Assembly (NCBI GenBank): GCA_012728995.1
Contig: JAAYEB010000160.1
Location: 1 to 61,842, forward strand
DNA length: 61,842 nucleotides
Direction: 5' to 3'
Origin: Fibrobacter sp.
GTDB taxonomy: Bacteria > Fibrobacterota > Chitinivibrionia > Chitinivibrionales > Chitinispirillaceae
In this document: piece by piece, positions 1 through 61,842 of the stretch
Layout of the letters: each line of letters opens with the position of its first letter
How positions within the stretch are numbered: position 1 is the stretch's first letter
The notes under the pieces: generated by a model
What the model was told of the DNA's origin: nothing
The model's input: the letters and a program-made list of their open reading frames with translations, nothing else
Database searches by the model: none
Program-made: the position numbers and the translations under genes

Positions 1-2
1 TA

Positions 3-2138
3 AAAAAAGATGGAATAGATTATTATTTTCTTCCGAAAATCATGGGACTTCCGGTAAAGAACAGTATCAGTAAAGCCAAACAGCATCAGTGTACATGCGT
101 TCTTCTTCAGAGTGAAGCTTACTATCTCTCCAGCGCTTTCAGGGAGTTGATAGATGAAAACAAGTTACTTACCCCCCTGTTTGATTTTTCCAATGGACTT
201 CAATCCCAAAAATCTGCGTTCGTTAATCTGGGGAAATCTCTTGGCAAAACCGGCAAGGAATCAGTTACTGCATTTGAAGCTGCAGTTCAGGTACACAATG
301 AGTTTGAATCAAAAATGGCATTTACCGGTAAAGAATTTTTGACTCAACTTGAAAAAGAACCTCAGAAAACCGCTATAGTGCTTTTTGGGCGTCCTTATAA
401 TGCATTTGCACGTGAAGCAAACATGGGGATTCCATCCAAATTCAGTTCACGTGCGGTACAGATAATACCATGGGACATGCTGCCATTTACAGATGAATTG
501 TGTGACAGTGATATGTGCTGGGCGTTGGGGCAAAATCTTTTAAAAGCTGCAAGTTTTGTAAAAAACCATCCTCAACTTTTCGCAGCCTGGATTACAAATT
601 TCAGCTGCGGACCGGATTCTTTTCTTGTCGGTTCATTCAGGGATATCATGGGCACAAAGCCATCACTCACCCTGGAACTTGACAGCCATACAGCAGATGC
701 CGGAATCAATACCCGCATAGAAGCATTTTTAGACATAGTTCAAAGATACCGCAAGCTTGGTGAAATTACAGATACGCAAAATGAGTTTATACCATCCAAA
801 GTTGTATTCGAGAATAAAGTACCCGATTATATTACTTCAAATGGAAAACGTGTAAGTTTCAGAAACAACAGGGTACATCTTCTTATTCCCTCCATGGGAC
901 GTTTTGCAAGTGAAATCATGGCAGCAGCCATGAAAGGACTTGGTGTTAACTCATCAGCAATTCCGATCTATGATTATGAAGCACTGAAATTTGGCCGCGC
1001 AAACACTTCATGCAAAGAATGTCTTCCACTGCTTCTGACAACAGGCGGTCTGCTTAAATACCTCGCTCACAGGAAAAACAATGATGAGCTTCTGGCATAT
1101 TTCATGCCCTTTACTCCTGGCAATTGCCGCTTTCCGCAATACAGGGCTTTTCTAAACAACCTGATTCGTAAAAAGAAACTTGAAAATGTATGCATCTTCA
1201 GCCTTACAGCAGAGAAAGGATACTTGCATGATGCATTCAGTGCAACAGACCGACTGGGGTTCCTCAAAGCATTCATTATTTCTGACGTAATGGATGATAT
1301 TAAAAACGCACTTACTGTACTTGCACTGGATAAAGAAGAAGCTCATTCAGTTTTTGAAAAGCAGTGGAAAAAAATTACGGACACATTTAATAACGGGCAT
1401 GTTAAACAGATCTACAACGTCCTTGAAAATATAGCTGACAATCTTGCATCTATTCCACTTAAACATCCGCTTTCCAATGCAAAAAAGGTATCACTGATGG
1501 GAGAAATCTTTGTACGGCGCGATGAGTTCTCCTGCAGGGATCTTATGTCTGCACTTGTAAAAAGAGATATCGTGGTTAAAAAATCACACTTTTTCGAATG
1601 GCTCAAGTATGTAGATTATATTGTTCATCATGGAATCTACCAGCCGGATTTTACATTCAAATCCAAAGTTCAATTTGCCGTTAAACAGCTTTTACAGAAC
1701 CGTTATGAACAAAAAATCAAGAAAATTCTTTCCAGATCCAACCTTTACGAGTACGAAACAATAGATATAGAAAAAATTACCACTTATGGGAAAAAATTCT
1801 TTGATCTCGAATTTCGTGGAGAATCGATACTCGCTGTCGGCGGTTTCTTTAAAGAGGTACTTCACTCTACTCATGGAATGGTATCAATCGGTCCTTTTGC
1901 CTGCATGCCCACACGTGTAATCGAAGCAGTTCTTTCGGTTGAAGCAACACTTGATACAAAAAAATCCTTTAACGACATGAACTCATCTTTACATAACAAC
2001 AAGCTGGATTCGTTTACTTCACTTCCATTTTTGTCTGTAGAAACAGACGGCAACACTTTCCCGCAGATACTTGAAGCCAGAATTGAGTCGTTCTGTTTGC
2101 AGGTTGAAAGGCTGTACAAAACCATACATCAGGGTTAA
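3..2138 (+). CDS. 2-hydroxyacyl-CoA dehydratase activase-like protein (BadF/HgdC family, DUF2229), 3' part
   Basis: The reading frame is open to the left edge, so the first ATG at 42 is internal and the N-terminus lies outside the window. About 710 residues are visible. They read like the C-terminal half of the long (~1400 aa) BadF/BadG/BcrA/HgdC-type activases: a DUF2229-like segment at the start, then a dehydratase-subunit-like region with Cys-rich stretches such as NTSCKECLPL and PFTPGNCRFPQYR. Family members use ATP and a [4Fe-4S] cluster to pass a low-potential electron to 2-hydroxyacyl-CoA dehydratases or benzoyl-CoA reductase-like partners. The ATPase half is expected upstream and cannot be checked here. 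The long fused form often has no known substrate, so the partner is unknown. The family call is fairly firm; the reaction is inferred. Confidence 0.75.
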   Translation, partial: KKDGIDYYFLPKIMGLPVKNSISKAKQHQCTCVLLQSEAYYLSSAFRELIDENKLLTPLFDFSNGLQSQKSAFVNLGKSLGKTGKESVTAFEAAVQVHNEFESKMAFTGKEFLTQLEKEPQKTAIVLFGRPYNAFAREANMGIPSKFSSRAVQIIPWDMLPFTDELCDSDMCWALGQNLLKAASFVKNHPQLFAAWITNFSCGPDSFLVGSFRDIMGTKPSLTLELDSHTADAGINTRIEAFLDIVQRYRKLGEITDTQNEFIPSKVVFENKVPDYITSNGKRVSFRNNRVHLLIPSMGRFASEIMAAAMKGLGVNSSAIPIYDYEALKFGRANTSCKECLPLLLTTGGLLKYLAHRKNNDELLAYFMPFTPGNCRFPQYRAFLNNLIRKKKLENVCIFSLTAEKGYLHDAFSATDRLGFLKAFIISDVMDDIKNALTVLALDKEEAHSVFEKQWKKITDTFNNGHVKQIYNVLENIADNLASIPLKHPLSNAKKVSLMGEIFVRRDEFSCRDLMSALVKRDIVVKKSHFFEWLKYVDYIVHHGIYQPDFTFKSKVQFAVKQLLQNRYEQKIKKILSRSNLYEYETIDIEKITTYGKKFFDLEFRGESILAVGGFFKEVLHSTHGMVSIGPFACMPTRVIEAVLSVEATLDTKKSFNDMNSSLHNNKLDSFTSLPFLSVETDGNTFPQILEARIESFCLQVERLYKTIHQG

Positions 2139-2377
2139 AAACACAGTGTAACTGCCAGACCGGATCTAAATAAACAGCTTTTTTTATTCGATTCGGTGTA
2201 CATTTTTTATCAATTACCCCCGGTTATGGTTATATTAATACAATAATCATGTGTGCGGAAAACATCATGATTGCAGCCTCTTATAGGTATAATACCAGGA
2301 ATATGCTGATTTTAAACGAATAAAACTTCAATCAATTTTAAAGGATCTTTTTCGAGCACTAAACTTTGGAATAATCT

Positions 2378-4354
2378 ATGATCAAAATATGCATTAAATC
2401 GATTCTTTTTTCTATAATTCTATCTTTAACTGTTCTTCCATTCAGATCAATATCACAAGAAATCACAGTAACAATAGATCCACTCGAAAGATTTCAGCGA
2501 TTTGAGGGTTGGGGTACAAGTTTATGCTGGTGGGCAGTTCTCGCAGGAAAATGGGATGATGCAAACAGAAAAGCACTTGTTAATGCGATTGTCGACCCTG
2601 ATACTGGTCTTGGATATAATATTTTCAGGTACAATATCGGTGGTGGAGACCAGCCCGGTCATGATCATCTGACCAAAGGAAGCGGTGGCGCAAAAGTTCC
2701 AGGTTTCAAACCAACAGAAAGTGGTGATTACGACTGGGATGCAGATTCTTATCAACGCAGGATTCTACTTGAAATTAATGAACATGGACAAGATCTTATT
2801 TTCGAAGCATTTTCAAATTCCCCCCCCTGGTGGATGACCAAAAGTGGCTGCGTTTCTGGAAATAGTGACGGATCGGATAATCTCAAGGAAGATTATTTTG
2901 ATGATTTTGCAGATTACCTTTCTGAAGTAGTAAAATATTACAAAGATACGTGGAATATTACATTCAGGACTGTAGAACCATTCAATGAACCGAGCGCAGG
3001 GTGGTGGAAATCAATGGGGGATCAGGAAGGTTGCGGTTTTAAGAATAATCAGTCAAAAATGATTAAAGAGCTTGGGAAAGCACTTGTTGCAAAAAATCTT
3101 TTTGGAGCGACATCAGTAAGTGCTGCAGATGAATCTTCGATTGATCAGGCCCTGACAAGCCTTAACGGTTATGATACTGAAGCTTTGGAATACCTGTCTC
3201 AAGTCAACACACACAGTTATTCCGGCCATAATTCCAGAACTCAACTTGCATCAAAAGCCTCATCACTGGGTAAAAGAGTCTGGCAGTCGGAATCCGGGCC
3301 ATTGCACAAAAATGATAACAGCCATATAGCATTATGGATGGCTGATGTGATAATCAGGGATATTCGTGATCTTAAAGCCGAAGCCTGGATAGACTGGCAG
3401 GTGAGCGATCCTGCAGAAAACTGGATGTCGATAAATGCGGATCACCGGAATCAGAAATTTACGTACAAAAGTCGTTTTTACATGCATTGTGCATTCAGCA
3501 GATTTATTCGTCCCGGATCGCATATAATCTCAAGCGATAACGACAATACAATTGCTGCGCTCACCAAAGACAGCTCATTGGTGGTTGTAATAAGAAACGG
3601 AACCGGTAATGATAAAATGTATTCCCTGGATTTATCGAAATTCAGCCATACAGGCAAAACTGTTAAAGTATATCAATTCAGTCTTCCTGGTGACCTGAAG
3701 CCTCTGGCTGATATGCAATTGCCCGATAATAACCGGCTTTCAATAAATTCGCCGTCACAAACAGTTACTACCTGTGTTTTTTCCAATGTTTCTTCACCAC
3801 CCTGTACGCCATCAGAGATTACCTCCTATGTAAAAATTAACAGTCAACCATGGCAGGAAACCACGAATGTCACGTTAAATGCTGGTGATACACTTAAATT
3901 TGGTCCTCAGCCATTAAGTAATGGTTATTGGAGCTGGAAAGGTCCACAGGATTTTAAATCTGAAAACAGGGAAATAACTATCAGAAATATATCCAAATCA
4001 CAAGAAGGAGATTATGTTGCTGCATTTTGTAATTCTCAGGGATGCACAAGCAGTGTAGTTATTAATGTAACCGTATATGATCCAAGCAAGATCATAAACA
4101 AAGAAAATTCCAGGAACAAATATGATAACAGAATATATTTCAGAGGTAATAATCTGACAGTGATATCTGATTATCAATATCCACTTACGATTCAGGTATT
4201 TACCTTAAAGGGTGTATCTGTATACAAGAAAACAATTTTCAAAAATGTAACAACTCCGGTTTTTTCGGGTATACCCTATGGTAATTTTATAGTACGAATT
4301 AGTACAGAATCGGGTAAACCTGTTTTTGAAAAAATGCTGGTTAATTTGTTCTGA
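2378..4354 (+). CDS. Secreted GH30-family glycoside hydrolase (endo-beta-1,6-galactanase-like) with Ig-like and C-terminal sorting-type domains
   Basis: A 658-residue secreted enzyme. Residues 1-27 form a signal peptide ending near SIS-Q. Residues ~30-470 match a GH30 TIM barrel with its side beta domain: the early motif RFEGWGTSLCWW, the acid/base Glu204 in EPFNEPSAGWW and the likely nucleophile Glu305 in VWQSESGPL. Residues ~480-570 look like an Ig-like module (GDTLKFGPQ ... GDYVAAFCNSQGC). The last ~70 residues look like the short beta-sandwich tail (YQYPLTIQVFTLKG, FIVRIST) common on secreted proteins of Fibrobacterota and Bacteroidota. The closest subgroup by eye is the endo-beta-1,6-galactanase type; other GH30 specificities such as glucosidase or xylanase remain possible. 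It stands alone, with ~240 bp to the upstream gene, so it is probably its own transcript. Confidence 0.85.
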   Translation: MIKICIKSILFSIILSLTVLPFRSISQEITVTIDPLERFQRFEGWGTSLCWWAVLAGKWDDANRKALVNAIVDPDTGLGYNIFRYNIGGGDQPGHDHLTKGSGGAKVPGFKPTESGDYDWDADSYQRRILLEINEHGQDLIFEAFSNSPPWWMTKSGCVSGNSDGSDNLKEDYFDDFADYLSEVVKYYKDTWNITFRTVEPFNEPSAGWWKSMGDQEGCGFKNNQSKMIKELGKALVAKNLFGATSVSAADESSIDQALTSLNGYDTEALEYLSQVNTHSYSGHNSRTQLASKASSLGKRVWQSESGPLHKNDNSHIALWMADVIIRDIRDLKAEAWIDWQVSDPAENWMSINADHRNQKFTYKSRFYMHCAFSRFIRPGSHIISSDNDNTIAALTKDSSLVVVIRNGTGNDKMYSLDLSKFSHTGKTVKVYQFSLPGDLKPLADMQLPDNNRLSINSPSQTVTTCVFSNVSSPPCTPSEITSYVKINSQPWQETTNVTLNAGDTLKFGPQPLSNGYWSWKGPQDFKSENREITIRNISKSQEGDYVAAFCNSQGCTSSVVINVTVYDPSKIINKENSRNKYDNRIYFRGNNLTVISDYQYPLTIQVFTLKGVSVYKKTIFKNVTTPVFSGIPYGNFIVRISTESGKPVFEKMLVNLF

Positions 4355-4911
4355 TTTGAATTTTAAAAACATTCAATAAAAGATTTTTTACACTGTATTT
4401 GAAAATATAATAAACAAATTTCAAACCTGATTAAAAATTTTATACCAAAACGAATTTTATTTCACCAAAAATCTTTGTTTCTATGACAATCAGGGTATTT
4501 TTACCGATTTTCTTTACAATACAATCATTATTTAATGTAAAGGTTTATTTTCGTTGTCCGGTATATTCGTGGGGCCCATATAAGGTATTTGAGTCGTTGC
4601 CCTTGTGGCTTACCCCCCCAGGTATCTTTTTTTCTGTATCCGCATGCTTTTTTTGTCCTCTGGTTTCATCATTCCTGCAGATACGTTGCAGTCTCGTAAC
4701 CTGTTCGTACAATTCCCGAATTCGTTTGTTCCGGAAGCATGAAACAAACTGATAAGGGGGGATCTGTAACTGAATGTTTGCGGGTTTTTGTAATATGAAG
4801 GAATCTGTTTCCGGTTCGGAATAACTTATCCATCTTATAAATATTCGACAAAGTCAATTTACTGTTTCTGGAATACATTGATTTTATTAGAATTATGAAG
4901 CTTTGAAGAAA
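4355..4911. other. Intergenic stretch left of the integrated element
   Basis: This AT-rich stretch follows the GH30 stop codon and ends at the displaced tRNA fragment. Open frames on both strands here are short, cross each other and lack ribosome sites or recognisable motifs. I see no gene or RNA in it. Confidence 0.5.
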
Positions 4912-4955
4912 TACCCCCGACAGGATTCGAACCTGTGGCACCAGGTTTAGGAAAC
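4912..4955 (-). repeat. Displaced 3' half of tRNA-Arg (element attachment site)
   Basis: Read on the minus strand, this is a tRNA 3' half: anticodon loop and 3' anticodon stem (GTTTCCTAAACCTGG), variable loop, a perfect T-arm (ACAGG-TTCGAAT-CCTGT), the acceptor strand CGGGGGT and an A discriminator. There is no 5' half next to it. The 15 bp at 4941-4955 are identical, in the same orientation, to 22365-22379 inside the intact tRNA-Arg. The T-arms differ but each is self-complementary. Joined to the 5' half of the intact tRNA, this fragment restores a G7-C66 pair that is G-U in the present gene. It is therefore best read as the original host 3' half, displaced by integration. Confidence 0.85.
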
Positions 4956-5020
4956 TTGCCTGCGGCAGTATCTTCTATCATTAATTTCAATGACTTATAA
5001 TTCGTGAGGCTCCGGTGGCG

Positions 5021-5038
5021 ACCGTAGAGGTCTACGGT
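5021..5038. promoter_or_regulatory. ACCGTAGA/TCTACGGT palindrome near the left element end
   Basis: The sequence is ACCGTAGA, two G, then TCTACGGT, giving perfect 8-bp inverted arms. The same motif recurs several times at the other end of the element (22108-22315), which suggests binding sites for the integrase, an excision factor or a replication protein. The binding protein is inferred. Confidence 0.5.
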
Positions 5039-5135
5039 TTTGGGTGAAATATCGATTTTTAAGCACTCGTGACAAAAAAAGCAGAGATGCATCTCGTTAC
5101 CATATGATGGTACTGAGATATAATTTGCTGCTTTT

Positions 5136-5306
5136 TTATTTACTTTTAGTTGATGTTCCCTTCAAACGGGATGGTTTACTATTGCGCATTTCCTGCCGTT
5201 CCGCAAGGAATTTGCCGAATTTATATGGGTCATTGTCGAATTCCTTGAAAATTTTCCGCCGTGTCTCGCGGATTTCTTCAACAACCGGGTCTTTGGAGTA
5301 ACTCAT
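5136..5306 (-). CDS. Small hypothetical protein (56 aa)
   Basis: A 56-residue frame starting MSYSKDPVVEEIRETRRKI and ending in a basic tail (RLKGTSTKSK). An AGGA box lies ~9 nt before the ATG, and the gene begins 10 bp after the end of the PH-domain gene on the same strand, so the two probably share a transcript. The sequence is a charged helix of the kind seen in small proteins near toxin-antitoxin genes (EIRETRRKIFKEF, then DPYKFGKFLAERQ). No function can be assigned. A longer plus-strand frame over the same bases has no ribosome site and an implausible composition. Confidence 0.65.
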   Translation of the reverse strand: MSYSKDPVVEEIRETRRKIFKEFDNDPYKFGKFLAERQEMRNSKPSRLKGTSTKSK

Positions 5307-5316
5307 AATTCGCGTC

Positions 5317-5688
5317 CTAATGAATTATTGAACTGAGGAAAACTGCAATTTTCTTTACATCCGTATTTCGTGTGAACTCTAATTTTATACCACCCATTCC
5401 GGAAACCCAGAACTCAAATTCCGTATCAATGTCAAATGTACCTGCGGTTTCAACAGAATACCCGTTAAACTTGGAATAAGGAATACTGTAATATTTCTTC
5501 TTTTTCCCGGTTAAACCCTGAACATTGATGATAATAAGCCGGAAATTAGTAAAAATTGCTCTATCTCTCATTCCTTTATATGAAAGATATACCTGTTCAT
5601 TCTCAATAAGCATAAATTCATACATATCCCTTGCATCTTCCAGTGAGACTTCACTCAAAGCGATAATTTTAGTATCTTGTAATGACAT
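5317..5688 (-). CDS. Bacterial PH-domain protein (bPH_1-like)
   Basis: A 123-residue soluble protein without signal or membrane segments. The pattern AIFTNFRLIIINVQG followed by KYYSIPYSKFNGYSVETAG and a terminal strand/helix (IKLEFTRNTDVKKIAVFLSSI) fits the bacterial pleckstrin-homology fold (PF08000-type). Such proteins occur singly in many bacteria and their ligand is usually unknown. It sits at the left end of the integrated element, upstream of the 56-residue gene, and may be cargo. The domain call rests on pattern only. Confidence 0.65.
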   Translation of the reverse strand: MSLQDTKIIALSEVSLEDARDMYEFMLIENEQVYLSYKGMRDRAIFTNFRLIIINVQGLTGKKKKYYSIPYSKFNGYSVETAGTFDIDTEFEFWVSGMGGIKLEFTRNTDVKKIAVFLSSIIH

Positions 5689-5817
5689 GATAAAGGACTC
5701 CTGCTAAAATTGGAATAGAATAAAAATGAATTGCGGTACAAACAAAATTGAAACTCTTTTATTTTATTCATTGGATGGATAAAAGTGCATATTTTTAGTA
5801 AGGCCAAGGGGTGAAAA

Positions 5818-6117
5818 ATGGAAACACGAGATGAAATTCTTGAATTTTTAAGAGAGAATCGGGAGTTACTGAAAAACCACTTCTACATTACAAAGATTGG
5901 TCTTTTCGGCTCTTTTGCCCGTGGTGAGCAGACAGCCCAAAGCGATATTGATCTTATTATTGAACTCGATGCCCCCGATACTGATGTACACGTCCTGAAA
6001 AACAATATCCGTGAATTTTTTATTTCACGTTTCAACCGTGGAGTTAATCTCGCTCGGGAAAAATACCTACGACCGTATGCCCGCGATATGATACTTAAGG
6101 AGGCTATTTTTGTCTGA
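5818..6117 (+). CDS. mntA: MntA-like minimal nucleotidyltransferase (antitoxin), third acidic residue changed
   Basis: A 99-residue MNT-fold protein. The GSX10DXD signature is intact: Gly31-Ser32, Asp43 and Asp45 (GSFARG...DIDLIIEL). In this family MntA antitoxins transfer AMP to a tyrosine of the HEPN toxin HepT. The position where the third catalytic Asp normally stands (usually VDLV) reads VNLA, with Asn77. An AAGGGGTG box lies 5 nt before the ATG. The 3' end overlaps the next gene by 8 nt, as expected for a coupled toxin-antitoxin pair. The family assignment is firm. Whether it can still transfer nucleotides is doubtful from the missing acid and needs an alignment to confirm. Confidence 0.85.
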   Translation: METRDEILEFLRENRELLKNHFYITKIGLFGSFARGEQTAQSDIDLIIELDAPDTDVHVLKNNIREFFISRFNRGVNLAREKYLRPYARDMILKEAIFV

Positions 6118-6487
6118 AGAAAAGAACCACCTTTCCCTCATGAAAATTCTCGATGCCGCAGAAAGTTTTCTCGCACTCAGGTTAATTCTTGATGCCGCAA
6201 AAAAGATTTCTGATTTTTCCCGGCCATTCTCAAATGCGGATGATCTTTTCACCGATAAAAAGAGCTTTGATGCCGTCTGCATGAATTTTGTAGTTATCGG
6301 AGAGATGGTTGAACGGATTTCAGATAAGTTCAAACTGAAATACAGTACAATCGACTGGAAAAACATAAAAGGGCTTCGAAACATTATTGCACATGATTTT
6401 TTCGGGGTTGATGCAGAGGAAATCTGGAGTATTGTTAAACTGCATATTCCCGCATTGATTGAATCGATTCAGAAAATCACCAAATAG
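6110..6487 (+). CDS. hepT: HepT-like HEPN-domain ribonuclease toxin (DUF86)
   Basis: A 125-residue all-helical HEPN protein. The RX4H ribonuclease motif is present as Arg90-NIIA-His95. Canonical HepT has RX4HXY, where the Tyr is the residue modified by MntA; here the sequence runs HDF, so residue 97 is Phe. Translation probably starts at the TTG at 6110, since AAGGAGG lies 8 nt upstream inside mntA, which suggests translational coupling. The toxin active site looks intact while the modification acceptor is absent, matching the altered third acid in its partner. It faces the integrase gene, with an 18-bp gap between the two stop codons. Confidence 0.85.
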   Translation: MSEEKNHLSLMKILDAAESFLALRLILDAAKKISDFSRPFSNADDLFTDKKSFDAVCMNFVVIGEMVERISDKFKLKYSTIDWKNIKGLRNIIAHDFFGVDAEEIWSIVKLHIPALIESIQKITK

Positions 6488-6505
6488 TAATGTTACCTGT
6501 AGGTA

Positions 6506-7585
6506 CTACTGCGAAGCCTGCGAGCGTAGGGTATTTCTGTTTTGCGGCCAAACTACCGACTGAGCAGCTAAAAGCCCGTCGCGGTGGTAATACGTGCGGA
6601 GCATGTTACCGCTCTTCCAACCGGCTATCTGGCATAATGCCCGTTCCGGTGTTCCGGCATTGAGAAGCTCGGTTGCGGCATTGTGGCGGGTATCGTGGAA
6701 ATGTGCATCCTTTAAACCGGCAATCGTAAGACAGCGACGCATTGCCCGGTCAAAATCTCCGAGTGGCAGATACTTGTCATGTTTTTTCACGTACCTGAAA
6801 AAGAGCCACGGGCATTTTTCCACTGGCGGCAGAGTACGGAAATAGGTCGTGAGCCATCCCGGCGGAATTGGTTTCCAGCTTCCACTTTTACACTTTGCGA
6901 TTTCATCCGGGACATAGATAACATTATTGATAAGATCAAGATGTTCGCGGGTAAGTGCCGACAGTTCCGATTTCCGACAAGGTACTTCAAAAGCCAACCG
7001 GATAACTGCCGAAAGATGGGGTGCTTCCTGATCGACAATATTTATGAGCCGTTGCCGTTCAAGGTCGGTAAAAACTCTATCTCTGGGAATAACCTTGAGA
7101 ATTTCCATTTTCTGTAACGGATTAGATTCAAGCAGACCGTCGGTCACGCAGAGATTGAGTGCAGCTTTCGCCATTATGGTGTAATGATTAACGGTCGTAT
7201 TGGCAAGCGGTTTTCCTGTCTGGCGGGAAATCCGGTGTCTGAGATTAACCCAGTAACGCCGGAAATGTTCACGTATTTTTTCTATCGGAACATGGCTTAA
7301 ATCCCTTTTCATCTCGTCAAATGCATACGGTGCGGAAATGCTGTTTTTCCGTGCTTCGTAATAATAATCGAGCGCCTGACCGAACGTGACGATTTTTGTA
7401 GCTGAAAGATGAACACTTGCATCGGCGATTTCACGGAGACGCTGACGGAGTTCATAGTATTTTTCCTCTGCCGCCTTGCGGGTTCCCGTGAACGTATGGC
7501 GTTGACTATGCTCCCGGTTATCTTTCCATACCCGGATGAGCAGAACCCATTTACGCGGCCCGATCTGTGTAATATTCATTCCCAT
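6506..7585 (-). CDS. int: Tyrosine recombinase (integrase) of the tRNA-Arg element
   Basis: A 359-residue phage-type integrase. An N-terminal arm-binding-like region (WVLLIRVWKDNREHSQ) is followed by a SAM-like core-binding domain and a C-terminal catalytic domain. Catalytic residues are visible: Arg in VPCRKSELSAL, Lys in the DEIAKCKSG hairpin, the HDTRHNAAT box, Trp in AGWKSGNM and the Tyr in LRTYYHRDG. It lies ~1.5 kb inside the left attachment site and is the obvious candidate to catalyse integration into the tRNA-Arg anticodon-loop region. Base composition is richer in GC than the host genes outside the element. Confidence 0.92.
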   Translation of the reverse strand: MGMNITQIGPRKWVLLIRVWKDNREHSQRHTFTGTRKAAEEKYYELRQRLREIADASVHLSATKIVTFGQALDYYYEARKNSISAPYAFDEMKRDLSHVPIEKIREHFRRYWVNLRHRISRQTGKPLANTTVNHYTIMAKAALNLCVTDGLLESNPLQKMEILKVIPRDRVFTDLERQRLINIVDQEAPHLSAVIRLAFEVPCRKSELSALTREHLDLINNVIYVPDEIAKCKSGSWKPIPPGWLTTYFRTLPPVEKCPWLFFRYVKKHDKYLPLGDFDRAMRRCLTIAGLKDAHFHDTRHNAATELLNAGTPERALCQIAGWKSGNMLRTYYHRDGLLAAQSVVWPQNRNTLRSQASQ

Positions 7586-7673
7586 GCTGAAACCATCACT
7601 GTTCGAAATATTGACTATCGATAATTATAATATAGCATGGAAATAATCTAATGTAAAGATTTTCCATACGACA

Positions 7674-7895
7674 CTATCTGATCTTGACTGCTTTCCGGTT
7701 GATCTTCAGCACAGGTTGAAGTAATTTACCGTTCAGTAGATGACGGTCAATTTCATCCTTTGAAAACCTCCAACTTCCCCCGACCTTTACCGCTCCGGGT
7801 ATGCGGCCGGTATGACGGTATTTTTCAACGAACTTGATTGATATATTCATGTAGTCCGCAAGTTCTTTGCTGGTCAAAAATTCTTTTTCCATCAT
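7674..7895 (-). CDS. Excisionase-family helix-turn-helix protein
   Basis: A 73-residue protein with the winged-helix pattern of MerR-like excisionases (TIGR01764 type): LTSKELADYMNISIKFVEKYRHTG, then a wing with KVGGSWRFSKDEIDRHL. Such proteins bend DNA to direct the integrase toward excision, or act as small regulators. It lies directly upstream of the integrase on the same strand, with an 88-bp gap. GGGAG stands 5 nt before its first ATG; a second ATG follows immediately. The likely role is excision control of this element, inferred from position. Confidence 0.8.
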   Translation of the reverse strand: MMEKEFLTSKELADYMNISIKFVEKYRHTGRIPGAVKVGGSWRFSKDEIDRHLLNGKLLQPVLKINRKAVKIR

Positions 7896-7922
7896 GTTTC
7901 TCCCGTAATTGATTTCTTAACC

Positions 7923-8360
7923 TCAATTGGTTGATATTCCGGTTTTGGATTTCTCTAAATATTCGTCTATTCCACGTAATAGAATTCTATATGCCTCCTC
8001 TGGATCAGATGGCTTACCGTTTTCCACAAGGTACCTGTTGAGAAACAGAGCACGAAATTTTTGTTCTTTGGAAAACGATAACCAGACATAGACACAAACT
8101 GCTATTAACGGGTAGTATTCTGTACCAGTCAAACAGAATAGATATTTTAAATAAAGATTATTAACCTCTTCATGGCTTATTTGTTCAGGACGATCATAAT
8201 ATTGAAACAAATAGTTGAATACATGCAATGGGTTTATCGTTTGTTCAAATGCATCAACGATGATGTCGATTTCCAACTGATCAGCTTTTACTTCATGCAG
8301 TTTTTTGGTCACATCAGCAATATCCATGTGGTGTTCTCTGTATAGATATTCTTTATCCAT
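7923..8360 (-). CDS. Hypothetical element protein (145 aa)
   Basis: A 145-residue, mostly helical, soluble-looking protein starting MDKEYLYREHH. A GGAG box (AAAGGAG) lies 9 nt before the ATG, and it is placed between the primase-helicase and the excisionase genes on the same strand. One hydrophobic stretch (YPLIAVCVYVWLSF) could be a buried helix rather than a membrane segment. I do not recognise a family. Confidence 0.6.
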   Translation of the reverse strand: MDKEYLYREHHMDIADVTKKLHEVKADQLEIDIIVDAFEQTINPLHVFNYLFQYYDRPEQISHEEVNNLYLKYLFCLTGTEYYPLIAVCVYVWLSFSKEQKFRALFLNRYLVENGKPSDPEEAYRILLRGIDEYLEKSKTGISTN

Positions 8361-8601
8361 TAATAAATTCTCCTTTATGAAATGTAAAAAATCTGATTAG
8401 TATTTCAACCAATTTTAAAAACCTTGAACTAATCAATAGACGGTCCCTACGAGTTACCCGCTTGAAAACCCCTCTCAAAGTAACTAAAACAGCTTTGCAG
8501 GATTGCAGGAAGTGAAACCCTGTTTTGTGAAAAAGTCTTATAAACAATAGTTGTAAATACTTTCATTAAAACCGCCATTTGACATCCGCACATCCTGCAA
8601 G

Positions 8602-10956
8602 TTAATCGTTCTTTTCCGTTTTGGGTATCTTACATGATGTTTTCTCCGTTGATTTCTCCTTCTTCCTTAATTCAGGAATGTGGTAAACTGTTGTTCGTGT
8701 CCGATCCATTAACTTGGTTGCACCGGTAACCTTTTCGATGTGTGCCCATATTCTCCCGATTCTGACACCGATCTGTTTTGCCGATATCTTGTAGAAATAG
8801 CTTCCAATACCTTCTTTTTTTCTGATTAAATCAAGTAGTTCTGAAGCAGTACCTTTGAATCCTGTAGTATTATGAATATCGAGCAGTACCGAACCCAAGG
8901 AATCATTCTGAAGGCATACCATACCTTTATCAGCTTCGGCTGCTTTCAATGCCTTGATTGCTGCTTCCTCCTCACCTAATGCACGGCCGATCCGAACGGC
9001 GAAATCAGCGAAATCGGGGTGTCGTTTATTCAATCCTTGAGGAACTGGTTTATTATCTGCAAGTGCCTTTTTCAGGATAGTACAGAGCCAAGACATCACG
9101 CCATCGCGGTTATTCCGTATTTCCAGAGTCAAACTTGCATCGGCAGTATCGGAAACAAGCCGTTCCAATCTGATAACAAGTGCCCTGTCCGCTAAACCGG
9201 CATCTGAAGCAAACAATGGATTTGCAGATGTAAGTGTGATCCATGCATGTGGATAATAGGAGGCTATGGCATCATTGGGGTAAAGTTTACGTTTCTTATA
9301 TGGTGTTCCTGTAGATGCTACCGCGATGTTATCAGGCAGCCACTTGATATGGGAGTCAACATTGTCGACCAATGCAATTCCACCGAAATTCAGCACTACC
9401 CAGAAATCCTGTTCCCCTTCACGTTCTTTTGGACAGAGAGCGTTTTGGGACATGCCGAAAAGATGGAAAATATTCCTGATAATACAGGTTTTGCCGGAAC
9501 CGACAGGACCAATAATAACCAGTACCGGTTTGTGAAGTGGATTTGTCGGACAAGAAATAAACCATAATTTCAAGAGCATTCGGGCATGTGGGGATACAGT
9601 CGAAAGATTCTGGAATAATTGCAATCTATCAAAAGGATCGACAGGATCGGTAAACGTCCACTCATGTAAACAGGTGAACGGAGTGAATAAAATGCCATCG
9701 GTGCCGTTGTCAACTGTTTCAATTGTATCGGCGGAAATACGTACAATTTTATTAGGGCCACAGGAAAGGTATATTTTTCCGTCTTTCTTTGCCCAATAGA
9801 GGCTTACATTGATTTCCTTTGCCCTGTCGGATAAAGCTTCATTTTCAATATCCTTCAGTATAAATGAAAACAGTTTTGATGCCCGATTGACGCGAAGGGT
9901 ATCACTGAGCCATGAAAGGAAATTGTCGTTCTGAATCAGAAATAATACCTTCAAGGCCGAATTAAAAAACATTGCCGACGAAAAATCATTATCAGGTGTA
10001 TGATAAAAAGTGCCAATAGTCCGAAGCCATTCCCGTACCGCTTCTCCGCATTGCTGGTGGCGTTCATCAGGTGTCAGATTTTTGTTCTGAGTAATGGAAA
10101 AAAGGACAGCATGAATATTATCGTCAGAATTTACTACCTGATTTGAGATAGGTAGTTCTATCTTTACAACAAATAGATAACTTTGTAAAATATCCAGAGT
10201 ACCACTACCATGTTGAATGTAAAGGTCACGAACATCATACCCCGCTGGCTTACCGGCAGGCCATTTGATATGTTTAATTTCAAATGCTACATTGCGGAGC
10301 AGGCCAACAACCTTTTTAATACCGTTTCTGCCTGCTTCGTCATTGTCATACACTATGTAAATAGACTTGCCAGTAAAGTGTTTTGCCCAATCTTGTTTGA
10401 TTGTATTTGCACCCGGAACCGCGACTGTACACAATCCAAGTTCACGCATGGCGAGCATGTCCCAGATGCCTTCGCAAAGATAGACTTTATCGGCATTTAA
10501 TTTTTCAAGACCGTATAAATAAGTTGGAAAGCCCTTCAGGCAAAACGGTTTTGATAATTTGCCGTTTATTAGCTTGCAGGTGTAAACTGTATGGAGCTTG
10601 CCGTCCGGTTTATACGCCGGAATGATGTACTCACCAGTTTGAGGGTTATAACCGATTCCGGTACTCCGCAAGGTTTCGGGTTTTAGATGCCGATTACTTG
10701 CAAGCTGAATTTCAGGAGTGCCGAAGAAGCTTTTTTGGAAGGAAGGTAACAGCATTTCAATGAATGAAAGCTGATTGCCTTTTTTGCCACAGTGGTGACA
10801 TATCCACAATCCATTTGAATTGTTGATATAGAAATGGTCTTCTTTGCCGCAAAAAGGGCAATCAGTAATAGCTTGTGTACCATCACCGGAGAAATGATTC
10901 GGAGTAACATTAAATTTTTTAAAAAAAATTGAGATTCCATTATTGATATCATGCAT
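8602..10956 (-). CDS. Primase-helicase of the integrated element (CHC2 zinc finger, TOPRIM, P-loop ATPase)
   Basis: A 784-residue replication protein. Near residues 30-65 a zinc ribbon is visible (CPFCG ... CHHCGKKGN), as in DnaG-type primases. At ~155-215 is a TOPRIM domain with VYLCEGIWDML and the VYDNDEAG acidic pair. The C-terminal half has a P-loop (GPVGSGKTCI) and a probable Walker B strand (GGIALVDN). The last ~90 residues contain a winged-helix-like segment and a charged tail. This primase plus helicase layout is typical of phage satellites and P4-like or plasmid replication proteins. It is the main replication gene in the element and suggests replication after excision. The nearest origin-like sequence is the structured region at 12555-12892. 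Confidence 0.85.
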   Translation of the reverse strand: MHDINNGISIFFKKFNVTPNHFSGDGTQAITDCPFCGKEDHFYINNSNGLWICHHCGKKGNQLSFIEMLLPSFQKSFFGTPEIQLASNRHLKPETLRSTGIGYNPQTGEYIIPAYKPDGKLHTVYTCKLINGKLSKPFCLKGFPTYLYGLEKLNADKVYLCEGIWDMLAMRELGLCTVAVPGANTIKQDWAKHFTGKSIYIVYDNDEAGRNGIKKVVGLLRNVAFEIKHIKWPAGKPAGYDVRDLYIQHGSGTLDILQSYLFVVKIELPISNQVVNSDDNIHAVLFSITQNKNLTPDERHQQCGEAVREWLRTIGTFYHTPDNDFSSAMFFNSALKVLFLIQNDNFLSWLSDTLRVNRASKLFSFILKDIENEALSDRAKEINVSLYWAKKDGKIYLSCGPNKIVRISADTIETVDNGTDGILFTPFTCLHEWTFTDPVDPFDRLQLFQNLSTVSPHARMLLKLWFISCPTNPLHKPVLVIIGPVGSGKTCIIRNIFHLFGMSQNALCPKEREGEQDFWVVLNFGGIALVDNVDSHIKWLPDNIAVASTGTPYKKRKLYPNDAIASYYPHAWITLTSANPLFASDAGLADRALVIRLERLVSDTADASLTLEIRNNRDGVMSWLCTILKKALADNKPVPQGLNKRHPDFADFAVRIGRALGEEEAAIKALKAAEADKGMVCLQNDSLGSVLLDIHNTTGFKGTASELLDLIRKKEGIGSYFYKISAKQIGVRIGRIWAHIEKVTGATKLMDRTRTTVYHIPELRKKEKSTEKTSCKIPKTEKND

Positions 10957-11089
10957 ATTTTTTATTCCCCATAAATTGAAATAGCCAATACAATCGGTAG
11001 CTCACAATGTGAACTACAACAAAGATATTTGGTTGTACGGGGGAATGGATTTATGAAACTTTACGAAACTTTACGGCGAGAATAAAACT

Positions 11090-11854
11090 TTAATGGGGGC
11101 GCGAGATCCACAAAATCATCAGATCATCAATGTCGTTAAAGGCTTCTTTATCTGTTTGTGAAAGTTGTTTAGATTGTTGAATACATTTCCGCGCCAAAGG
11201 AAATAAAGTTACATAATGTAAACGAGGGGTATTTGTGTTTTGGTCTTCACAACATTCATGGAAAAATTTACCGAGAGGCTTTTGTGGATTGCTAATAATT
11301 GACGGATGTATCTCAAGTTTATCAGAAAGTTCTGTTGGGGTAACAGGTGGTGTATATTCGTCTGCCGAGAACTCAGAATAATAATTGTTGAAAATGGGAT
11401 CATTTAAAAAAAAGTCTACAACCTCTTCTGGGATGTCGAAGCTATACCGCGCTCCTCCTGCCATTTCTGCAAAAAGGTTTTCATATCTCTCTGGTTCCGA
11501 TTTGAATCGAATTCGAACTGGTAATGGTGGAAGGTCTGAGTTTTTAATATTTCTGAAAGGAGCAAACATCTTCTGTATAAGATTCTGGTTCTGACTAAAG
11601 AACTTGCCCCATAACAGCATTTTTATACTTGAGTCGGTTTCTTCGACTTTGTCAAATCGCATAAAATTGAGTAGCGCAATACAGGCATTTCTGAATATTT
11701 CTTTGTTTTTGGGTCGATTGCCTGAATTTTTAAGGAGTGGTTCAATTTTCTCCCAATCAGTTTTATACTCTGAATGATATTGATTAACGATTTTATCCCT
11801 TTGCAGATATTTCGCTTCTGCTTCTTTTATGTACTGCTCATTAGGATTTTTCAT
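11090..11854 (-). CDS. Hypothetical element protein (254 aa)
   Basis: I place the start at the ATG at 11852-11854 (MKNPNEQYIKEAEAKYL), not at the first ATG of the open frame at 11971. The longer form would overlap the upstream gene and run through that gene's terminator hairpin at 11887-11911. No strong ribosome site is seen for either start. The protein is soluble and charged, with a C-terminal helical region. No catalytic motif or known domain is recognised. It is more AT-rich than the integrase and restriction genes, which points to a mosaic origin of the element. Confidence 0.55.
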   Translation of the reverse strand: MKNPNEQYIKEAEAKYLQRDKIVNQYHSEYKTDWEKIEPLLKNSGNRPKNKEIFRNACIALLNFMRFDKVEETDSSIKMLLWGKFFSQNQNLIQKMFAPFRNIKNSDLPPLPVRIRFKSEPERYENLFAEMAGGARYSFDIPEEVVDFFLNDPIFNNYYSEFSADEYTPPVTPTELSDKLEIHPSIISNPQKPLGKFFHECCEDQNTNTPRLHYVTLFPLARKCIQQSKQLSQTDKEAFNDIDDLMILWISRPH

Positions 11855-11886
11855 AGAATACAACCACTGTTTTAATTGAATGATGT

Positions 11887-11911
11887 AAAAAAACCGGTAT
11901 GGTGTACCGGT
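11887..11911 (-). terminator. Rho-independent terminator after the 174-aa membrane protein gene
   Basis: Read on the minus strand: ACCGGTA, a 5-nt loop, TACCGGT, then a run of T. It lies ~35 bp after the stop codon at 11947. Confidence 0.8.
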
Positions 11912-11946
11912 CATTTTTATACCATCAATCAAAATAATTCCCGAAT

Positions 11947-12471
11947 CTACCGCATGCCCGGATGAATCCACAACTGACCTTCATTTTTAAGCAGATTCTC
12001 GTACATCTCGTAGGTGAAATTCGCCCAAACCACCTTTTGGGCCACCTTACGGTACAAAACCAGCTTCGCCGCCTGAGAAACGGTTTCCTGCCCGTAACTG
12101 TTGATAAAAACAGTATGCGGCCGAAGCATGCAACTCTGGATTTCGTTTAAAGCAGGGTCAGCATAGATTTCTTTCATGATATCCATCGCTTTTGACAGCA
12201 TTACAATTTTTCTATCATTTATGGTGTACTCAATATCCGCCCGATAGCCTCCCTGATCCACAAAAATTGAATCCAGTTTAACGCTTATACTATCGCCACC
12301 GGATTTTTTAACTATCTGGCTGATTTTTTCTTCCCGTGTTACAGGAGCAGAAGCGGTCTTTTCAGGTTCTGGAGATAATGAAACAATCAGGATTATCAGG
12401 GCGACAAAAGCGGCACTTGAAATGAGCAGATAACGGGCGAATTTCTGGAATTTTGTTTTTGGTGCTGACAT
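11947..12471 (-). CDS. Single-pass membrane-anchored hypothetical protein (174 aa)
   Basis: The start is taken at ATG 12471 because GGAGG lies 6 nt upstream; the open frame continues 24 codons further without support. The protein begins MSAPKTKFQKFARYL, then has one membrane helix (~16-34, LLISSAAFVALIILIVSL), a short linker rich in Pro/Thr/Ala, and a ~125-residue domain that would be outside the membrane. No family is recognised. It is followed by its own terminator and preceded by the structured non-coding stretch at 12555-12668. It may be an element-encoded envelope or exclusion protein, but nothing in the sequence proves this. Confidence 0.65.
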   Translation of the reverse strand: MSAPKTKFQKFARYLLISSAAFVALIILIVSLSPEPEKTASAPVTREEKISQIVKKSGGDSISVKLDSIFVDQGGYRADIEYTINDRKIVMLSKAMDIMKEIYADPALNEIQSCMLRPHTVFINSYGQETVSQAAKLVLYRKVAQKVVWANFTYEMYENLLKNEGQLWIHPGMR

Positions 12472-12892
12472 TGAGACCTCCATTATAATGAAATGTGAAC
12501 TTATCCTGAAAACAGCACCTTTCCCCAAATAAAAAGGCGTCACTTCACGACATCCCGAACCGAGGTACTGGCATACCTGACTTCCAAGACGAAGGAAGGA
12601 CGCCCATATATGGAGCGCCCTGTCCTCCTGTTTCGGAAGTCTTGAAAAGTGCCAGTTTTCGGTTTCGGAACAAGGAGAAAAGACTGTTATGTTATTACTA
12701 TTTTAAATTACAAAATTATTGTTAGTGACCTCCCGAAATTCAAATCAGTTAAAAAGTTATAAAAAAAATCATACGATAAAAAATACAATAAAGCACAATT
12801 TGATAAAAATGGATTATTTGTTTGATTAAAGACTTTAGTAACAAGCGCAAAAAAAAACAAAAAACCGGTGGGGGCTGGAATAATATCAAGAA
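12472..12892. other. Non-coding stretch with long hairpin and AT-rich block (candidate origin or RNA)
   Basis: No open frame of note is found. The left part holds the long imperfect hairpin at 12555-12668. The right part (12690-12880) is very AT-rich, with several A runs. A structured arm next to an AT-rich block inside an element with its own primase-helicase is what one expects of a replication origin, though a transcribed RNA is equally possible. Confidence 0.45.
12555..12668. ncRNA. Rod-like ~114-nt hairpin (structured RNA or origin arm)
   Basis: Nested complementary blocks are visible by hand: 12555-12563 with 12659-12668 (one bulge), ACTGGCA at 12567-12573 with TGCCAGT at 12650-12656, GACTTCC at 12579-12585 with GGAAGTC at 12635-12641, and AGG/AGGAC at 12593-12601 with GTCCTCCT at 12622-12629. 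At the tip is a CCATATATGG palindrome. Four successive helices in register are unlikely by chance. Strand and function are unknown: it could be an RNA, a leader of the downstream minus-strand gene, or a DNA hairpin used in replication. Confidence 0.55.
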
Positions 12893-13021
12893 TTACTTCT
12901 TGACTTTAGCCCAGAAACGAAAACATTTCCCGCGCTTCGGGTAAATGATTCGTCCTTTTCGCCGAATATATTTGGCAAAAACCAAAACATATCCGGGCTT
13001 GAACGATTTCTCGTTTCCCAT
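12893..13021 (-). CDS. Small highly basic protein (42 aa)
   Basis: A 42-codon frame starting MGNEKSFKPGYVLVFAKY and ending in WAKVKK. It has an almost ideal ribosome site, AGGAGGTGAG, a few bases before the ATG, which is the main reason to accept it. The protein has about 14 Lys/Arg and few acidic residues, so nucleic-acid binding is plausible but not shown. A longer open frame in another register over the same bases has no such ribosome site. A strong hairpin (13070-13101) sits in its expected 5' leader. No family is recognised. Confidence 0.65.
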   Translation of the reverse strand: MGNEKSFKPGYVLVFAKYIRRKGRIIYPKRGKCFRFWAKVKK

Positions 13022-13355
13022 GTTTCTCACCTCCTTTCATCAATTTATGTACCTTCACCACCGCCCTCACCTGAGTGCATCTTGTTGTAAATGCACTCAG
13101 GAAGGGGGGCGAGAGTAGCCAAAAAAGATGAAAGGTAGAGAAACAAAGCGGCACCTACCTTCCCACCGGTATTTCAAGATAATCCATACTGAATTGCCTT
13201 GAAATTTTCAATTCAAATCATTTTATGTCTATGTCTTCAACCTCCATCCAATATCCTGCGAGCATTCCGCATAAACCGAACCAGAACGCATGTTTTGGAG
13301 ATACCATTGTACCGAAACCAGTTCCAATCAATCCGAATGAAACCATGGATTTTAT
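13022..13355. other. Leader and intergenic region upstream of the 42-aa gene
   Basis: It contains the ribosome site and the hairpin of the 42-residue gene. The part from 13155 to 13355 shows only short frames without ribosome sites; nothing else is seen. Confidence 0.4.
13070..13101 (-). promoter_or_regulatory. Perfect 11-bp hairpin in the leader of the 42-aa gene
   Basis: CCTGAGTGCAT and ATGCACTCAGG are exact inverted repeats around a 10-nt loop. The outer CGCCC and GGGCG can extend the stem to about 13062-13111 with an internal loop. There is no T run, so it is not a simple terminator. It lies ~50 nt upstream of the start codon and could act as a protein- or RNA-controlled leader, or as a DNA-binding site. 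Confidence 0.55.
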
Positions 13356-13649
13356 TCAATATTGTTCCATTTCTGTTTTTGAATATGGTGCCCTTCTTAA
13401 ACCGTGTTTTCTTCTGATTGTACGTGTTGATTCGGTACCCTTTTCCAGATTACAGGAAATACATGCCGGAAAAAGGTTGTTTAAATGATCTGTACCTCCA
13501 AGAGCTTTCGGGTGTGAGTGTTCAATGTGCCATGCCCCCCGAGTGCCATGTTTTCCATATTTCGAGAAAGCGAGTGATTTTCTACAAAGGTGGCACCTGC
13601 CTGCGGTTTTATCGAAAACCGAATTAAGAACCTCATTTTTGAAACTCAT
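13356..13649 (-). CDS. HNH endonuclease
   Basis: A 97-residue HNH nuclease using the start at 13649, which has GAGG 6 nt upstream; the longer open frame would run into the upstream gene. Zinc ligands are Cys19/Cys22 (CHLC) and Cys63/Cys66 (CISC). The beta-beta-alpha core is WHIEHSHPKALGG ... HLNNLFPACISCN, with His44 in the HNH His position. It starts 10 bp after the PD-(D/E)XK-like gene, so the two are probably co-transcribed. Small HNH proteins act in restriction, homing or, next to terminases, in phage packaging; no terminase is present here. Confidence 0.85.
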   Translation of the reverse strand: MSFKNEVLNSVFDKTAGRCHLCRKSLAFSKYGKHGTRGAWHIEHSHPKALGGTDHLNNLFPACISCNLEKGTESTRTIRRKHGLRRAPYSKTEMEQY

Positions 13650-13659
13650 GCATACCTCT

Positions 13660-14046
13660 TTATCCAACCGTCCAGACTGTTGCAGGTAATCCCTCTTGCT
13701 GAAGTAATAATTCAGCATCTGTCTTGGCAGACGCTTGCACAACCAGTACAAAGAATTTGCCATGTTCTTTGGCGTTTGCGGTAAAAAGCAGACGCTGACT
13801 TTTTGAATGCTCACTTGTTAATGTTGAAACTGTCTCAACCTCGAATAAATAGGTCATTCTATTTTTTTGTGCAACGACATCTGGTATATGACCATTTCCT
13901 GTGTTCTGCCAATAAATCAATTCAGGATGATTGTATCCAACGATATCAGCTTGGATACCAACAAACCCGTTCCCGTCAAGATACGAAACAAGCTCTCGAA
14001 CCATATAATCGTGGTCAAGTTCGGTTATTGTATTCCAGTAATTCAA
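13660..14046 (-). CDS. PD-(D/E)XK nuclease-like protein
   Basis: A 128-residue protein with the arrangement of a restriction-nuclease fold: Asp56 in HIPDVVAQ, then the strand LFEVET with Glu69 and Glu71, followed by a helix (HSKSQRLLFTANA) and a strand (KFFVLVV). The usual Lys of the motif is replaced by Glu (E-V-E), a variation known in the superfamily. It is the middle gene of a compact minus-strand trio (DUF2188, this gene, HNH). The fold call is from motif reading; activity and target are unknown. Confidence 0.6.
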   Translation of the reverse strand: MNYWNTITELDHDYMVRELVSYLDGNGFVGIQADIVGYNHPELIYWQNTGNGHIPDVVAQKNRMTYLFEVETVSTLTSEHSKSQRLLFTANAKEHGKFFVLVVQASAKTDAELLLQQEGLPATVWTVG

Positions 14047-14064
14047 GATAAAATCCTTTCGTTA

Positions 14065-14295
14065 TTAATGTACCCGGTCTCTCGGTGGGCAAGGATCATT
14101 TCCATAAGAATCCCGGTCACGTATCTGCCCATGCCGATTGTGAATGAATAATTCCTTCTGTTGGTTCCGGGCTATTTCCCGTCCAGCTTCAATTGCTTCC
14201 GCCTGTGTTGAATGAAGTGAAGTGAAGCGTTCAGCTCCGGCACCTTTTACTCCCCATTCTTTTCCGTGTGGCACTACATGTTGATTCCTGCTCAT
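14065..14295 (-). CDS. DUF2188 family protein
   Basis: A 76-residue protein matching the DUF2188 pattern closely: MSRNQHVVPHGKEWGVKG at the N-terminus, STQAEAIEAGREIARNQ in the middle and GQIRDRDSYGNDPCPPRD at the end. GGAGG lies ~8 nt before the ATG. The function of DUF2188 is not established; such proteins are frequent near phage and stress genes. It is the first gene of the minus-strand trio and is divergent from the Xre regulator gene, so both may be controlled from the shared 14296-14462 region. Confidence 0.8.
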   Translation of the reverse strand: MSRNQHVVPHGKEWGVKGAGAERFTSLHSTQAEAIEAGREIARNQQKELFIHNRHGQIRDRDSYGNDPCPPRDRVH

Positions 14296-14386
14296 TGCAA
14301 GGCCTCCATTAGTTGTGGTTTTAAGATATTTTTGTTCATGGTATGAAAATATTCTGTGAGAGCATTAATGTCAAACAAAATATTAT

Positions 14387-14417
14387 GTTGTTACTAATAA
14401 CGGTTGTTAGAAATAAC
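14387..14417. promoter_or_regulatory. Two tandem 15-bp operator-like repeats
   Basis: GTTGTTACTAATAAC (14387-14401) and GTTGTTAGAAATAAC (14403-14417) are separated by one base and identical at 13 of 15 positions. Each has near-dyad GTT...AAC ends. They lie between the divergent DUF2188 and Xre genes, ~45 bp before the Xre start, where an autoregulating repressor would bind. The Xre protein as ligand is inferred from position. Confidence 0.55.
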
Positions 14418-14462
14418 ATTTTCAATTGATTGTCTCCGGGTTTCATTCTATTTTCATGGTAT

Positions 14463-14825
14463 ATGCCTCGAAAAAGAATAGACCGGATTTATTCCCAGAT
14501 CGGTTCCCGCATTCGGGATATCCGTAAGACCAAGGGGCTTTCGCAGGAAGACCTTGCCAAAGCAGTATCTCTTGAACGTCCCTCAATGGTGCTGATAGAA
14601 AGCGGTCGTCAGAAACTTCCGATAGACCGTCTTTATGCAATTGCCCGTGCTCTTGATGTACAGCCAAAAGAACTGCTTCCTTCGCTTGCGGATATCTTCG
14701 GGGAAAATGGCGAAGCTCCGGTATTCGTTCATGGTGGCGCAGTAATGGAAGAAAGCGCCATCTATGAAATAAGGGAAATTGTAGAGAAAAAGAAGAAACT
14801 GCAGAAACGAAAGGCTAAACAATGA
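14463..14825 (+). CDS. Xre-family helix-turn-helix regulator
   Basis: A 120-residue protein when started at ATG 14463 (MPRKRIDRIYSQIGSRIRD); the open frame extends 11 codons upstream only from a TTG. The Cro/C1-type HTH is visible at ~12-66: RIRDIRKTKGLSQEDLAKAVSLERPSMVLIESGRQKLP. The C-terminal part is a charged helix (EIVEKKKKLQKRKAKQ). Its stop overlaps the start of the ImmA-like peptidase gene (ATGA), the standard arrangement of a repressor with its cleaving peptidase. The tandem repeats upstream are its likely operator. It probably controls the element or the following restriction operon. Confidence 0.88.
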   Translation: MPRKRIDRIYSQIGSRIRDIRKTKGLSQEDLAKAVSLERPSMVLIESGRQKLPIDRLYAIARALDVQPKELLPSLADIFGENGEAPVFVHGGAVMEESAIYEIREIVEKKKKLQKRKAKQ

Positions 14826-15343
14826 GAAAAGGCACTGTCGAAAGAAGGGCTCAGATTCTCATCCGCAACCTTGGAATTGATGACTGGCCTGTAAATGTTG
14901 AAGGTATTGCCGATAAATTGAATGCCGATGTCGCAGAAGCGGATTTGCCGGATGATACGTCCGGTGTTCTTGAGAAAGTGCACAATGGCAGAAGCATGAT
15001 TGTTGTAAACAAGCGACACGCAAAGGTACGGCAGCGATTTACTATTGCACATGAATTGGGACACCTTCTTTTTTCCGACCGTTCCGGGCTTTATGTCGAT
15101 AAAAAGATATTCTTCCGGAATGGCCACTCGCAGGATGCTACCGATGAAGCTGAGATCACCGCAAATACTTTTGCCGCAGAATTGCTTATGCCGACGCCGT
15201 TTGTAAAAAAGGCACTCCAGAAATACATGTGCACCGGTGGTCTTGATTCAAGCGAAGACATCATCGGTGAACTGGCAAAAGACTTCAACGTCAGTTCAAT
15301 TGCCATGAGTATAAAACTTCAGAACCTCGGGCTTTCCTTTTGA
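14822..15343 (+). CDS. ImmA/IrrE family metallopeptidase
   Basis: A 173-residue protein with the zinc protease motif HELGH at 77-81 (FTIAHELGHLLFSDRSG) and a downstream helix with AEITANTFAAELLMP, which supplies the third ligand in this family. ImmA-type peptidases cleave the paired Xre repressor after a DNA damage or other signal and so switch on element genes. Its 4-nt overlap with the Xre gene supports such a pair. It is followed after 13 bp by the methyltransferase gene, so the restriction operon may belong to the same transcript. Confidence 0.88.
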   Translation: MRKGTVERRAQILIRNLGIDDWPVNVEGIADKLNADVAEADLPDDTSGVLEKVHNGRSMIVVNKRHAKVRQRFTIAHELGHLLFSDRSGLYVDKKIFFRNGHSQDATDEAEITANTFAAELLMPTPFVKKALQKYMCTGGLDSSEDIIGELAKDFNVSSIAMSIKLQNLGLSF

Positions 15344-15356
15344 TCCGGATTTCGGC

Positions 15357-18281
15357 ATGATGAATAAACGTAAAATTCTCGAATGTCTTACAAGAACCGT
15401 TCTGCTTGAAACGGCACAGGCGTTCGATGTTTCCGGACTATCCGGCAAAAAACGTGACGATATCATAAGCGAACTGATGCGGATTCGCTCTATCCCGGCA
15501 GAAGCGATTCTTGATTCCCTGCCACTTTCTCATCTGAAAGATATATGCAGGGAATACGATATCAAACCGCAGTCATGGCGTAAGAGCGATATAATAAACG
15601 CCATTGCAGGAAATGCTGCAAGCCCGGCTCCTGAAACCAGAACCCGCCCCGAAAAACAAAAATCAAGCAAACCTGTAATTACCGACATGAAAACGATAAA
15701 AGAGAAGGTGCGTATGCCCAGAGATAACGGCAGCAAGAAAACCATCGAACAATACACCCACAACGAGCAGGAGCGCCTGAATAATCCGCCCGTAGGGCTG
15801 GTAACCCCTGATACCGATAAAGACGGTGCAAAAAAGCAGTACCAGTACGACCCGCACCTCGATCCGCAACTGGTCTGGGCAGGAAAAGCAGAACATACCA
15901 GTTTTGAGGTGCCTACTGTGAGTCTGCATGTACATGAACGGATCGACCCCAAGCGGATCATCGAGCAGGTACGTAAAGAAGAAAAACCGGGTGCAGAACA
16001 GATGTCGCTGTTTGCCGAGCAGGAAAAACGGCCGTTACGTGAAGCCGTGGAATTTTACAAACACAAGGACGGATGGACAAACCGGCTGATTGCCGGAGAC
16101 TCGCTGCTGGTGATGAATTCACTGCTTGAAAAAGAGGGCATGGGGGAGAAAGTGCAGATGGTGTACTTCGACCCGCCGTATGGAATCAAGTATGGGAGCA
16201 ATTTTCAGCCGTTTGTGAATAAGAGGGATGTGAAGGATGGTAAGGATGAGGATTTGAGTAGTGAGCCGGAGATGATAAAAGCATTCAGGGATACTTGGGA
16301 ACTTGGATTACATTCTTATTTGACATATTTAAGAGATAGAATATCTATCGCAAAGGGATTGTTGAACGAAAAAGGTTGCATTTTTGTGCAAATCAGTGAT
16401 GAAAATGTGCACCATGTACGCGAAATTTTAGATGAAATATTTGGTAGTTCAAACTACTGTGGAGAAATCATTTTTAAAAAGACAAGTGGATCATCATCTA
16501 CCCTCGTAGGAACAATTAATGATTTTTTACTTTGGTATGCCAAAGATAAATCATGTATAAAATTCCATACTATTTTCAAAGAAAAATTACTCGGCGGAGA
16601 AGGAACATTAGAATACAAAAATGTTGAATTGCCCGATGGAACAATACGTAGAATCACTGAAGAAGAAATTTTAAATCCGCAAAAACTTCCAAACGGTGCA
16701 AGAATTTTTGTCGCTGATCCTGTTGTAAGTGAAGGTGGTGGTAAACCAGAAGAAAGAACTCTCATCTTTAGTGATGGTAAAAATCAATATAAAATTGATT
16801 GCGGACCAAAACGGCATTGGAAAACAACCGTATCAGGTATGAATAGATTATGGGAAGTGGGTCGGTTATTAAAACGTGAATCGCTTCGCATATACAAACG
16901 ATATTTTGAAGATTTCCCTTATATTCCCTACAATTCTATGTGGGATGATACTCGCGGTGAAACTGATATGGAATATGTTGTTCAAACATCTCGAAAAGTA
17001 ATTGAACGTTGCCTCTTAATGTGCACCGATCCTGGAGACCTCGTACTTGACATTACATGCGGTTCAGGTACGACTGCATTTATTTCAGAACAATGGGGAA
17101 GACGCTGGATTACCTGCGACACATCTCGTGTTGCCATTACGCTTGCAAAACAGCGCCTAATGACCGCCAGTTTTGACTTTTATGAACTGTCACAGCCAAG
17201 AGAGGGTATTGCATCAGGCTTCAAGTATAAAACTGTTTCGCATATTACGCTCAAGTCAATAGCCAACAATGAACCACCACCGCAAGAAGTCCTTTATGAC
17301 CAACCCTTAATCGACACCAAGCGTAAACGCATCACCGGCCCCTTCACCGTCGAAGCCGTCCCCGCCCCGACCGTCAAATCATTCGAAGAAATCGAAACCT
17401 CCGACATCGGTATTTCCGACGCATCAGTTACCCGTTCAGGTGAAACGCTCCGTCAGTCCGAATGGCGGCAGGAGTTGCTTAAAACCGGCGTTCGTGGTAA
17501 AAATGGGCAATATATCAAATTCAGCCGTATCGAACCAATGAGCGGTACACTTTACCTTCAAGCCGAAGGTGAAACCACATGGTGCGATGCAGGAGCAAAC
17601 AGCGTTGCCGAACCACCGGCACACTGGAAACCGCAAAAGGTGCTTATCTGCTTTGGCCCGGAACATGCCCCGCTCGAACAGCGAATGGTTGAAAACGCAT
17701 GGCAGGAAGCCCGCGCATTCCGCCCCGATCTGCTCCTGTTCTGCGCATTCCAGTTTGACGAGGAAGCGGCAAAGGATATCGATGAATTACCGGCAAGCGC
17801 GACCGGCATGCAACTGCTCAAGGTGCAGATGAACGCCGATCTTCTTACGGATGATCTGCGCAAGAAACGCTCAAGCAACGAAAGCTTCTGGCTTATCGGG
17901 CAGCCAGAAGTTGAACTGAAAGAGATTAAAAAAGGCGAGCATAAAGGCAAGTATCAGGTAGACGTGCTCGGTTTCGACTACTACAACCCCAAAACCGGAA
18001 ATGTCGAATCGGGCGGAAAACACCAGATCGCCATGTGGATGCTTGACACTAATTACGACGGGCGAAGCCTGTTTCCTTCACAGGTATTTTTCCCGATGGC
18101 CGGTGCCAGCGAAGGTTGGGCGACACTTGCCCGTAACCTCAAGGCCGAAATCGATGAAGAGAAAATCGAGGCATTCCGCGGCACGGAATCAATTCCCTTT
18201 GAACCGGGAAACCGCAAATGTGTAGCCGTAAAGATTGTCGATGACCGGGGAATCGAGAGTTTGAAAATTATCAGGCTTTGA
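15357..18281 (+). CDS. Type III-like site-specific DNA methyltransferase (Mod) with SAP-like N-terminal extension
   Basis: A 974-residue methyltransferase. Residues ~8-85 form two helical repeats resembling SAP DNA-binding modules (LLETAQAFDVSGLSGKKRDD; LSHLKDICREYDIK), an extension to the usual Mod layout. DPPY is at 272-275 (VYFDPPYGIKYG). The AdoMet-binding motif is near 563-573 (LDITCGSGTTAF), so the order is catalytic motif first, as in beta-class/type III Mod proteins. The ~300-residue span between the two motifs is the likely target recognition domain and is clearly more AT-rich than both ends of the gene. The C-terminal ~250 residues are an extra domain of unknown role. It probably methylates adenine in a short asymmetric site together with Res. 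Confidence 0.85.
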   Translation: MMNKRKILECLTRTVLLETAQAFDVSGLSGKKRDDIISELMRIRSIPAEAILDSLPLSHLKDICREYDIKPQSWRKSDIINAIAGNAASPAPETRTRPEKQKSSKPVITDMKTIKEKVRMPRDNGSKKTIEQYTHNEQERLNNPPVGLVTPDTDKDGAKKQYQYDPHLDPQLVWAGKAEHTSFEVPTVSLHVHERIDPKRIIEQVRKEEKPGAEQMSLFAEQEKRPLREAVEFYKHKDGWTNRLIAGDSLLVMNSLLEKEGMGEKVQMVYFDPPYGIKYGSNFQPFVNKRDVKDGKDEDLSSEPEMIKAFRDTWELGLHSYLTYLRDRISIAKGLLNEKGCIFVQISDENVHHVREILDEIFGSSNYCGEIIFKKTSGSSSTLVGTINDFLLWYAKDKSCIKFHTIFKEKLLGGEGTLEYKNVELPDGTIRRITEEEILNPQKLPNGARIFVADPVVSEGGGKPEERTLIFSDGKNQYKIDCGPKRHWKTTVSGMNRLWEVGRLLKRESLRIYKRYFEDFPYIPYNSMWDDTRGETDMEYVVQTSRKVIERCLLMCTDPGDLVLDITCGSGTTAFISEQWGRRWITCDTSRVAITLAKQRLMTASFDFYELSQPREGIASGFKYKTVSHITLKSIANNEPPPQEVLYDQPLIDTKRKRITGPFTVEAVPAPTVKSFEEIETSDIGISDASVTRSGETLRQSEWRQELLKTGVRGKNGQYIKFSRIEPMSGTLYLQAEGETTWCDAGANSVAEPPAHWKPQKVLICFGPEHAPLEQRMVENAWQEARAFRPDLLLFCAFQFDEEAAKDIDELPASATGMQLLKVQMNADLLTDDLRKKRSSNESFWLIGQPEVELKEIKKGEHKGKYQVDVLGFDYYNPKTGNVESGGKHQIAMWMLDTNYDGRSLFPSQVFFPMAGASEGWATLARNLKAEIDEEKIEAFRGTESIPFEPGNRKCVAVKIVDDRGIESLKIIRL

Positions 18282-18482
18282 AATAGATAATTGTGGCGAA
18301 TCTGCCATAATATAATAAACTCATTTGGTTGGGTTTGTAAATGGTACTTCTCCAGAATGAAATTTCGTAGTATTACAGCTATAAAATGAACTGGAGAATT
18401 GGTGCTGCCAGACTGAAATGTAAACCATGCCAAATAGATACCACTTAACGAAAATTGAATACTGATAATTGAAAGAATACCT

Positions 18483-19310
18483 ATGGCAAAAATGGACGTT
18501 AAAGGGCACGAAATTACCGTGGTCGCCATGCAGGACGAAGATTACATTTCCCTTACCGATATGGCCCGGCATAAGAATCAGGAAAGTACGGGAATCGTGA
18601 TAACGCACTGGATGAGTACACGGTACACGATTGAGTTCATGGGAGTATGGGAGCGGCTGAATAACCCCGGTTTTAATGTTACGGAATTCAGTAACATTAG
18701 AAATGAGAGCGGGAGCAATGGCTTTGTATTGTCATCCAGAAACTGGATAGAAAAAACCAATGCAATTGGTATCGTGGCAAAAACCGGCCGTTATGGCGGC
18801 ACGTATGCCCACAAGGACATTGCCTTTGAATTCGCTTCATGGATTTCGGTAGAATTCAAGCTGTATCTCATCAAGGAATTTCAACGGCTCAAGGAAGAGG
18901 AGCAGAAACAGCTCGGCTGGGACATCAAGCGCAATCTCGCCAAGATTAACTACAGGATACATACCGATGCCATAAAAGAAAATCTCATCCCGCCTGAACT
19001 GACAAAGGCCCAGATAAATCTTGTGTACGCAACCGAAGCGGATGTACTCAATATGGCGCTATTCGGCATGACTGCGAAGCAGTGGCGGGATGCCAACCCC
19101 GGCCAGAAGGGAAACATCCGCGATTATGCGGACGTAAATCAACTGGTCTGCCTGTCCAATATGGAGAATCTGAACGCCCTTTTTATCAATGAAGGTGTTT
19201 CACAACCGGAACGTCTTGCAAAACTGAACAAAATAGCGATACAGCAGATGCGGTTGCTTACCGAGAAACCGCTGCAACCCCTGCTCGAACAGAAAAACAG
19301 GAAACGGTAA
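18483..19310 (+). CDS. KilA-N domain protein between mod and res
   Basis: A 275-residue protein with an N-terminal KilA-N domain: YISLTDMARHKN, HWMSTRYTIEFMGVWERLNNPGFN, then a characteristic GRYGGTYAHKDIAFEFASWIS at ~105-125. KilA-N is a DNA-binding fold of phages and mobile elements. The C-terminal half is helical and contains IRDYADVNQLVCLSNMENLNALFI. Its stop overlaps the first base of the res start codon, which indicates coupled translation and a joint function. It could be an accessory DNA-recognition or control subunit of the restriction complex; this role is inferred from gene order only. The 200 bp before it hold no gene and could carry a separate promoter. Confidence 0.85.
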   Translation: MAKMDVKGHEITVVAMQDEDYISLTDMARHKNQESTGIVITHWMSTRYTIEFMGVWERLNNPGFNVTEFSNIRNESGSNGFVLSSRNWIEKTNAIGIVAKTGRYGGTYAHKDIAFEFASWISVEFKLYLIKEFQRLKEEEQKQLGWDIKRNLAKINYRIHTDAIKENLIPPELTKAQINLVYATEADVLNMALFGMTAKQWRDANPGQKGNIRDYADVNQLVCLSNMENLNALFINEGVSQPERLAKLNKIAIQQMRLLTEKPLQPLLEQKNRKR

Positions 19311-22114
19311 TGCCGCAAACAACCATAGACAAACTGATAATCAATTCGCCGTATGAAGAACCGTCACGTCACTGGTCGTATGACCGGGAGAACCGGGTTT
19401 TCAATCTGGCAGATGGCCGCCGTGAAGCGGGATATGTGATTGCTTCCCCGCAATCAAAAGCATTCGATGATCCCGGCCTTTTTGTTCCCATAGAACTTGC
19501 AAATAAGATACGGCCACGGGTTAAACAGTGGCGCGAGAGCGGGTATCCGGGCATTACCGGAATTACCAAGCGGCTGCTTGAACACTGGAAGGATCCGGAA
19601 GAACGCAAGGAACGCAGGTTTTTCTTTTGCCAGCTTGAAGCGATAGAAACACTCATCTGGCTGACCGAAGCGCCGGATGCCGAAAAAGTCGGCGTTGACA
19701 TTCCCGGTGATGGCGGAGAATTTGTACGGTGGTGCAGCAAGATGGCGACCGGTTCCGGAAAAACGATCGTCATGGCAATGGTTATCGCATGGCAGATACT
19801 CAACAAGGCTGCAAGTCCGCAAGACAAGCGGTTTTCAAAAAATATTCTTATAGTGGCTCCCGGACTTACGGTAAAAAGCCGGCTTTCAGTTCTCAACCCC
19901 AACAGTGAAGGCAATTACTTTGAAGTTTTCAATATTATTCCGCATGCCCTGTTTGACCGGCTGCGGCAGGGAAAGGTGCTGATCCACAACTGGCATACGC
20001 TGTCATGGGAAACCGACGAGAAAATTGCAAAAAGAAAATCGGTTGACAAGCGTGGCGCAAAGAGTGATGAAGCTTATGTTCGCGAAGTCCTTGGCGATAT
20101 GGCTGATGCCCGGAACATTCTTGTCATTAATGACGAGGCACACCATGCATGGCGCCTTGCGGCCATGAGCAAAACAAAGGGACTCAAGAAAGAGCAGGAA
20201 GAGGCGACCGTATGGGTTGGCGGCCTCGACCGTATTAATCGGGCGAGGGGTATTCTTCGTTGTCTCGATTTTTCGGCGACACCATTTGCGCCATCCGGTA
20301 AACAGAGTCAGGAAGAGGCACTGTTTCCATGGATTATCTCGGATTTCGGCCTCAATGATGCCATAGAAGCAGGGTTGGTCAAAACTCCCCGTGTCGTCGT
20401 TCGCGATGACAGCATTGTCACAAAGGATATCAAGTCCCGTCTCTACCATATTTACATGGACAACGATGTGAAGGACGATATTAATCGTAAAGCAGAAGAG
20501 TCGGAACCGCTGCCGGACTTGATGATAAATGCCTATTACCTCCTTGGAAAAGACTGGCTGGAAACGCGCAATGCATGGCAAGAGGCCGGGTTTCCCATTC
20601 CGCCGGTCATGATAACCGTTGCCAACAGGACGGAAACATCCTCCCGTATCAAATATGCTTTCGACCACGGAGAAATCCAGATACCGGAACTGTGTGACCC
20701 TTCGAAAACACTTCAGATAGACAGCAAGGTTCTTGACGAAGCTGAATCGCAGGAAGAGGCTGAAGAAATAGTAGCCACTACCGACACGAATGAAGATAAC
20801 ACGGACGACGATGAGCCGAAAGAGAAAAAACTTTCCAAAAAGGAACAGGCTGAATTGCTTCGCCGTACGGTAAATACGGTAGGCAAGGCAGGGCTGCCCG
20901 GAGAACAGATTCAGAATGTGATTTCAGTAGGTATGCTATCGGAAGGGTGGGATGCTCAGAATGTGACCCATATCATGGGTTTGCGGGCATTCTCAAGCCA
21001 GCTACTTTGTGAGCAGGTTGTAGGTCGCGGACTGCGCCGTACATCGTACGATGTGGGCGAAGACGGGTTGTTCGAAGCGGAATATGTGAATATCTTCGGC
21101 GTTCCCTTTACCTTTCTTCCACACGAAGGAGGAGAAGGAACACCACCACCGCCGCCGCAACCTAAAACAAAGATTGAACCGGTACATGAAAAAGCGCATC
21201 ACGAGATAACATTTCCGAACATTATTCGGATTGACCACGTTTTCCGTCCGGTACTTTCGGTTGACATGGCTCGGGTCAAACCACTTGAACTTGATCCGTA
21301 TGAAAGTATTACCGAAGCACAGATGGCCGATGTCATCGAAGGAAAGCCGATGGTATCTCCGGCAACCATGAGCGAAATTGATCTGAAGGAACTGGAAGAA
21401 AAAAACAGGCTTCAGACGATAATCTTCAGGGTTGCACAAAAGATTTACAACAATGAAAATCCGAACTGGAAAGGTCGCCCTGAAGTTTTTCTGATTCAGC
21501 TTATACGCATTGTAGAAGATTACATAAAATCAAACCGGATCATCATCAAAACCGATCTTTTTAATCAGGATGAGCGCCGGAAGAAGATTCTTATCCTGTT
21601 GAACATGAATAAGGTCGTGCAAAATATCTGGAACGCAATCAGGACGGAAAATACCGAAAAACTGATGCCGGTGTTCGATGATATTACACCGGTTCGTTCA
21701 ACGAAAGACGTTCAGACATGGCACACAAGCAAACCCTGTGAATGCAGTAAAAAATCTCATGTGAATTTTACGGTGTATGACAGCACATGGGAAGCGTCCG
21801 AAGCATATATTCTCGATAAATGCGATGCCGTGGAATCATGGGTTAAAAATGACCATCTCGGGTTTGTGATTTACTACCATTATAAAGGTGTCGTGCATAA
21901 ATATTTCCCCGATTTTATCATTCGTATGAGATCGGGAAAACACCTTGTCCTCGAAACCAAGGGGCAGGATGATGACCGGAACCGTGCAAAGCGGGCATAT
22001 CTTGCCGAATGGGTAAAAGCGGTCAATGAACAGGGCGGTTTCGGCAAGTGGGACAGTGCCGTTTCGTTTTACCCCGGCGATCTGGAAGAAATATTGAGCA
22101 ACTGCACGCCGTAG
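19310..22114 (+). CDS. Type III-like restriction enzyme Res subunit (DEAD/DEAH helicase-nuclease)
   Basis: A 934-residue protein. Walker A is at ~146-152 (ATGSGKT, Lys151), the DEAH box at 275-278 (INDEAHHAW), followed by the helicase motifs FSATPF and SEGWDAQNV ... QVVGRGLRR. A C-terminal nuclease is visible as Asp868 (YFPDF) and Glu882-x-Lys884 (LETKG). This gives the ATP-driven motor and PD-(D/E)XK cleavage expected for type III Res. The N-terminal opening IDKLIINSPYEEP... fits the BPTD_3080-type restriction family. It is the last gene of the element, and its stop lies in the motif-rich right end. Confidence 0.9.
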   Translation: MPQTTIDKLIINSPYEEPSRHWSYDRENRVFNLADGRREAGYVIASPQSKAFDDPGLFVPIELANKIRPRVKQWRESGYPGITGITKRLLEHWKDPEERKERRFFFCQLEAIETLIWLTEAPDAEKVGVDIPGDGGEFVRWCSKMATGSGKTIVMAMVIAWQILNKAASPQDKRFSKNILIVAPGLTVKSRLSVLNPNSEGNYFEVFNIIPHALFDRLRQGKVLIHNWHTLSWETDEKIAKRKSVDKRGAKSDEAYVREVLGDMADARNILVINDEAHHAWRLAAMSKTKGLKKEQEEATVWVGGLDRINRARGILRCLDFSATPFAPSGKQSQEEALFPWIISDFGLNDAIEAGLVKTPRVVVRDDSIVTKDIKSRLYHIYMDNDVKDDINRKAEESEPLPDLMINAYYLLGKDWLETRNAWQEAGFPIPPVMITVANRTETSSRIKYAFDHGEIQIPELCDPSKTLQIDSKVLDEAESQEEAEEIVATTDTNEDNTDDDEPKEKKLSKKEQAELLRRTVNTVGKAGLPGEQIQNVISVGMLSEGWDAQNVTHIMGLRAFSSQLLCEQVVGRGLRRTSYDVGEDGLFEAEYVNIFGVPFTFLPHEGGEGTPPPPPQPKTKIEPVHEKAHHEITFPNIIRIDHVFRPVLSVDMARVKPLELDPYESITEAQMADVIEGKPMVSPATMSEIDLKELEEKNRLQTIIFRVAQKIYNNENPNWKGRPEVFLIQLIRIVEDYIKSNRIIIKTDLFNQDERRKKILILLNMNKVVQNIWNAIRTENTEKLMPVFDDITPVRSTKDVQTWHTSKPCECSKKSHVNFTVYDSTWEASEAYILDKCDAVESWVKNDHLGFVIYYHYKGVVHKYFPDFIIRMRSGKHLVLETKGQDDDRNRAKRAYLAEWVKAVNEQGGFGKWDSAVSFYPGDLEEILSNCTP

Positions 22115-22315
22115 AAACACGCCATCAAAAACCGTAGAAAAATTGCTTACCCTGAATAAAATTGCATGTTTGTAAACCCGCAGGGTCTACGGTCGGGTCT
22201 ACGGTTTTTTGTAGTAACCCATAGTAATTCGTAGTATTTTGGCCTGAAATCGAAGAAAAAGCAGGCTGAACGCCCCAAAAACAAAAAACGCTCAACCCCC
22301 AGTATTCACCGTAGG
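22108..22315. promoter_or_regulatory. Cluster of CCGTAGA/TCTACGG motifs at the right element end
   Basis: Copies stand at 22109-22115, 22131-22138, 22186-22193, 22198-22205 and 22308-22315, in both orientations, the first overlapping the res stop. Near 22211-22235 the triplet-like TAGTA recurs every 10-11 bp (GTAGTAA, ATAGTAA, CGTAGTA). Together with the palindrome at 5021-5038 they suggest arm-type sites for the integrase or its partners. Confidence 0.5.
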
Positions 22316-22325
22316 TTAGAGCGTT
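22287..22325 (-). terminator. Terminator between res and tRNA-Arg
   Basis: AACGCTCAACC and GGTTAGAGCGTT pair with one bulged base around a 16-nt loop, with A/T runs on both sides. It can stop the tRNA transcript (minus) and probably also res (plus). Confidence 0.65.
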
Positions 22326-22335
22326 AAAAAACAAA

Positions 22336-22409
22336 TACCCCCAGCAAGGTTCGAACTTGCGACCCCAGGTTTAGGAAACCTGTGCTCTATCCACCTGAGC
22401 TACGGGGGC
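22336..22409 (-). tRNA. tRNA-Arg(CCU), chimeric after integration
   Basis: Minus strand: acceptor GCCCCCG with TGGGGGT, D-arm GCTC...GAGC, anticodon stem CAGGT/ACCTG with loop TTCCTAA (anticodon CCT), variable loop GGGTC, T-arm GCAAG-TTCGAAC-CTTGC and discriminator A. No CCA is encoded. The anticodon-loop region repeats at 4941-4955. The first pair (G1-U72) and the G7-U66 pair are wobble; with the displaced 3' half the second would be G-C. The 3' half is therefore probably supplied by the element. Confidence 0.95.
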
Positions 22410-22663
22410 ATTAATAGCATAAACATAAAATAAAACCTGCTGATGTGATTTTCAAATTACTTTGATCTGCTTTCAAAATAATTCTTTCCTGTCCTTTTTC
22501 ATTCAATACCCGGAACAGGTAACGACCGTACTAATTAACCCCATTTTCAAACTTCGCTTGAAACTGTTAACCAGCCCTGTTTGCTGTTTTCCAGACATGA
22601 TTAAAAAACCGAATTTAAATCATGAATATCGGATTATAGGTGGCAGAAACAGGTTACCAGCAA

Positions 22664-23314
22664 TTAACAGATATCATTACGCGAATTTTCTCTTATACTT
22701 ACCGGTTTACCCAGAACCCACGATAAAACGATATCGGCCTGTTTCGCTGCTGCTGTTAAAACCATTGGGGCATACGGTTTAACAGAATCATTCACCTCTG
22801 ATATTCCGTCACCAACAATATAAAAATCAGGGTGTATTTTTCTGGTCACTATTTTTTCCGCATCGCCAAAACCGCCGATCCCGCTCACTGAAACGATCAG
22901 TTTACCAGATCCCATAAACTCTTCAACAAGCATTGATTTGCATTCAGGATTATCAAAAGCTTCAATAATAATATCATACTTATCAAACAGCTCATGAATA
23001 TTGTCTCTTTCTATTCTTGTGCAGGAAGCTTGAATCTGGGCCCGGGGATTTATTCGCAACAAATTTTTTTTAAGGCAATCAACTTTGGGTTTACCTATTT
23101 GATCATGAAAAAACATCTGACGGTTAAGATTCTTGGCAGATACAGTATCAAAATCTGCTATCAACATTTTTTCAAACCCGCAGCGTATAAGTGCATGCGC
23201 ACAATTTGATCCTATTCCCCCCGCACCTGCGACCGCAATCCTGGCACTAATAATTTTAATATACTGTTCTTCTGAATAAAAAGATTTTATCGCATCAGAA
23301 AACAAATTATCCAT
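22664..23314 (-). CDS. thiF: ThiF-family adenylyltransferase (ThiF family 2-like)
   Basis: A 216-residue E1-like enzyme. The nucleotide loop GAGGIGSN is at ~31-38, the conserved DFDTVSAKNLNRQMF follows with its Arg, and EAFDNPECK marks the adenylate/crossover region. The CxxC zinc pairs of MoeB/HesA are absent, and the length fits the short anaerobe-type ThiF that activates the sulfur carrier ThiS for thiazole synthesis. No other thiamine gene is adjacent, so the carrier partner is not visible. It could equally serve another ThiS-like protein. The gene is divergent from the fibro-slime gene, sharing a ~190-bp upstream region. Confidence 0.8.
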   Translation of the reverse strand: MDNLFSDAIKSFYSEEQYIKIISARIAVAGAGGIGSNCAHALIRCGFEKMLIADFDTVSAKNLNRQMFFHDQIGKPKVDCLKKNLLRINPRAQIQASCTRIERDNIHELFDKYDIIIEAFDNPECKSMLVEEFMGSGKLIVSVSGIGGFGDAEKIVTRKIHPDFYIVGDGISEVNDSVKPYAPMVLTAAAKQADIVLSWVLGKPVSIRENSRNDIC

Positions 23315-23504
23315 GTAACAACCTTTCGAATGTTATTTAACAACGATCTGAATTTTTAACCAATATCCATTCTGTAATAAAATATTTTCAGATATGTGTA
23401 TTTAATAAAAATTATATGTTATCATTAATATGAGTATGTATAACTACATAGTCACTGACACTGCAGGAGAAAATATGTTCAAAGTAGAAATATGGAGGCT
23501 TACT

Positions 23505-26500
23505 ATGAGAAAATTCTTTTTTGCTGCCGTTATGGGCCTGTTTTTCTTGAATCTTCCGATTTCTGCTCAATTGTATGATGATACTCTCTGGGTACCGGTA
23601 ACCTTTTATGATTTTCGTTCTGACGGAAGCAATCCGGAATTTGAATGTGACCATATGGGAGGTTTGCATACAAATATGGTTGCTGATACTCTTGATCGAG
23701 ACAGAAAACCGGTTATAGGAAGTGACCCTTATCTGAACCATTATATTAAATACTGGTACCGTGACTGGAACAGCACCGAGGGCGGCAAAGGGGATTCTAC
23801 TAAGCCAAATTACAGATTAACGGGTGGAACTCCTCCATACAATGCCAGAATACAATATGTGGGAGATACCACAATAGACCACGATAAGTCATTTGAAAAT
23901 ATAGTAATAAAAGATTCACTTCTATTTCATCACCAGGGGAATGGGGTTTATCAATTTCAGGATGACTCCTTCTTTCCTCTGGACACTCTTGGGTTTGGCA
24001 AAGAGAATAGAGATCACAATTTCTCATTTACCATGGAACTTCACTGGGAATTTGAAAAAAAAGATGGTTTGACATTTCATTTTACCGGTGATGATGATGT
24101 GTGGGCATTTATTGATGGACAGTTGAGGATGGATCTGGGAGGAATTCACAGTGCTCTAAGTGATTCTTTCAATCTGGATGATATTCCCGAACTCGTTAAT
24201 GGCGAAAAATATATGCTGGACTTTTTCTATGCTGAACGTCATACATCACTATCACATATCCGTATCACAACCAATATCATAAGTGCGAAACCGGCAAAAA
24301 TCGAACTCAATGTAGAACCTGATACAATCCGTGCCGGTGATACAGCAATGATTATTTCTACGGTCTGGGACCAGTATTCTGTTATTCGTCCCGATTTCAG
24401 TGACAGTACTACCTGGGATTTTGTAAATAGTGGAGGCAATGGATCATCAACCCTCTTCCCCAGACAGGGAGGCACTGCATACTTTGTACCCACTGTAGCA
24501 TGGACAACCGTTCTCATTTCGGGAGTAGTTTCAATTGGAGGAACAGTGGTATCGGATACAGTTGAAATCTATGTGCTTCCAGGACCTGCGGATTATCTTG
24601 TTATTGAACCGTCCTCCCCCCCAGACACTACCAAATTTTCAGACAGACTAATCAAAGAAGATCCTTTTCAAATCTTGCCTATCGGTTCTGACCAGATTGA
24701 AGGTAAAGCTTATGCAATTATAAGAGACAGATATGGAAATTTTGTAGAAGCTTCACAAAGTACAGACTGGAATATTACAAACGGCGCAGATATAATAGAC
24801 AATGTAACTGAAGGCAACAGCAGTATCGGCGAGGGTATTGTTACAAAAAAGGGACCTCAAGGCGAAGGGGAGGTAACAGCAACGAGTAATAAGTATACCG
24901 GCCCTAATTTTACTGACGCATTACCGGTAAGAACAAATGTTGAATATGTCAATCTTCGAATTTCGCTGGATGCACCATACAACCCCATTGATTCTTTGAT
25001 CACCAAAACCGGTGATGTTTCTCTACTGATAGTTGAAGGTGAAAGAAAAGACGGGCTTGGGTGGGAAAGCGTGCCTGGAGACTGGACAGATCCTGATTCA
25101 TTGACAAAGAGTACTCCCCCTGTTTCTTCACAGAACTGGAATTTCATTCCAACTGACACTGGAAGAGGTCTAATTGGTGTAACATTTAACGGCTTATCAG
25201 CCAGCATTTCAGTGGTAGTGAATCCTGGAGATCCTTCTTCAATTAAGCTCTTTCCATCATCAAATAATTCATCTGAATATCAAGATCCTCCATTTCAATA
25301 TATAGATACTGCAGGGATTGAGTTCCCGCTTTACGCAAAAATCTTTGACCCGAATAATGTCTGGCTCAAACAGTATGACAACTCATCAGCTCCAATAACC
25401 TGGAGAATAAGCGAATATCTCGGTACACCACCTACAGGAAATCTCAGCACGAGTTCAGGTCATACAAACGGATTTACTCCGGAACGGGCATACAATACTG
25501 TTCATATTGTAGCAACGTTTTCTGAAGGCGGGCGTGTTTTTAGTGATTCGGTTCGTGTCCGTGTGGTTCCCGGACCACCTCATCATATTACAATTCAAAA
25601 TGATAAAGCAAGCATCAACGGTTGGGTAGATATTACTGAAATCAGTATGTCGAGCATAGAAACAGACAGGAACCTTTTTGCGATTATTCGCGACCGGTAT
25701 GATAATTTTCGCGATTATGCTAAACAGGCAGAATGGCTCAGCCGCGACACATCAATCGTTCTTGCGGAATCATCACCAAACCCTGATTACGGAGAGGGCA
25801 TTATAACTCGTAACACCGATATTTCAAACCAGGTACGGGTAATTGTGAACAGCAAAGATGGCACACTGACAGATTCTGTTCTTGTGCGGTTAATGGATAT
25901 TACTTACGATTCCCTGAGAATCTATGTTCTTGACAATGGACCCAAATATATTGATACAGTAAAAATACGTACAGATGAAACAGACACACTGTGGGTTGAA
26001 GGAAAACGATCTGATGACGGACAATGGGAAAACATACCGGTAGTCTGGACTGTTTCATCCGGACTCAAAGTTAAAGGTGCACCTCCTTCATGGAGCGAAT
26101 CCTGGGGTATTACTCCGGATTCTGTTGATACAGGCTTGATTATTGCATCCAGATCCGGTGCTGTTTCAGACAGTATCGTAGCAGTGTTTTTACCTGGTTT
26201 ACCCGGAAATATTCGGCTTTACAAAGCTGAAGGGCACCCTTCTTCAGTTGACGCTTATCCGATTCCGCCAATAACTGATACAATACAGGCCGGAAACACA
26301 TATCCTTTTGTTGCAAAAATTTTTGATCGTAATGGTATATGGCTTCCTGACTATGAAAATACGGCTGTAAGCAGGACTTTGATATCATGGCGGATCTCCC
26401 GTATTTCGGGTGCAGCTCAGGCTGACACACTGGATTCCAGAAGAGGACATCTTGTAACTTTTTCACCCCAAAAAGCTTACAACTCATATCAAATAACAGC

Positions 26501-29500
26501 AGAATTTACTGAAAATGGCAGGACATTCACAGCGTCTGTAAATATCTTTGTAAATCCGGGGCCGCCAGACCATCTGGTTATTGAAGGGAATCCAAATCCT
26601 ACCGGAATAAATCTCAGCAGAGATAACCCGCTGGATATAATTGACTTTGGCAGCAAAGACACGGTTAAATCCGCGTATGCAATCGTAAGAGATAAATTTG
26701 GAAATTTTTATGATCAGTCTGAAACCACTCGCTGGAACAGCCTCGATCTCTCGATTGTCAGTGCCAGTGAAGGTACATCAGTTCTTGGTGAAGGCCGTGT
26801 AATACGTACCGGTAATCTTGGTGAAGCACGGGTTGTTGCCGTAAATCGTAATGATCCCTCATTATTTGATACTGTAAATGTAAAATTGTCAGATGTTTCT
26901 TACGATTCATTAAGAATCGTTATCGACGATTCTACCCGAATTGATTCTCTTGTAATACGGTCTGATCAGGATACAATTCTATATGTTCAAGGCAAGCGTA
27001 CCCATGATCAGGTATGGGTTGGTGTTGACGGTAACTGGAATTATAAGTCCAGCAGTACGAATGCCAATTCAAGCGGAAGCATGTGGGAATTTGCACCCGG
27101 CGATACCGGAACCGGAATCATAGTTGTAACCAGAAGTGGTTCGGTTCCGGATACAATTCATGTAAGGGTTGTACCCGGTCTGCCAAGAAAACTGACACTT
27201 TACGAAAAAGAGGGTCTGGTTCCGAATGTATCGAATCCACCCTATCCAAACCCGACCAGTTCAATAACTGCAACTGCAGGAAAACCATTTCCGCTTGTTG
27301 CAAAGGTTTTTGACCATAAAAATGTATGGCTTCCAGAATATGAACTTCAGTCTGGCGTCAGCAATCAGATCCATTGGAGTATTGAAGAGTTTCCTGGATC
27401 TGATTCTTCCGGTTTTCTTGATGATACAACCGGACACAAGCGCTCTTTCATGCCGGTTCGTGCATATCAGTCGGTTTATTTGATCGCCAATTTGAAGCAT
27501 AACAACACTTACTTAACAGATACTGTACAGCTTTATATCGAACCTGGTGCTCCCAAACAACTGGTCATTGAAGGCAGTTACGACTGGGAAAGCAGTAAAA
27601 ACAAAATTAATCCTATACCTGTTGTACAAATAACAGACAGCGTAACGAATGCCAGAGTCTATGCAATACTCAGGGATTCTATTGGTAACTATATCAATTA
27701 TAGTACAAAAACAACTTGGGGTGTTGTTGATGATGATACATCTGTAACCGTTCGCAGCGGTAATGCCAATATTGGTGAAGGAATTATCCAGAGAGTAATA
27801 AGGGAAGGCATTGTCAAGGTGTTTGCTGTCGACAACAATACCGGATTAAGGGATACAGTTGATGTTCAGTTACTCCCCTACTACTATACAAAACTTAGAA
27901 TTATCATGAAAACCGATTCTATAGTTGAACCGGTTACAATGACAACAAATGATGACACTACTTTTCATGTACAGGGATTGCGTTCCGATTCACTTATCTG
28001 GGTTGACGTTTCAGCACGCTGGGAAAACAGTTCCAACCTAAGCATAATTCCAACCGCTCCCGGATGGAGTAACAGTTGGTCTCTTTCACCTTCTGACACA
28101 GGTGAAGGATGGATCAGGGTGACACGTGAAAACGATCTTTTAACACAGCCCGATACAGTGAGAGTCCGGTTTGAAAAAGGTCCCCCAACCAGAGCTGCCA
28201 TAGAAATAATTACCCCTCCTGAACAACGGGTTGCAGGTAAACCTATTGAAGTTGAAGTCAGAATTTATAATAAAAACGGGCTTGTACCGGGGAAATACTG
28301 TTTTTACGATACAACCGGTGGAGTAAAATATACAGATACCCTTGGTACAGGAGGACGACCTGAACCTTTTGTATTGGTTGGTGAAGACACTTTGTGGTTG
28401 TCTGAAAGTGGAGAACAGTGTTTTTATGGGGGAAAAGATACTGTGTTACTGACATTGTTTTATGCACCTTTTGATGCTGCAGACAGCATGCATCAGATCA
28501 GGGTAGATCTTGGAGATCTGACAGCAGTAACACGTCCCTTCGATATTTTGCCAGGAGAAATAGATTCACTGACACTTGAGTATCAGAATGGAGTACCAGT
28601 AGGTGATACTATTGTGCTACGTTACCCTCTTGGACAAACCCGAATCTATTCTGTTGGATATGACCTGTATGGAAACAAACGGGGTCCCGAAAAATCCAAC
28701 TGGTCTTCAGATTCGACGTTGCATCCAGTTTCGAACTCTCAAGATGCAGAAAACATCTTTTATGATGCATCTTCTGTAATAGACAATGAGTATGGTAATA
28801 TTGTTGCGGTTCCGTCACAAGCATCATCAAAAGAACTTCAGGCCAGTACATTTGTAAAAATTATTGGTCCACTGACCACAGTAACCACTGCTGTTACACA
28901 GGATAAAAATGGTAATGGATACCTCGATCACATAGAACTTCATTTCAGCAAACCTGTTACTCTTCCGGACAGTTTGTTAAGAAGTATGGAAATTACATAT
29001 GGCAGTGTTTCCTTCAGCATCGACAGTATAACAGGTGACCTGGACAGAACAGATAGTATTTGGGTTATTGCAATAGAGGAAGAACAAAATGGCAAACCTC
29101 AAACAGCATGGACTCCCAGAATCTCATTTGACTATTCTCTTGAAGCCGGTATAGATTCGATGCAAAATCATCTTGCAGTTGATGGTGCCGGACCGGTAGT
29201 ATGGGAAGTGACAAAAGAGATAAAAGTTGCAGGAGACAGAAAAAAAGATATTGTAACTGTCATTTTCAGCGAACCAGTGCGAAATACCCGGAATGGTTCA
29301 GCCTTGAATGAGTCGGATATTCCGGATCTGATGTTTTATGTATGGCTCAAAGATCCTAAAGATGCTTCAAAATACATCAAAATCGACAGTATTTTAATCG
29401 GCATCGAGCATTTACAAAGTGCTGGTGATTCAATTGCAATTTTTACAACTTATAACAACAGTGATATCACTTCCAGACATTTTTTCAGTATAAAAACTAC

Positions 29501-30074
29501 AAACGATTCACTTTCATCTTACCTCTCAGACAGAGCTGACCTGATTAATTTCCCCGAAATTGCTAACCAGAAAGTAAGGGTTATTGTAACAGGTCCTGCT
29601 CCGCGGGAAATAATTCCGGTACCTAATCCTACATTTCCTACAGTGAGACGTATTCCTGCAGGCCAATTTAAAGCCATTCACGAACCGAATGCAAGAGATT
29701 GGGTCAAACGAGATAATGCAGGTACTGTAATAACTTTTCCGATACTTATACCAGAGCAGGGACCACAAAGAAATGTAAAACTTCGATGTGTTGTAAAAGT
29801 CTATGATATGGTCGGCAATATGGTAAACATGGATGAAACTGATGATCTGATTCCATCACTGTTGGCAGATTATAATAGAAGAGACAGCAGTATTTTTCCT
29901 ATCGATATCTACTGGAACGGTTTTAACAAGAATAAAATGAGAGCTGCTCCGGGTGTTTACAAAATAGTAGTATTTCTGGAGTTTCATGGTTCGAATGCTG
30001 CAAAAGAGTTAAACAGACAACTTGTAGTACCAATGATTGCCAATGTGGGAATAAGAATGGGAAAAGTACGATAA
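23505..30074 (+). CDS. Giant secreted fibro-slime-domain protein with ~330-residue repeats
   Basis: A ~2189-residue secreted protein when started at ATG 23505, which has GGAGG 7 nt upstream and begins a clear signal peptide (MRKFFFAAVMGLFFLNLPISA). Residues ~25-260 are a fibro-slime domain (TIGR02148-like): VPVTFYDFRSDGSNPEF ... GLTFHFTGDDDVWAFIDGQL, with YMLDFFYAERH near its end. Then follow Ig-like strands in a supermodule that recurs about every 988 nt, each beginning with a PGPxxxLVIE-type segment (near 24579, 25569, 26556 and 27543). The C-terminus has an HxELHFSKPV segment and a FlgD-like Ig (VYDMVGNMV ... APGVYKIVVF). It is likely an extended surface or slime protein for adhesion to fibre; that role is known for the family, not shown here. 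Confidence 0.85.
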   Translation: MRKFFFAAVMGLFFLNLPISAQLYDDTLWVPVTFYDFRSDGSNPEFECDHMGGLHTNMVADTLDRDRKPVIGSDPYLNHYIKYWYRDWNSTEGGKGDSTKPNYRLTGGTPPYNARIQYVGDTTIDHDKSFENIVIKDSLLFHHQGNGVYQFQDDSFFPLDTLGFGKENRDHNFSFTMELHWEFEKKDGLTFHFTGDDDVWAFIDGQLRMDLGGIHSALSDSFNLDDIPELVNGEKYMLDFFYAERHTSLSHIRITTNIISAKPAKIELNVEPDTIRAGDTAMIISTVWDQYSVIRPDFSDSTTWDFVNSGGNGSSTLFPRQGGTAYFVPTVAWTTVLISGVVSIGGTVVSDTVEIYVLPGPADYLVIEPSSPPDTTKFSDRLIKEDPFQILPIGSDQIEGKAYAIIRDRYGNFVEASQSTDWNITNGADIIDNVTEGNSSIGEGIVTKKGPQGEGEVTATSNKYTGPNFTDALPVRTNVEYVNLRISLDAPYNPIDSLITKTGDVSLLIVEGERKDGLGWESVPGDWTDPDSLTKSTPPVSSQNWNFIPTDTGRGLIGVTFNGLSASISVVVNPGDPSSIKLFPSSNNSSEYQDPPFQYIDTAGIEFPLYAKIFDPNNVWLKQYDNSSAPITWRISEYLGTPPTGNLSTSSGHTNGFTPERAYNTVHIVATFSEGGRVFSDSVRVRVVPGPPHHITIQNDKASINGWVDITEISMSSIETDRNLFAIIRDRYDNFRDYAKQAEWLSRDTSIVLAESSPNPDYGEGIITRNTDISNQVRVIVNSKDGTLTDSVLVRLMDITYDSLRIYVLDNGPKYIDTVKIRTDETDTLWVEGKRSDDGQWENIPVVWTVSSGLKVKGAPPSWSESWGITPDSVDTGLIIASRSGAVSDSIVAVFLPGLPGNIRLYKAEGHPSSVDAYPIPPITDTIQAGNTYPFVAKIFDRNGIWLPDYENTAVSRTLISWRISRISGAAQADTLDSRRGHLVTFSPQKAYNSYQITAEFTENGRTFTASVNIFVNPGPPDHLVIEGNPNPTGINLSRDNPLDIIDFGSKDTVKSAYAIVRDKFGNFYDQSETTRWNSLDLSIVSASEGTSVLGEGRVIRTGNLGEARVVAVNRNDPSLFDTVNVKLSDVSYDSLRIVIDDSTRIDSLVIRSDQDTILYVQGKRTHDQVWVGVDGNWNYKSSSTNANSSGSMWEFAPGDTGTGIIVVTRSGSVPDTIHVRVVPGLPRKLTLYEKEGLVPNVSNPPYPNPTSSITATAGKPFPLVAKVFDHKNVWLPEYELQSGVSNQIHWSIEEFPGSDSSGFLDDTTGHKRSFMPVRAYQSVYLIANLKHNNTYLTDTVQLYIEPGAPKQLVIEGSYDWESSKNKINPIPVVQITDSVTNARVYAILRDSIGNYINYSTKTTWGVVDDDTSVTVRSGNANIGEGIIQRVIREGIVKVFAVDNNTGLRDTVDVQLLPYYYTKLRIIMKTDSIVEPVTMTTNDDTTFHVQGLRSDSLIWVDVSARWENSSNLSIIPTAPGWSNSWSLSPSDTGEGWIRVTRENDLLTQPDTVRVRFEKGPPTRAAIEIITPPEQRVAGKPIEVEVRIYNKNGLVPGKYCFYDTTGGVKYTDTLGTGGRPEPFVLVGEDTLWLSESGEQCFYGGKDTVLLTLFYAPFDAADSMHQIRVDLGDLTAVTRPFDILPGEIDSLTLEYQNGVPVGDTIVLRYPLGQTRIYSVGYDLYGNKRGPEKSNWSSDSTLHPVSNSQDAENIFYDASSVIDNEYGNIVAVPSQASSKELQASTFVKIIGPLTTVTTAVTQDKNGNGYLDHIELHFSKPVTLPDSLLRSMEITYGSVSFSIDSITGDLDRTDSIWVIAIEEEQNGKPQTAWTPRISFDYSLEAGIDSMQNHLAVDGAGPVVWEVTKEIKVAGDRKKDIVTVIFSEPVRNTRNGSALNESDIPDLMFYVWLKDPKDASKYIKIDSILIGIEHLQSAGDSIAIFTTYNNSDITSRHFFSIKTTNDSLSSYLSDRADLINFPEIANQKVRVIVTGPAPREIIPVPNPTFPTVRRIPAGQFKAIHEPNARDWVKRDNAGTVITFPILIPEQGPQRNVKLRCVVKVYDMVGNMVNMDETDDLIPSLLADYNRRDSSIFPIDIYWNGFNKNKMRAAPGVYKIVVFLEFHGSNAAKELNRQLVVPMIANVGIRMGKVR

Positions 30075-30084
30075 AATCAGTGTC

Positions 30085-30151
30085 AAAAAGTGCAGTTTCT
30101 GAAACTATTTGAAAATTGTCAAATAGCCGATAACATAAACTGCACTTTTTT
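30085..30151 (+). terminator. Terminator of the fibro-slime gene
   Basis: AAAAAGTGCAGTTT and AAACTGCACTTTTT are inverted, with a second inner pair (ACTATTTGA/TCAAATAG), followed by T residues. It starts 11 bp after the stop codon. Confidence 0.8.
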
Positions 30152-30444
30152 ATTTCTATAACCGAAATATTGCTTTTATCAGACCAAGTGAAAACTATTA
30201 TTGGAACTTGTATTCAGCCTGAAGAGAAAAAAATGGTGCTATGGTAATATAATCAGCACAAGCCTTATTTAGCCCCCTGAACAGATCATATTATAAGCTG
30301 TTCAATTATATGTCTGAAAACCTGTCGTCACAATCCAATTCAGGTTTTATATTTATAAGCTGAGAAGATTAAACATTTTACACCGGAAATGATACATCAG
30401 ATAATTACAATAATTCTATTTTATTCCATAGTGAGGTCCAGGAA

Positions 30445-31335
30445 ATGCATATTCGCGAAATATTAAAACGAAACAAGGTTGCCTTCAGTTTTGAATTCTT
30501 TCCTCCTAAAGACCCGGGATCTTCTGAACAGCTTTTCAACACTATTTCAAAACTTGCACCGTTAAAACCAGCTTATGTCAGTGTTACATATGGAGCAGGA
30601 GGAGCTACCAGAAATCTGACAAACGATTTGGTAAAACGGATTAAGAACGAAACCAACCTGACTGTTGTTTCTCACCTTACCTGTGTAGGTTCTTCAAAGG
30701 AAGAAATACGGTCTATATTAGAGTCTTATCAACAGAATGGAATCTGCAATATTATGGCACTTAGAGGAGATCCTCCCCGCGGGATGTCAGATTTTACAAA
30801 GCATCCTGATGGCTTCTCTTACGCATCAGAACTTGTAGCTTTCATTAAAAAGCATTTCCCGGAAATGGGTATCGGTGTAGCAGGATATCCTGAAGGGCAT
30901 CCCGAGATGCCGAATCGGATAAAAGAGATAGAATATTTAAAAATGAAAGTTGATGCCGGTGCTGATTATATCTGCACGCAACTTTTTTTTGACAATCGCG
31001 ACCTTTATGATTTTTGTGAACGTTGTGAGCTTGCTGGAATCCATGTCCCAGTTTTAGCCGGCATAATGCCTGTCACATCAAGAAAAGGAATGCACAGGAT
31101 GGCAGATCTGGCTGCCGGAACCCGATACCCCGCATCTTTTCTTAAGGCTTTAGCACGAGCAGAAGATGATACTTATTTTGAAAAAGTGGGCTTACATTGG
31201 GCTACAGAACAGGTCCGCGATCTTCTGGATAACGGAGTACGTGGGATCCATTTTTATACGTTAAATCGTTCTAAGGCAACTCTCCACATTTATGATGCGT
31301 TGGGTGTAACCAGTTCTTCAAGCCTTTCCCAATAG
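30445..31335 (+). CDS. metF: 5,10-methylenetetrahydrofolate reductase
   Basis: A 296-residue FAD-dependent TIM-barrel enzyme, the same length as the E. coli protein. Recognisable segments are AFSFEFFPPKDPGS at the N-terminus, VSVTYGAGG, VVSHLTCVG, MALRGDPPRG, VAGYPEGHPE and DYICTQLFFDN, then GIMPV. It reduces methylene-THF to methyl-THF, supplying methionine synthase. It stands alone between two terminators. The ~290 bp upstream show no recognisable SAM or cobalamin riboswitch. The start has GAGG ~12 nt upstream. Confidence 0.95.
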   Translation: MHIREILKRNKVAFSFEFFPPKDPGSSEQLFNTISKLAPLKPAYVSVTYGAGGATRNLTNDLVKRIKNETNLTVVSHLTCVGSSKEEIRSILESYQQNGICNIMALRGDPPRGMSDFTKHPDGFSYASELVAFIKKHFPEMGIGVAGYPEGHPEMPNRIKEIEYLKMKVDAGADYICTQLFFDNRDLYDFCERCELAGIHVPVLAGIMPVTSRKGMHRMADLAAGTRYPASFLKALARAEDDTYFEKVGLHWATEQVRDLLDNGVRGIHFYTLNRSKATLHIYDALGVTSSSSLSQ

Positions 31336-31349
31336 TTATGTTATTTGTG

Positions 31350-31384
31350 CAGGGACATTTTTCGTAAATGTCCCTGTTTTTCTT
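31350..31384 (+). terminator. Terminator of metF
   Basis: CAGGGACATTT, loop TTCGT, AAATGTCCCTG, then TTTTTC, 15 bp after the stop codon. Confidence 0.9.
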
Positions 31385-32320
31385 ACATTCTTCTTTTTAC
31401 CAAAATCAGACGATTCCTTACGCAAGTTTTCGGACATTGGTACTTTAAAAATTATGAATGATGAATTAAGGATCTCCACATTCACCATTTTTATTATGAC
31501 CTTAACAGCCATAACCATTTTCTGTTCAATGTCGCTCTTGTAGCTCATTCCCGCACTGCGGGACAAGCTGTAAATTAATCATCTCCATTTTGGTTATACA
31601 TACTTCTAACCCCAGGACATGATTTAATCATTTTTGTATCTTGAATCTAATACTTCTGAGAATACTCCCTCGACTTAAGTTGAGGAGTTCAAATGCAGAT
31701 CGGCTTGAAGCCGATTGCAAAATCCATCCACCTTAGAAGTTAGAGTCATAACCTTCGCTTAAACCTTTCGGCTTTAGCCTGAGGACATCCATATTTCTCT
31801 TGTCGGGCGTGACTATTGGGAACGTGCTTAGCCTGAAGGCGAGGGTTTTCAACCATTCCGAAAAGAACACTAAACTTTTTCCCTGACCATATTCAATTAA
31901 ATATTACGGATTCAGTCTTGATGACTGGTAATTTTCTAACATACTCAACGGACCAGATGAATCGAATATAGTTCAGTTTGAATTGGTTCCTTATTTGCTG
32001 TTCTCAAAATTTAGCAAAACAGATTTTTTATTACTATCATGTATAAATCAGATTTATTTTTAATCAGTTTAAAATATATCAGGTTCTCTCAGGAATTAAT
32101 GTCTATGAAACCATTTAATTCCTGAAATTAACTATAAGACAGAACAAAAGTAACAGAGTATATAAACAAGACTATCATCTTCAAAGAAGACTTTTCAAGA
32201 AGCAGATAATTTTTCATTTTTAAGATATAATTTTGAAAATTCTTTTTATAGTTGATTTTATAAACGAATCATAGAATTGAATTAATACACATTGAATCAA
32301 TCAAAATGAAAGGAGTGCCT
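31385..32320. other. Long intergenic region with a dispersed repeat and hairpins
   Basis: Over 900 bp without a convincing gene. It holds one copy of an inverted repeat (~31440-31583), then two near-perfect hairpins at 31664-31688 (ACTTAAGT core) and 31695-31718 (ATCGGCT-TGA-AGCCGAT), more imperfect GC-richer stems to ~31860, and AT-rich leader DNA before the ankyrin gene. It may be the remains of a small non-autonomous mobile element. Confidence 0.4.
31546..31583 (+). repeat. 38-bp repeat, copy A (inverted relative to copy B)
   Basis: The 38 bp are identical to the reverse complement of 34298-34335. The repeat contains the palindrome TCCCGCA-C-TGCGGGA. Weaker similarity continues to the left for ~100 bp (blocks such as CATTCACCATT, ACAGCCATA, TTCTG). 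Confidence 0.8.
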
Positions 32321-32941
32321 ATGAACCTTATTCGGGCAAGTTCCAGAGGGGATATTACAACTGTCAGCGCATTACTCAAGGAAGGCGCAGACATTAATGC
32401 GGCAGATATTTATGGGAGAACTGCTCTTATAGAGGCTGCCTGGGGAGGGCATGAAAAAATTGTCAAATTACTGATTGAGAATGAGGCCAATGTCAACTTT
32501 TCTGACAATTCCGGATACAATGCTTTGATGCGTGCTTCAGAACAGGGTTATTCTGATATAGTTTCATTACTGATTAAAAATAACGCAAATGTTAATTGCC
32601 GTGGTAAAGTCAAAGGTACAACTCCTCTTATGCTTGCTGCTGAGCAAGGGTATGTGGACATATTAAAACTCCTTATAGATGGTGGAGCCAGGATTAATGA
32701 TGCAGATCAGTTTGAAGAAACAGCATTATCCAGAGCATATCGGTCTGAGCAAATTGAAGCAGCCAGATATCTGGAGTCCAAAGGCGGTAGAGGTAAACCT
32801 GAACGCAGTTCTTATATGTATAACGATAAGGAATATTTGAATTTCAAAGAATCTGCTTTATCAAACTGGGGAAGTGATTTTTCTGATCCGGGTCTTGAGG
32901 ACGATGATGAGCCCGTTCAGGATGATAGTTTTGAAGAATGA
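32321..32941 (+). CDS. Ankyrin-repeat protein
   Basis: A 206-residue protein. The start at 32321 is chosen because AAAGGAG lies just upstream, overlapping a possible earlier ATG at 32306. About four ankyrin repeats fill residues 1-150, each with the pattern LIEAAWGGHEKIVKLLIENEANVNFSD or close to it. The C-terminal ~50 residues are acidic (LEDDDEPVQDDSFEE) and probably disordered. There is no signal peptide, so it is likely cytoplasmic and binds a protein partner. It lies with the DUF1848 gene between the two copies of the inverted repeat. Confidence 0.88.
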   Translation: MNLIRASSRGDITTVSALLKEGADINAADIYGRTALIEAAWGGHEKIVKLLIENEANVNFSDNSGYNALMRASEQGYSDIVSLLIKNNANVNCRGKVKGTTPLMLAAEQGYVDILKLLIDGGARINDADQFEETALSRAYRSEQIEAARYLESKGGRGKPERSSYMYNDKEYLNFKESALSNWGSDFSDPGLEDDDEPVQDDSFEE

Positions 32942-33140
32942 AAATTTGAAATTCAATTTTTGGCAGTCCCCAAATAGTTTTCAGTTTTAACAAACAGCTT
33001 ACTTATAAGTAAAATTATTTGAGAGGAACTACAAGTTATCAGTGACATTTTTTACTGAGTGCAAAAAACTTATTTTCAGGGAGTATTTGGAAAACAAATG
33101 TTCTCTGAATGAATATTGTTTGGCATGCAAAGCATGTTGC

Positions 33141-34136
33141 CTATAGCGAATCATTCTTGAATTTATAATTTTTAAGGTTATTAAGCACTTGTTGTTCAGT
33201 TGAATTAGCATAACAATACAAGCATAAATGTGGACATGTGTTATATCTTCCAATATCTTTGCTGACTATACACCTGCAGAGCGGCCGCTGTCCCGGATCC
33301 TTTAGATTATAACTCAAAGATTTGTAACCAAACAGATCATTGGATCCATAATCACCCAAAAATTGTTGTAATACCAGATCATCTCCAAAGTTTTTTAAAA
33401 TCAGATCCGGATCGATACATGCTCCCAGATAAATATCATACTCCTGTAGATCCATTTTTTCTGCACAACTTACAATTTGCAGGTTCCAATTTTTATTAAA
33501 CTGTTTTAAACCACTACCAATCTCTCTAACTGCCTCAATATTGATTTTAACACCATCGATTCCGGCTTTTTTAAAATTTCTTTTTACTTTTTCGTACATG
33601 CTGATAAAACTGATTGTTAACCTGTTTGTATAACTATGTATCTGATTTCCAATAAACTGTATTCTATCCAGAATCTGTTGTGGTTTAATTTGATTACAGA
33701 TAATAATAGGATCGAAACGCCATATTATGTTTTCTTTTCCCACTTTCAAAGAGAGTCCTTTAAATGCAGAGATTCTTTTTTCAAGCGATGGTACATTTTT
33801 TTCAAATCCTTCTTTTTCATAATCATTCAAAGTAAAATGAAAATAGGAATTAATACCCTCAGCTTTCAGCTCATCCAGATATTTTATAACTGGAACGGGA
33901 TTTTTCGTCCAGAAAACAATTAGTCGTGTATTACAAAAAGCTACATATTGAGATTTACCGTTAAAGGGATTAATCCATCGTACATAACCCTTCTTTAACC
34001 TGTTTATAAACCAGTCTGCATAAAAAGCAGGTATATCAGTTGATCTGCTTGCAGATATAATTTCAGGTGCAACTGCATCAACGGTTTGTCCCTCATCAGT
34101 TGTCATTTTAACACGTTGCCAACTTTTAAATGCCAT
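33141..34136 (-). CDS. DUF1848 protein with C-terminal CxxxCxxC cluster
   Basis: A 331-residue protein of the DUF1848 type: SASRSTDIPAFYADWFINRL and VAFCNTRLIVFWTKNP near the N-terminus, a TIM-barrel-like middle (FHFTLNDYEKEGFE; IIWRFDPIII) and at the end CRC-x11-CPHLCLYC. Cys301, Cys305 and Cys308 give a CxxxCxxC motif as in radical SAM enzymes, but at the C-terminus, with two further Cys at 287 and 289. The family is thought to carry an iron-sulfur centre; its reaction is not established. It is convergent with the ankyrin gene. A GGGA box precedes the ATG. Confidence 0.82.
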   Translation of the reverse strand: MAFKSWQRVKMTTDEGQTVDAVAPEIISASRSTDIPAFYADWFINRLKKGYVRWINPFNGKSQYVAFCNTRLIVFWTKNPVPVIKYLDELKAEGINSYFHFTLNDYEKEGFEKNVPSLEKRISAFKGLSLKVGKENIIWRFDPIIICNQIKPQQILDRIQFIGNQIHSYTNRLTISFISMYEKVKRNFKKAGIDGVKINIEAVREIGSGLKQFNKNWNLQIVSCAEKMDLQEYDIYLGACIDPDLILKNFGDDLVLQQFLGDYGSNDLFGYKSLSYNLKDPGQRPLCRCIVSKDIGRYNTCPHLCLYCYANSTEQQVLNNLKNYKFKNDSL

Positions 34137-34297
34137 ATTTTTCCCGATAATTTTTTTTGCAGTTTTCAGTAAAAAAAGGGTAATTAAACCAGAAACTTTT
34201 AAAACAGTTCAGGGATACTCTGGTTAAACCGGAATTCACAATTTACGATAAAAATAATACTCCTGGCATCAATATACCTTGAGTATTACCTAAATCG

Positions 34298-34335
34298 GAT
34301 GATTAATTTACAGCTTGTCCCGCAGTGCGGGAATG
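34298..34335 (-). repeat. 38-bp repeat, copy B
   Basis: Reverse complement of 31546-31583, identical over 38 bp, with the same GC-rich palindrome. Together the copies bracket 2.7 kb with the ankyrin and DUF1848 genes. Confidence 0.8.
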
Positions 34336-34435
34336 AATTGCATAGCGGTATTGTGCAGAAAGGGTTTTTGGCTGTGAAAGTCATAAGGTAATTATGAATT
34401 ATGAATGGTGAATGAAGAAGAAAAAAAACTACAAT

Positions 34436-34501
34436 CGTTGTCGTAATCGTTGTCGTAATCGTTGACGTTGACGTTGCCGTAATCGTTGTCGTTGTCGTAA
34501 T
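34436..34501 (+). repeat. Hexanucleotide tandem repeat, 11 units
   Basis: Eleven 6-bp units all beginning CGT: CGTTGT and CGTAAT alternate at first, then CGTTGA twice, CGTTGC, CGTAAT, CGTTGT twice and CGTAAT. It lies ~150 bp before the radical SAM gene. It may vary in length by slippage. Confidence 0.85.
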
Positions 34502-34648
34502 CCTGTAACTGCATATTAAGCGTTCTGGATCTGATTATTAATATCAATGCACGCGAAAAAGACTCGCGTAAAGAAATTGTCTGATTTGGGCATTATTATG
34601 TCTGGATATGCTTTGTAATAAATGTTTCCATAAACGATCTTAAATAAA

Positions 34649-35977
34649 ATGTATAAAGTTTTAGTTATCAATCCATATATCACAGATTTCAAGTTGTATG
34701 ATGAGTGGATGCACCCGTCGGGACTCTATTTCCTGATAGACTGTCTGAAAAGAAATGGCATTCAGACATATTACTTTAATTGCCTTAAACAAGTTTCTAA
34801 ACCCAAAAAGCACGGCACAGGCAGCTTTATGAGTCTTGAAATCAAAAAACCATCCCTGTATAAAAATATTAAAAGAAAATATAAACTGTATGGAAGACCG
34901 CAAAGTGAACTGATTAATTTCTTATCTGACATAGATGATCCGGACCTGGTCTGTATTGGTACCATGATGACTTATTGGGCACCTGGAGTCATCCAAACAA
35001 TAAAAATCATTAAAGAGCAGCTTCCAAATGTACCGGTAATCATTGGTGGAATCGCAGCCCGGTTATTTTCACATTACTTTAAAAACAGGTTACCCGGCTG
35101 CATTACATCAGATTCGATTTTGACAACAAACAGAATCAATCTTCCTCAACCGGTTCATTCAGCCTTGAAAGCCCTGTCAAAACCGACCTCATTATTAGGT
35201 GGACTGGAATGTCTGGACCATGCTACCCATGGACCTGTCTTACTTTCATTCGGATGTCCTATGAAATGCTCTTACTGCGCATCAAGAGTCCTTCAAAAGG
35301 ATTTCTATCACAGATCAATAAAAACAACCATCAGGGAAATCCTGTACTTAAATGAGAGATTCGGAGTATCAGATTTTGCATTTTATGACGACGCACTTCT
35401 TGTCAAACCTGATCAGGTACTTATACCTTTCCTAAAAAAAATAAACGAGTACAGGATCCCGTTTCGCTTTCATACTCCCAACGGACTTCATCTTCAGTTC
35501 ATAACTGAGGAAATCAGCGATCTGATGAAAGAGAATGGTTTTAAAACTATCAGATTAGGTTTTGAAAGTGGAAGTAAAAAATATGCTGATGATACTAATT
35601 ACAAGTCCGGTTTCGACATGCTGGAAAAAAAATTCTCAATTTTACAGAAAAGTGGTTTTGACAAAAATGACATCGGTGTTTATATAATGGGTGGTTTGAA
35701 AGATCAAAAGCCACTGGAGATGCTGAAAGAAATGAAATATGCAGGTTCACTTGGCATTAAAATCAAACCGGTCTTTTTATCACCAGTACCTCATACTGAG
35801 CTATTCAAATATTACAGTCATTTTTTCCCGCAAATAAAGTCTGACCCTCTTTGGCATAACGATACATTTTTTATTACCAGTTTAGCGCAATGGGACTTTG
35901 ATTCAGTTGAGATGATACGCAAAAAATCCAGAGAAATAAATCAAGTGAATAGTTGCAGACCTGCGGGTAATCTTTAA
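34649..35977 (+). CDS. B12-binding-type radical SAM protein
   Basis: A 442-residue protein. The N-terminal ~150 residues look like a cobalamin-binding-type Rossmann domain (VLVINPYITDF ... VCIGTMMTYW ... VPVIIGGIAARLF), although the DxHxxG cobalamin His motif is not evident. The radical SAM cluster is Cys203-x3-Cys207-x2-Cys210 (GCPMKCSYC). Downstream are FAFYDDALLV and TIRLGFESGS, both typical of the barrel. The substrate cannot be told. It is convergent with a DUF4416 gene; the tandem hexamer array lies upstream. Confidence 0.82.
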   Translation: MYKVLVINPYITDFKLYDEWMHPSGLYFLIDCLKRNGIQTYYFNCLKQVSKPKKHGTGSFMSLEIKKPSLYKNIKRKYKLYGRPQSELINFLSDIDDPDLVCIGTMMTYWAPGVIQTIKIIKEQLPNVPVIIGGIAARLFSHYFKNRLPGCITSDSILTTNRINLPQPVHSALKALSKPTSLLGGLECLDHATHGPVLLSFGCPMKCSYCASRVLQKDFYHRSIKTTIREILYLNERFGVSDFAFYDDALLVKPDQVLIPFLKKINEYRIPFRFHTPNGLHLQFITEEISDLMKENGFKTIRLGFESGSKKYADDTNYKSGFDMLEKKFSILQKSGFDKNDIGVYIMGGLKDQKPLEMLKEMKYAGSLGIKIKPVFLSPVPHTELFKYYSHFFPQIKSDPLWHNDTFFITSLAQWDFDSVEMIRKKSREINQVNSCRPAGNL

Positions 35978-35995
35978 TTACAGATTGATGAAAAT

Positions 35996-36535
35996 TCAGG
36001 AACAGGTTTTGGAATCCCTGAGATATTTTACCAGGGATGCACGAGGTTTCTCCAGAAATCTTTTAAGATTTTCTTCTCTGAAATCTGGATAAGTCCATGA
36101 AAAATATCGATATCTGCCTTTTCGATAATGAAGAGTCACTTCAGCATAGATACCTTTCCCCAAATACAGTCTATGGTAAAAATCTTTTGTTGTTGCCAGA
36201 ACCAGTTTGTCTTTTGCAAGATACCCGGGATCGATATTAACATTCCTTTTATTGTTTACAGCAAACCGGCATTCGAGTTCATTTGTAAAAAGTTTAGCAT
36301 CTGCCAGTTGTTCACGGTTTTCCAGGTTTTTATATATTATGTAGATTTTGAATAAACCGGTTCCCATTTCATCCGAATAGTATTCAGTCCAGTTAAAGGG
36401 AAGTGGCCCCCAGGTCATTTCTCTTGGCCCGAATCTGGAATCAATGAGAGTCAAGATACAATCCAAATCGACGAAATTATTATATGTAATTCCAACAAAC
36501 ATTTTAACTAATGATGGTGACTTGGCAATTCCCAT
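35996..36535 (-). CDS. DUF4416 family protein
   Basis: A 179-residue protein starting at 36535 (MGIAKSPSLVKMFVGITY), where AAGGA lies 6 nt upstream. Motifs typical of DUF4416 are present: FGPREMTWGPLPFNWTEYY, MGTGLFKIYIIYKNLE, NIDPGYLAKDKLVLATTK and YAEVTLHYRKGRY. The function of the family is unknown. It faces the radical SAM gene with only an 18-bp gap; such neighbours may work together but convergent orientation argues against an operon. Confidence 0.85.
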   Translation of the reverse strand: MGIAKSPSLVKMFVGITYNNFVDLDCILTLIDSRFGPREMTWGPLPFNWTEYYSDEMGTGLFKIYIIYKNLENREQLADAKLFTNELECRFAVNNKRNVNIDPGYLAKDKLVLATTKDFYHRLYLGKGIYAEVTLHYRKGRYRYFSWTYPDFREENLKRFLEKPRASLVKYLRDSKTCS

Positions 36536-37110
36536 AAACAATCCTTGCAAAATCTGAACAAGAAAATAAAAACTCCCTTATACTATCCACCTGCTCTCTA
36601 GTATGTCAGAGAGGTGTACAAGTTCTTGAGTATTTTGATACAGCCGCCCTGATCATTGTCCAGGGATAGGTTCGATACCGTGAACATAAATTTAGACAGA
36701 AATCTGTTTTGAGCTCACAGTCGGAACATGAACCTTAACCAATATCTGTATAGCAGATCGCGTAAAGGAATTGTTACTATTCAGGTAATAGTAATATTGC
36801 AGAAAAGTCCGGCAACTTTAATTTTCACAAAAAAGTTGGGATTTGACCATTTTCCTCATATTGGAATCCTCGCATCATCCATGAATCCGGGATCGCTTGA
36901 AAATATGATAATTTAAATTATTTTGCGGATATTTCTGATTATATTACTAAACTTTGTGTTTTAAAATATACTATAAGGCGAAACGAATAAGAGGTGTTGT
37001 TTTTAACCTTGACTGTATCCCTTGCTGTTTTGTAGATTTTACTGCTCCTTACTATTTGAAGTGCCGAGTATTCTCGAACAGGCCTCTATCTCTTAACATG
37101 GGAGATCAAA
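36536..37110. other. Intergenic region upstream of the rnf operon
   Basis: No gene is supported: a 62-residue frame at 36728-36916 lacks a ribosome site. A possible promoter for rnf is TTGACT at 37009-37014 with TAGATT at 37033-37038 (18-bp spacing); this is weak evidence. Confidence 0.35.
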
Positions 37111-38454
37111 TTGTTTAAAAAATGTACTTTTAAGGGAGGTGTTCATCCTCCTCACAATAAGAACAGAACGGAAAAACTTCCAATTGAGATATTTCCGGCA
37201 CCAGAAAAAGTAATAATTCCCTTATCTCAACATATTGGTGCTCCTGCAAAACCAGTAGTAAAACGGGGTGACTATGTTACTGTTGGCCAGATGATTGGGG
37301 AAGCTTCAGGATTTATTTCTGTTCCGATTCATTCTTCTGTTTCCGGCAAGATACTTTCAGTTGCACCGTTTCCTCATCCACTGGGAAAACAAGTAATGGC
37401 TGTTGAAATTGAGAATGATGGTAAAGACGAAAAGGCAGCATACAAAAGCAGCGAAAATCCCTGGCGTGAAATAGCCCCAGGAGAATTGATTCAGAGAATT
37501 CAGTCGGCGGGTATCGTTGGAATGGGTGGTGCTTCTTTTCCTGCGCATGTTAAGCTTTCCCCTCCCAGCAATAAACCTGTGGATACTTTAATTATAAATG
37601 GTGCTGAATGTGAGCCTTATCTTACTGCAGACCATCGTCTAATGCTTGAACGTACTGAGGATCTCTTAATCGGGGTTCTAATCCTTAAAAAAATATTGAA
37701 TGCAAAAAGATGCTATATTGGAATTGAAGAGAATAAGCCTTACGCAATAAGCGCGGTCAAGACTGCAATAAAAAAAAATCACTACGACAAAATCAAGCTT
37801 GTAATATTGAGAGCAAAATATCCCCAGGGTGGTGAAAAACAGCTTATCGACGCAATAACCGGCAGAAATGTTCCCTCAGGTGGCTTGCCTATGGATTGCG
37901 GGTGTGTTGTTCAAAATGTTGGTACTACCATAGCTGTCAGAGATGCCATTATAGATGGACACCCTTTATATCAGCGGGTTGTTACAGTTACAGGACCTGC
38001 TGTAGGGTCGCCTAAAAATCTATTGGTTCGCACAGGTACACCAATGAAATATTTGCTTGAAGCCTGCCAGACAGATATGGAAGCCACAAAAAAAGTGATT
38101 ATGGGTGGTCCGATGATGGGTTTAGCGCAAACTCATACAGATGTTCCTGTTATCAAATCGACATCAGGTATTCTTGCTTATAATAAAACGACACCTGGAA
38201 TCCGGGAATATCCTTGTATTAATTGCGGTCGTTGTATTCAGGCATGCCCTATTAATCTTGTACCGTCACGTCTGGCGAAATTTGTTGAAAGGAAAAAGAT
38301 TGATGAAGCTGTTGAGTGGAATTTGATGGACTGTATTGAATGTGGCTCATGTACATTTATCTGTCCATCCAAAATCAATTTAGTTCATTTTATTAAACTT
38401 GGTAAAGTTCATATTCAGGCAAAGCGAGCTGCTGCAGCTTCAAAAAAACAATGA
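37111..38454 (+). CDS. rnfC: Rnf complex subunit C
   Basis: A 447-residue soluble subunit that carries flavin/NADH-binding and iron-sulfur domains of the ion-pumping ferredoxin:NAD+ oxidoreductase. It starts with TTG (FKKCTFKGGVHPPHNK follows), with GGGAG 8-12 nt upstream. Markers are GGASFPAHVKLSPP, INGAECEPYLTADHRLMLE and two [4Fe-4S] motifs near the end, CINCGRCIQACP and CIECGSCTFICP. First gene of rnfCDGEAB, the order seen in Clostridia and many anaerobes. The length is close to the clostridial form, without the long Ala-rich tail of enterobacterial RnfC. Confidence 0.95.
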   Translation: MFKKCTFKGGVHPPHNKNRTEKLPIEIFPAPEKVIIPLSQHIGAPAKPVVKRGDYVTVGQMIGEASGFISVPIHSSVSGKILSVAPFPHPLGKQVMAVEIENDGKDEKAAYKSSENPWREIAPGELIQRIQSAGIVGMGGASFPAHVKLSPPSNKPVDTLIINGAECEPYLTADHRLMLERTEDLLIGVLILKKILNAKRCYIGIEENKPYAISAVKTAIKKNHYDKIKLVILRAKYPQGGEKQLIDAITGRNVPSGGLPMDCGCVVQNVGTTIAVRDAIIDGHPLYQRVVTVTGPAVGSPKNLLVRTGTPMKYLLEACQTDMEATKKVIMGGPMMGLAQTHTDVPVIKSTSGILAYNKTTPGIREYPCINCGRCIQACPINLVPSRLAKFVERKKIDEAVEWNLMDCIECGSCTFICPSKINLVHFIKLGKVHIQAKRAAAASKKQ

Positions 38455-38476
38455 AACGTACGGGAATATCAAAAAA

Positions 38477-39541
38477 ATGACAACACCTTCAGTAACCAGA
38501 CCAAAACCGGACTTTCAGAGTCAGGTAAATGATGTTAAGCGAGAAACAGTTTCTCTGCATATCTCTTCGTCTCCTCATATACGGCATGGTGAATCTGTTC
38601 GGGGAATAATGCTATGGGTAATTGCAGCATTGATTCCATCACTAATCGCTTCTGTAATCTTTTTCGGTTTTCAGGCATTATTTCTTACATCTGTTTCAGT
38701 AATATCTGCAGTACTGGCAGAATGGCTTATTTCACACCTGCTTAAAAGGCCTTCATCAACTGGTGATTTCAGTGCTGTTGTAACAGGTTTACTTCTGGCG
38801 TATAATGTTTCTCCTTTATTACCCTGGTGGATGGTAGCAATCGGGTCTGTTTTTGCTATTGGTGTTGCAAAAATGGCTTTTGGCGGTCTTGGAGGAAATT
38901 TTATTAATCCGGCTTTAGCCGGACGGGCGTTCTTGATGGCATCATATCCGGCTGCTATGACATCCTGGAAAGCAACCGGATTCGGTTCTCTTTCTGGAAT
39001 AGATGGGATAACAAGTGCAACACCGCTGGAATACTTTAAAAGTGGATTTTCTGGAGAGAACATCTCAGAATTACAGAACGCACTTGGGAATCTGTTCATA
39101 GGAAATGTCGGGGGATGCATCGGTGAAACATCTGTAATAGCTCTTCTAATTGGAGCAATGCTTCTTTGGTATAAGAAAATCATCGGTTTCAGGATACCGC
39201 TTTTCTATATTGGAACGGTATTTTTTCTTTTCTGGATTTTCAATGGCAGCGGAGATGTTTTTTCTTCAAGAGCATTAACTATACCACTTTACCAAATTTT
39301 ATCTGGTGGTCTGATGCTTGGAGCATTATTTATGGCTACAGACATGGTTACAAGTCCAATAACTCCCACTGGCAAAATCATTTTCGCCCTGGGGTGTGGT
39401 ATACTAACCTTTGTAATAAGAAAATTCGGAGGATATCCTGAAGGAGTTTCTTATTCGATTCTTCTTATGAATCTTTTTGTACCTCATATTGAAAGATATA
39501 CAAAGCCGCGGATTTACGGAGAGGTGAAAAAACGTGATTGA
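38477..39541 (+). CDS. rnfD: Rnf complex subunit D
   Basis: A 354-residue membrane protein; ATG 38477 (MTTPSVTRPKPDFQ) starts 22 bp after rnfC. The longer open frame would overlap rnfC. It has about nine to ten membrane helices. The flavinylation region DGITSATPLEYF is present; the Thr in the SAT triplet is the expected covalent FMN site. GGLGGNFINPALAGRAF is a typical NqrB/RnfD signature. It forms part of the ion-translocating channel. Confidence 0.95.
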   Translation: MTTPSVTRPKPDFQSQVNDVKRETVSLHISSSPHIRHGESVRGIMLWVIAALIPSLIASVIFFGFQALFLTSVSVISAVLAEWLISHLLKRPSSTGDFSAVVTGLLLAYNVSPLLPWWMVAIGSVFAIGVAKMAFGGLGGNFINPALAGRAFLMASYPAAMTSWKATGFGSLSGIDGITSATPLEYFKSGFSGENISELQNALGNLFIGNVGGCIGETSVIALLIGAMLLWYKKIIGFRIPLFYIGTVFFLFWIFNGSGDVFSSRALTIPLYQILSGGLMLGALFMATDMVTSPITPTGKIIFALGCGILTFVIRKFGGYPEGVSYSILLMNLFVPHIERYTKPRIYGEVKKRD

Positions 39542-40202
39542 TATTATTAAATTATCCTTTATGCTTACAATAATTTCAGTTGCTGCTGCACTGCTTATTG
39601 CTTTTACAAATCTGAAAACCAGAGACCGGATTCATGAACAACAGCAAGTAGCTCAACAGAATGCTCTTGAACAGGTTGTTCCATCAGGGATGAGTATAAA
39701 TGAATGTAATGGTGAAAATCCTCCATGCCCTCAACAATACTGGATCGCACAGGATGGTACCGATACGGTTTTCATATTTAAAATTATCAATAAAGGTTAT
39801 TCAGGTAATATTACATACTTTGTTGGAACAGACAGAAATGGGTCAATAGAAGGGATGTCCATTTTGGAGCAATCTGAAACTCCTGGGCTTGGTTCACGAA
39901 CTCAGGAAGAAATTTCTGACAAGTATTTCTGGAATGGGTTGTTTTCAAAAAAAGAAACAGGAAAATCCTGGTTTTCTCAACAGTTTAAAGGTATTAATTT
40001 AAATGAACAAATTAATATAGAAAAATCAGTTGGAGAGTGGCATAAACTGGGTATGGAAGAAAAAGAAAAGTTAATTTCTGATAATGCTGTTACAGCGATT
40101 ACAGGGGCAACGATATCCACACAAGCAGTTGTAAATGGAATTCAGGATCAGGCCCGTAGCTACTTAAAAGCGATACAGGAGAGTAATGATGATCAAGGAT
40201 GA
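39534..40202 (+). CDS. rnfG: Rnf complex subunit G
   Basis: A 222-residue protein with a GTG start overlapping the end of rnfD by 8 nt and preceded by GGAGAGG. One N-terminal membrane helix, then a periplasmic/extracytoplasmic FMN-binding domain. The covalent flavin motif is TGATIST near residue 190, and ETPGLGSR is conserved in RnfG/NqrC. It carries electrons between the membrane subunits. Confidence 0.95.
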   Translation: MIDIIKLSFMLTIISVAAALLIAFTNLKTRDRIHEQQQVAQQNALEQVVPSGMSINECNGENPPCPQQYWIAQDGTDTVFIFKIINKGYSGNITYFVGTDRNGSIEGMSILEQSETPGLGSRTQEEISDKYFWNGLFSKKETGKSWFSQQFKGINLNEQINIEKSVGEWHKLGMEEKEKLISDNAVTAITGATISTQAVVNGIQDQARSYLKAIQESNDDQG

Positions 40203-40782
40203 ACTCAGGCGCGGCATAATACACGAAAATCCTATTCTGGTACTTGCACTGGGGCTTTGTCCTTCATTGGCAGTAAGTACATCATTACAAAATGGTTTCG
40301 GTATGGGAATGGCTGCAACGTTTGTTCTTGCATGCTCGAATGTAATTATTTCATCAATGAGAAGGATTATACCAGATAAAGTTCGGATTCCGTGTTTTAT
40401 AGTTGTGATAGCAGCATTTGTTACTATGGTTCAGTTAATAATGAAAGCTTACCTTCCAGCACTCGACAAACAGTTAGGGATTTTTGTTCCATTGATTGTT
40501 GTAAACTGTATCATTCTTGGCCGTGCAGAAGCATTTGCATCAAAAAACTCTATCAGCAAATCTTTGGTTGATGGTATTGTTATAGGGTTGGGCTTTACTT
40601 TTTCACTCTGCATCTTGAGTATTATCCGAGAGATACTTGGAAGTAACAAGCTTTTGGGTTTGAAATTTTTTCCGGGATATGAACCAATGACTATCTTTAT
40701 TCTTGCTCCCGGGGGATTTTTTACAATCGCATTTGTTATGGCTGTTGTCCGATATTTAGGTAACCGCAGGAAAGGGGCTTAA
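40186..40782 (+). CDS. rnfE: Rnf complex subunit E
   Basis: A 198-residue membrane protein with six helices, overlapping rnfG by 17 nt. Signatures: NPILVLALGLCPSLAVST and IFVPLIVVNCIILGRAEAFA. RnfE and RnfA are paralogous with inverted topology; each half carries one Cys (CPSLA, NCIILG) that binds an iron-sulfur centre between them. Confidence 0.95.
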   Translation: MMIKDELRRGIIHENPILVLALGLCPSLAVSTSLQNGFGMGMAATFVLACSNVIISSMRRIIPDKVRIPCFIVVIAAFVTMVQLIMKAYLPALDKQLGIFVPLIVVNCIILGRAEAFASKNSISKSLVDGIVIGLGFTFSLCILSIIREILGSNKLLGLKFFPGYEPMTIFILAPGGFFTIAFVMAVVRYLGNRRKGA

Positions 40783-40787
40783 GCTTT

Positions 40788-41399
40788 ATGGAGAGTTTTG
40801 CCAGTCTTATTGGTATATCTGTAAGTGCCATTTTTATAAGTAATTTTGTTCTTTCGAGGTTTTTAGGCTTATGTCCTTTTTTGGGTGTTTCCAAAAAAAT
40901 TTCAAGTGCAGTTGGAATGGGCATGGCTGTAATTTTTGTGATGGTAATTGCATCGGGATTTACCTGGATTATAAACCGCTTTGTTCTTTTAAGGTTTGAT
41001 GTTGAATTTTTACGAACTATTGTATTCATACTTGTAATTGCAGCACTGGTGCAACTGGTTGAGATGGCATTACAAAAATATTCTCCTGCCCTGTATGAGG
41101 CGCTTGGGATTTTTTTACCGCTTATTACTACGAACTGTGCGGTTTTAGGTGTTGCATTAATCAACACAGAAATAAACCCAATTACCGGACTTCAATTCAC
41201 ATTTTTTGAAACTATCGTCAATGGAACCATGTCTGGTGTTGGATTTATGTTAGCCCTTGTTCTTATGGCAGGTCTTAGGGAAAAGCTTGAATTATCTAAT
41301 ACGCCTGAAATTCTTGAGGGGCTTCCAATATCATTCATTACAGCCGGTCTTATGGCACTTGCTTTCTTGGGATTTGCAGGACTTAATTTCTTTGCTTAA
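40788..41399 (+). CDS. rnfA: Rnf complex subunit A
   Basis: A 203-residue membrane protein with about six helices, 5 bp after rnfE. Signatures: NFVLSRFLGLCPFLGVSKK and IFLPLITTNCAVLGVALIN. Partner of RnfE in the membrane part of the pump, with the matching Cys residues. Confidence 0.95.
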   Translation: MESFASLIGISVSAIFISNFVLSRFLGLCPFLGVSKKISSAVGMGMAVIFVMVIASGFTWIINRFVLLRFDVEFLRTIVFILVIAALVQLVEMALQKYSPALYEALGIFLPLITTNCAVLGVALINTEINPITGLQFTFFETIVNGTMSGVGFMLALVLMAGLREKLELSNTPEILEGLPISFITAGLMALAFLGFAGLNFFA

Positions 41400-41419
41400 G
41401 TTTGTGAGGATATTTCATT

Positions 41420-42415
41420 ATGGAAATAACATTACCTGTTTTAATAGTTGGATCTGTGGGACTATTTTTTGGAATAGGATTGGCGATTGCATCCAAAAAA
41501 CTTCATGTGTTTACAGATCCGAGAATATCTGAAATTTTGAACATACTGCCAAATGCCAATTGTGGTGCCTGTGGTTATCCGGGCTGCAGTGGTTTTGCAA
41601 AAGCAGTTGTTGAAGGAAAGGCAGAACCAACCGGATGTATTCCTGGAGGTTCAAAAGTTGCAAATGCGATTGCAGATATCCTGGGTGTAACCACTTTATT
41701 GAATGAACCTATGATGGCTGTTGTGCATTGTAAAGGCGGGAAAAATGAAGCTTTGGAATACTCGGATTACGATGGTATTACGGATTGTAATGCTGCGGTT
41801 CTTATTGGAAACGGGCCAAAGATATGTCAAAGCGGTTGTCTGGGATTAGGTACATGTGTAAATGCCTGTCCATTCAATGCAATCTTTATAAATAATAATG
41901 GTATAGCTGAAGTTGATCCTAAAAAGTGTACTGGATGTGGCAAATGTGTTAAAGCCTGTCCCCGAAATATCATTTCATTAATTCCCAAGGTGCACAAAAT
42001 TTTTGTAGCATGTTCTAATCACGATCGTGGTGCCAAAGTAAAAAAATATTGCAGTGTTGGTTGTACTGCGTGTACCCTTTGTGTAAAAGCTACTCCTTCC
42101 GGTGCTATTTCAATGGAAAATAATCTTCCTGTACTTGATTACTCCAGGGAAGAGAACTTTATTACAGCAGCATATAAATGTCCTTCTAACTGTTTTAGTG
42201 ATCTTGTAAAATTCCGCCCAAAGGCCAATATAGATACTAAATGTGATGGTTGTGGGGAATGTGTGGCTGTTTGCCCGGTAAAAGATGCAATAGAAGGGGA
42301 AAAAGGAACTCGTCATGTAATTAAAAAAGACCGTTGCATAGGGTGTGGTATCTGCCTGAACAGCTGTCATGTACATGCAATTTCACTTTGGGGAGCCGGA
42401 TCAGTTAAAAGCTGA
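41420..42415 (+). CDS. rnfB: Rnf complex subunit B, extended polyferredoxin form
   Basis: A 331-residue iron-sulfur subunit, last gene of the operon. A short membrane helix is followed by the Fe-S domain CGACGYPGCSGFA, then ferredoxin motifs GTCVNACPFNAI, CTGCGKCVKACPRNII, CTACTLCVKATPSGAI, CDGCGECVAVCP and CIGCGICLNSCHVHAI. It receives electrons from ferredoxin. The third motif has Thr where the last Cys is expected, so one cluster in the chain may be changed or absent. Confidence 0.93.
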   Translation: MEITLPVLIVGSVGLFFGIGLAIASKKLHVFTDPRISEILNILPNANCGACGYPGCSGFAKAVVEGKAEPTGCIPGGSKVANAIADILGVTTLLNEPMMAVVHCKGGKNEALEYSDYDGITDCNAAVLIGNGPKICQSGCLGLGTCVNACPFNAIFINNNGIAEVDPKKCTGCGKCVKACPRNIISLIPKVHKIFVACSNHDRGAKVKKYCSVGCTACTLCVKATPSGAISMENNLPVLDYSREENFITAAYKCPSNCFSDLVKFRPKANIDTKCDGCGECVAVCPVKDAIEGEKGTRHVIKKDRCIGCGICLNSCHVHAISLWGAGSVKS

Positions 42416-42621
42416 TTTTGTATTTATGTAAAATTAATCCAGTAATTTTTTTTTTTTTTGCTTCATAAGTCGTTGTTAATCCAATTTATTAAGGTAAGCC
42501 ACAAGGTATGGGATAAAATAGACCGTTGACATACAACCCATTGGTGGATATAATAATTTAGCGCGCCTGAAAATTAAACTAACCTTCAGTGAATAATTCT
42601 CTGTGGTGAGAGGGGTATGGC

Positions 42622-42855
42622 ATGCAACTATTGAAAATTTCCTGCAACAGCTGTCGGCACTACAATGAGTGCTCACAAGAAACGCGACTGTATGTGAATT
42701 ATTGCGGTACATCGCAGAATGTTATTGAAAAAAAGGTTAAAAAAGCTATTAAAGAATGCAAGTTGCGTCATGGATATCTTTTCCAACGGATTTTTATTTC
42801 TGACCCGAACATTTTTTCACCTGATAAAGCAACAGCAGTTAATTTTTCTTCCTGA
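42622..42855 (+). CDS. Small Cys-rich protein (77 aa), function unknown
   Basis: A 77-residue protein with CNSCRHYNECSQ then YVNYCG within the first 28 residues: four Cys and one His, which could bind zinc or an iron-sulfur centre. The remainder is a charged helix (KKVKKAIKECKLRHG) and a short tail. A GAGAGGGG box lies ~9 nt before the ATG. It lies ~200 bp after rnfB and ~110 bp before the lytic transglycosylase. I cannot assign a family. Confidence 0.55.
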   Translation: MQLLKISCNSCRHYNECSQETRLYVNYCGTSQNVIEKKVKKAIKECKLRHGYLFQRIFISDPNIFSPDKATAVNFSS

Positions 42856-42966
42856 TTTCTTGTATAAAACTATTCTCCATGATATAATTTTAAAACCACT
42901 GTGAGGAACTTGGTAAGAGAATTGCATTGCGATTCTAAAGAGAATATATCTTACAGGGTTTAACTT

Positions 42967-45267
42967 GTGAAAAAAATTTCAAACAGTTTTTATAGAGTTT
43001 TATTATTATCATTTCTTGCTGTAGGGCTTCTGATGTATTTGGGGTGTTCGCCAAAGAAAACCCTTAATGTACAGTGGAGACAATCAGAGAATGATTCTCT
43101 GATATCTTCAGAAGAAATTGAGATACTTTCTGAGATTTCAGACAGTATTTATGAGACACAGCAGGACTCGGTTTGTATTATTGAAATGTTTACTGAAGTT
43201 CAGCGATTTATTGCTGACAGTACTTTCAATTCAGCTGATTCAGTTCTAAGAGAAATTCTGCAATTAACAGGCAACATTTCAGAATCGGATTTACCCTCCA
43301 TTAGCGAGCATTTTGAGAGAGTTCTGAACATCTATATCGAACAGATACCGTCGGAACTGATTAAAGAGGATATTGCCATATTGATCTTTCAGCATCAGAT
43401 GTTTGAATCGTTAGATTCATCTCAATACTCCCTGGATGACAGTTCTGATCTGGAATTATTCCATTGCCGTAAAAATGTTACTTATGATATACCGGTTGTA
43501 TGGAATGACCGGGTAAAAAGGGCTTTACATTATTATTTAAAAAACAGGAATTCAACAATAAATAACTGGTTATCCAGGGCTAACATGTATCTTCCTGTTT
43601 TTAAAAAAATGTTTGCTGATAGTGGCCTTCCTCTTGATCTTGCTTATTTGCCATTAATTGAAAGTGCGTTTAATCCAAAAGCTTATTCTCGTGCGCATGC
43701 AAGTGGAATCTGGCAGTTTATTCCTTCAACTGGAAAAGTTTACGGATTAAGGCAAAACTACTGGATGGATGAACGGAGAGATCCCATTAAATCCACAGCA
43801 GCAGCAATTAGTTATCTGAAAAAGCTTTACAATGATTTCAATGACTGGCATCTTGCACTTGCAGCATACAATTGCGGTGAGGGACGTGTTTCAAGAACCA
43901 TAAATCGTTGTGATTCCCAGAATTACTGGGAACTAACACTCCCCAAAGAAACCATGAATTATGTCCCGCTGTATCTGGCATCATTGATTATCGCAAAAAA
44001 CCCGCAATGTTTTGGATATACTGGCATGAAAACAGACACGCTCTTATTAGATACAGTTTCGATAAGTGAATGTTTAGATATTGCCGAGATCGCAAAAGGT
44101 ATTAACCTGGATCAAGAAAAATTAAAGAAATTAAATCCCCATATACTTCATTGGTGTACACCACCAGACATATCTGAAGTTAATTTTTATTTACCTTCCG
44201 GAAAAACAGACGATTTTATTTCCTTCTATTCCAGTTTTCCTGATGAAAAGAAAGTAAAATGGTATCGATACAAAATCCGCAGGGGTGATAATCTCATATC
44301 AATCGCCAGAAGTTTCAAGCTTCCTGTAAGTGCAATTAAAAGTGTTAACAGATTATCCGGAAACAGGATAGTTGCAGGAAAGCATCTTTTTATACCGATA
44401 CCGGTAAACAGTTCATTTCCGGTACAGAAAGAAACAATAACAGAAAAGTTTAAAACAGCGGACCCGGTAGAAAAAAAAGGTGAAAGGATCAGGTACAAAG
44501 TAAAAGATGGTGATACTGTATGGCGTCTTTCCGATATTTTCAATGTTACATCAAAACAGATTTATTCCTGGAACAATCTCAAAGATGCAAGAATCAAAGT
44601 TGGCCAAATCTTGGATATTTATCAGGATTCATCAAAATCAGGAACATACTTTCCGGATCAAAAATCAAAACAACCAAACTTTTTACAAGAGGATAACCTG
44701 CGAAATGGATATCATCAGTACAAGGTAGTTTCCGGTGATACACCAATTTCAATAGCCCGTAAATTCAGTATGGATGTTAACGACCTGATTGAAATAAACA
44801 GATTAGATAAAAATAAACCTGTCGTATACACAGGTGATATTATTCAGGTCAAGAATACTATGCCAAACCCTGAAAAAGTTGTTTCCCAGGTTAAAGCAAC
44901 AGAATACTCGAAAACAATCAGATATCTTGTTGCACCTGGAGATAATCTGTTCAGAATATCAAAAAATTTTTCGGTATCGTTAAACGAGATATTGACATTA
45001 AACAACATGACAGAAAATTCAATAATAAAGCCGGGTGATACACTTTTAATACCATATTCTGGAAAAGCTGCCGAAAATTATAATCAAACTGTACCGGATA
45101 TTAATTCTATAGTATATTATGAGATAAAACAGGGAGATAATTTGTGGAATATTGCATCAATATTTGGTGTACCAGTTAATAAACTTTATGATTTGAACAA
45201 TTTAAATCCCGGCTCAATTCTAATGCCTGGAGATACTATAAAAGTAATTAGAACGGGTCAGATGTGA
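42967..45267 (+). CDS. Lytic transglycosylase with five LysM domains (MltD-like)
   Basis: A 766-residue exported enzyme starting with GTG (KKISNSFYRV). The signal ends in a lipobox-like YLGC at ~27, so it is probably a lipoprotein. The SLT domain at ~220-350 contains IESAFNPKAYSRAHASGIWQ (catalytic Glu in IES) and LALAAYNCGEGRV. Five LysM repeats follow, beginning near residues 430, 510, 590, 660 and 720, each with a GDN/GDT...I(A/S)..F pattern. It cleaves peptidoglycan glycan strands and LysM anchors it to the wall. SppA overlaps its stop by 4 nt. Confidence 0.92.
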   Translation: MKKISNSFYRVLLLSFLAVGLLMYLGCSPKKTLNVQWRQSENDSLISSEEIEILSEISDSIYETQQDSVCIIEMFTEVQRFIADSTFNSADSVLREILQLTGNISESDLPSISEHFERVLNIYIEQIPSELIKEDIAILIFQHQMFESLDSSQYSLDDSSDLELFHCRKNVTYDIPVVWNDRVKRALHYYLKNRNSTINNWLSRANMYLPVFKKMFADSGLPLDLAYLPLIESAFNPKAYSRAHASGIWQFIPSTGKVYGLRQNYWMDERRDPIKSTAAAISYLKKLYNDFNDWHLALAAYNCGEGRVSRTINRCDSQNYWELTLPKETMNYVPLYLASLIIAKNPQCFGYTGMKTDTLLLDTVSISECLDIAEIAKGINLDQEKLKKLNPHILHWCTPPDISEVNFYLPSGKTDDFISFYSSFPDEKKVKWYRYKIRRGDNLISIARSFKLPVSAIKSVNRLSGNRIVAGKHLFIPIPVNSSFPVQKETITEKFKTADPVEKKGERIRYKVKDGDTVWRLSDIFNVTSKQIYSWNNLKDARIKVGQILDIYQDSSKSGTYFPDQKSKQPNFLQEDNLRNGYHQYKVVSGDTPISIARKFSMDVNDLIEINRLDKNKPVVYTGDIIQVKNTMPNPEKVVSQVKATEYSKTIRYLVAPGDNLFRISKNFSVSLNEILTLNNMTENSIIKPGDTLLIPYSGKAAENYNQTVPDINSIVYYEIKQGDNLWNIASIFGVPVNKLYDLNNLNPGSILMPGDTIKVIRTGQM

Positions 45268-46148
45268 AAACTTTTCAACGTTTAATTATAATTCTTTTGA
45301 TTTTATTACCTGTAATTACTGGTATTGTAATCTTAAGCTTAAAAGGTAGTGGAAATTCAAATTTTTTATCTTCCAGTTTTAAAAAAATAGGTTTAGTTAG
45401 AATTGAAGGACCGATATATCAGTCCCGTTCTATTATTGAGCAACTACGAAGTTTTCGTCAGGACAAAACGATTTCCGGTGTTCTTCTTCGTGTGGACAGC
45501 CCTGGTGGTGGTACTGCTCCTTCACAAGAAATTTTTAATGAAGTATATCGTTATAAAAGCACAAAAAAACCAATTGTTGTCAGTATGGGCAACACCGCTG
45601 CATCGGGTGGCTATTACGTTTCCTGCCCGGCCCGAAAGATATTTGCAACCCCTGGAACAATAACAGGAAGCATTGGTGTAATTTTTACAGTTCCCCTATA
45701 CAAAGATCTTGCTGAAAAGATTGGTATTCAAATGAGGATTTTAAAGGCAGGAGAGTTAAAAGACATGGGGAGTCCTTATCGTGCCATATCTGATCAGGAG
45801 TATCATGTTTTTGATTCACTTCTTAAGGACATACATAATCAGTTTATTGATGATGTAGCAAAAGGTCGCGATCTTTCAAGAGATTCAGTTGCATTGATAG
45901 CTGATGGGAGCATATTTACAGGTAAAAAGGCAGTTTCAATAAATCTTGTCGATACTCTTGGAAGTTATGATGATGCGCTTGATTATTTACGCAAAATTTC
46001 AGGAGCAGGGCCATCAGCAAAAGTTGTTGAGAGACATAAAGGATCTGCTGCATTCAGAGAATGGCTCGTTGAAGAGATTATCAATATTTTTCCTCAGACC
46101 TATACCCTCTTTTCAAATTCCAGTTTTCATTACCTTTTTTCACTTTGA
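45264..46148 (+). CDS. sppA: Signal peptide peptidase SppA (short form)
   Basis: A 294-residue S49-family protease with one N-terminal membrane helix. The catalytic Ser is in NTAASGGYYVSC and the Lys in AGELKDMGSPYR; GTITGSIGVIF lies between them. This is the single-domain form (as in Bacillus and archaea), without the doubled N-terminal half of E. coli protease IV. It clears cleaved signal peptides from the membrane. Translation is coupled to the transglycosylase through an ATGA overlap. Confidence 0.92.
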   Translation: MKTFQRLIIILLILLPVITGIVILSLKGSGNSNFLSSSFKKIGLVRIEGPIYQSRSIIEQLRSFRQDKTISGVLLRVDSPGGGTAPSQEIFNEVYRYKSTKKPIVVSMGNTAASGGYYVSCPARKIFATPGTITGSIGVIFTVPLYKDLAEKIGIQMRILKAGELKDMGSPYRAISDQEYHVFDSLLKDIHNQFIDDVAKGRDLSRDSVALIADGSIFTGKKAVSINLVDTLGSYDDALDYLRKISGAGPSAKVVERHKGSAAFREWLVEEIINIFPQTYTLFSNSSFHYLFSL

Positions 46149-46663
46149 AAGATGTTAATAATTCTGTATACGAAATACTGAAATTTATTCCAGTATAGTT
46201 TTTTGGTATACAGCAATCGATTATTAAAAACAATACTACTGTCATTGATTTCATCGATCCCTTTTCAATCCTGGCTTTGTTGTATGGATTATGTGTCAGT
46301 TGATCTTAAATTAATGCAAGAAGAGCGTAAGTGAATCAATCACAGACATGCCACAATCACTTTTTGCCAATAAGCCAGAAAGCATCTCTAAATGGTGAGC
46401 CATGCGCCAAATGAATATGATGTTTTGGTTGGGACTTTATGCATTTTTAATAGTCGCAAGCAAGACCTTTACTGTTCTTAAGAGGTGATAACCGGCCGGT
46501 CGGCAATACAAATTTGGTTAATAATGGCGATTTTTTGAAAAAAAAGAACAAATTACTGGCGCAAATGTGATGTCAGGAAGCATATTAAAGGACAACTGAT
46601 TTATTTGAGTTAATGAGATTTTAAATTTCAAAGTATTGCATCTCTTTTCTGTAAGGAGGAATC
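46149..46663. other. Intergenic region between sppA and the Hc1-like gene
   Basis: About 500 bp without a supported frame. Apart from the palindromic CCGGCCGG at ~46494 and the AAGGAGGA ribosome site of the next gene near its end, I see nothing. Confidence 0.45.
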
Positions 46664-46840
46664 ATGAGTATTCAAAGTCTGGTTGATGAAGTTGAAATTT
46701 TTAAACAAGAGTACGAAAAATTTGAACGTGGTAACAAATCTGCTGGAACCAGAGCCAGAAAAAGTCTTCAAACCATAAAGAAAATTGCTCAGGATCTGCG
46801 GGTAGAGATTCAGGAATCCAAAAAAACTGAAGCTGAGTAG
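46664..46840 (+). CDS. Hc1-like (histone H1-like) nucleoid protein, 58 aa
   Basis: A 58-residue protein starting MSIQSLVDEVEIFKQEYEKF, with AAGGAGGA 3 nt before the ATG. The middle reads ERGNKSAGTRARKSLQTIKK, the same pattern as the GNKAAGTRVRKxL core of the Hc1 family found in Chlamydiae and Bacteroidota (PF07432). It is short because the basic C-terminal tail of chlamydial Hc1 is missing. It presumably binds DNA and compacts the nucleoid. It is a single-gene unit: terminator directly after it. Confidence 0.82.
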   Translation: MSIQSLVDEVEIFKQEYEKFERGNKSAGTRARKSLQTIKKIAQDLRVEIQESKKTEAE

Positions 46841-46866
46841 TTCCACATTTTTTTGCTTTATTGAAT

Positions 46867-46906
46867 AAAAAAAGCAGAGGGAATTCTATTCTCTCTGCTT
46901 TTTTTT
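46867..46906 (+). terminator. Terminator of the Hc1-like gene
   Basis: AAGCAGAG and CTCTGCTT around a 13-nt loop, with flanking A and T runs, 31 bp after the stop codon. Confidence 0.9.
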
Positions 46907-47066
46907 AACAATAAATTGTACTCACAATCGTAATTTATTCCTTGTTAAAAATATCTGCGATTCAGCTTTTATTGACAATAAGCTGTTCAGGATATCATAT
47001 TTTTAGCCCTGAGCTGATAACAATTCTAAACAATACATATTTGCCTTAACTAAATGGTGGTAATCT

Positions 47067-48017
47067 ATGAGCCTAACAAACAGTACTTTTATGTTAGAGG
47101 TAAAAAACCTCAACAAGAAGTTTGGTGATTTCCACGCGGTGAAGAATCTCAACTTTCAGATCCGTAAAGGTGAAATCTTTGGTTTTCTTGGCCCCAATGG
47201 TGCGGGAAAAACCACTACCATGAGGATGGTAACCTGTTATATGCCACCCTCATCCGGATCAATACAGGTAGAAGGGTTGGATACTTCGTTTCAAAGTCTT
47301 GCAGTACGCAAGAAAATCGGATATCTTGCGGAAAGCAACCCTTTGTACAGCGACATGACAGTGCAGGAGTATTTAAAATTTGTTGGTGAGATAAGAGGTA
47401 TAAGTGGTTCAAAACTGCAGTCGCGTATTGGGGAAATGTTTTCGGTATGTGGCCTTACGAAGATGGCCTATCGCCAGATTGGAAAACTTTCCAAAGGTTA
47501 TCGTCAGCGGGTAGGACTTGCACAGGCGATGATACACAACCCGGATCTTCTGATTCTTGACGAACCGATGTCGGGTCTTGATCCTAATCAGATTATAGAA
47601 ATTAGAAATCTGATAAAGAATCTGGGACGTGAAAAAACTGTTATCTACTGTTCACACATACTTTCAGAGGTAAGTGCGACCTGTGACAGAATCTTGATTA
47701 TCAATGATGGAGAGATTGTTGCCAGCGGTACTCCTGATGAGTTGACTCAAAAATCCAGTAAAGGTAACCGGTACATGGCCAAAATCAAAGGTGATCGTTC
47801 TGATATTGAAAGTAAGGTTTTATCTATTACAGGTGTTTCACGAATCAATATCCTTAAAGTTGATTCGGATTGGGTCAGTGCAGAAATAGATGCATCACAG
47901 GATGACATCGGAGAATCTCTTTTCCGTTGCGTTGTAGATAACGGTTGGAGTCTTTCTGAACTTAGGCATGAATCTGCAAGCCTTGAAGATGTATTTACTC
48001 AGCTGACAAGGGGTTAA
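47067..48017 (+). CDS. ABC transporter ATPase, GldA-like
   Basis: A 316-residue ATPase. Walker A is GPNGAGKTT (~51-59), the signature LSKGYRQRVGLAQA and the Walker B region LLILDEPMSGLDP, then the His switch YCSHIL. The C-terminal ~80 residues are the extra domain of the ABC-2/GldA type. It is the first gene of a four-gene operon with a permease, a GldG-like protein and a DUF4340 protein. Such sets are widespread and not limited to gliding bacteria; substrate unknown. Confidence 0.92.
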   Translation: MSLTNSTFMLEVKNLNKKFGDFHAVKNLNFQIRKGEIFGFLGPNGAGKTTTMRMVTCYMPPSSGSIQVEGLDTSFQSLAVRKKIGYLAESNPLYSDMTVQEYLKFVGEIRGISGSKLQSRIGEMFSVCGLTKMAYRQIGKLSKGYRQRVGLAQAMIHNPDLLILDEPMSGLDPNQIIEIRNLIKNLGREKTVIYCSHILSEVSATCDRILIINDGEIVASGTPDELTQKSSKGNRYMAKIKGDRSDIESKVLSITGVSRINILKVDSDWVSAEIDASQDDIGESLFRCVVDNGWSLSELRHESASLEDVFTQLTRG

Positions 48018-48019
48018 TC

Positions 48020-48736
48020 ATGAATAATATCGTTGCGATCTTTAAAAAAGAGTTCAAATCATTTTTTATATCACCGATAGCATATGTATTTATTACCGTT
48101 TATCTGGTGGTTACAAATTTTCTGTTCTTTCAAAGTTTTTTTCTTATTAACCAGGCAGATATGAGAGGCTATTTTGGCCTTTTGCCCTGGATTTTTCTGT
48201 TGTTCGTACCTGCTGTAACTATGCGCAGTTGGGCAGAAGAAAAAAAGGTAAAAACTCTTGAGCTATTACAAACCTGGCCAGTGAGTGACATGCAGGTTGT
48301 ATTAGGCAAATTTCTGGCTGCTCTCAGTTTTGTTACAATTGCCATCTTACTTTCATTTACCATTCCTGTTACAATCTCCATACTTGGCTCTCCTGATCCT
48401 GGTCCTATCTGGGGTGGATATATTGGAGCAATATTGATGGGCGCAGCCTATCTTGCCATTGGCTTATGGGTTTCTTCATACACAGAAAACCAGATTATTG
48501 CATTTATCGTAGGTGTTGTAGTTACATTCCTGATTTTTATTATTGGTAGTCCATTTGTAACTATGGCGGCTCCGTCGTGGATGGTACCTGCTTTAACCTA
48601 TCTTGGCCTTGGTAATCATTTTGAAAGCATTGAACGGGGAGTTATAGACAGCAGAGATATACTTTATTATATCTCGGTTGTTGGATTTTTTCTTTTTCTC
48701 AATATACAATCACTCGGAAGCAGGAAATGGGAATAA
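48020..48736 (+). CDS. ABC-2 permease, GldF-like
   Basis: A 238-residue membrane protein with six helices, 2 bp after the ATPase gene. The N-terminus FKKEFKSFFISPIAYVFITVYL and the segment RSWAEEKKVKTLELLQTWPVSD are typical of GldF and related ABC-2 permeases. Forms the channel with the ATPase. Confidence 0.9.
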   Translation: MNNIVAIFKKEFKSFFISPIAYVFITVYLVVTNFLFFQSFFLINQADMRGYFGLLPWIFLLFVPAVTMRSWAEEKKVKTLELLQTWPVSDMQVVLGKFLAALSFVTIAILLSFTIPVTISILGSPDPGPIWGGYIGAILMGAAYLAIGLWVSSYTENQIIAFIVGVVVTFLIFIIGSPFVTMAAPSWMVPALTYLGLGNHFESIERGVIDSRDILYYISVVGFFLFLNIQSLGSRKWE

Positions 48737-48748
48737 ACCTATTCTGGA

Positions 48749-50494
48749 ATGGAATTGAAAATGGAAGCAAAAAAAATTAAAAATCGTACAGAGCTTATAA
48801 TTTACATTCTGGCGGTCCTGGGACTGGTGGGAGTTGTGAATTACCTGGGGACCCGCTGGTTCAAACGGATCGATATGACTGAAGGCAAAGAATACAGTAT
48901 TTCTAATGCGACGAAAAAGGTACTTAAAGGACTTGATGATATTATTACAGTCAAGGTGTACTTTTCAAAAGATCTGCCGCCTCATATCAGAAAAACTGTA
49001 ACAGACGTAAAGGATGTACTATCAGAATACCGGGCATACGGCGGGAAAAAACTTCAAATATCCTGGGAAGATCCCTCAACAGATGAAGATGCTAAAGAGA
49101 TGGCACGTTCTCTTGGTATTCCGGAAGTTCAGATGCAGACAATAGAAAAGGATAAGGCACAGGTAGTTAACGGGTTTCTTGGAATAGCCATACTTTTTGA
49201 AGACAAGAAAGAAACTATTCCGGTTGTTCAGAATCTGCAGAATCTGGAATATGATCTTACCATGGCTATTATGAAGGCTTCCCGAAAAACCACACCCAAA
49301 GTTGGTATTGTCAAAATAGATACAGTACCACCGATTCCACCACAAATGCGTATGCAGATGCAAAACCTGCCGGAAACAACAGAAGATATGTTCAAAAACT
49401 TATACGAGAATCTTCGTATGAATTATGAGGTATCTACTGTTGATATATCGAAAGGAACTCCTATTGACAGTACAATAAAGACACTTATTGTTCCAGGACT
49501 GGATAATATTACAGAGCAGGGTGCATTTGAAATCGACCAGTATTTCATGCGTGGTGGCAATTTAATTGTTCTTGCAGACGCTGTAAAGGTTGATTTTCAA
49601 TACGGACTGAATGCAAAGCCCCTGGATTCCAAAGTTCTTGAAATGCTTGAACATTATGGTGTAAGAGTTGAAAAAGACATGATCCTTGATGCTTCATGCG
49701 GCCAGGTCGCAGTACCTCAGAAATATGGCCCGTTTCAAATGAATGTACCTGTCCCCTACCCATTTTTTGTCAGAATAGGACAGGACGGTTTTAATAGTAA
49801 CAATCCAGCGGTTTCAGCTCTCAGTGGAGCAATTTTCCCCTGGGTCCATTCTTTGACATTTCTTGTTGATACATCCGAAAATGCTGTATCAGATACGGAT
49901 AATGGATCAGTTATAGCAACCCCCCTGGTTCATTCAAGTCAGAAAAGCTGGCTTATAAGTGACCAATTTAATCTCAATCCACAACAAAAGTGGGCTCCAC
50001 CTGAAGAAAGCGACCTTAAACAGTATACCGTGGCAGCACATCTTACAGGTAAATTCAACAGTTTTTACAAAGAAAAAGGTGCACCTTCAAAGGCATCTGA
50101 GAATGATACAATAAGCCAGATAAATCTCCAGGCGAAAGCTGATGATTCAGATATTATAGCTGAAACCAGCAATGGACACCTTGTAGTTTTTGGTGATGCA
50201 GATTTTGCTGGTGGTCAAAATGCAACACAGGAGAATGTCATGATGCTTGTAAACACTGTTGACTGGCTTACTCTTGACGACAATCTGATTTCGATTCGTA
50301 CCCGGGCAATTAAGGACCGCACAATTGAAACAGATCTTTTAAAGGAAGGTTCCTCAAAACCGAATATTATCCGTCTGGTCAATATTGCGGTAATGCCATT
50401 ACTTGTAATAATTATCGGATTTGTGATTTTCTTGAAACGCAGAGAACCTGTTACTGTTACACCTGCAACTAAAACGGAGGACAAAAGCAAATGA
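48749..50494 (+). CDS. GldG-like ABC-associated protein
   Basis: A 581-residue protein with a membrane helix at the start (LIIYILAVLGLVGVVNYLG) and another at the end (AVMPLLVIIIGFVIFLKRR). Between them is the GldG/ABC_transp_aux domain: YFSKDLPPHIRKTVTDVKDVL, ALGIPEVQM-like segment and FDQYFMRGGNLIVLADAV-type strand. It is thought to work outside the membrane with the permease. It ends 4 bp inside the next gene (ATGA overlap). Confidence 0.9.
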   Translation: MELKMEAKKIKNRTELIIYILAVLGLVGVVNYLGTRWFKRIDMTEGKEYSISNATKKVLKGLDDIITVKVYFSKDLPPHIRKTVTDVKDVLSEYRAYGGKKLQISWEDPSTDEDAKEMARSLGIPEVQMQTIEKDKAQVVNGFLGIAILFEDKKETIPVVQNLQNLEYDLTMAIMKASRKTTPKVGIVKIDTVPPIPPQMRMQMQNLPETTEDMFKNLYENLRMNYEVSTVDISKGTPIDSTIKTLIVPGLDNITEQGAFEIDQYFMRGGNLIVLADAVKVDFQYGLNAKPLDSKVLEMLEHYGVRVEKDMILDASCGQVAVPQKYGPFQMNVPVPYPFFVRIGQDGFNSNNPAVSALSGAIFPWVHSLTFLVDTSENAVSDTDNGSVIATPLVHSSQKSWLISDQFNLNPQQKWAPPEESDLKQYTVAAHLTGKFNSFYKEKGAPSKASENDTISQINLQAKADDSDIIAETSNGHLVVFGDADFAGGQNATQENVMMLVNTVDWLTLDDNLISIRTRAIKDRTIETDLLKEGSSKPNIIRLVNIAVMPLLVIIIGFVIFLKRREPVTVTPATKTEDKSK

Positions 50495-51549
50495 ACGGGA
50501 AAAAACTCCTCTATATTGTTTGTGCATTGATAATATCGATTCTCGCGATTGTTATCGGAAATAAATTAAGCAACAAAGCCCCTTCAGAAAGCGAAAAACG
50601 TTTTTTTCCTGAACTGACAGAAAATACAATCTCTTCTGTTCAAATTGTAGATAACAACGATTCTATACGACTCAAACGAAAAGGTGATATCTGGTTTGTC
50701 ATGCAGGGAAAAGATGTTAAAAGCAGTGATGAAACACTTGAGCCTGTTATTTCAAAAGAATCTTCTGATTCCGTGGCTGGTTCAGATATTGGTTCTTCCA
50801 TAAAAGAGTATCCGGCAGACAGTGCATCAGTCAGAACTCTGCTCGAAAAGATCGTAAACATGAAAAAAGATGAACTTATTTCAACCAACCCTGAAAAACA
50901 GACAATCTTTGAAGTTGACAGTTCCAGCGGTATTCTTGTTGAAGTGCAGGATAATTCAAGAAAATCCCATGGACAGTTCCGGATTGGAAAAAGCGGTCCT
51001 AACTGGAACAGCAACTATGTTCGTTTGATTGGATCTAATTCGGTCTATATGGTCAGTGGTTCAATTAAGCACTCATTTTTTACGGATTTAAAACGCTGGC
51101 GGGACAAATCAATTATAAAATTTGAAAAAAGTGGTGCCAAAGGCATCTCTATCGCCAAAAAAGATGCTGCTCCTGTAATACTCGAAAAATCTGATACCAT
51201 ATGGAATATGGCTGCTCCGGAACAGCATCCTGCAAAAAAGGAAAAGGTTGAAGAAATCATCAATTCTCTCTTTAATTTGAAAGCAACAGATTTCGAGAAT
51301 GATACGATTTCCGATACTGATGCCGGTTTTAATAATCCAGAGTATGTGGTTGTAGTATCACTAAACAGCGGGTCCAAAAAAGTCATTGTTGGAAACAAAA
51401 CTGATTCCAACAAATACCGGGTAAAAACGGAAGACAAGAAAACTGTATTCCTTGTTAATGAAAGTGTAATCAACAAGTTTGACGTTGATCTACAGGACCT
51501 TAAAGCAGAAAAAATTGAGGACTCTGATACAACAAAATCCGACAGTTAA
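50491..51549 (+). CDS. DUF4340 protein of the Gld-like operon
   Basis: A 352-residue protein with one N-terminal membrane helix (LLYIVCALIISILAIVIGN) and a repeated beta-rich DUF4340 pattern (IRLKRKGDIWFVMQG; VILEKSDTIWNMAAP; NKYRVKTEDKKTVFLV). It is the usual last partner of GldA/F/G-like ABC systems and is exported to the outer face of the membrane. Ends the operon; a terminator follows. Confidence 0.88.
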   Translation: MNGKKLLYIVCALIISILAIVIGNKLSNKAPSESEKRFFPELTENTISSVQIVDNNDSIRLKRKGDIWFVMQGKDVKSSDETLEPVISKESSDSVAGSDIGSSIKEYPADSASVRTLLEKIVNMKKDELISTNPEKQTIFEVDSSSGILVEVQDNSRKSHGQFRIGKSGPNWNSNYVRLIGSNSVYMVSGSIKHSFFTDLKRWRDKSIIKFEKSGAKGISIAKKDAAPVILEKSDTIWNMAAPEQHPAKKEKVEEIINSLFNLKATDFENDTISDTDAGFNNPEYVVVVSLNSGSKKVIVGNKTDSNKYRVKTEDKKTVFLVNESVINKFDVDLQDLKAEKIEDSDTTKSDS

Positions 51550-51583
51550 AATCAATAATCAGCCAGCAATGATAGAAATGCAA

Positions 51584-51620
51584 GCCTGTACTTCCTTTTA
51601 AAGTACAGGCCTTTTTGTTT
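51584..51620 (+). terminator. Terminator of the Gld-like operon
   Basis: GCCTGTACTT, 7-nt loop, AAGTACAGGC, then CTTTTT, ~35 bp after the stop codon. Confidence 0.92.
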
Positions 51621-51818
51621 TTTTCGGGCAATCATTTCGGTGACATTACACGGTTTCAAAAAGGTTATTACGCTACTCATATCGCATGCACAAAAATTAC
51701 TTATTCCAGCAAAAGGCGGGAAATGAATCAAAAAAGAGTGATCCGATTCAGTAAAATTTATATTTTAATATTATAATCAGACCATGTCATATAACCATTT
51801 AATTTAAAATATATTATT

Positions 51819-52931
51819 ATGAACCATTATTTTGATAACGCAGCTACATCTTTTCCAAAACCCAAAGAGGTTTCCCTGTATATGTCGGATTATATTGACA
51901 AGCAGGGTGGAACATACGGCCGCAGTGCCTATCCGAGGGTTTTTGAAGCATCTGCCAATGTTGAATCACTCCGTGAGAAGCTGGCGTCATTTTTGGGCAC
52001 AAAAAATTCCAGCCAGATATTTTTCACATTCAATGCCACAGTTGGACTTAACACACTTCTTTTCGGAATGGATCTTCATGATTGTCATATATTGACATCT
52101 CCTCTTGAACATAATGCAACCATGCGTCCTCTGTCAAAACTTGCAAAAGAAAAAAATATTACTTTTGATTATTTGCCACATGGAAGTGATGGTAAAATAG
52201 ATGCTTCAAAAATTGATTCGGTTTTAAAATCTTCGACCCGATTAATAATAATTAATCATCAAAGTAATATTAACGGAGTCATACAGCCGGTTCAAAAAAT
52301 TAAAGCTGCATCTGGTAGGATACCTGTTCTTCTGGACCTGGCTCAATCTGCCGGCCATTGCGATATTGAACTGGATAACTGGGATATTGATTTTGCTGCA
52401 TTTACCGGGCATAAAGGATTATTGGGACCTACAGGAACTGGGGGTATATACATAAAAGATCCCGACAAAATTGAACCGTTAATCTATGGGGGTACCGGAA
52501 GTAATTCAGATAGTTTTGAAATGCCTTCTTTCATACCGGACAAGTATGAAGCTGGTACACCCAACGTAGCTGGATTGACAGGTTTACTTGGAGCATTGGA
52601 AAACCGGCCGGTTCCCTTACACACGCATGAAGATTTCATTGAGCTCCTTGACAATATTTCATCAATACCGCAATTAACCATTTTCAAAGCAAAAAACAGT
52701 AACAATCAGGGACCGGTATTCTCAATTAATCATTGTGATTACAGTTGCAGTGAAATGGCACAGATTCTTTACGATAAATACATGATAGAAACCAGATCCG
52801 GTCTTCACTGCGCTCCGCTTGCACACAAAACTCTTGGTACATTTCCATCAGGAACAGTTCGTTTTGCTTTATCTGTTTACCATGCAAAGGATGATTTTGA
52901 TTACCTTTTAAGTGCACTGAGAAGTTTATGA
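51819..52931 (+). CDS. Cysteine desulfurase family protein (class V aminotransferase, TIGR01977-like)
   Basis: A 370-residue PLP enzyme. NHYFDNAATSFPKP opens the sequence, EHNATMRPL follows, and the PLP Lys is in FTGHKGLLGPTGTGG (near 205). SGLHCAPLAHKTLG near the end holds the probable active-site Cys. This subgroup (E. faecalis EF2568-like) differs from IscS/SufS and is often found near selenium metabolism. It overlaps the DUF3343 gene by 4 nt, so the pair likely transfers sulfur or selenium to a carrier. The chemical role is inferred. Confidence 0.88.
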   Translation: MNHYFDNAATSFPKPKEVSLYMSDYIDKQGGTYGRSAYPRVFEASANVESLREKLASFLGTKNSSQIFFTFNATVGLNTLLFGMDLHDCHILTSPLEHNATMRPLSKLAKEKNITFDYLPHGSDGKIDASKIDSVLKSSTRLIIINHQSNINGVIQPVQKIKAASGRIPVLLDLAQSAGHCDIELDNWDIDFAAFTGHKGLLGPTGTGGIYIKDPDKIEPLIYGGTGSNSDSFEMPSFIPDKYEAGTPNVAGLTGLLGALENRPVPLHTHEDFIELLDNISSIPQLTIFKAKNSNNQGPVFSINHCDYSCSEMAQILYDKYMIETRSGLHCAPLAHKTLGTFPSGTVRFALSVYHAKDDFDYLLSALRSL

Positions 52932-53140
52932 AACATATTATTTTATTCAAGACAACCCGTGATGCTATCAGGGCACAACGTTTATGTAAAAGGAATGACA
53001 TATCGTGCAAAGTAATTCCGGTTCCTCGTGACATTTCATCAGAGTGTGGCATGGCACTGGAGATTCATAATAGTGATCTCGATCGGATTACAGAAATAGT
53101 TATTAAAAATGGCATAAGTCATGACATATACAATAAATAA
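52928..53140 (+). CDS. DUF3343 putative sulfur/selenium carrier
   Basis: A 70-residue protein in the DUF3343 pattern: ILFKTTRDAIRAQRLCKRNDI and VIPVPRDISSECGMALEI. The Cys in SSECG is the likely carrier residue. Overlaps the cysteine desulfurase gene by 4 nt, which suggests a donor-carrier pair as in TusE/TusA-like systems. The family role is not proven. Confidence 0.85.
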   Translation: MKHIILFKTTRDAIRAQRLCKRNDISCKVIPVPRDISSECGMALEIHNSDLDRITEIVIKNGISHDIYNK

Positions 53141-53235
53141 TATTGTCAACATTCACATACCCGGTTGCCTTGTCATGCCATAATTTGATTACATGCTTAT
53201 TTACAACAAATGTTTAAATATAGCAGTCAGTATCC

Positions 53236-54390
53236 TCATCCTTTAATAACTGCAACAGGTGATAACTCTTCAATAGTTTCCACAAGATCACTCTGATTTT
53301 TCATCACAACAGAAATATCCTTATAAGCCCCCGGAGCTTCATCAAGATCACGAACATTTCTCAGAGCATGGATTATACCGAGCTTCTCAAGTGTCTGTTT
53401 CTGGTCTTTGAGATCAAGTTCTCTTTGAGCCTGCTTTCTACCCAGTTTCCGTCCTGCACCATGAGAACAGGACATAAAAGACTGTGGATTGCCTTTTCCT
53501 TTTACAATGTAACTTCTTGTCCCCTGGGATCCCGGAATCAGACCAATCTGTCCTTCTCTGGCTGATATTGCACCCTTGCGATGAACTATTACTTCCCTCC
53601 CATAGTGTTTCTCTATAGCAGCATAATTATGATGAATGTCGACAGGTTTATCAAAAGTTATTTCAGGTATATGAGCTGAAAAGGCTTTTTTTACAGATTC
53701 GATAATTCTGAAACGATTTTCACGGGCAAATTGCATGGCAAAATTCATTGCATCAAGATACATTCCGGCTTCTATTCTGTCTGCGGGAAGAAAAGACAGA
53801 TCTTTGTCGGGAATCTTTGAATGCCATTTACAGCACATTTCAACTGCTTTTTTATGGAAATCATGTGCTATTTTCAGACCAAAATTTCGCGATCCGGAGT
53901 GAACCATTATCCAGATGATCCCTTCCGTTCCTTTCTGAATCTCAATAAAATGGTTTCCACTACCAAGAGTACCAAGCTGGTAATGTGCACTGTGCAATTC
54001 CTGCTGAATTACAGGTAAATCCGGTGCATCATTAAAACCTTTCCAGATCATTTTCTCTTTGTGGTGTTTAAAACCGACAGGAACAGATTTACGGATACTT
54101 CCGAGTATTTTTTTTAGCAGTTCATATTCAATACCCCGCAGTGATGTTTTTACAGCACACATACCACAACCGATATCAACACCGACAGCATTTGGTATTA
54201 TGGTATCTTTTGTTGCCAGGACGGCACCGATTGGCATACCAAACCCCTGATGAGCATCGGGCATAATTGCAATCCATTTAAACGCGAAAGGAAGATTGGC
54301 AAGATTTTTAGCCTGCGTTAGTGCACCTTCATCAATATCATCCAGCCACAGTTTAATCTGGATCTTTTCTGTTGAAATCACTTTTATCAT
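53236..54390 (-). CDS. rtcB: RNA 3'-phosphate/5'-OH ligase RtcB
   Basis: A 384-residue ligase, starting at ATG 54390 because family members begin MIKVISTEKI...; the open frame has 7 more codons upstream. The metal site is in VGVDIGCGMCAV (Cys), HSGSRNFG is present, and the guanylylated His is in SCSHGAGRKLGR. It joins RNA 3'-phosphate or 2',3'-cyclic phosphate with 5'-OH ends using GTP. No archease gene is adjacent. Faces the DUF3343 gene (95-bp gap) and is divergent from the DNA polymerase gene. Confidence 0.95.
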   Translation of the reverse strand: MIKVISTEKIQIKLWLDDIDEGALTQAKNLANLPFAFKWIAIMPDAHQGFGMPIGAVLATKDTIIPNAVGVDIGCGMCAVKTSLRGIEYELLKKILGSIRKSVPVGFKHHKEKMIWKGFNDAPDLPVIQQELHSAHYQLGTLGSGNHFIEIQKGTEGIIWIMVHSGSRNFGLKIAHDFHKKAVEMCCKWHSKIPDKDLSFLPADRIEAGMYLDAMNFAMQFARENRFRIIESVKKAFSAHIPEITFDKPVDIHHNYAAIEKHYGREVIVHRKGAISAREGQIGLIPGSQGTRSYIVKGKGNPQSFMSCSHGAGRKLGRKQAQRELDLKDQKQTLEKLGIIHALRNVRDLDEAPGAYKDISVVMKNQSDLVETIEELSPVAVIKG

Positions 54391-54576
54391 AGTAAACGTA
54401 CTACTGTTCAAACCTGTTTTCGTTAATCAAAACTGATCTTTTTTCCTTTCAGATTAAATAAAATTTACTGTATTTTGTAATATTGTACAAGTAACATTTC
54501 GTAAGATCATCTCTGATCGGCAACAGTAACCAATTCATAACTTTGGCATAATGTGCCTTTATGTTATTTTTATTTG

Positions 54577-56877
54577 ATGAGCAAACAATCTGAAACAATC
54601 TGTTTTCTGCTGAATTACGATTACCGGGACATAAAAAATCATTTCCAGATTATTCTGTATGCGATTACGAACAATCACACACCTATACAAATAATAATTG
54701 ACAAATTTCAGCCGCTTTTTTTCATTCCCAGACATACACCGCCAGATCTTGTCAGGAGTGCAGTTTCCAGAAAACAGCTTCCTCTTAAATCGATGAATGG
54801 AACAGATGTCGATTGTCTGTATTTCAGGACATATTCATCCATGCAGGAATGTGCAAGACAACTGCGCAATGCAAACAGGATAGTTTATGAATCTGATATT
54901 CATCCGGTTGAAAGATATCTGATGGAAAGGTATGTAAAAGGCGGTTTCAGGGTAACTGGTAACGCGGTACAAAAGAATGGGAAACCGTTGTTTTATGATC
55001 CCCAGATACGCGGCTGTGAAATGACCCCTTCGTTTTCTATTATTTCACTGGATATCGAAACGAATGCTTCAAATGGACATCTGTACAGCGTAGCATTTTG
55101 TGGCGAAAAAAATCAGGTCTTTATAACAGGAAACGAACCAGACAAACCTGGAATAAGTTTTTGTAGAAATGAATCGGAACTTCTTTCCCGGTCACTTGAA
55201 TATATTCGTATTGCAGATCCGGATATACTGATAGGCTGGAATGTTGTAGAGTTTGACCTTAAAATGGTTCAACTTCGTTGTGAAGCTCTTTGTGTTCCTT
55301 TTGATATCGGTCGTGAAAAAGGAGCACGCATAATTGTAACACGTAATAACAAGACGATCTGCCGTATTCCGGGGCGTCTTGTCATGGATGTACCCCTTAT
55401 GCTCAGGGCTTACTACAAAACATTCGAAGAATATTCGCTGAACTTTGTAGCATCTTCCATGCTTAATGAAACCAAAGAGATCGAATTGACCGGTAAAGAA
55501 AAAATTGAAGAAATCAATCGTCTGTTTGAGCATGATAAATTATCATTGGCTTCATATAACCTCAAAGACGCTGTTCTGACAAAACAGATTTTTGAAAAAG
55601 CTGGTATTCTCCCCAATGCGATTGAGAGATCGCGCAGATCAGGGCATCTTTTAGACAGAGCGGGTGGCAGTATTGCAGCTTTTGACTATCTTTATCTGCC
55701 ACAACTCCACAGAGCAGGATATGTAGCACCGGATATTATTGATGTTGCAGATTACTCAGAGCCGCTTCCTGGCGGATTTGTTCTGGAACCAACTCCTGGA
55801 ATATATGAAAATGTGCTTGTTCTTGATTTCAGAAGTTTGTATCCTTCTTTAATTCTTACATTCATGATTGACCCTTATGGGTATATATCTCCATCGAAAA
55901 ACCGTATTAAAGGTCCTTGTGGCCCTTCATTTGCCGCAGATACCGGTATTCTTCCCGGAATTATCGGTGAGCTTATGGAAGCGCGTGCAGCTGCAAAGAG
56001 GGATAACAATCCTTATCTTTCACAGGCAATAAAGATTCTGATGAACAGTTTTTATGGTGTTCTGGGAGCAAGGGGATGCCGTTTTTTTTCTTCAGTACTT
56101 GCAAAAACGATCACATCAACCGGTCAGTTTATTTTAAAGAAAACGATCGGGTATATTACATCTTCGACCCCCTACAATGTAATCTACGGTGATACAGATT
56201 CTCTTTTTGTGCTGCTTGGCCCCGGCATGGAACAAAGGGCGTCTGCTATTGGAAATGAGATTGCAGACAAAGTTACGAATTGGTTGAAATCATGGTTGAA
56301 AGATCAATATGATGTTAATTCTGCACTGCTTCTTCAATTTGAGAACCATTTTCGCCACTTCCTTATGCCATCAGTACGTGGTACAACCACGGGGAGCAAA
56401 AAGCATTACTGTGGAAGTATCGTTGACGGTACAGATATCCGGCTATACTTCAAGGGTATGGAATCAGCACGAAGTGACTGGACCGATCTGGCCAAGGAAG
56501 TTCAGTATGAATTGATAATGCGCGTTTTTACAGGTAAAGCAGTTGATAATTATTTGACAGATATCGTAAAGCGTGTCAAAAACGGTAATTGTAACGACAT
56601 GTTAGTTTACAAAAAGCGCCTTCGAAAAGGAATAGATGAGTATACAGTTAATATTCCGCCGCATGTTCAGGCAGCCCGTCTACTCGACAGTCCCCCTCAT
56701 CTGATCCGTTATGTTATTACTGTTGATGGCCCGCAGCCTGTCGAGAAATTGTCCTCAGCTATTGATTATGAGCATTATATTGAGTCTCAGATCAAACCGG
56801 TGGCCGATTCGATACTTGAACTCACATCCCGGAGTTTTGACAACATTATTTCCGGCCAGCAGGATTTATTCACATGA
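54577..56877 (+). CDS. polB: Family B DNA polymerase (PolII-like)
   Basis: A 766-residue B-family polymerase; ATG 54577 (MSKQSETICFLL) is chosen, although a GTG 24 nt earlier is open. Exonuclease motifs: SLDIETNA, GWNVVEFDLKM and YNLKDAVL. Polymerase motifs: VLDFRSLYPSLI (A), KILMNSFYGVLGA (B) and YGDTDSLFV (C). The set of intact residues suggests both polymerase and proofreading activity. Probably a repair or translesion polymerase as E. coli Pol II; regulation cannot be seen, and no LexA box is obvious. Separated by ~160 bp from argB. Confidence 0.93.
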   Translation: MSKQSETICFLLNYDYRDIKNHFQIILYAITNNHTPIQIIIDKFQPLFFIPRHTPPDLVRSAVSRKQLPLKSMNGTDVDCLYFRTYSSMQECARQLRNANRIVYESDIHPVERYLMERYVKGGFRVTGNAVQKNGKPLFYDPQIRGCEMTPSFSIISLDIETNASNGHLYSVAFCGEKNQVFITGNEPDKPGISFCRNESELLSRSLEYIRIADPDILIGWNVVEFDLKMVQLRCEALCVPFDIGREKGARIIVTRNNKTICRIPGRLVMDVPLMLRAYYKTFEEYSLNFVASSMLNETKEIELTGKEKIEEINRLFEHDKLSLASYNLKDAVLTKQIFEKAGILPNAIERSRRSGHLLDRAGGSIAAFDYLYLPQLHRAGYVAPDIIDVADYSEPLPGGFVLEPTPGIYENVLVLDFRSLYPSLILTFMIDPYGYISPSKNRIKGPCGPSFAADTGILPGIIGELMEARAAAKRDNNPYLSQAIKILMNSFYGVLGARGCRFFSSVLAKTITSTGQFILKKTIGYITSSTPYNVIYGDTDSLFVLLGPGMEQRASAIGNEIADKVTNWLKSWLKDQYDVNSALLLQFENHFRHFLMPSVRGTTTGSKKHYCGSIVDGTDIRLYFKGMESARSDWTDLAKEVQYELIMRVFTGKAVDNYLTDIVKRVKNGNCNDMLVYKKRLRKGIDEYTVNIPPHVQAARLLDSPPHLIRYVITVDGPQPVEKLSSAIDYEHYIESQIKPVADSILELTSRSFDNIISGQQDLFT

Positions 56878-57036
56878 TCCACTTAAAAAAGGGTTTTTCA
56901 AATATTATTTTATCTTGTTCAGATAAATTAATGTCTTATATGGTTTCAGCCCGTGTTGTACCAGAAAGAGTTTTGAGACCATGTCCAATAATTCTTCAGA
57001 TCTATTTCATTCAAAAGGAAGGGAGGAGAACCAGAT

Positions 57037-57816
57037 ATGAAGACGGTTTGTATTAAGATTGGAGGAGCGACCGTTGATGCCCAGGGGTTGCTTCGGGAAC
57101 TGGGCCAGAGTATTCATAAGCTTCTGCCCGATTCTAATCCAGTTATTATACACGGAGGTGGAAAAGATATTGCCCGTCATCTGGATCTGCTCAATAAAGA
57201 ATTTACCTTTGTTGAAGGAATGAGGGTAACAGACAGTGAAATGGTAAAAATTGTTCAGATGGTACTCTCGGGAGATGTAAATAAACGTATTGTAAATGCT
57301 CTGCTTCTTGAAGGGGTTGGAGCTGTTGGATTCAGCGGTATTGACGGAAACCTGTTTACCGCATCAAGAATGTTCATGAGAGGACTGGATATCGGGTTTG
57401 TCGGCAAAATAGAGCGTGTTAATACTGATCTGATCAAAACGTGCCATAGTAACAAATATGTACCGGTCATCTCTCCAATATCGCGTGATGAATCCGGTTC
57501 TATTTATAATGTAAACGCTGATCTGGCTGCAAGTGAACTTGCCATGGCATTAAAAGCAGACGACCTTATTTTTGTATCGGATGTTCCTGGAGTTCTTGTT
57601 GATGATAATGTACGCAGAGAAATTCGTACTTCAGAAATAGAAGATCTGATAAAACAGGGTCATATTACCGGTGGCATGATTCCGAAATTACGCAGTGCAT
57701 CTGAAGCAGTTCAAAAAGGGGTCAAAAGAGTCCATATCTGCGGATGGAAAGACAGTGGAACGCTGCGTAATGAACTTACCACATCAAAATCTAATGGTAC
57801 AGTTATTTATCAATAA
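57037..57816 (+). CDS. argB: Acetylglutamate kinase
   Basis: A 259-residue kinase of the amino-acid kinase fold. Motifs: KIGGATV at the N-terminus, IIHGGGKDIARHLD, and near the end NVNADLAASELAMAL and FVSDVPGVLVDD. It phosphorylates N-acetylglutamate in arginine synthesis. GGGAGGAG lies ~8 nt upstream. Followed after 18 bp by argD. LysZ-type enzymes are similar, but the argD/argG neighbours favour ArgB. argC, argJ, argF and argH are not in this window. Confidence 0.92.
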   Translation: MKTVCIKIGGATVDAQGLLRELGQSIHKLLPDSNPVIIHGGGKDIARHLDLLNKEFTFVEGMRVTDSEMVKIVQMVLSGDVNKRIVNALLLEGVGAVGFSGIDGNLFTASRMFMRGLDIGFVGKIERVNTDLIKTCHSNKYVPVISPISRDESGSIYNVNADLAASELAMALKADDLIFVSDVPGVLVDDNVRREIRTSEIEDLIKQGHITGGMIPKLRSASEAVQKGVKRVHICGWKDSGTLRNELTTSKSNGTVIYQ

Positions 57817-57834
57817 AAAGGATTTGAAAATCTT

Positions 57835-59019
57835 ATGAAAAAAAAAGATTATAATGATCTGTTCGTACCCACTTATAAACGGACAGATGCACCTTTTATA
57901 AGTGGAAAAGGTTCATACCTTTTCGATTCAGACAATAAAAAATATCTTGATTTTGGCTCAGGTATAGCTGTAAACGCACTTGGCCATGCTCATCCGGTTC
58001 TGAAAAAAACAATAAAGGAACAGGGTGAACTGCTTTTGCATAGTTCGAATCTATATTTTAACAAGCCTCAAATAGATCTTGCAGAAAAGCTGATTAAAAA
58101 CAGTTTTGCACAAAAGGTCTTTTTCTGTAACAGCGGAACAGAAGCCAATGAAGCAGCTATCAAGTTTGCACGAAAAAAAGCTATCTCCATCTCTGAAGAC
58201 AAATATCATGTACTCTCTTTTTATGATGGATTTCATGGAAGAACCTACGGAGCATTAAGTGCTACTGCCCAGGAAAAATTTCATCAGGGTTTTCTTCCAA
58301 TACTTGATGGATTCCATTATGTTAAGTTAAATGACATTGAAGCAACTGAGCAGATTCTTAAAAAGTACTCTTTTGCAGCAGTCTTTATTGAACCTCTTCA
58401 GGGCGAAGGTGGAATAAACAGTACAGATACTTCCTTTTTAAAATTTTTAAGAAATTACACTGCCGAAAATTCCATTGCTCTTGTTTTTGATGAGATTCAA
58501 TGTGGAATGGGGAGAACCGGAACATTGTGGAATTATCAGCAGCATAAAGTCATCCCCGATATGATGACACTGGCAAAACCGCTTGGCGGGGGGCTTCCTC
58601 TGGGAGCTGTATTGTGCAAAAAGGAGTTTTCTGATTCTATCACTCCAGGAGATCACGGAACTACATTCGGTGGTAATCCCGTATCCTGTGCCCTTGGTTC
58701 CCGGTTGCTTTCAATAATTAAAGAAAAAGCATTTCTTAAAGAAGTCAGACAAAAAGGAAATTACCTGAAAAAAAAGCTTTCTGCTCTTCAGTCGCTTTAC
58801 CCTGTAATAGAAAGCATCCGGGGCAGCGGTTTACTTCTGGGTGTCCGGTTTACTCAGGACCCACAGCCCCTTATTCCATTGTGCAAAGAAAACGGTCTCA
58901 TATTGATTAAAGCAAACCACAATACGATCCGTTTTATACCTCCGCTTACGGTCAAGCTTAATGAAATCGACAAAGCGGTGTCAATATTCACGAAATCATT
59001 AAAACATCTTTACTCATAA
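57835..59019 (+). CDS. argD: Acetylornithine aminotransferase
   Basis: A 394-residue class III aminotransferase. Motifs: YLDFGSGIAVNALGHAHP, SGTEANEAAIKFARK, FHGRTYGALSATAQ, FDEIQCGMGRTG and the PLP Lys in TLAKPLGGGLPLGAV. It converts N-acetylglutamate semialdehyde to N-acetylornithine and may also serve in lysine synthesis. Lies between argB and argG, with a gap of only 9 bp to argG. Confidence 0.94.
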   Translation: MKKKDYNDLFVPTYKRTDAPFISGKGSYLFDSDNKKYLDFGSGIAVNALGHAHPVLKKTIKEQGELLLHSSNLYFNKPQIDLAEKLIKNSFAQKVFFCNSGTEANEAAIKFARKKAISISEDKYHVLSFYDGFHGRTYGALSATAQEKFHQGFLPILDGFHYVKLNDIEATEQILKKYSFAAVFIEPLQGEGGINSTDTSFLKFLRNYTAENSIALVFDEIQCGMGRTGTLWNYQQHKVIPDMMTLAKPLGGGLPLGAVLCKKEFSDSITPGDHGTTFGGNPVSCALGSRLLSIIKEKAFLKEVRQKGNYLKKKLSALQSLYPVIESIRGSGLLLGVRFTQDPQPLIPLCKENGLILIKANHNTIRFIPPLTVKLNEIDKAVSIFTKSLKHLYS

Positions 59020-59028
59020 GGAATTTGT

Positions 59029-60243
59029 ATGGAAAAAGTTGTTCTGTTATATTCGGGTGGTCTGGATACATCTGTAATGATTCCATGGCTTAAAGAAAAC
59101 TATAACTGTGAAGTTATAGCGTTGTGTGCAGATCTGGGTCAGAAAGAAGAACTCACAGGTCTTGAAGAAAAGGCACTGAAAACCGGTGCATCAAAACTTT
59201 ACATAGAGAATCTCACATCGGAATTCATTACTGATTATATTTATCCTACTCTTAAAGCAGGTGCGGTATATGAAGGCAGATATCTTCTTGGTACAAGCTT
59301 TGCCCGTCCACTCATAGCAAAACGGGCAGTAGAGATTGCACAGAAAGAGGGTGCAACAGCAATAGCGCATGGTGCTACAGGAAAAGGCAACGATCAGGTA
59401 CGATTTGAATTGTCGATTATGGCACTCGACCCGACACTAAAAATTATCTCACCGTGGAAAGATCCGCTCTGGACTCTTCACTCAAGAGAAGACTGTATCG
59501 CTTATGCTGAAGCACATTCAATTCCGATCAGCCAGTCGAAAAAAAGAATCTATTCTGAAGACAGAAATATCTGGCATATCAGTCATGAAGGGGGCGTTCT
59601 GGAGGACCCTTCAAATGAGGCTCCTGATGACATATTTACAATCTCCAATACACTTGAAAAGGCACCCGATTCTGCTGAATATATAGAGATTACATTTGAA
59701 AAAGGTGTTCCGGTTTCACTTAACGGAAAAAACCTGAGTCCGGTTGATTTTCTTGATGAACTCAACCGCATTGGAGGCATTCACGCAATTGGTCAAACCG
59801 ACATGGTTGAAAACCGTCTGGTTGGTATCAAATCCAGAGGTGTTTATGAGACTCCGGGTGGCACTATTCTTTATGCAGCACATAAACTCCTCGAAGAGCT
59901 TGTGCTTGACAGAGACACTACCCGTTTCAAGGAGACGCTTGCTATCCGGTATGCCGAACTTGTATACAACGGTCAATGGTTTTGCCCTTTGAGAGAAGCG
60001 ATTGATGCATTTGTTGATGTTACCCAGAAAAATGTAACCGGCTCAGTCAGACTTAAATTATACAAGGGAAATATTGTTCCTGCCGGTACCAAAGCATCAA
60101 AATCGTTATATCTTGAAGACCTTGCATCATTTTCCGACACAGATCTTTACGACCAGAAGGATGCCAGCGGATTTATAAAACTGTTTGGTCTTCCAATGAA
60201 AGTAAACGGGCTTGTTGAAAAACATTCCAGCCGGAAAAGTTGA
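59029..60243 (+). CDS. argG: Argininosuccinate synthase
   Basis: A 404-residue synthase of the N-type ATP pyrophosphatase family. The P-loop [16 protein letters not shown] is near the N-terminus, with [17 protein letters not shown] and [14 protein letters not shown] further on, and the acidic [11 protein letters not shown] region. It joins citrulline and aspartate using ATP. Its stop codon overlaps the start of ispD. Confidence 0.96.
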
Positions 60244-60938
60244 TTTTGACTGAAAAAATCGATGCGATAATTGTTGCCGCGGGTTCAGGAACACGCCTTG
60301 GTTTTTCAATGCCCAAGGCATTTGTTCCTCTTCATGGCAAACCGATTCTGTTATGGTCTCTCAAACAGTTCCTTTCTTTTGCTTTAGTCGACAAGGTAAT
60401 TCTTGTTGTACCGGAAGATCTGATTGACAAAACCCGCAAACAGTTCGATGACAATCGAATCACTGTTATCAGAGGTGGCGATTACAGATGGGTTTCTGTG
60501 TATAATGGAGTATGCCAGTCAAAAGCTCAATGGATTCTTGTTCATGATGCAGCTCGTCCTTTTGTGAACCACACTATCATTGATGACCTGGTTAAAAAAC
60601 GATCTGAATTTGATTGTGTTATTACAGTAACACCTGAAGTCGACACAATAAAAGAGTTCAAAGCAGACAGAGCCGGAACAACAATCGACAGATCTAAAGT
60701 TGTTCGGGTTGGAACACCGCAGCTTTTCAGAAGATCCGTGTTACTGGATGGTTTTAAAGCAGTACCAAAAATGGATAATGTTCCTACAGATGAAGCCATG
60801 TTGATGGAGAGAACCGGTATTGAAGTAGGAATTGCCTGGGGAGATCCCCTTAATTTTAAAATAACAACGCCATCAGATTTCAGGATAGCGGAGGCTTTAC
60901 TTGAAAAAGATAAATCGATGTGCATGGGCCCAGACTGA
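60240..60938 (+). CDS. ispD: 2-C-methyl-D-erythritol 4-phosphate cytidylyltransferase
   Basis: A 232-residue nucleotidyltransferase starting with TTG (a second TTG follows at codon 3). Motifs: [21 protein letters not shown] (CTP site), [10 protein letters not shown] and GTPQLFRR. It makes CDP-methylerythritol in the non-mevalonate isoprenoid pathway. Overlaps argG by 4 nt and tag by ~38 nt, so the five genes argB-argD-argG-ispD-tag are probably one transcript. Confidence 0.94.
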
Positions 60939-61476
60939 TCCTCTTTATATTGAATATCATGACAATGAATGGGGAGTACCTCTTCATGATGACAAAAAGC
61001 TTTTTGAGCTTCTTGTTCTTGAAGGATTTCAGGCTGGATTATCATGGATTACGATCTTGAAAAAACGGAAAAATTTTGCAAAAGCATTTTCACAATGGAA
61101 CTGGGATATTGTTGCATCGTATGGGTCAGACGACCGGGAACGGTTGATTAATGACCCGGGAATAATAAGAAACCGTCTTAAGATTAATGCAGCCATCAAT
61201 AATGCAAACCGATTTATTGAAATCAGGAAAGAGTTCGGTAGTTTTGACAAATACATCTGGCGTTTTACTGATTTTAAAACAGTTTATCCCGCTATCCCGC
61301 CAAAAGAATGGTCTGATCTTCCTGTACGAACAGCACAATCTGATGCAATGAGCACGGATCTCAAAAAACGGGGGTTTTCTTTCTGCGGAAGTGTTATCTG
61401 TTATGCCTACATGCAGGCAATCGGAATGGTAAATGATCATCTGGTAGACTGCTTTAAATACACTGCCAAAACATGA
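60901..61476 (+). CDS. tag: DNA-3-methyladenine glycosylase I
   Basis: A 191-residue glycosylase. Translation must start at the TTG at 60901 or very close, since the zinc Cys7 ([10 protein letters not shown]) lies at the N-terminus and no in-frame ATG precedes it. The zinc ligands are Cys7, His19 (YHDNEWG) and the C-terminal His and Cys in VNDHLVDCF. The core EGFQAGLSWITILKKR is conserved. It removes 3-methyladenine from DNA. The 38-bp overlap with ispD is unusual but the frame is well supported. Confidence 0.92.
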   Translation: MKKINRCAWAQTDPLYIEYHDNEWGVPLHDDKKLFELLVLEGFQAGLSWITILKKRKNFAKAFSQWNWDIVASYGSDDRERLINDPGIIRNRLKINAAINNANRFIEIRKEFGSFDKYIWRFTDFKTVYPAIPPKEWSDLPVRTAQSDAMSTDLKKRGFSFCGSVICYAYMQAIGMVNDHLVDCFKYTAKT

Positions 61477-61718
61477 ATAACTGCTAACTCTTGTATTGTT
61501 TTTAATCTGAATGAAAAACACGGGGCTAAACTTACTTTTCTGAATTTTTGACTCTCTTTCATCCCTGTCTTGCAAATTCTTTTACATGCTCATACATTCC
61601 TGTTCCAGAATCTAAAATCTATACAGGTATATACCAGCTCCTTTATTTGGCGTTATTCAGACATCAATGTACCTTCCCTCCACAGTCACTTCATACTGTT
61701 TTGTTAAATTATCCTAGT

Positions 61719-61757
61719 GGGGTATCCACTTAAATACACCTAAATTATATTTAGGTT
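61719..61757 (+). mobile_element. Left end of an IS1595-type insertion sequence
   Basis: GGGGTATCCACTTAAATACACC at 61719-61740 resembles the terminal inverted repeat of IS1595/ISXO2 elements. It is followed at 61739-61755 by the inverted repeat CCTAAAT-TAT-ATTTAGG just before the transposase start. The right end is outside the window. Confidence 0.55.
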
Positions 61758-61842
61758 ATGGACAAAAGAAGCGAGTTACCTGTGGGTGGAGTTGATTATC
61801 CCCGTACATTGCAAGAATTCGACGAATGGTTTTCGACCGAAA
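61758..61842 (+). CDS. IS1595-family transposase, N-terminal fragment at window edge
   Basis: Twenty-eight codons are visible, starting MDKRSELPVGGVDYPRT and running into LQEFDEWFSTE. The PRTLQEFDEWFST segment is the N-terminal zinc-ribbon-leading motif typical of ISXO2-like transposases of the IS1595 family. The remainder lies outside the window, so completeness cannot be judged. Confidence 0.65.
   Translation, partial: MDKRSELPVGGVDYPRTLQEFDEWFSTE

Follow-up and report, generated by a model that had tools for sequence, protein, structure and literature searches.

A structured RNA is encoded on the minus strand of the 61,842-nt window analysed here, one contig (JAAYEB010000160.1) of a 5.0-Mb Fibrobacter sp. 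genome. It belongs to a large family spread over Bacteroidota, Fibrobacterota and relatives, in which the RNA lies ahead of accessory genes, among them DNA-modification defence systems, cargo of mobile elements and genes for surface proteins. At the window locus it is probably (about 0.6) a cis-acting 5′ leader of the gene behind it, P0001, and would control transcription downstream by conditional termination, in the manner of a riboswitch or attenuator. This reading rests on four features: the position on the same strand as the gene that follows, an elaborate conserved fold, a U-run and a pair of competing pairings.

The first-pass annotation had described a nested hairpin rod at this place, leaving the strand unspecified. 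Folding of 171 nt around the hairpin gave −61.5 kcal/mol on the plus strand (z −5.0 against shuffles) and −70.6 kcal/mol on the minus strand (z −6.9), where none of 200 shuffles folded equally well, so the rod is real and well past chance. It is significant on both strands and strongest on the minus strand (12551–12673). The sense strand also folds better in 91 of 95 homologues, G–U pairs outnumber A–C mismatches in the same set by 116 to 31, and the downstream gene lies on the minus strand; for these reasons the minus strand is the functional one.

Read on that strand, the core of the RNA (12551–12673; 98.6 bits with the covariance model) is enclosed by the closing helix P1, formed from 12660–12673 and 12551–12562. 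Within it lie two mini-hairpins with complementary six-base loops: A, GAAAACUGGCACUUUUC (12644–12660), with the loop CUGGCA, and B, AGGUAUGCCAGUACCUC (12562–12578), with the loop UGCCAG. Between these are a variable arm P2 (GACUUCC, 12635–12641, with GGAAGUC, 12579–12585) and an apical hairpin whose 5′ strand X is GGGCGCUCC (12612–12620) and whose 3′ strand Y is GGGCGUCCUUC (12595–12605). Beyond the core comes a tail, GAAGUGACGCC (12536–12546), which is complementary to Y (−17.4 kcal/mol), so that Y could pair either with X or with the tail, and then a U-run (12531–12535), the putative termination point.

Homologues of the rod were found in several phyla. A blastn search within the window's own family gave two further copies, in one genome, with the same rod and different adjoining genes. 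A first covariance model built from these three Fibrobacterota copies matched in 33 of 168 Fibrobacterota genomes (E ≤ 0.01); the best carriers had 7 and 4 among the matches listed, some of which are the opposite strand of one site. An exact pattern for the two mini-hairpins, worth about 44 bits and expected to match about 0.02 times by chance in a collection of 257 billion bases, was found in at least 117 contigs, chiefly of Bacteroidota and also of Fibrobacter, Ignavibacteria and Lentisphaerae; nine viral contigs were matched. Nearly all of the pattern loci that were searched also scored with the first model, over parts of the RNA outside the pattern.

By a second model, Bacteroides xylanisolvens XB1A has 12 copies, B. 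timonensis 15 and a Lentisphaerae genome 14. The same model matched in 33 of 195 genomes from the phylum of the last and, at E ≤ 1e-4, in 38 of 296 Bacteroidota genomes, a lower bound in view of the strict filters; none of 198 other Bacillota genomes gave a match, a clean negative control. By blastn the window hairpin had no match in plasmids, and a Bacteroides copy of the RNA had none among phage records. Two loci with 20-nt matches (L004 and L005) were discarded, as the phylum search gave no covariance-model match in either genome.

The fold is maintained by overwhelming compensatory change in homologues, the lack of which the first-pass annotation had named as a sign against its idea; of its three options, that of an unknown structured RNA turned out to be right. 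Pairing was scored over 95 non-redundant copies, with partners taken from other copies as the shuffled control. In P1, 94% of cells pair, a share that falls to 52% with shuffled partners (z 25.6). For the stem of mini-hairpin A the corresponding values are 98% and 89%, for that of B 96% and 86%, and for the complementarity of the two loops 569 of 570 cells and 90% (z 17). When the copies were aligned to the first model, 91.2% of paired cells held a pair (63.8% shuffled), both sides changed in 40 of the 48 model pairs, and covariation scored 0.614, compared with 0.173 for shuffled and at most 0.089 for slid controls. Such an alignment is biased in favour of the structure, and relatedness among copies makes shuffle tests too favourable, yet the effect stays far above the slid controls. 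In P2 (helix 4) every pair varies on both sides. An alternative drawing would pair the complementary loops as a helix inside the rod, but the flanks of each loop keep their own complementarity, which favours two mini-hairpins with kissing loops. The design common to the family is a closing helix, the two mini-hairpins, a variable arm, an apical hairpin, a tail whose sequence complements the apical 3′ strand, and a U-run.

Both ends of the RNA carry further conserved signals. The first-pass annotation had also pointed to AT-rich DNA beside the hairpin, and 12691–12905 is indeed 74% A+T, against 57% for the element, a value matched by fewer than 1% of 215-bp windows. This flank fits a promoter region: a promoter-like −7 box, TAATTTTG (12711–12718, minus strand), lies 58 nt before mini-hairpin A, and homologues have a box of the same type there. 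It is of the TAnnTTTG type, a known Bacteroidota promoter element corresponding to the sigma-A consensus (PMC9723704), and transcription is predicted to start around 12705. TAnnTTTG occurs upstream in 37 of the 95 copies, against 5.2 expected, mostly 55–60 nt before hairpin A (the main cluster) or 76–82 nt before it. Some Fibrobacter copies (e.g. L066, L069 and L072) and Flavobacteriia copies have, about 30–60 nt upstream of the RNA, an inverted repeat of variable sequence that seems to keep its pairing and is perhaps an extra 5′ hairpin.

At the 3′ end, a run of four or more T starts 24–35 nt past hairpin B in most of the 95 copies. The duplex of the tail with the apical 3′ strand comes to −17.0 kcal/mol with a copy's own tail, −12.6 kcal/mol with the tails of other copies and −9.2 kcal/mol with shuffled tails. 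A seven-base stretch complementary (at least 6 of 7) to both the tail and the apical 5′ strand is present in 86 of 92 copies; this count is weak alone, since foreign tails, many of which pair well owing to sequence conservation, reach 64–76 of 92. The apical strand has kept both of its possible pairings, with the U-run at its expected place, and termination is predicted from this arrangement. Among copies with unrelated genes, similarity typically extends 20–50 nt beyond the core on the upstream side and about 25 nt on the downstream side (median 24–26 nt at ≥80% identity), so that promoter, RNA and tail act as one module.

The genes next to the RNA were classified by the nearest ORF of at least 100 aa, which could be done for 110 distinct copies. 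In 101 of these the nearest downstream ORF shares the strand of the RNA, as a leader RNA would have it, whereas upstream ORFs divide about evenly between the strands (54 to 49). The downstream ORF starts a median of 78 nt past the core, and most copies lie some 60–170 nt ahead of the gene. Genes tested behind Fibrobacter copies include matches to several families of type I methyltransferase (HsdM), to methyltransferases of types III and IIG and to a DrmD-like helicase; the other Fibrobacter genes tested gave no methyltransferase- or DrmD-type match. Bacteroidota copies lead RibD_C-type reductases in loci resembling conjugative elements, and also TonB receptors, response regulators, sigma-70, LytTR, thioredoxin-like and caspase/Sel1 proteins. 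On two Bacteroidales plasmids the RNA follows a primase gene and leads a gene of the dihydrofolate reductase family.

Some loci have additional features. In L054, L056, L064, L066 and other Fibrobacter loci, the methyltransferase-type genes led by the RNA have another small hairpin, AAGGGCU..AGCCCUU, next to or overlapping their start codon, which possibly serves translational control. One locus (L104) has tandem copies at 4275–4403 and 6009–6140, each before a Sel1-repeat-like gene, the first of which also has a caspase domain. In B. xylanisolvens XB1A, several of the 12 copies (L236–L247) stand beside relaxase/mobilisation-, serine recombinase-, integrase- or replication-like ORFs and so seem to lie in mobile elements, as judged by eye.

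Under the leader reading, the TAnnTTTG-type promoter a short way upstream would start transcription, with the RNA folding as it emerges from the polymerase. If the tail displaced the 5′ apical strand and paired with the 3′ apical strand, the resulting duplex at the U-run would stop RNA polymerase. Were some signal, such as a small molecule or a protein, to stabilise the kissing-loop fold, the apical hairpin would hold and the polymerase would read through into the gene. Several points count against this scheme. The stop state would be a pseudoknot, as pairing of the tail with the apical strand crosses P1 and P2, and such a predicted stop differs from an ordinary terminator stem. No single metabolite suits so varied a set of genes. 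Finally, in part of the Flavobacteriia copies (those before TonB receptors and thioredoxin-like genes) the gene starts 200–500 nt downstream, which leaves room for a second promoter.

The main rival is a stand-alone, trans-acting small RNA of about 190 nt with its own promoter and terminator, the neighbouring gene being incidental or a target. The promoter-like box and the 3′ U-run do bound a discrete unit, similarity between copies with unrelated genes stops near the U-run, and multicopy small RNAs exist in Bacteroides, where FopS and GibS (PMC11697453) likewise form a multicopy paralogous family; the RNA described here reaches 15 copies per genome. A free-standing transcript would not, however, be expected to show a same-strand bias downstream only, nor a start codon at so short a median distance, and no unpaired conserved seed is apparent, the most conserved bases lying in the loop–loop pairs. 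This explanation is considered unlikely, if clearly the best of the alternatives. Identity with FopS itself was rejected on its published description: FopS consists of a single-stranded 5′ stretch plus a terminator hairpin, and its authors state that Rfam includes it (PMC11697453), whereas the RNA here is a large kissing-loop fold that matches no Rfam model and lacks the combination of a single-stranded 5′ seed with one terminator hairpin. MRSC-65-2 was rejected as a known name for the RNA, also on its published description.

The modular edges, the patchy, multicopy distribution and the integrase-, relaxase- and serine-recombinase-like ORFs seen by eye beside several Bacteroides copies would also suit an element that acts as DNA, either a MITE- or REP-like mobile repeat or a single-strand recombination site that spreads before genes. 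Against this stand the strand-specific wobble asymmetry, the fixed orientation to the downstream gene, the fixed places of promoter box and U-run and the outer ends, which vary freely, unlike attC core sites or terminal inverted repeats; such an element is improbable. An integron attC in particular was rejected, as the invariant outer core-site bases are missing and the bases of the closing helix run through all pair types.

The first-pass annotation had further offered an origin recognised by the primase-helicase, or a transfer or packaging site; a role as origin or single-strand initiation site, or in transfer or packaging, is very improbable, for although the window element and the two Bacteroidales plasmids have a primase-helicase gene near the RNA, the gene order differs between them, the copies occur at many kinds of locus (Fibrobacter methyltransferase operons and TonB receptor loci among them), mostly before unrelated same-strand genes, the structure is conserved as the RNA of one strand, and neither iteron-like repeats around the RNA nor a constant association with replication genes over the copies was found.

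The RNA family is apparently undescribed and unnamed. At the gathering threshold Rfam 15 gave no family at the element in the window or at 35 homologous loci, a permissive Rfam search of the window and one Bacteroides copy gave chance-level matches only, and conserved strings of the RNA had no match in literature text. With riboswitches and attenuators it shares the location 5′ of a same-strand gene, a complex conserved fold and, before a U-run, a tail that could capture a strand of the upstream fold; it differs from them in its pseudoknotted alternative pairing, its mixed accessory genes, the lack of a match to an Rfam class and a ligand that is only postulated. Parts of the family may be contained in HMP2_4078, HMP2_4205 and HMP2_1032, unnamed palindromic candidates from a microbiome-wide screen by Fremin and Bhatt in 2021 (PMC8040213), with which the RNA was compared by description only. 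These are palindromes of 106–132 bp from Bacteroidetes, near integrase/D5, tetratricopeptide-repeat or TonB genes, and no function or family was proposed for them there.

A broader proposal, put forward tentatively and at somewhat short of even odds, is that the family represents a new class of RNA switch, possibly a kissing-loop-gated pseudoknotted terminator, which in Bacteroidota, Fibrobacterota, Ignavibacteria and the Lentisphaerae group would keep acquired genes, including restriction-modification genes, silent until a common cellular signal is present. If so, major gut, rumen and environmental bacteria would have in it a general regulator of the genes they acquire. Its interest lies in the up to 15 copies per Bacteroides genome, the lack of an Rfam family and the position ahead of many defence and mobile-element genes, and the question of whether a common signal sensed by RNA licenses defence and cargo genes is made testable.

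At the window locus the RNA leads P0001 (11947–12471, minus strand), which encodes a membrane-anchored-looking protein of 174 aa and has its ATG at 12471 behind a Shine–Dalgarno sequence, GGAGGT, at 12476–12481. The protein has no Pfam or PHROG match. Within the phylum it has a single full homologue, in G057, which holds the closest relative of the window locus; there too the gene follows a copy of the RNA, so that RNA and P0001 have been kept together; in that copy P1 and P2 are altered on both sides with pairing kept. In protein searches P0001 had no relatives in viral contigs and the primase-helicase none in genome contigs. Contrary to what had been supposed, the non-coding stretch does not directly adjoin the primase-helicase gene, since P0001 and a second ORF intervene. 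A terminator-like hairpin follows P0001 (11892–11912, minus strand), which suggests that RNA and P0001 form a transcription unit of their own and weakens the idea of the RNA as head of a whole replication/excision operon.

The host element is likely an integrated island, 4906–22382, flanked by partial copies of the 3′ end of a tRNA-Arg gene (4906–4958 and 22330–22382). Its genes include an integrase, an excisionase, a primase-like gene, an HTH regulator, an ImmA-like peptidase, a DNA methylase, a KilA-N protein and a ResIII helicase. The DNA methylase, KilA-N and ResIII helicase set looks like a defence cassette and is without an RNA copy of its own. Outside the island, a very long ORF of 2214 aa occupies 23430–30074.
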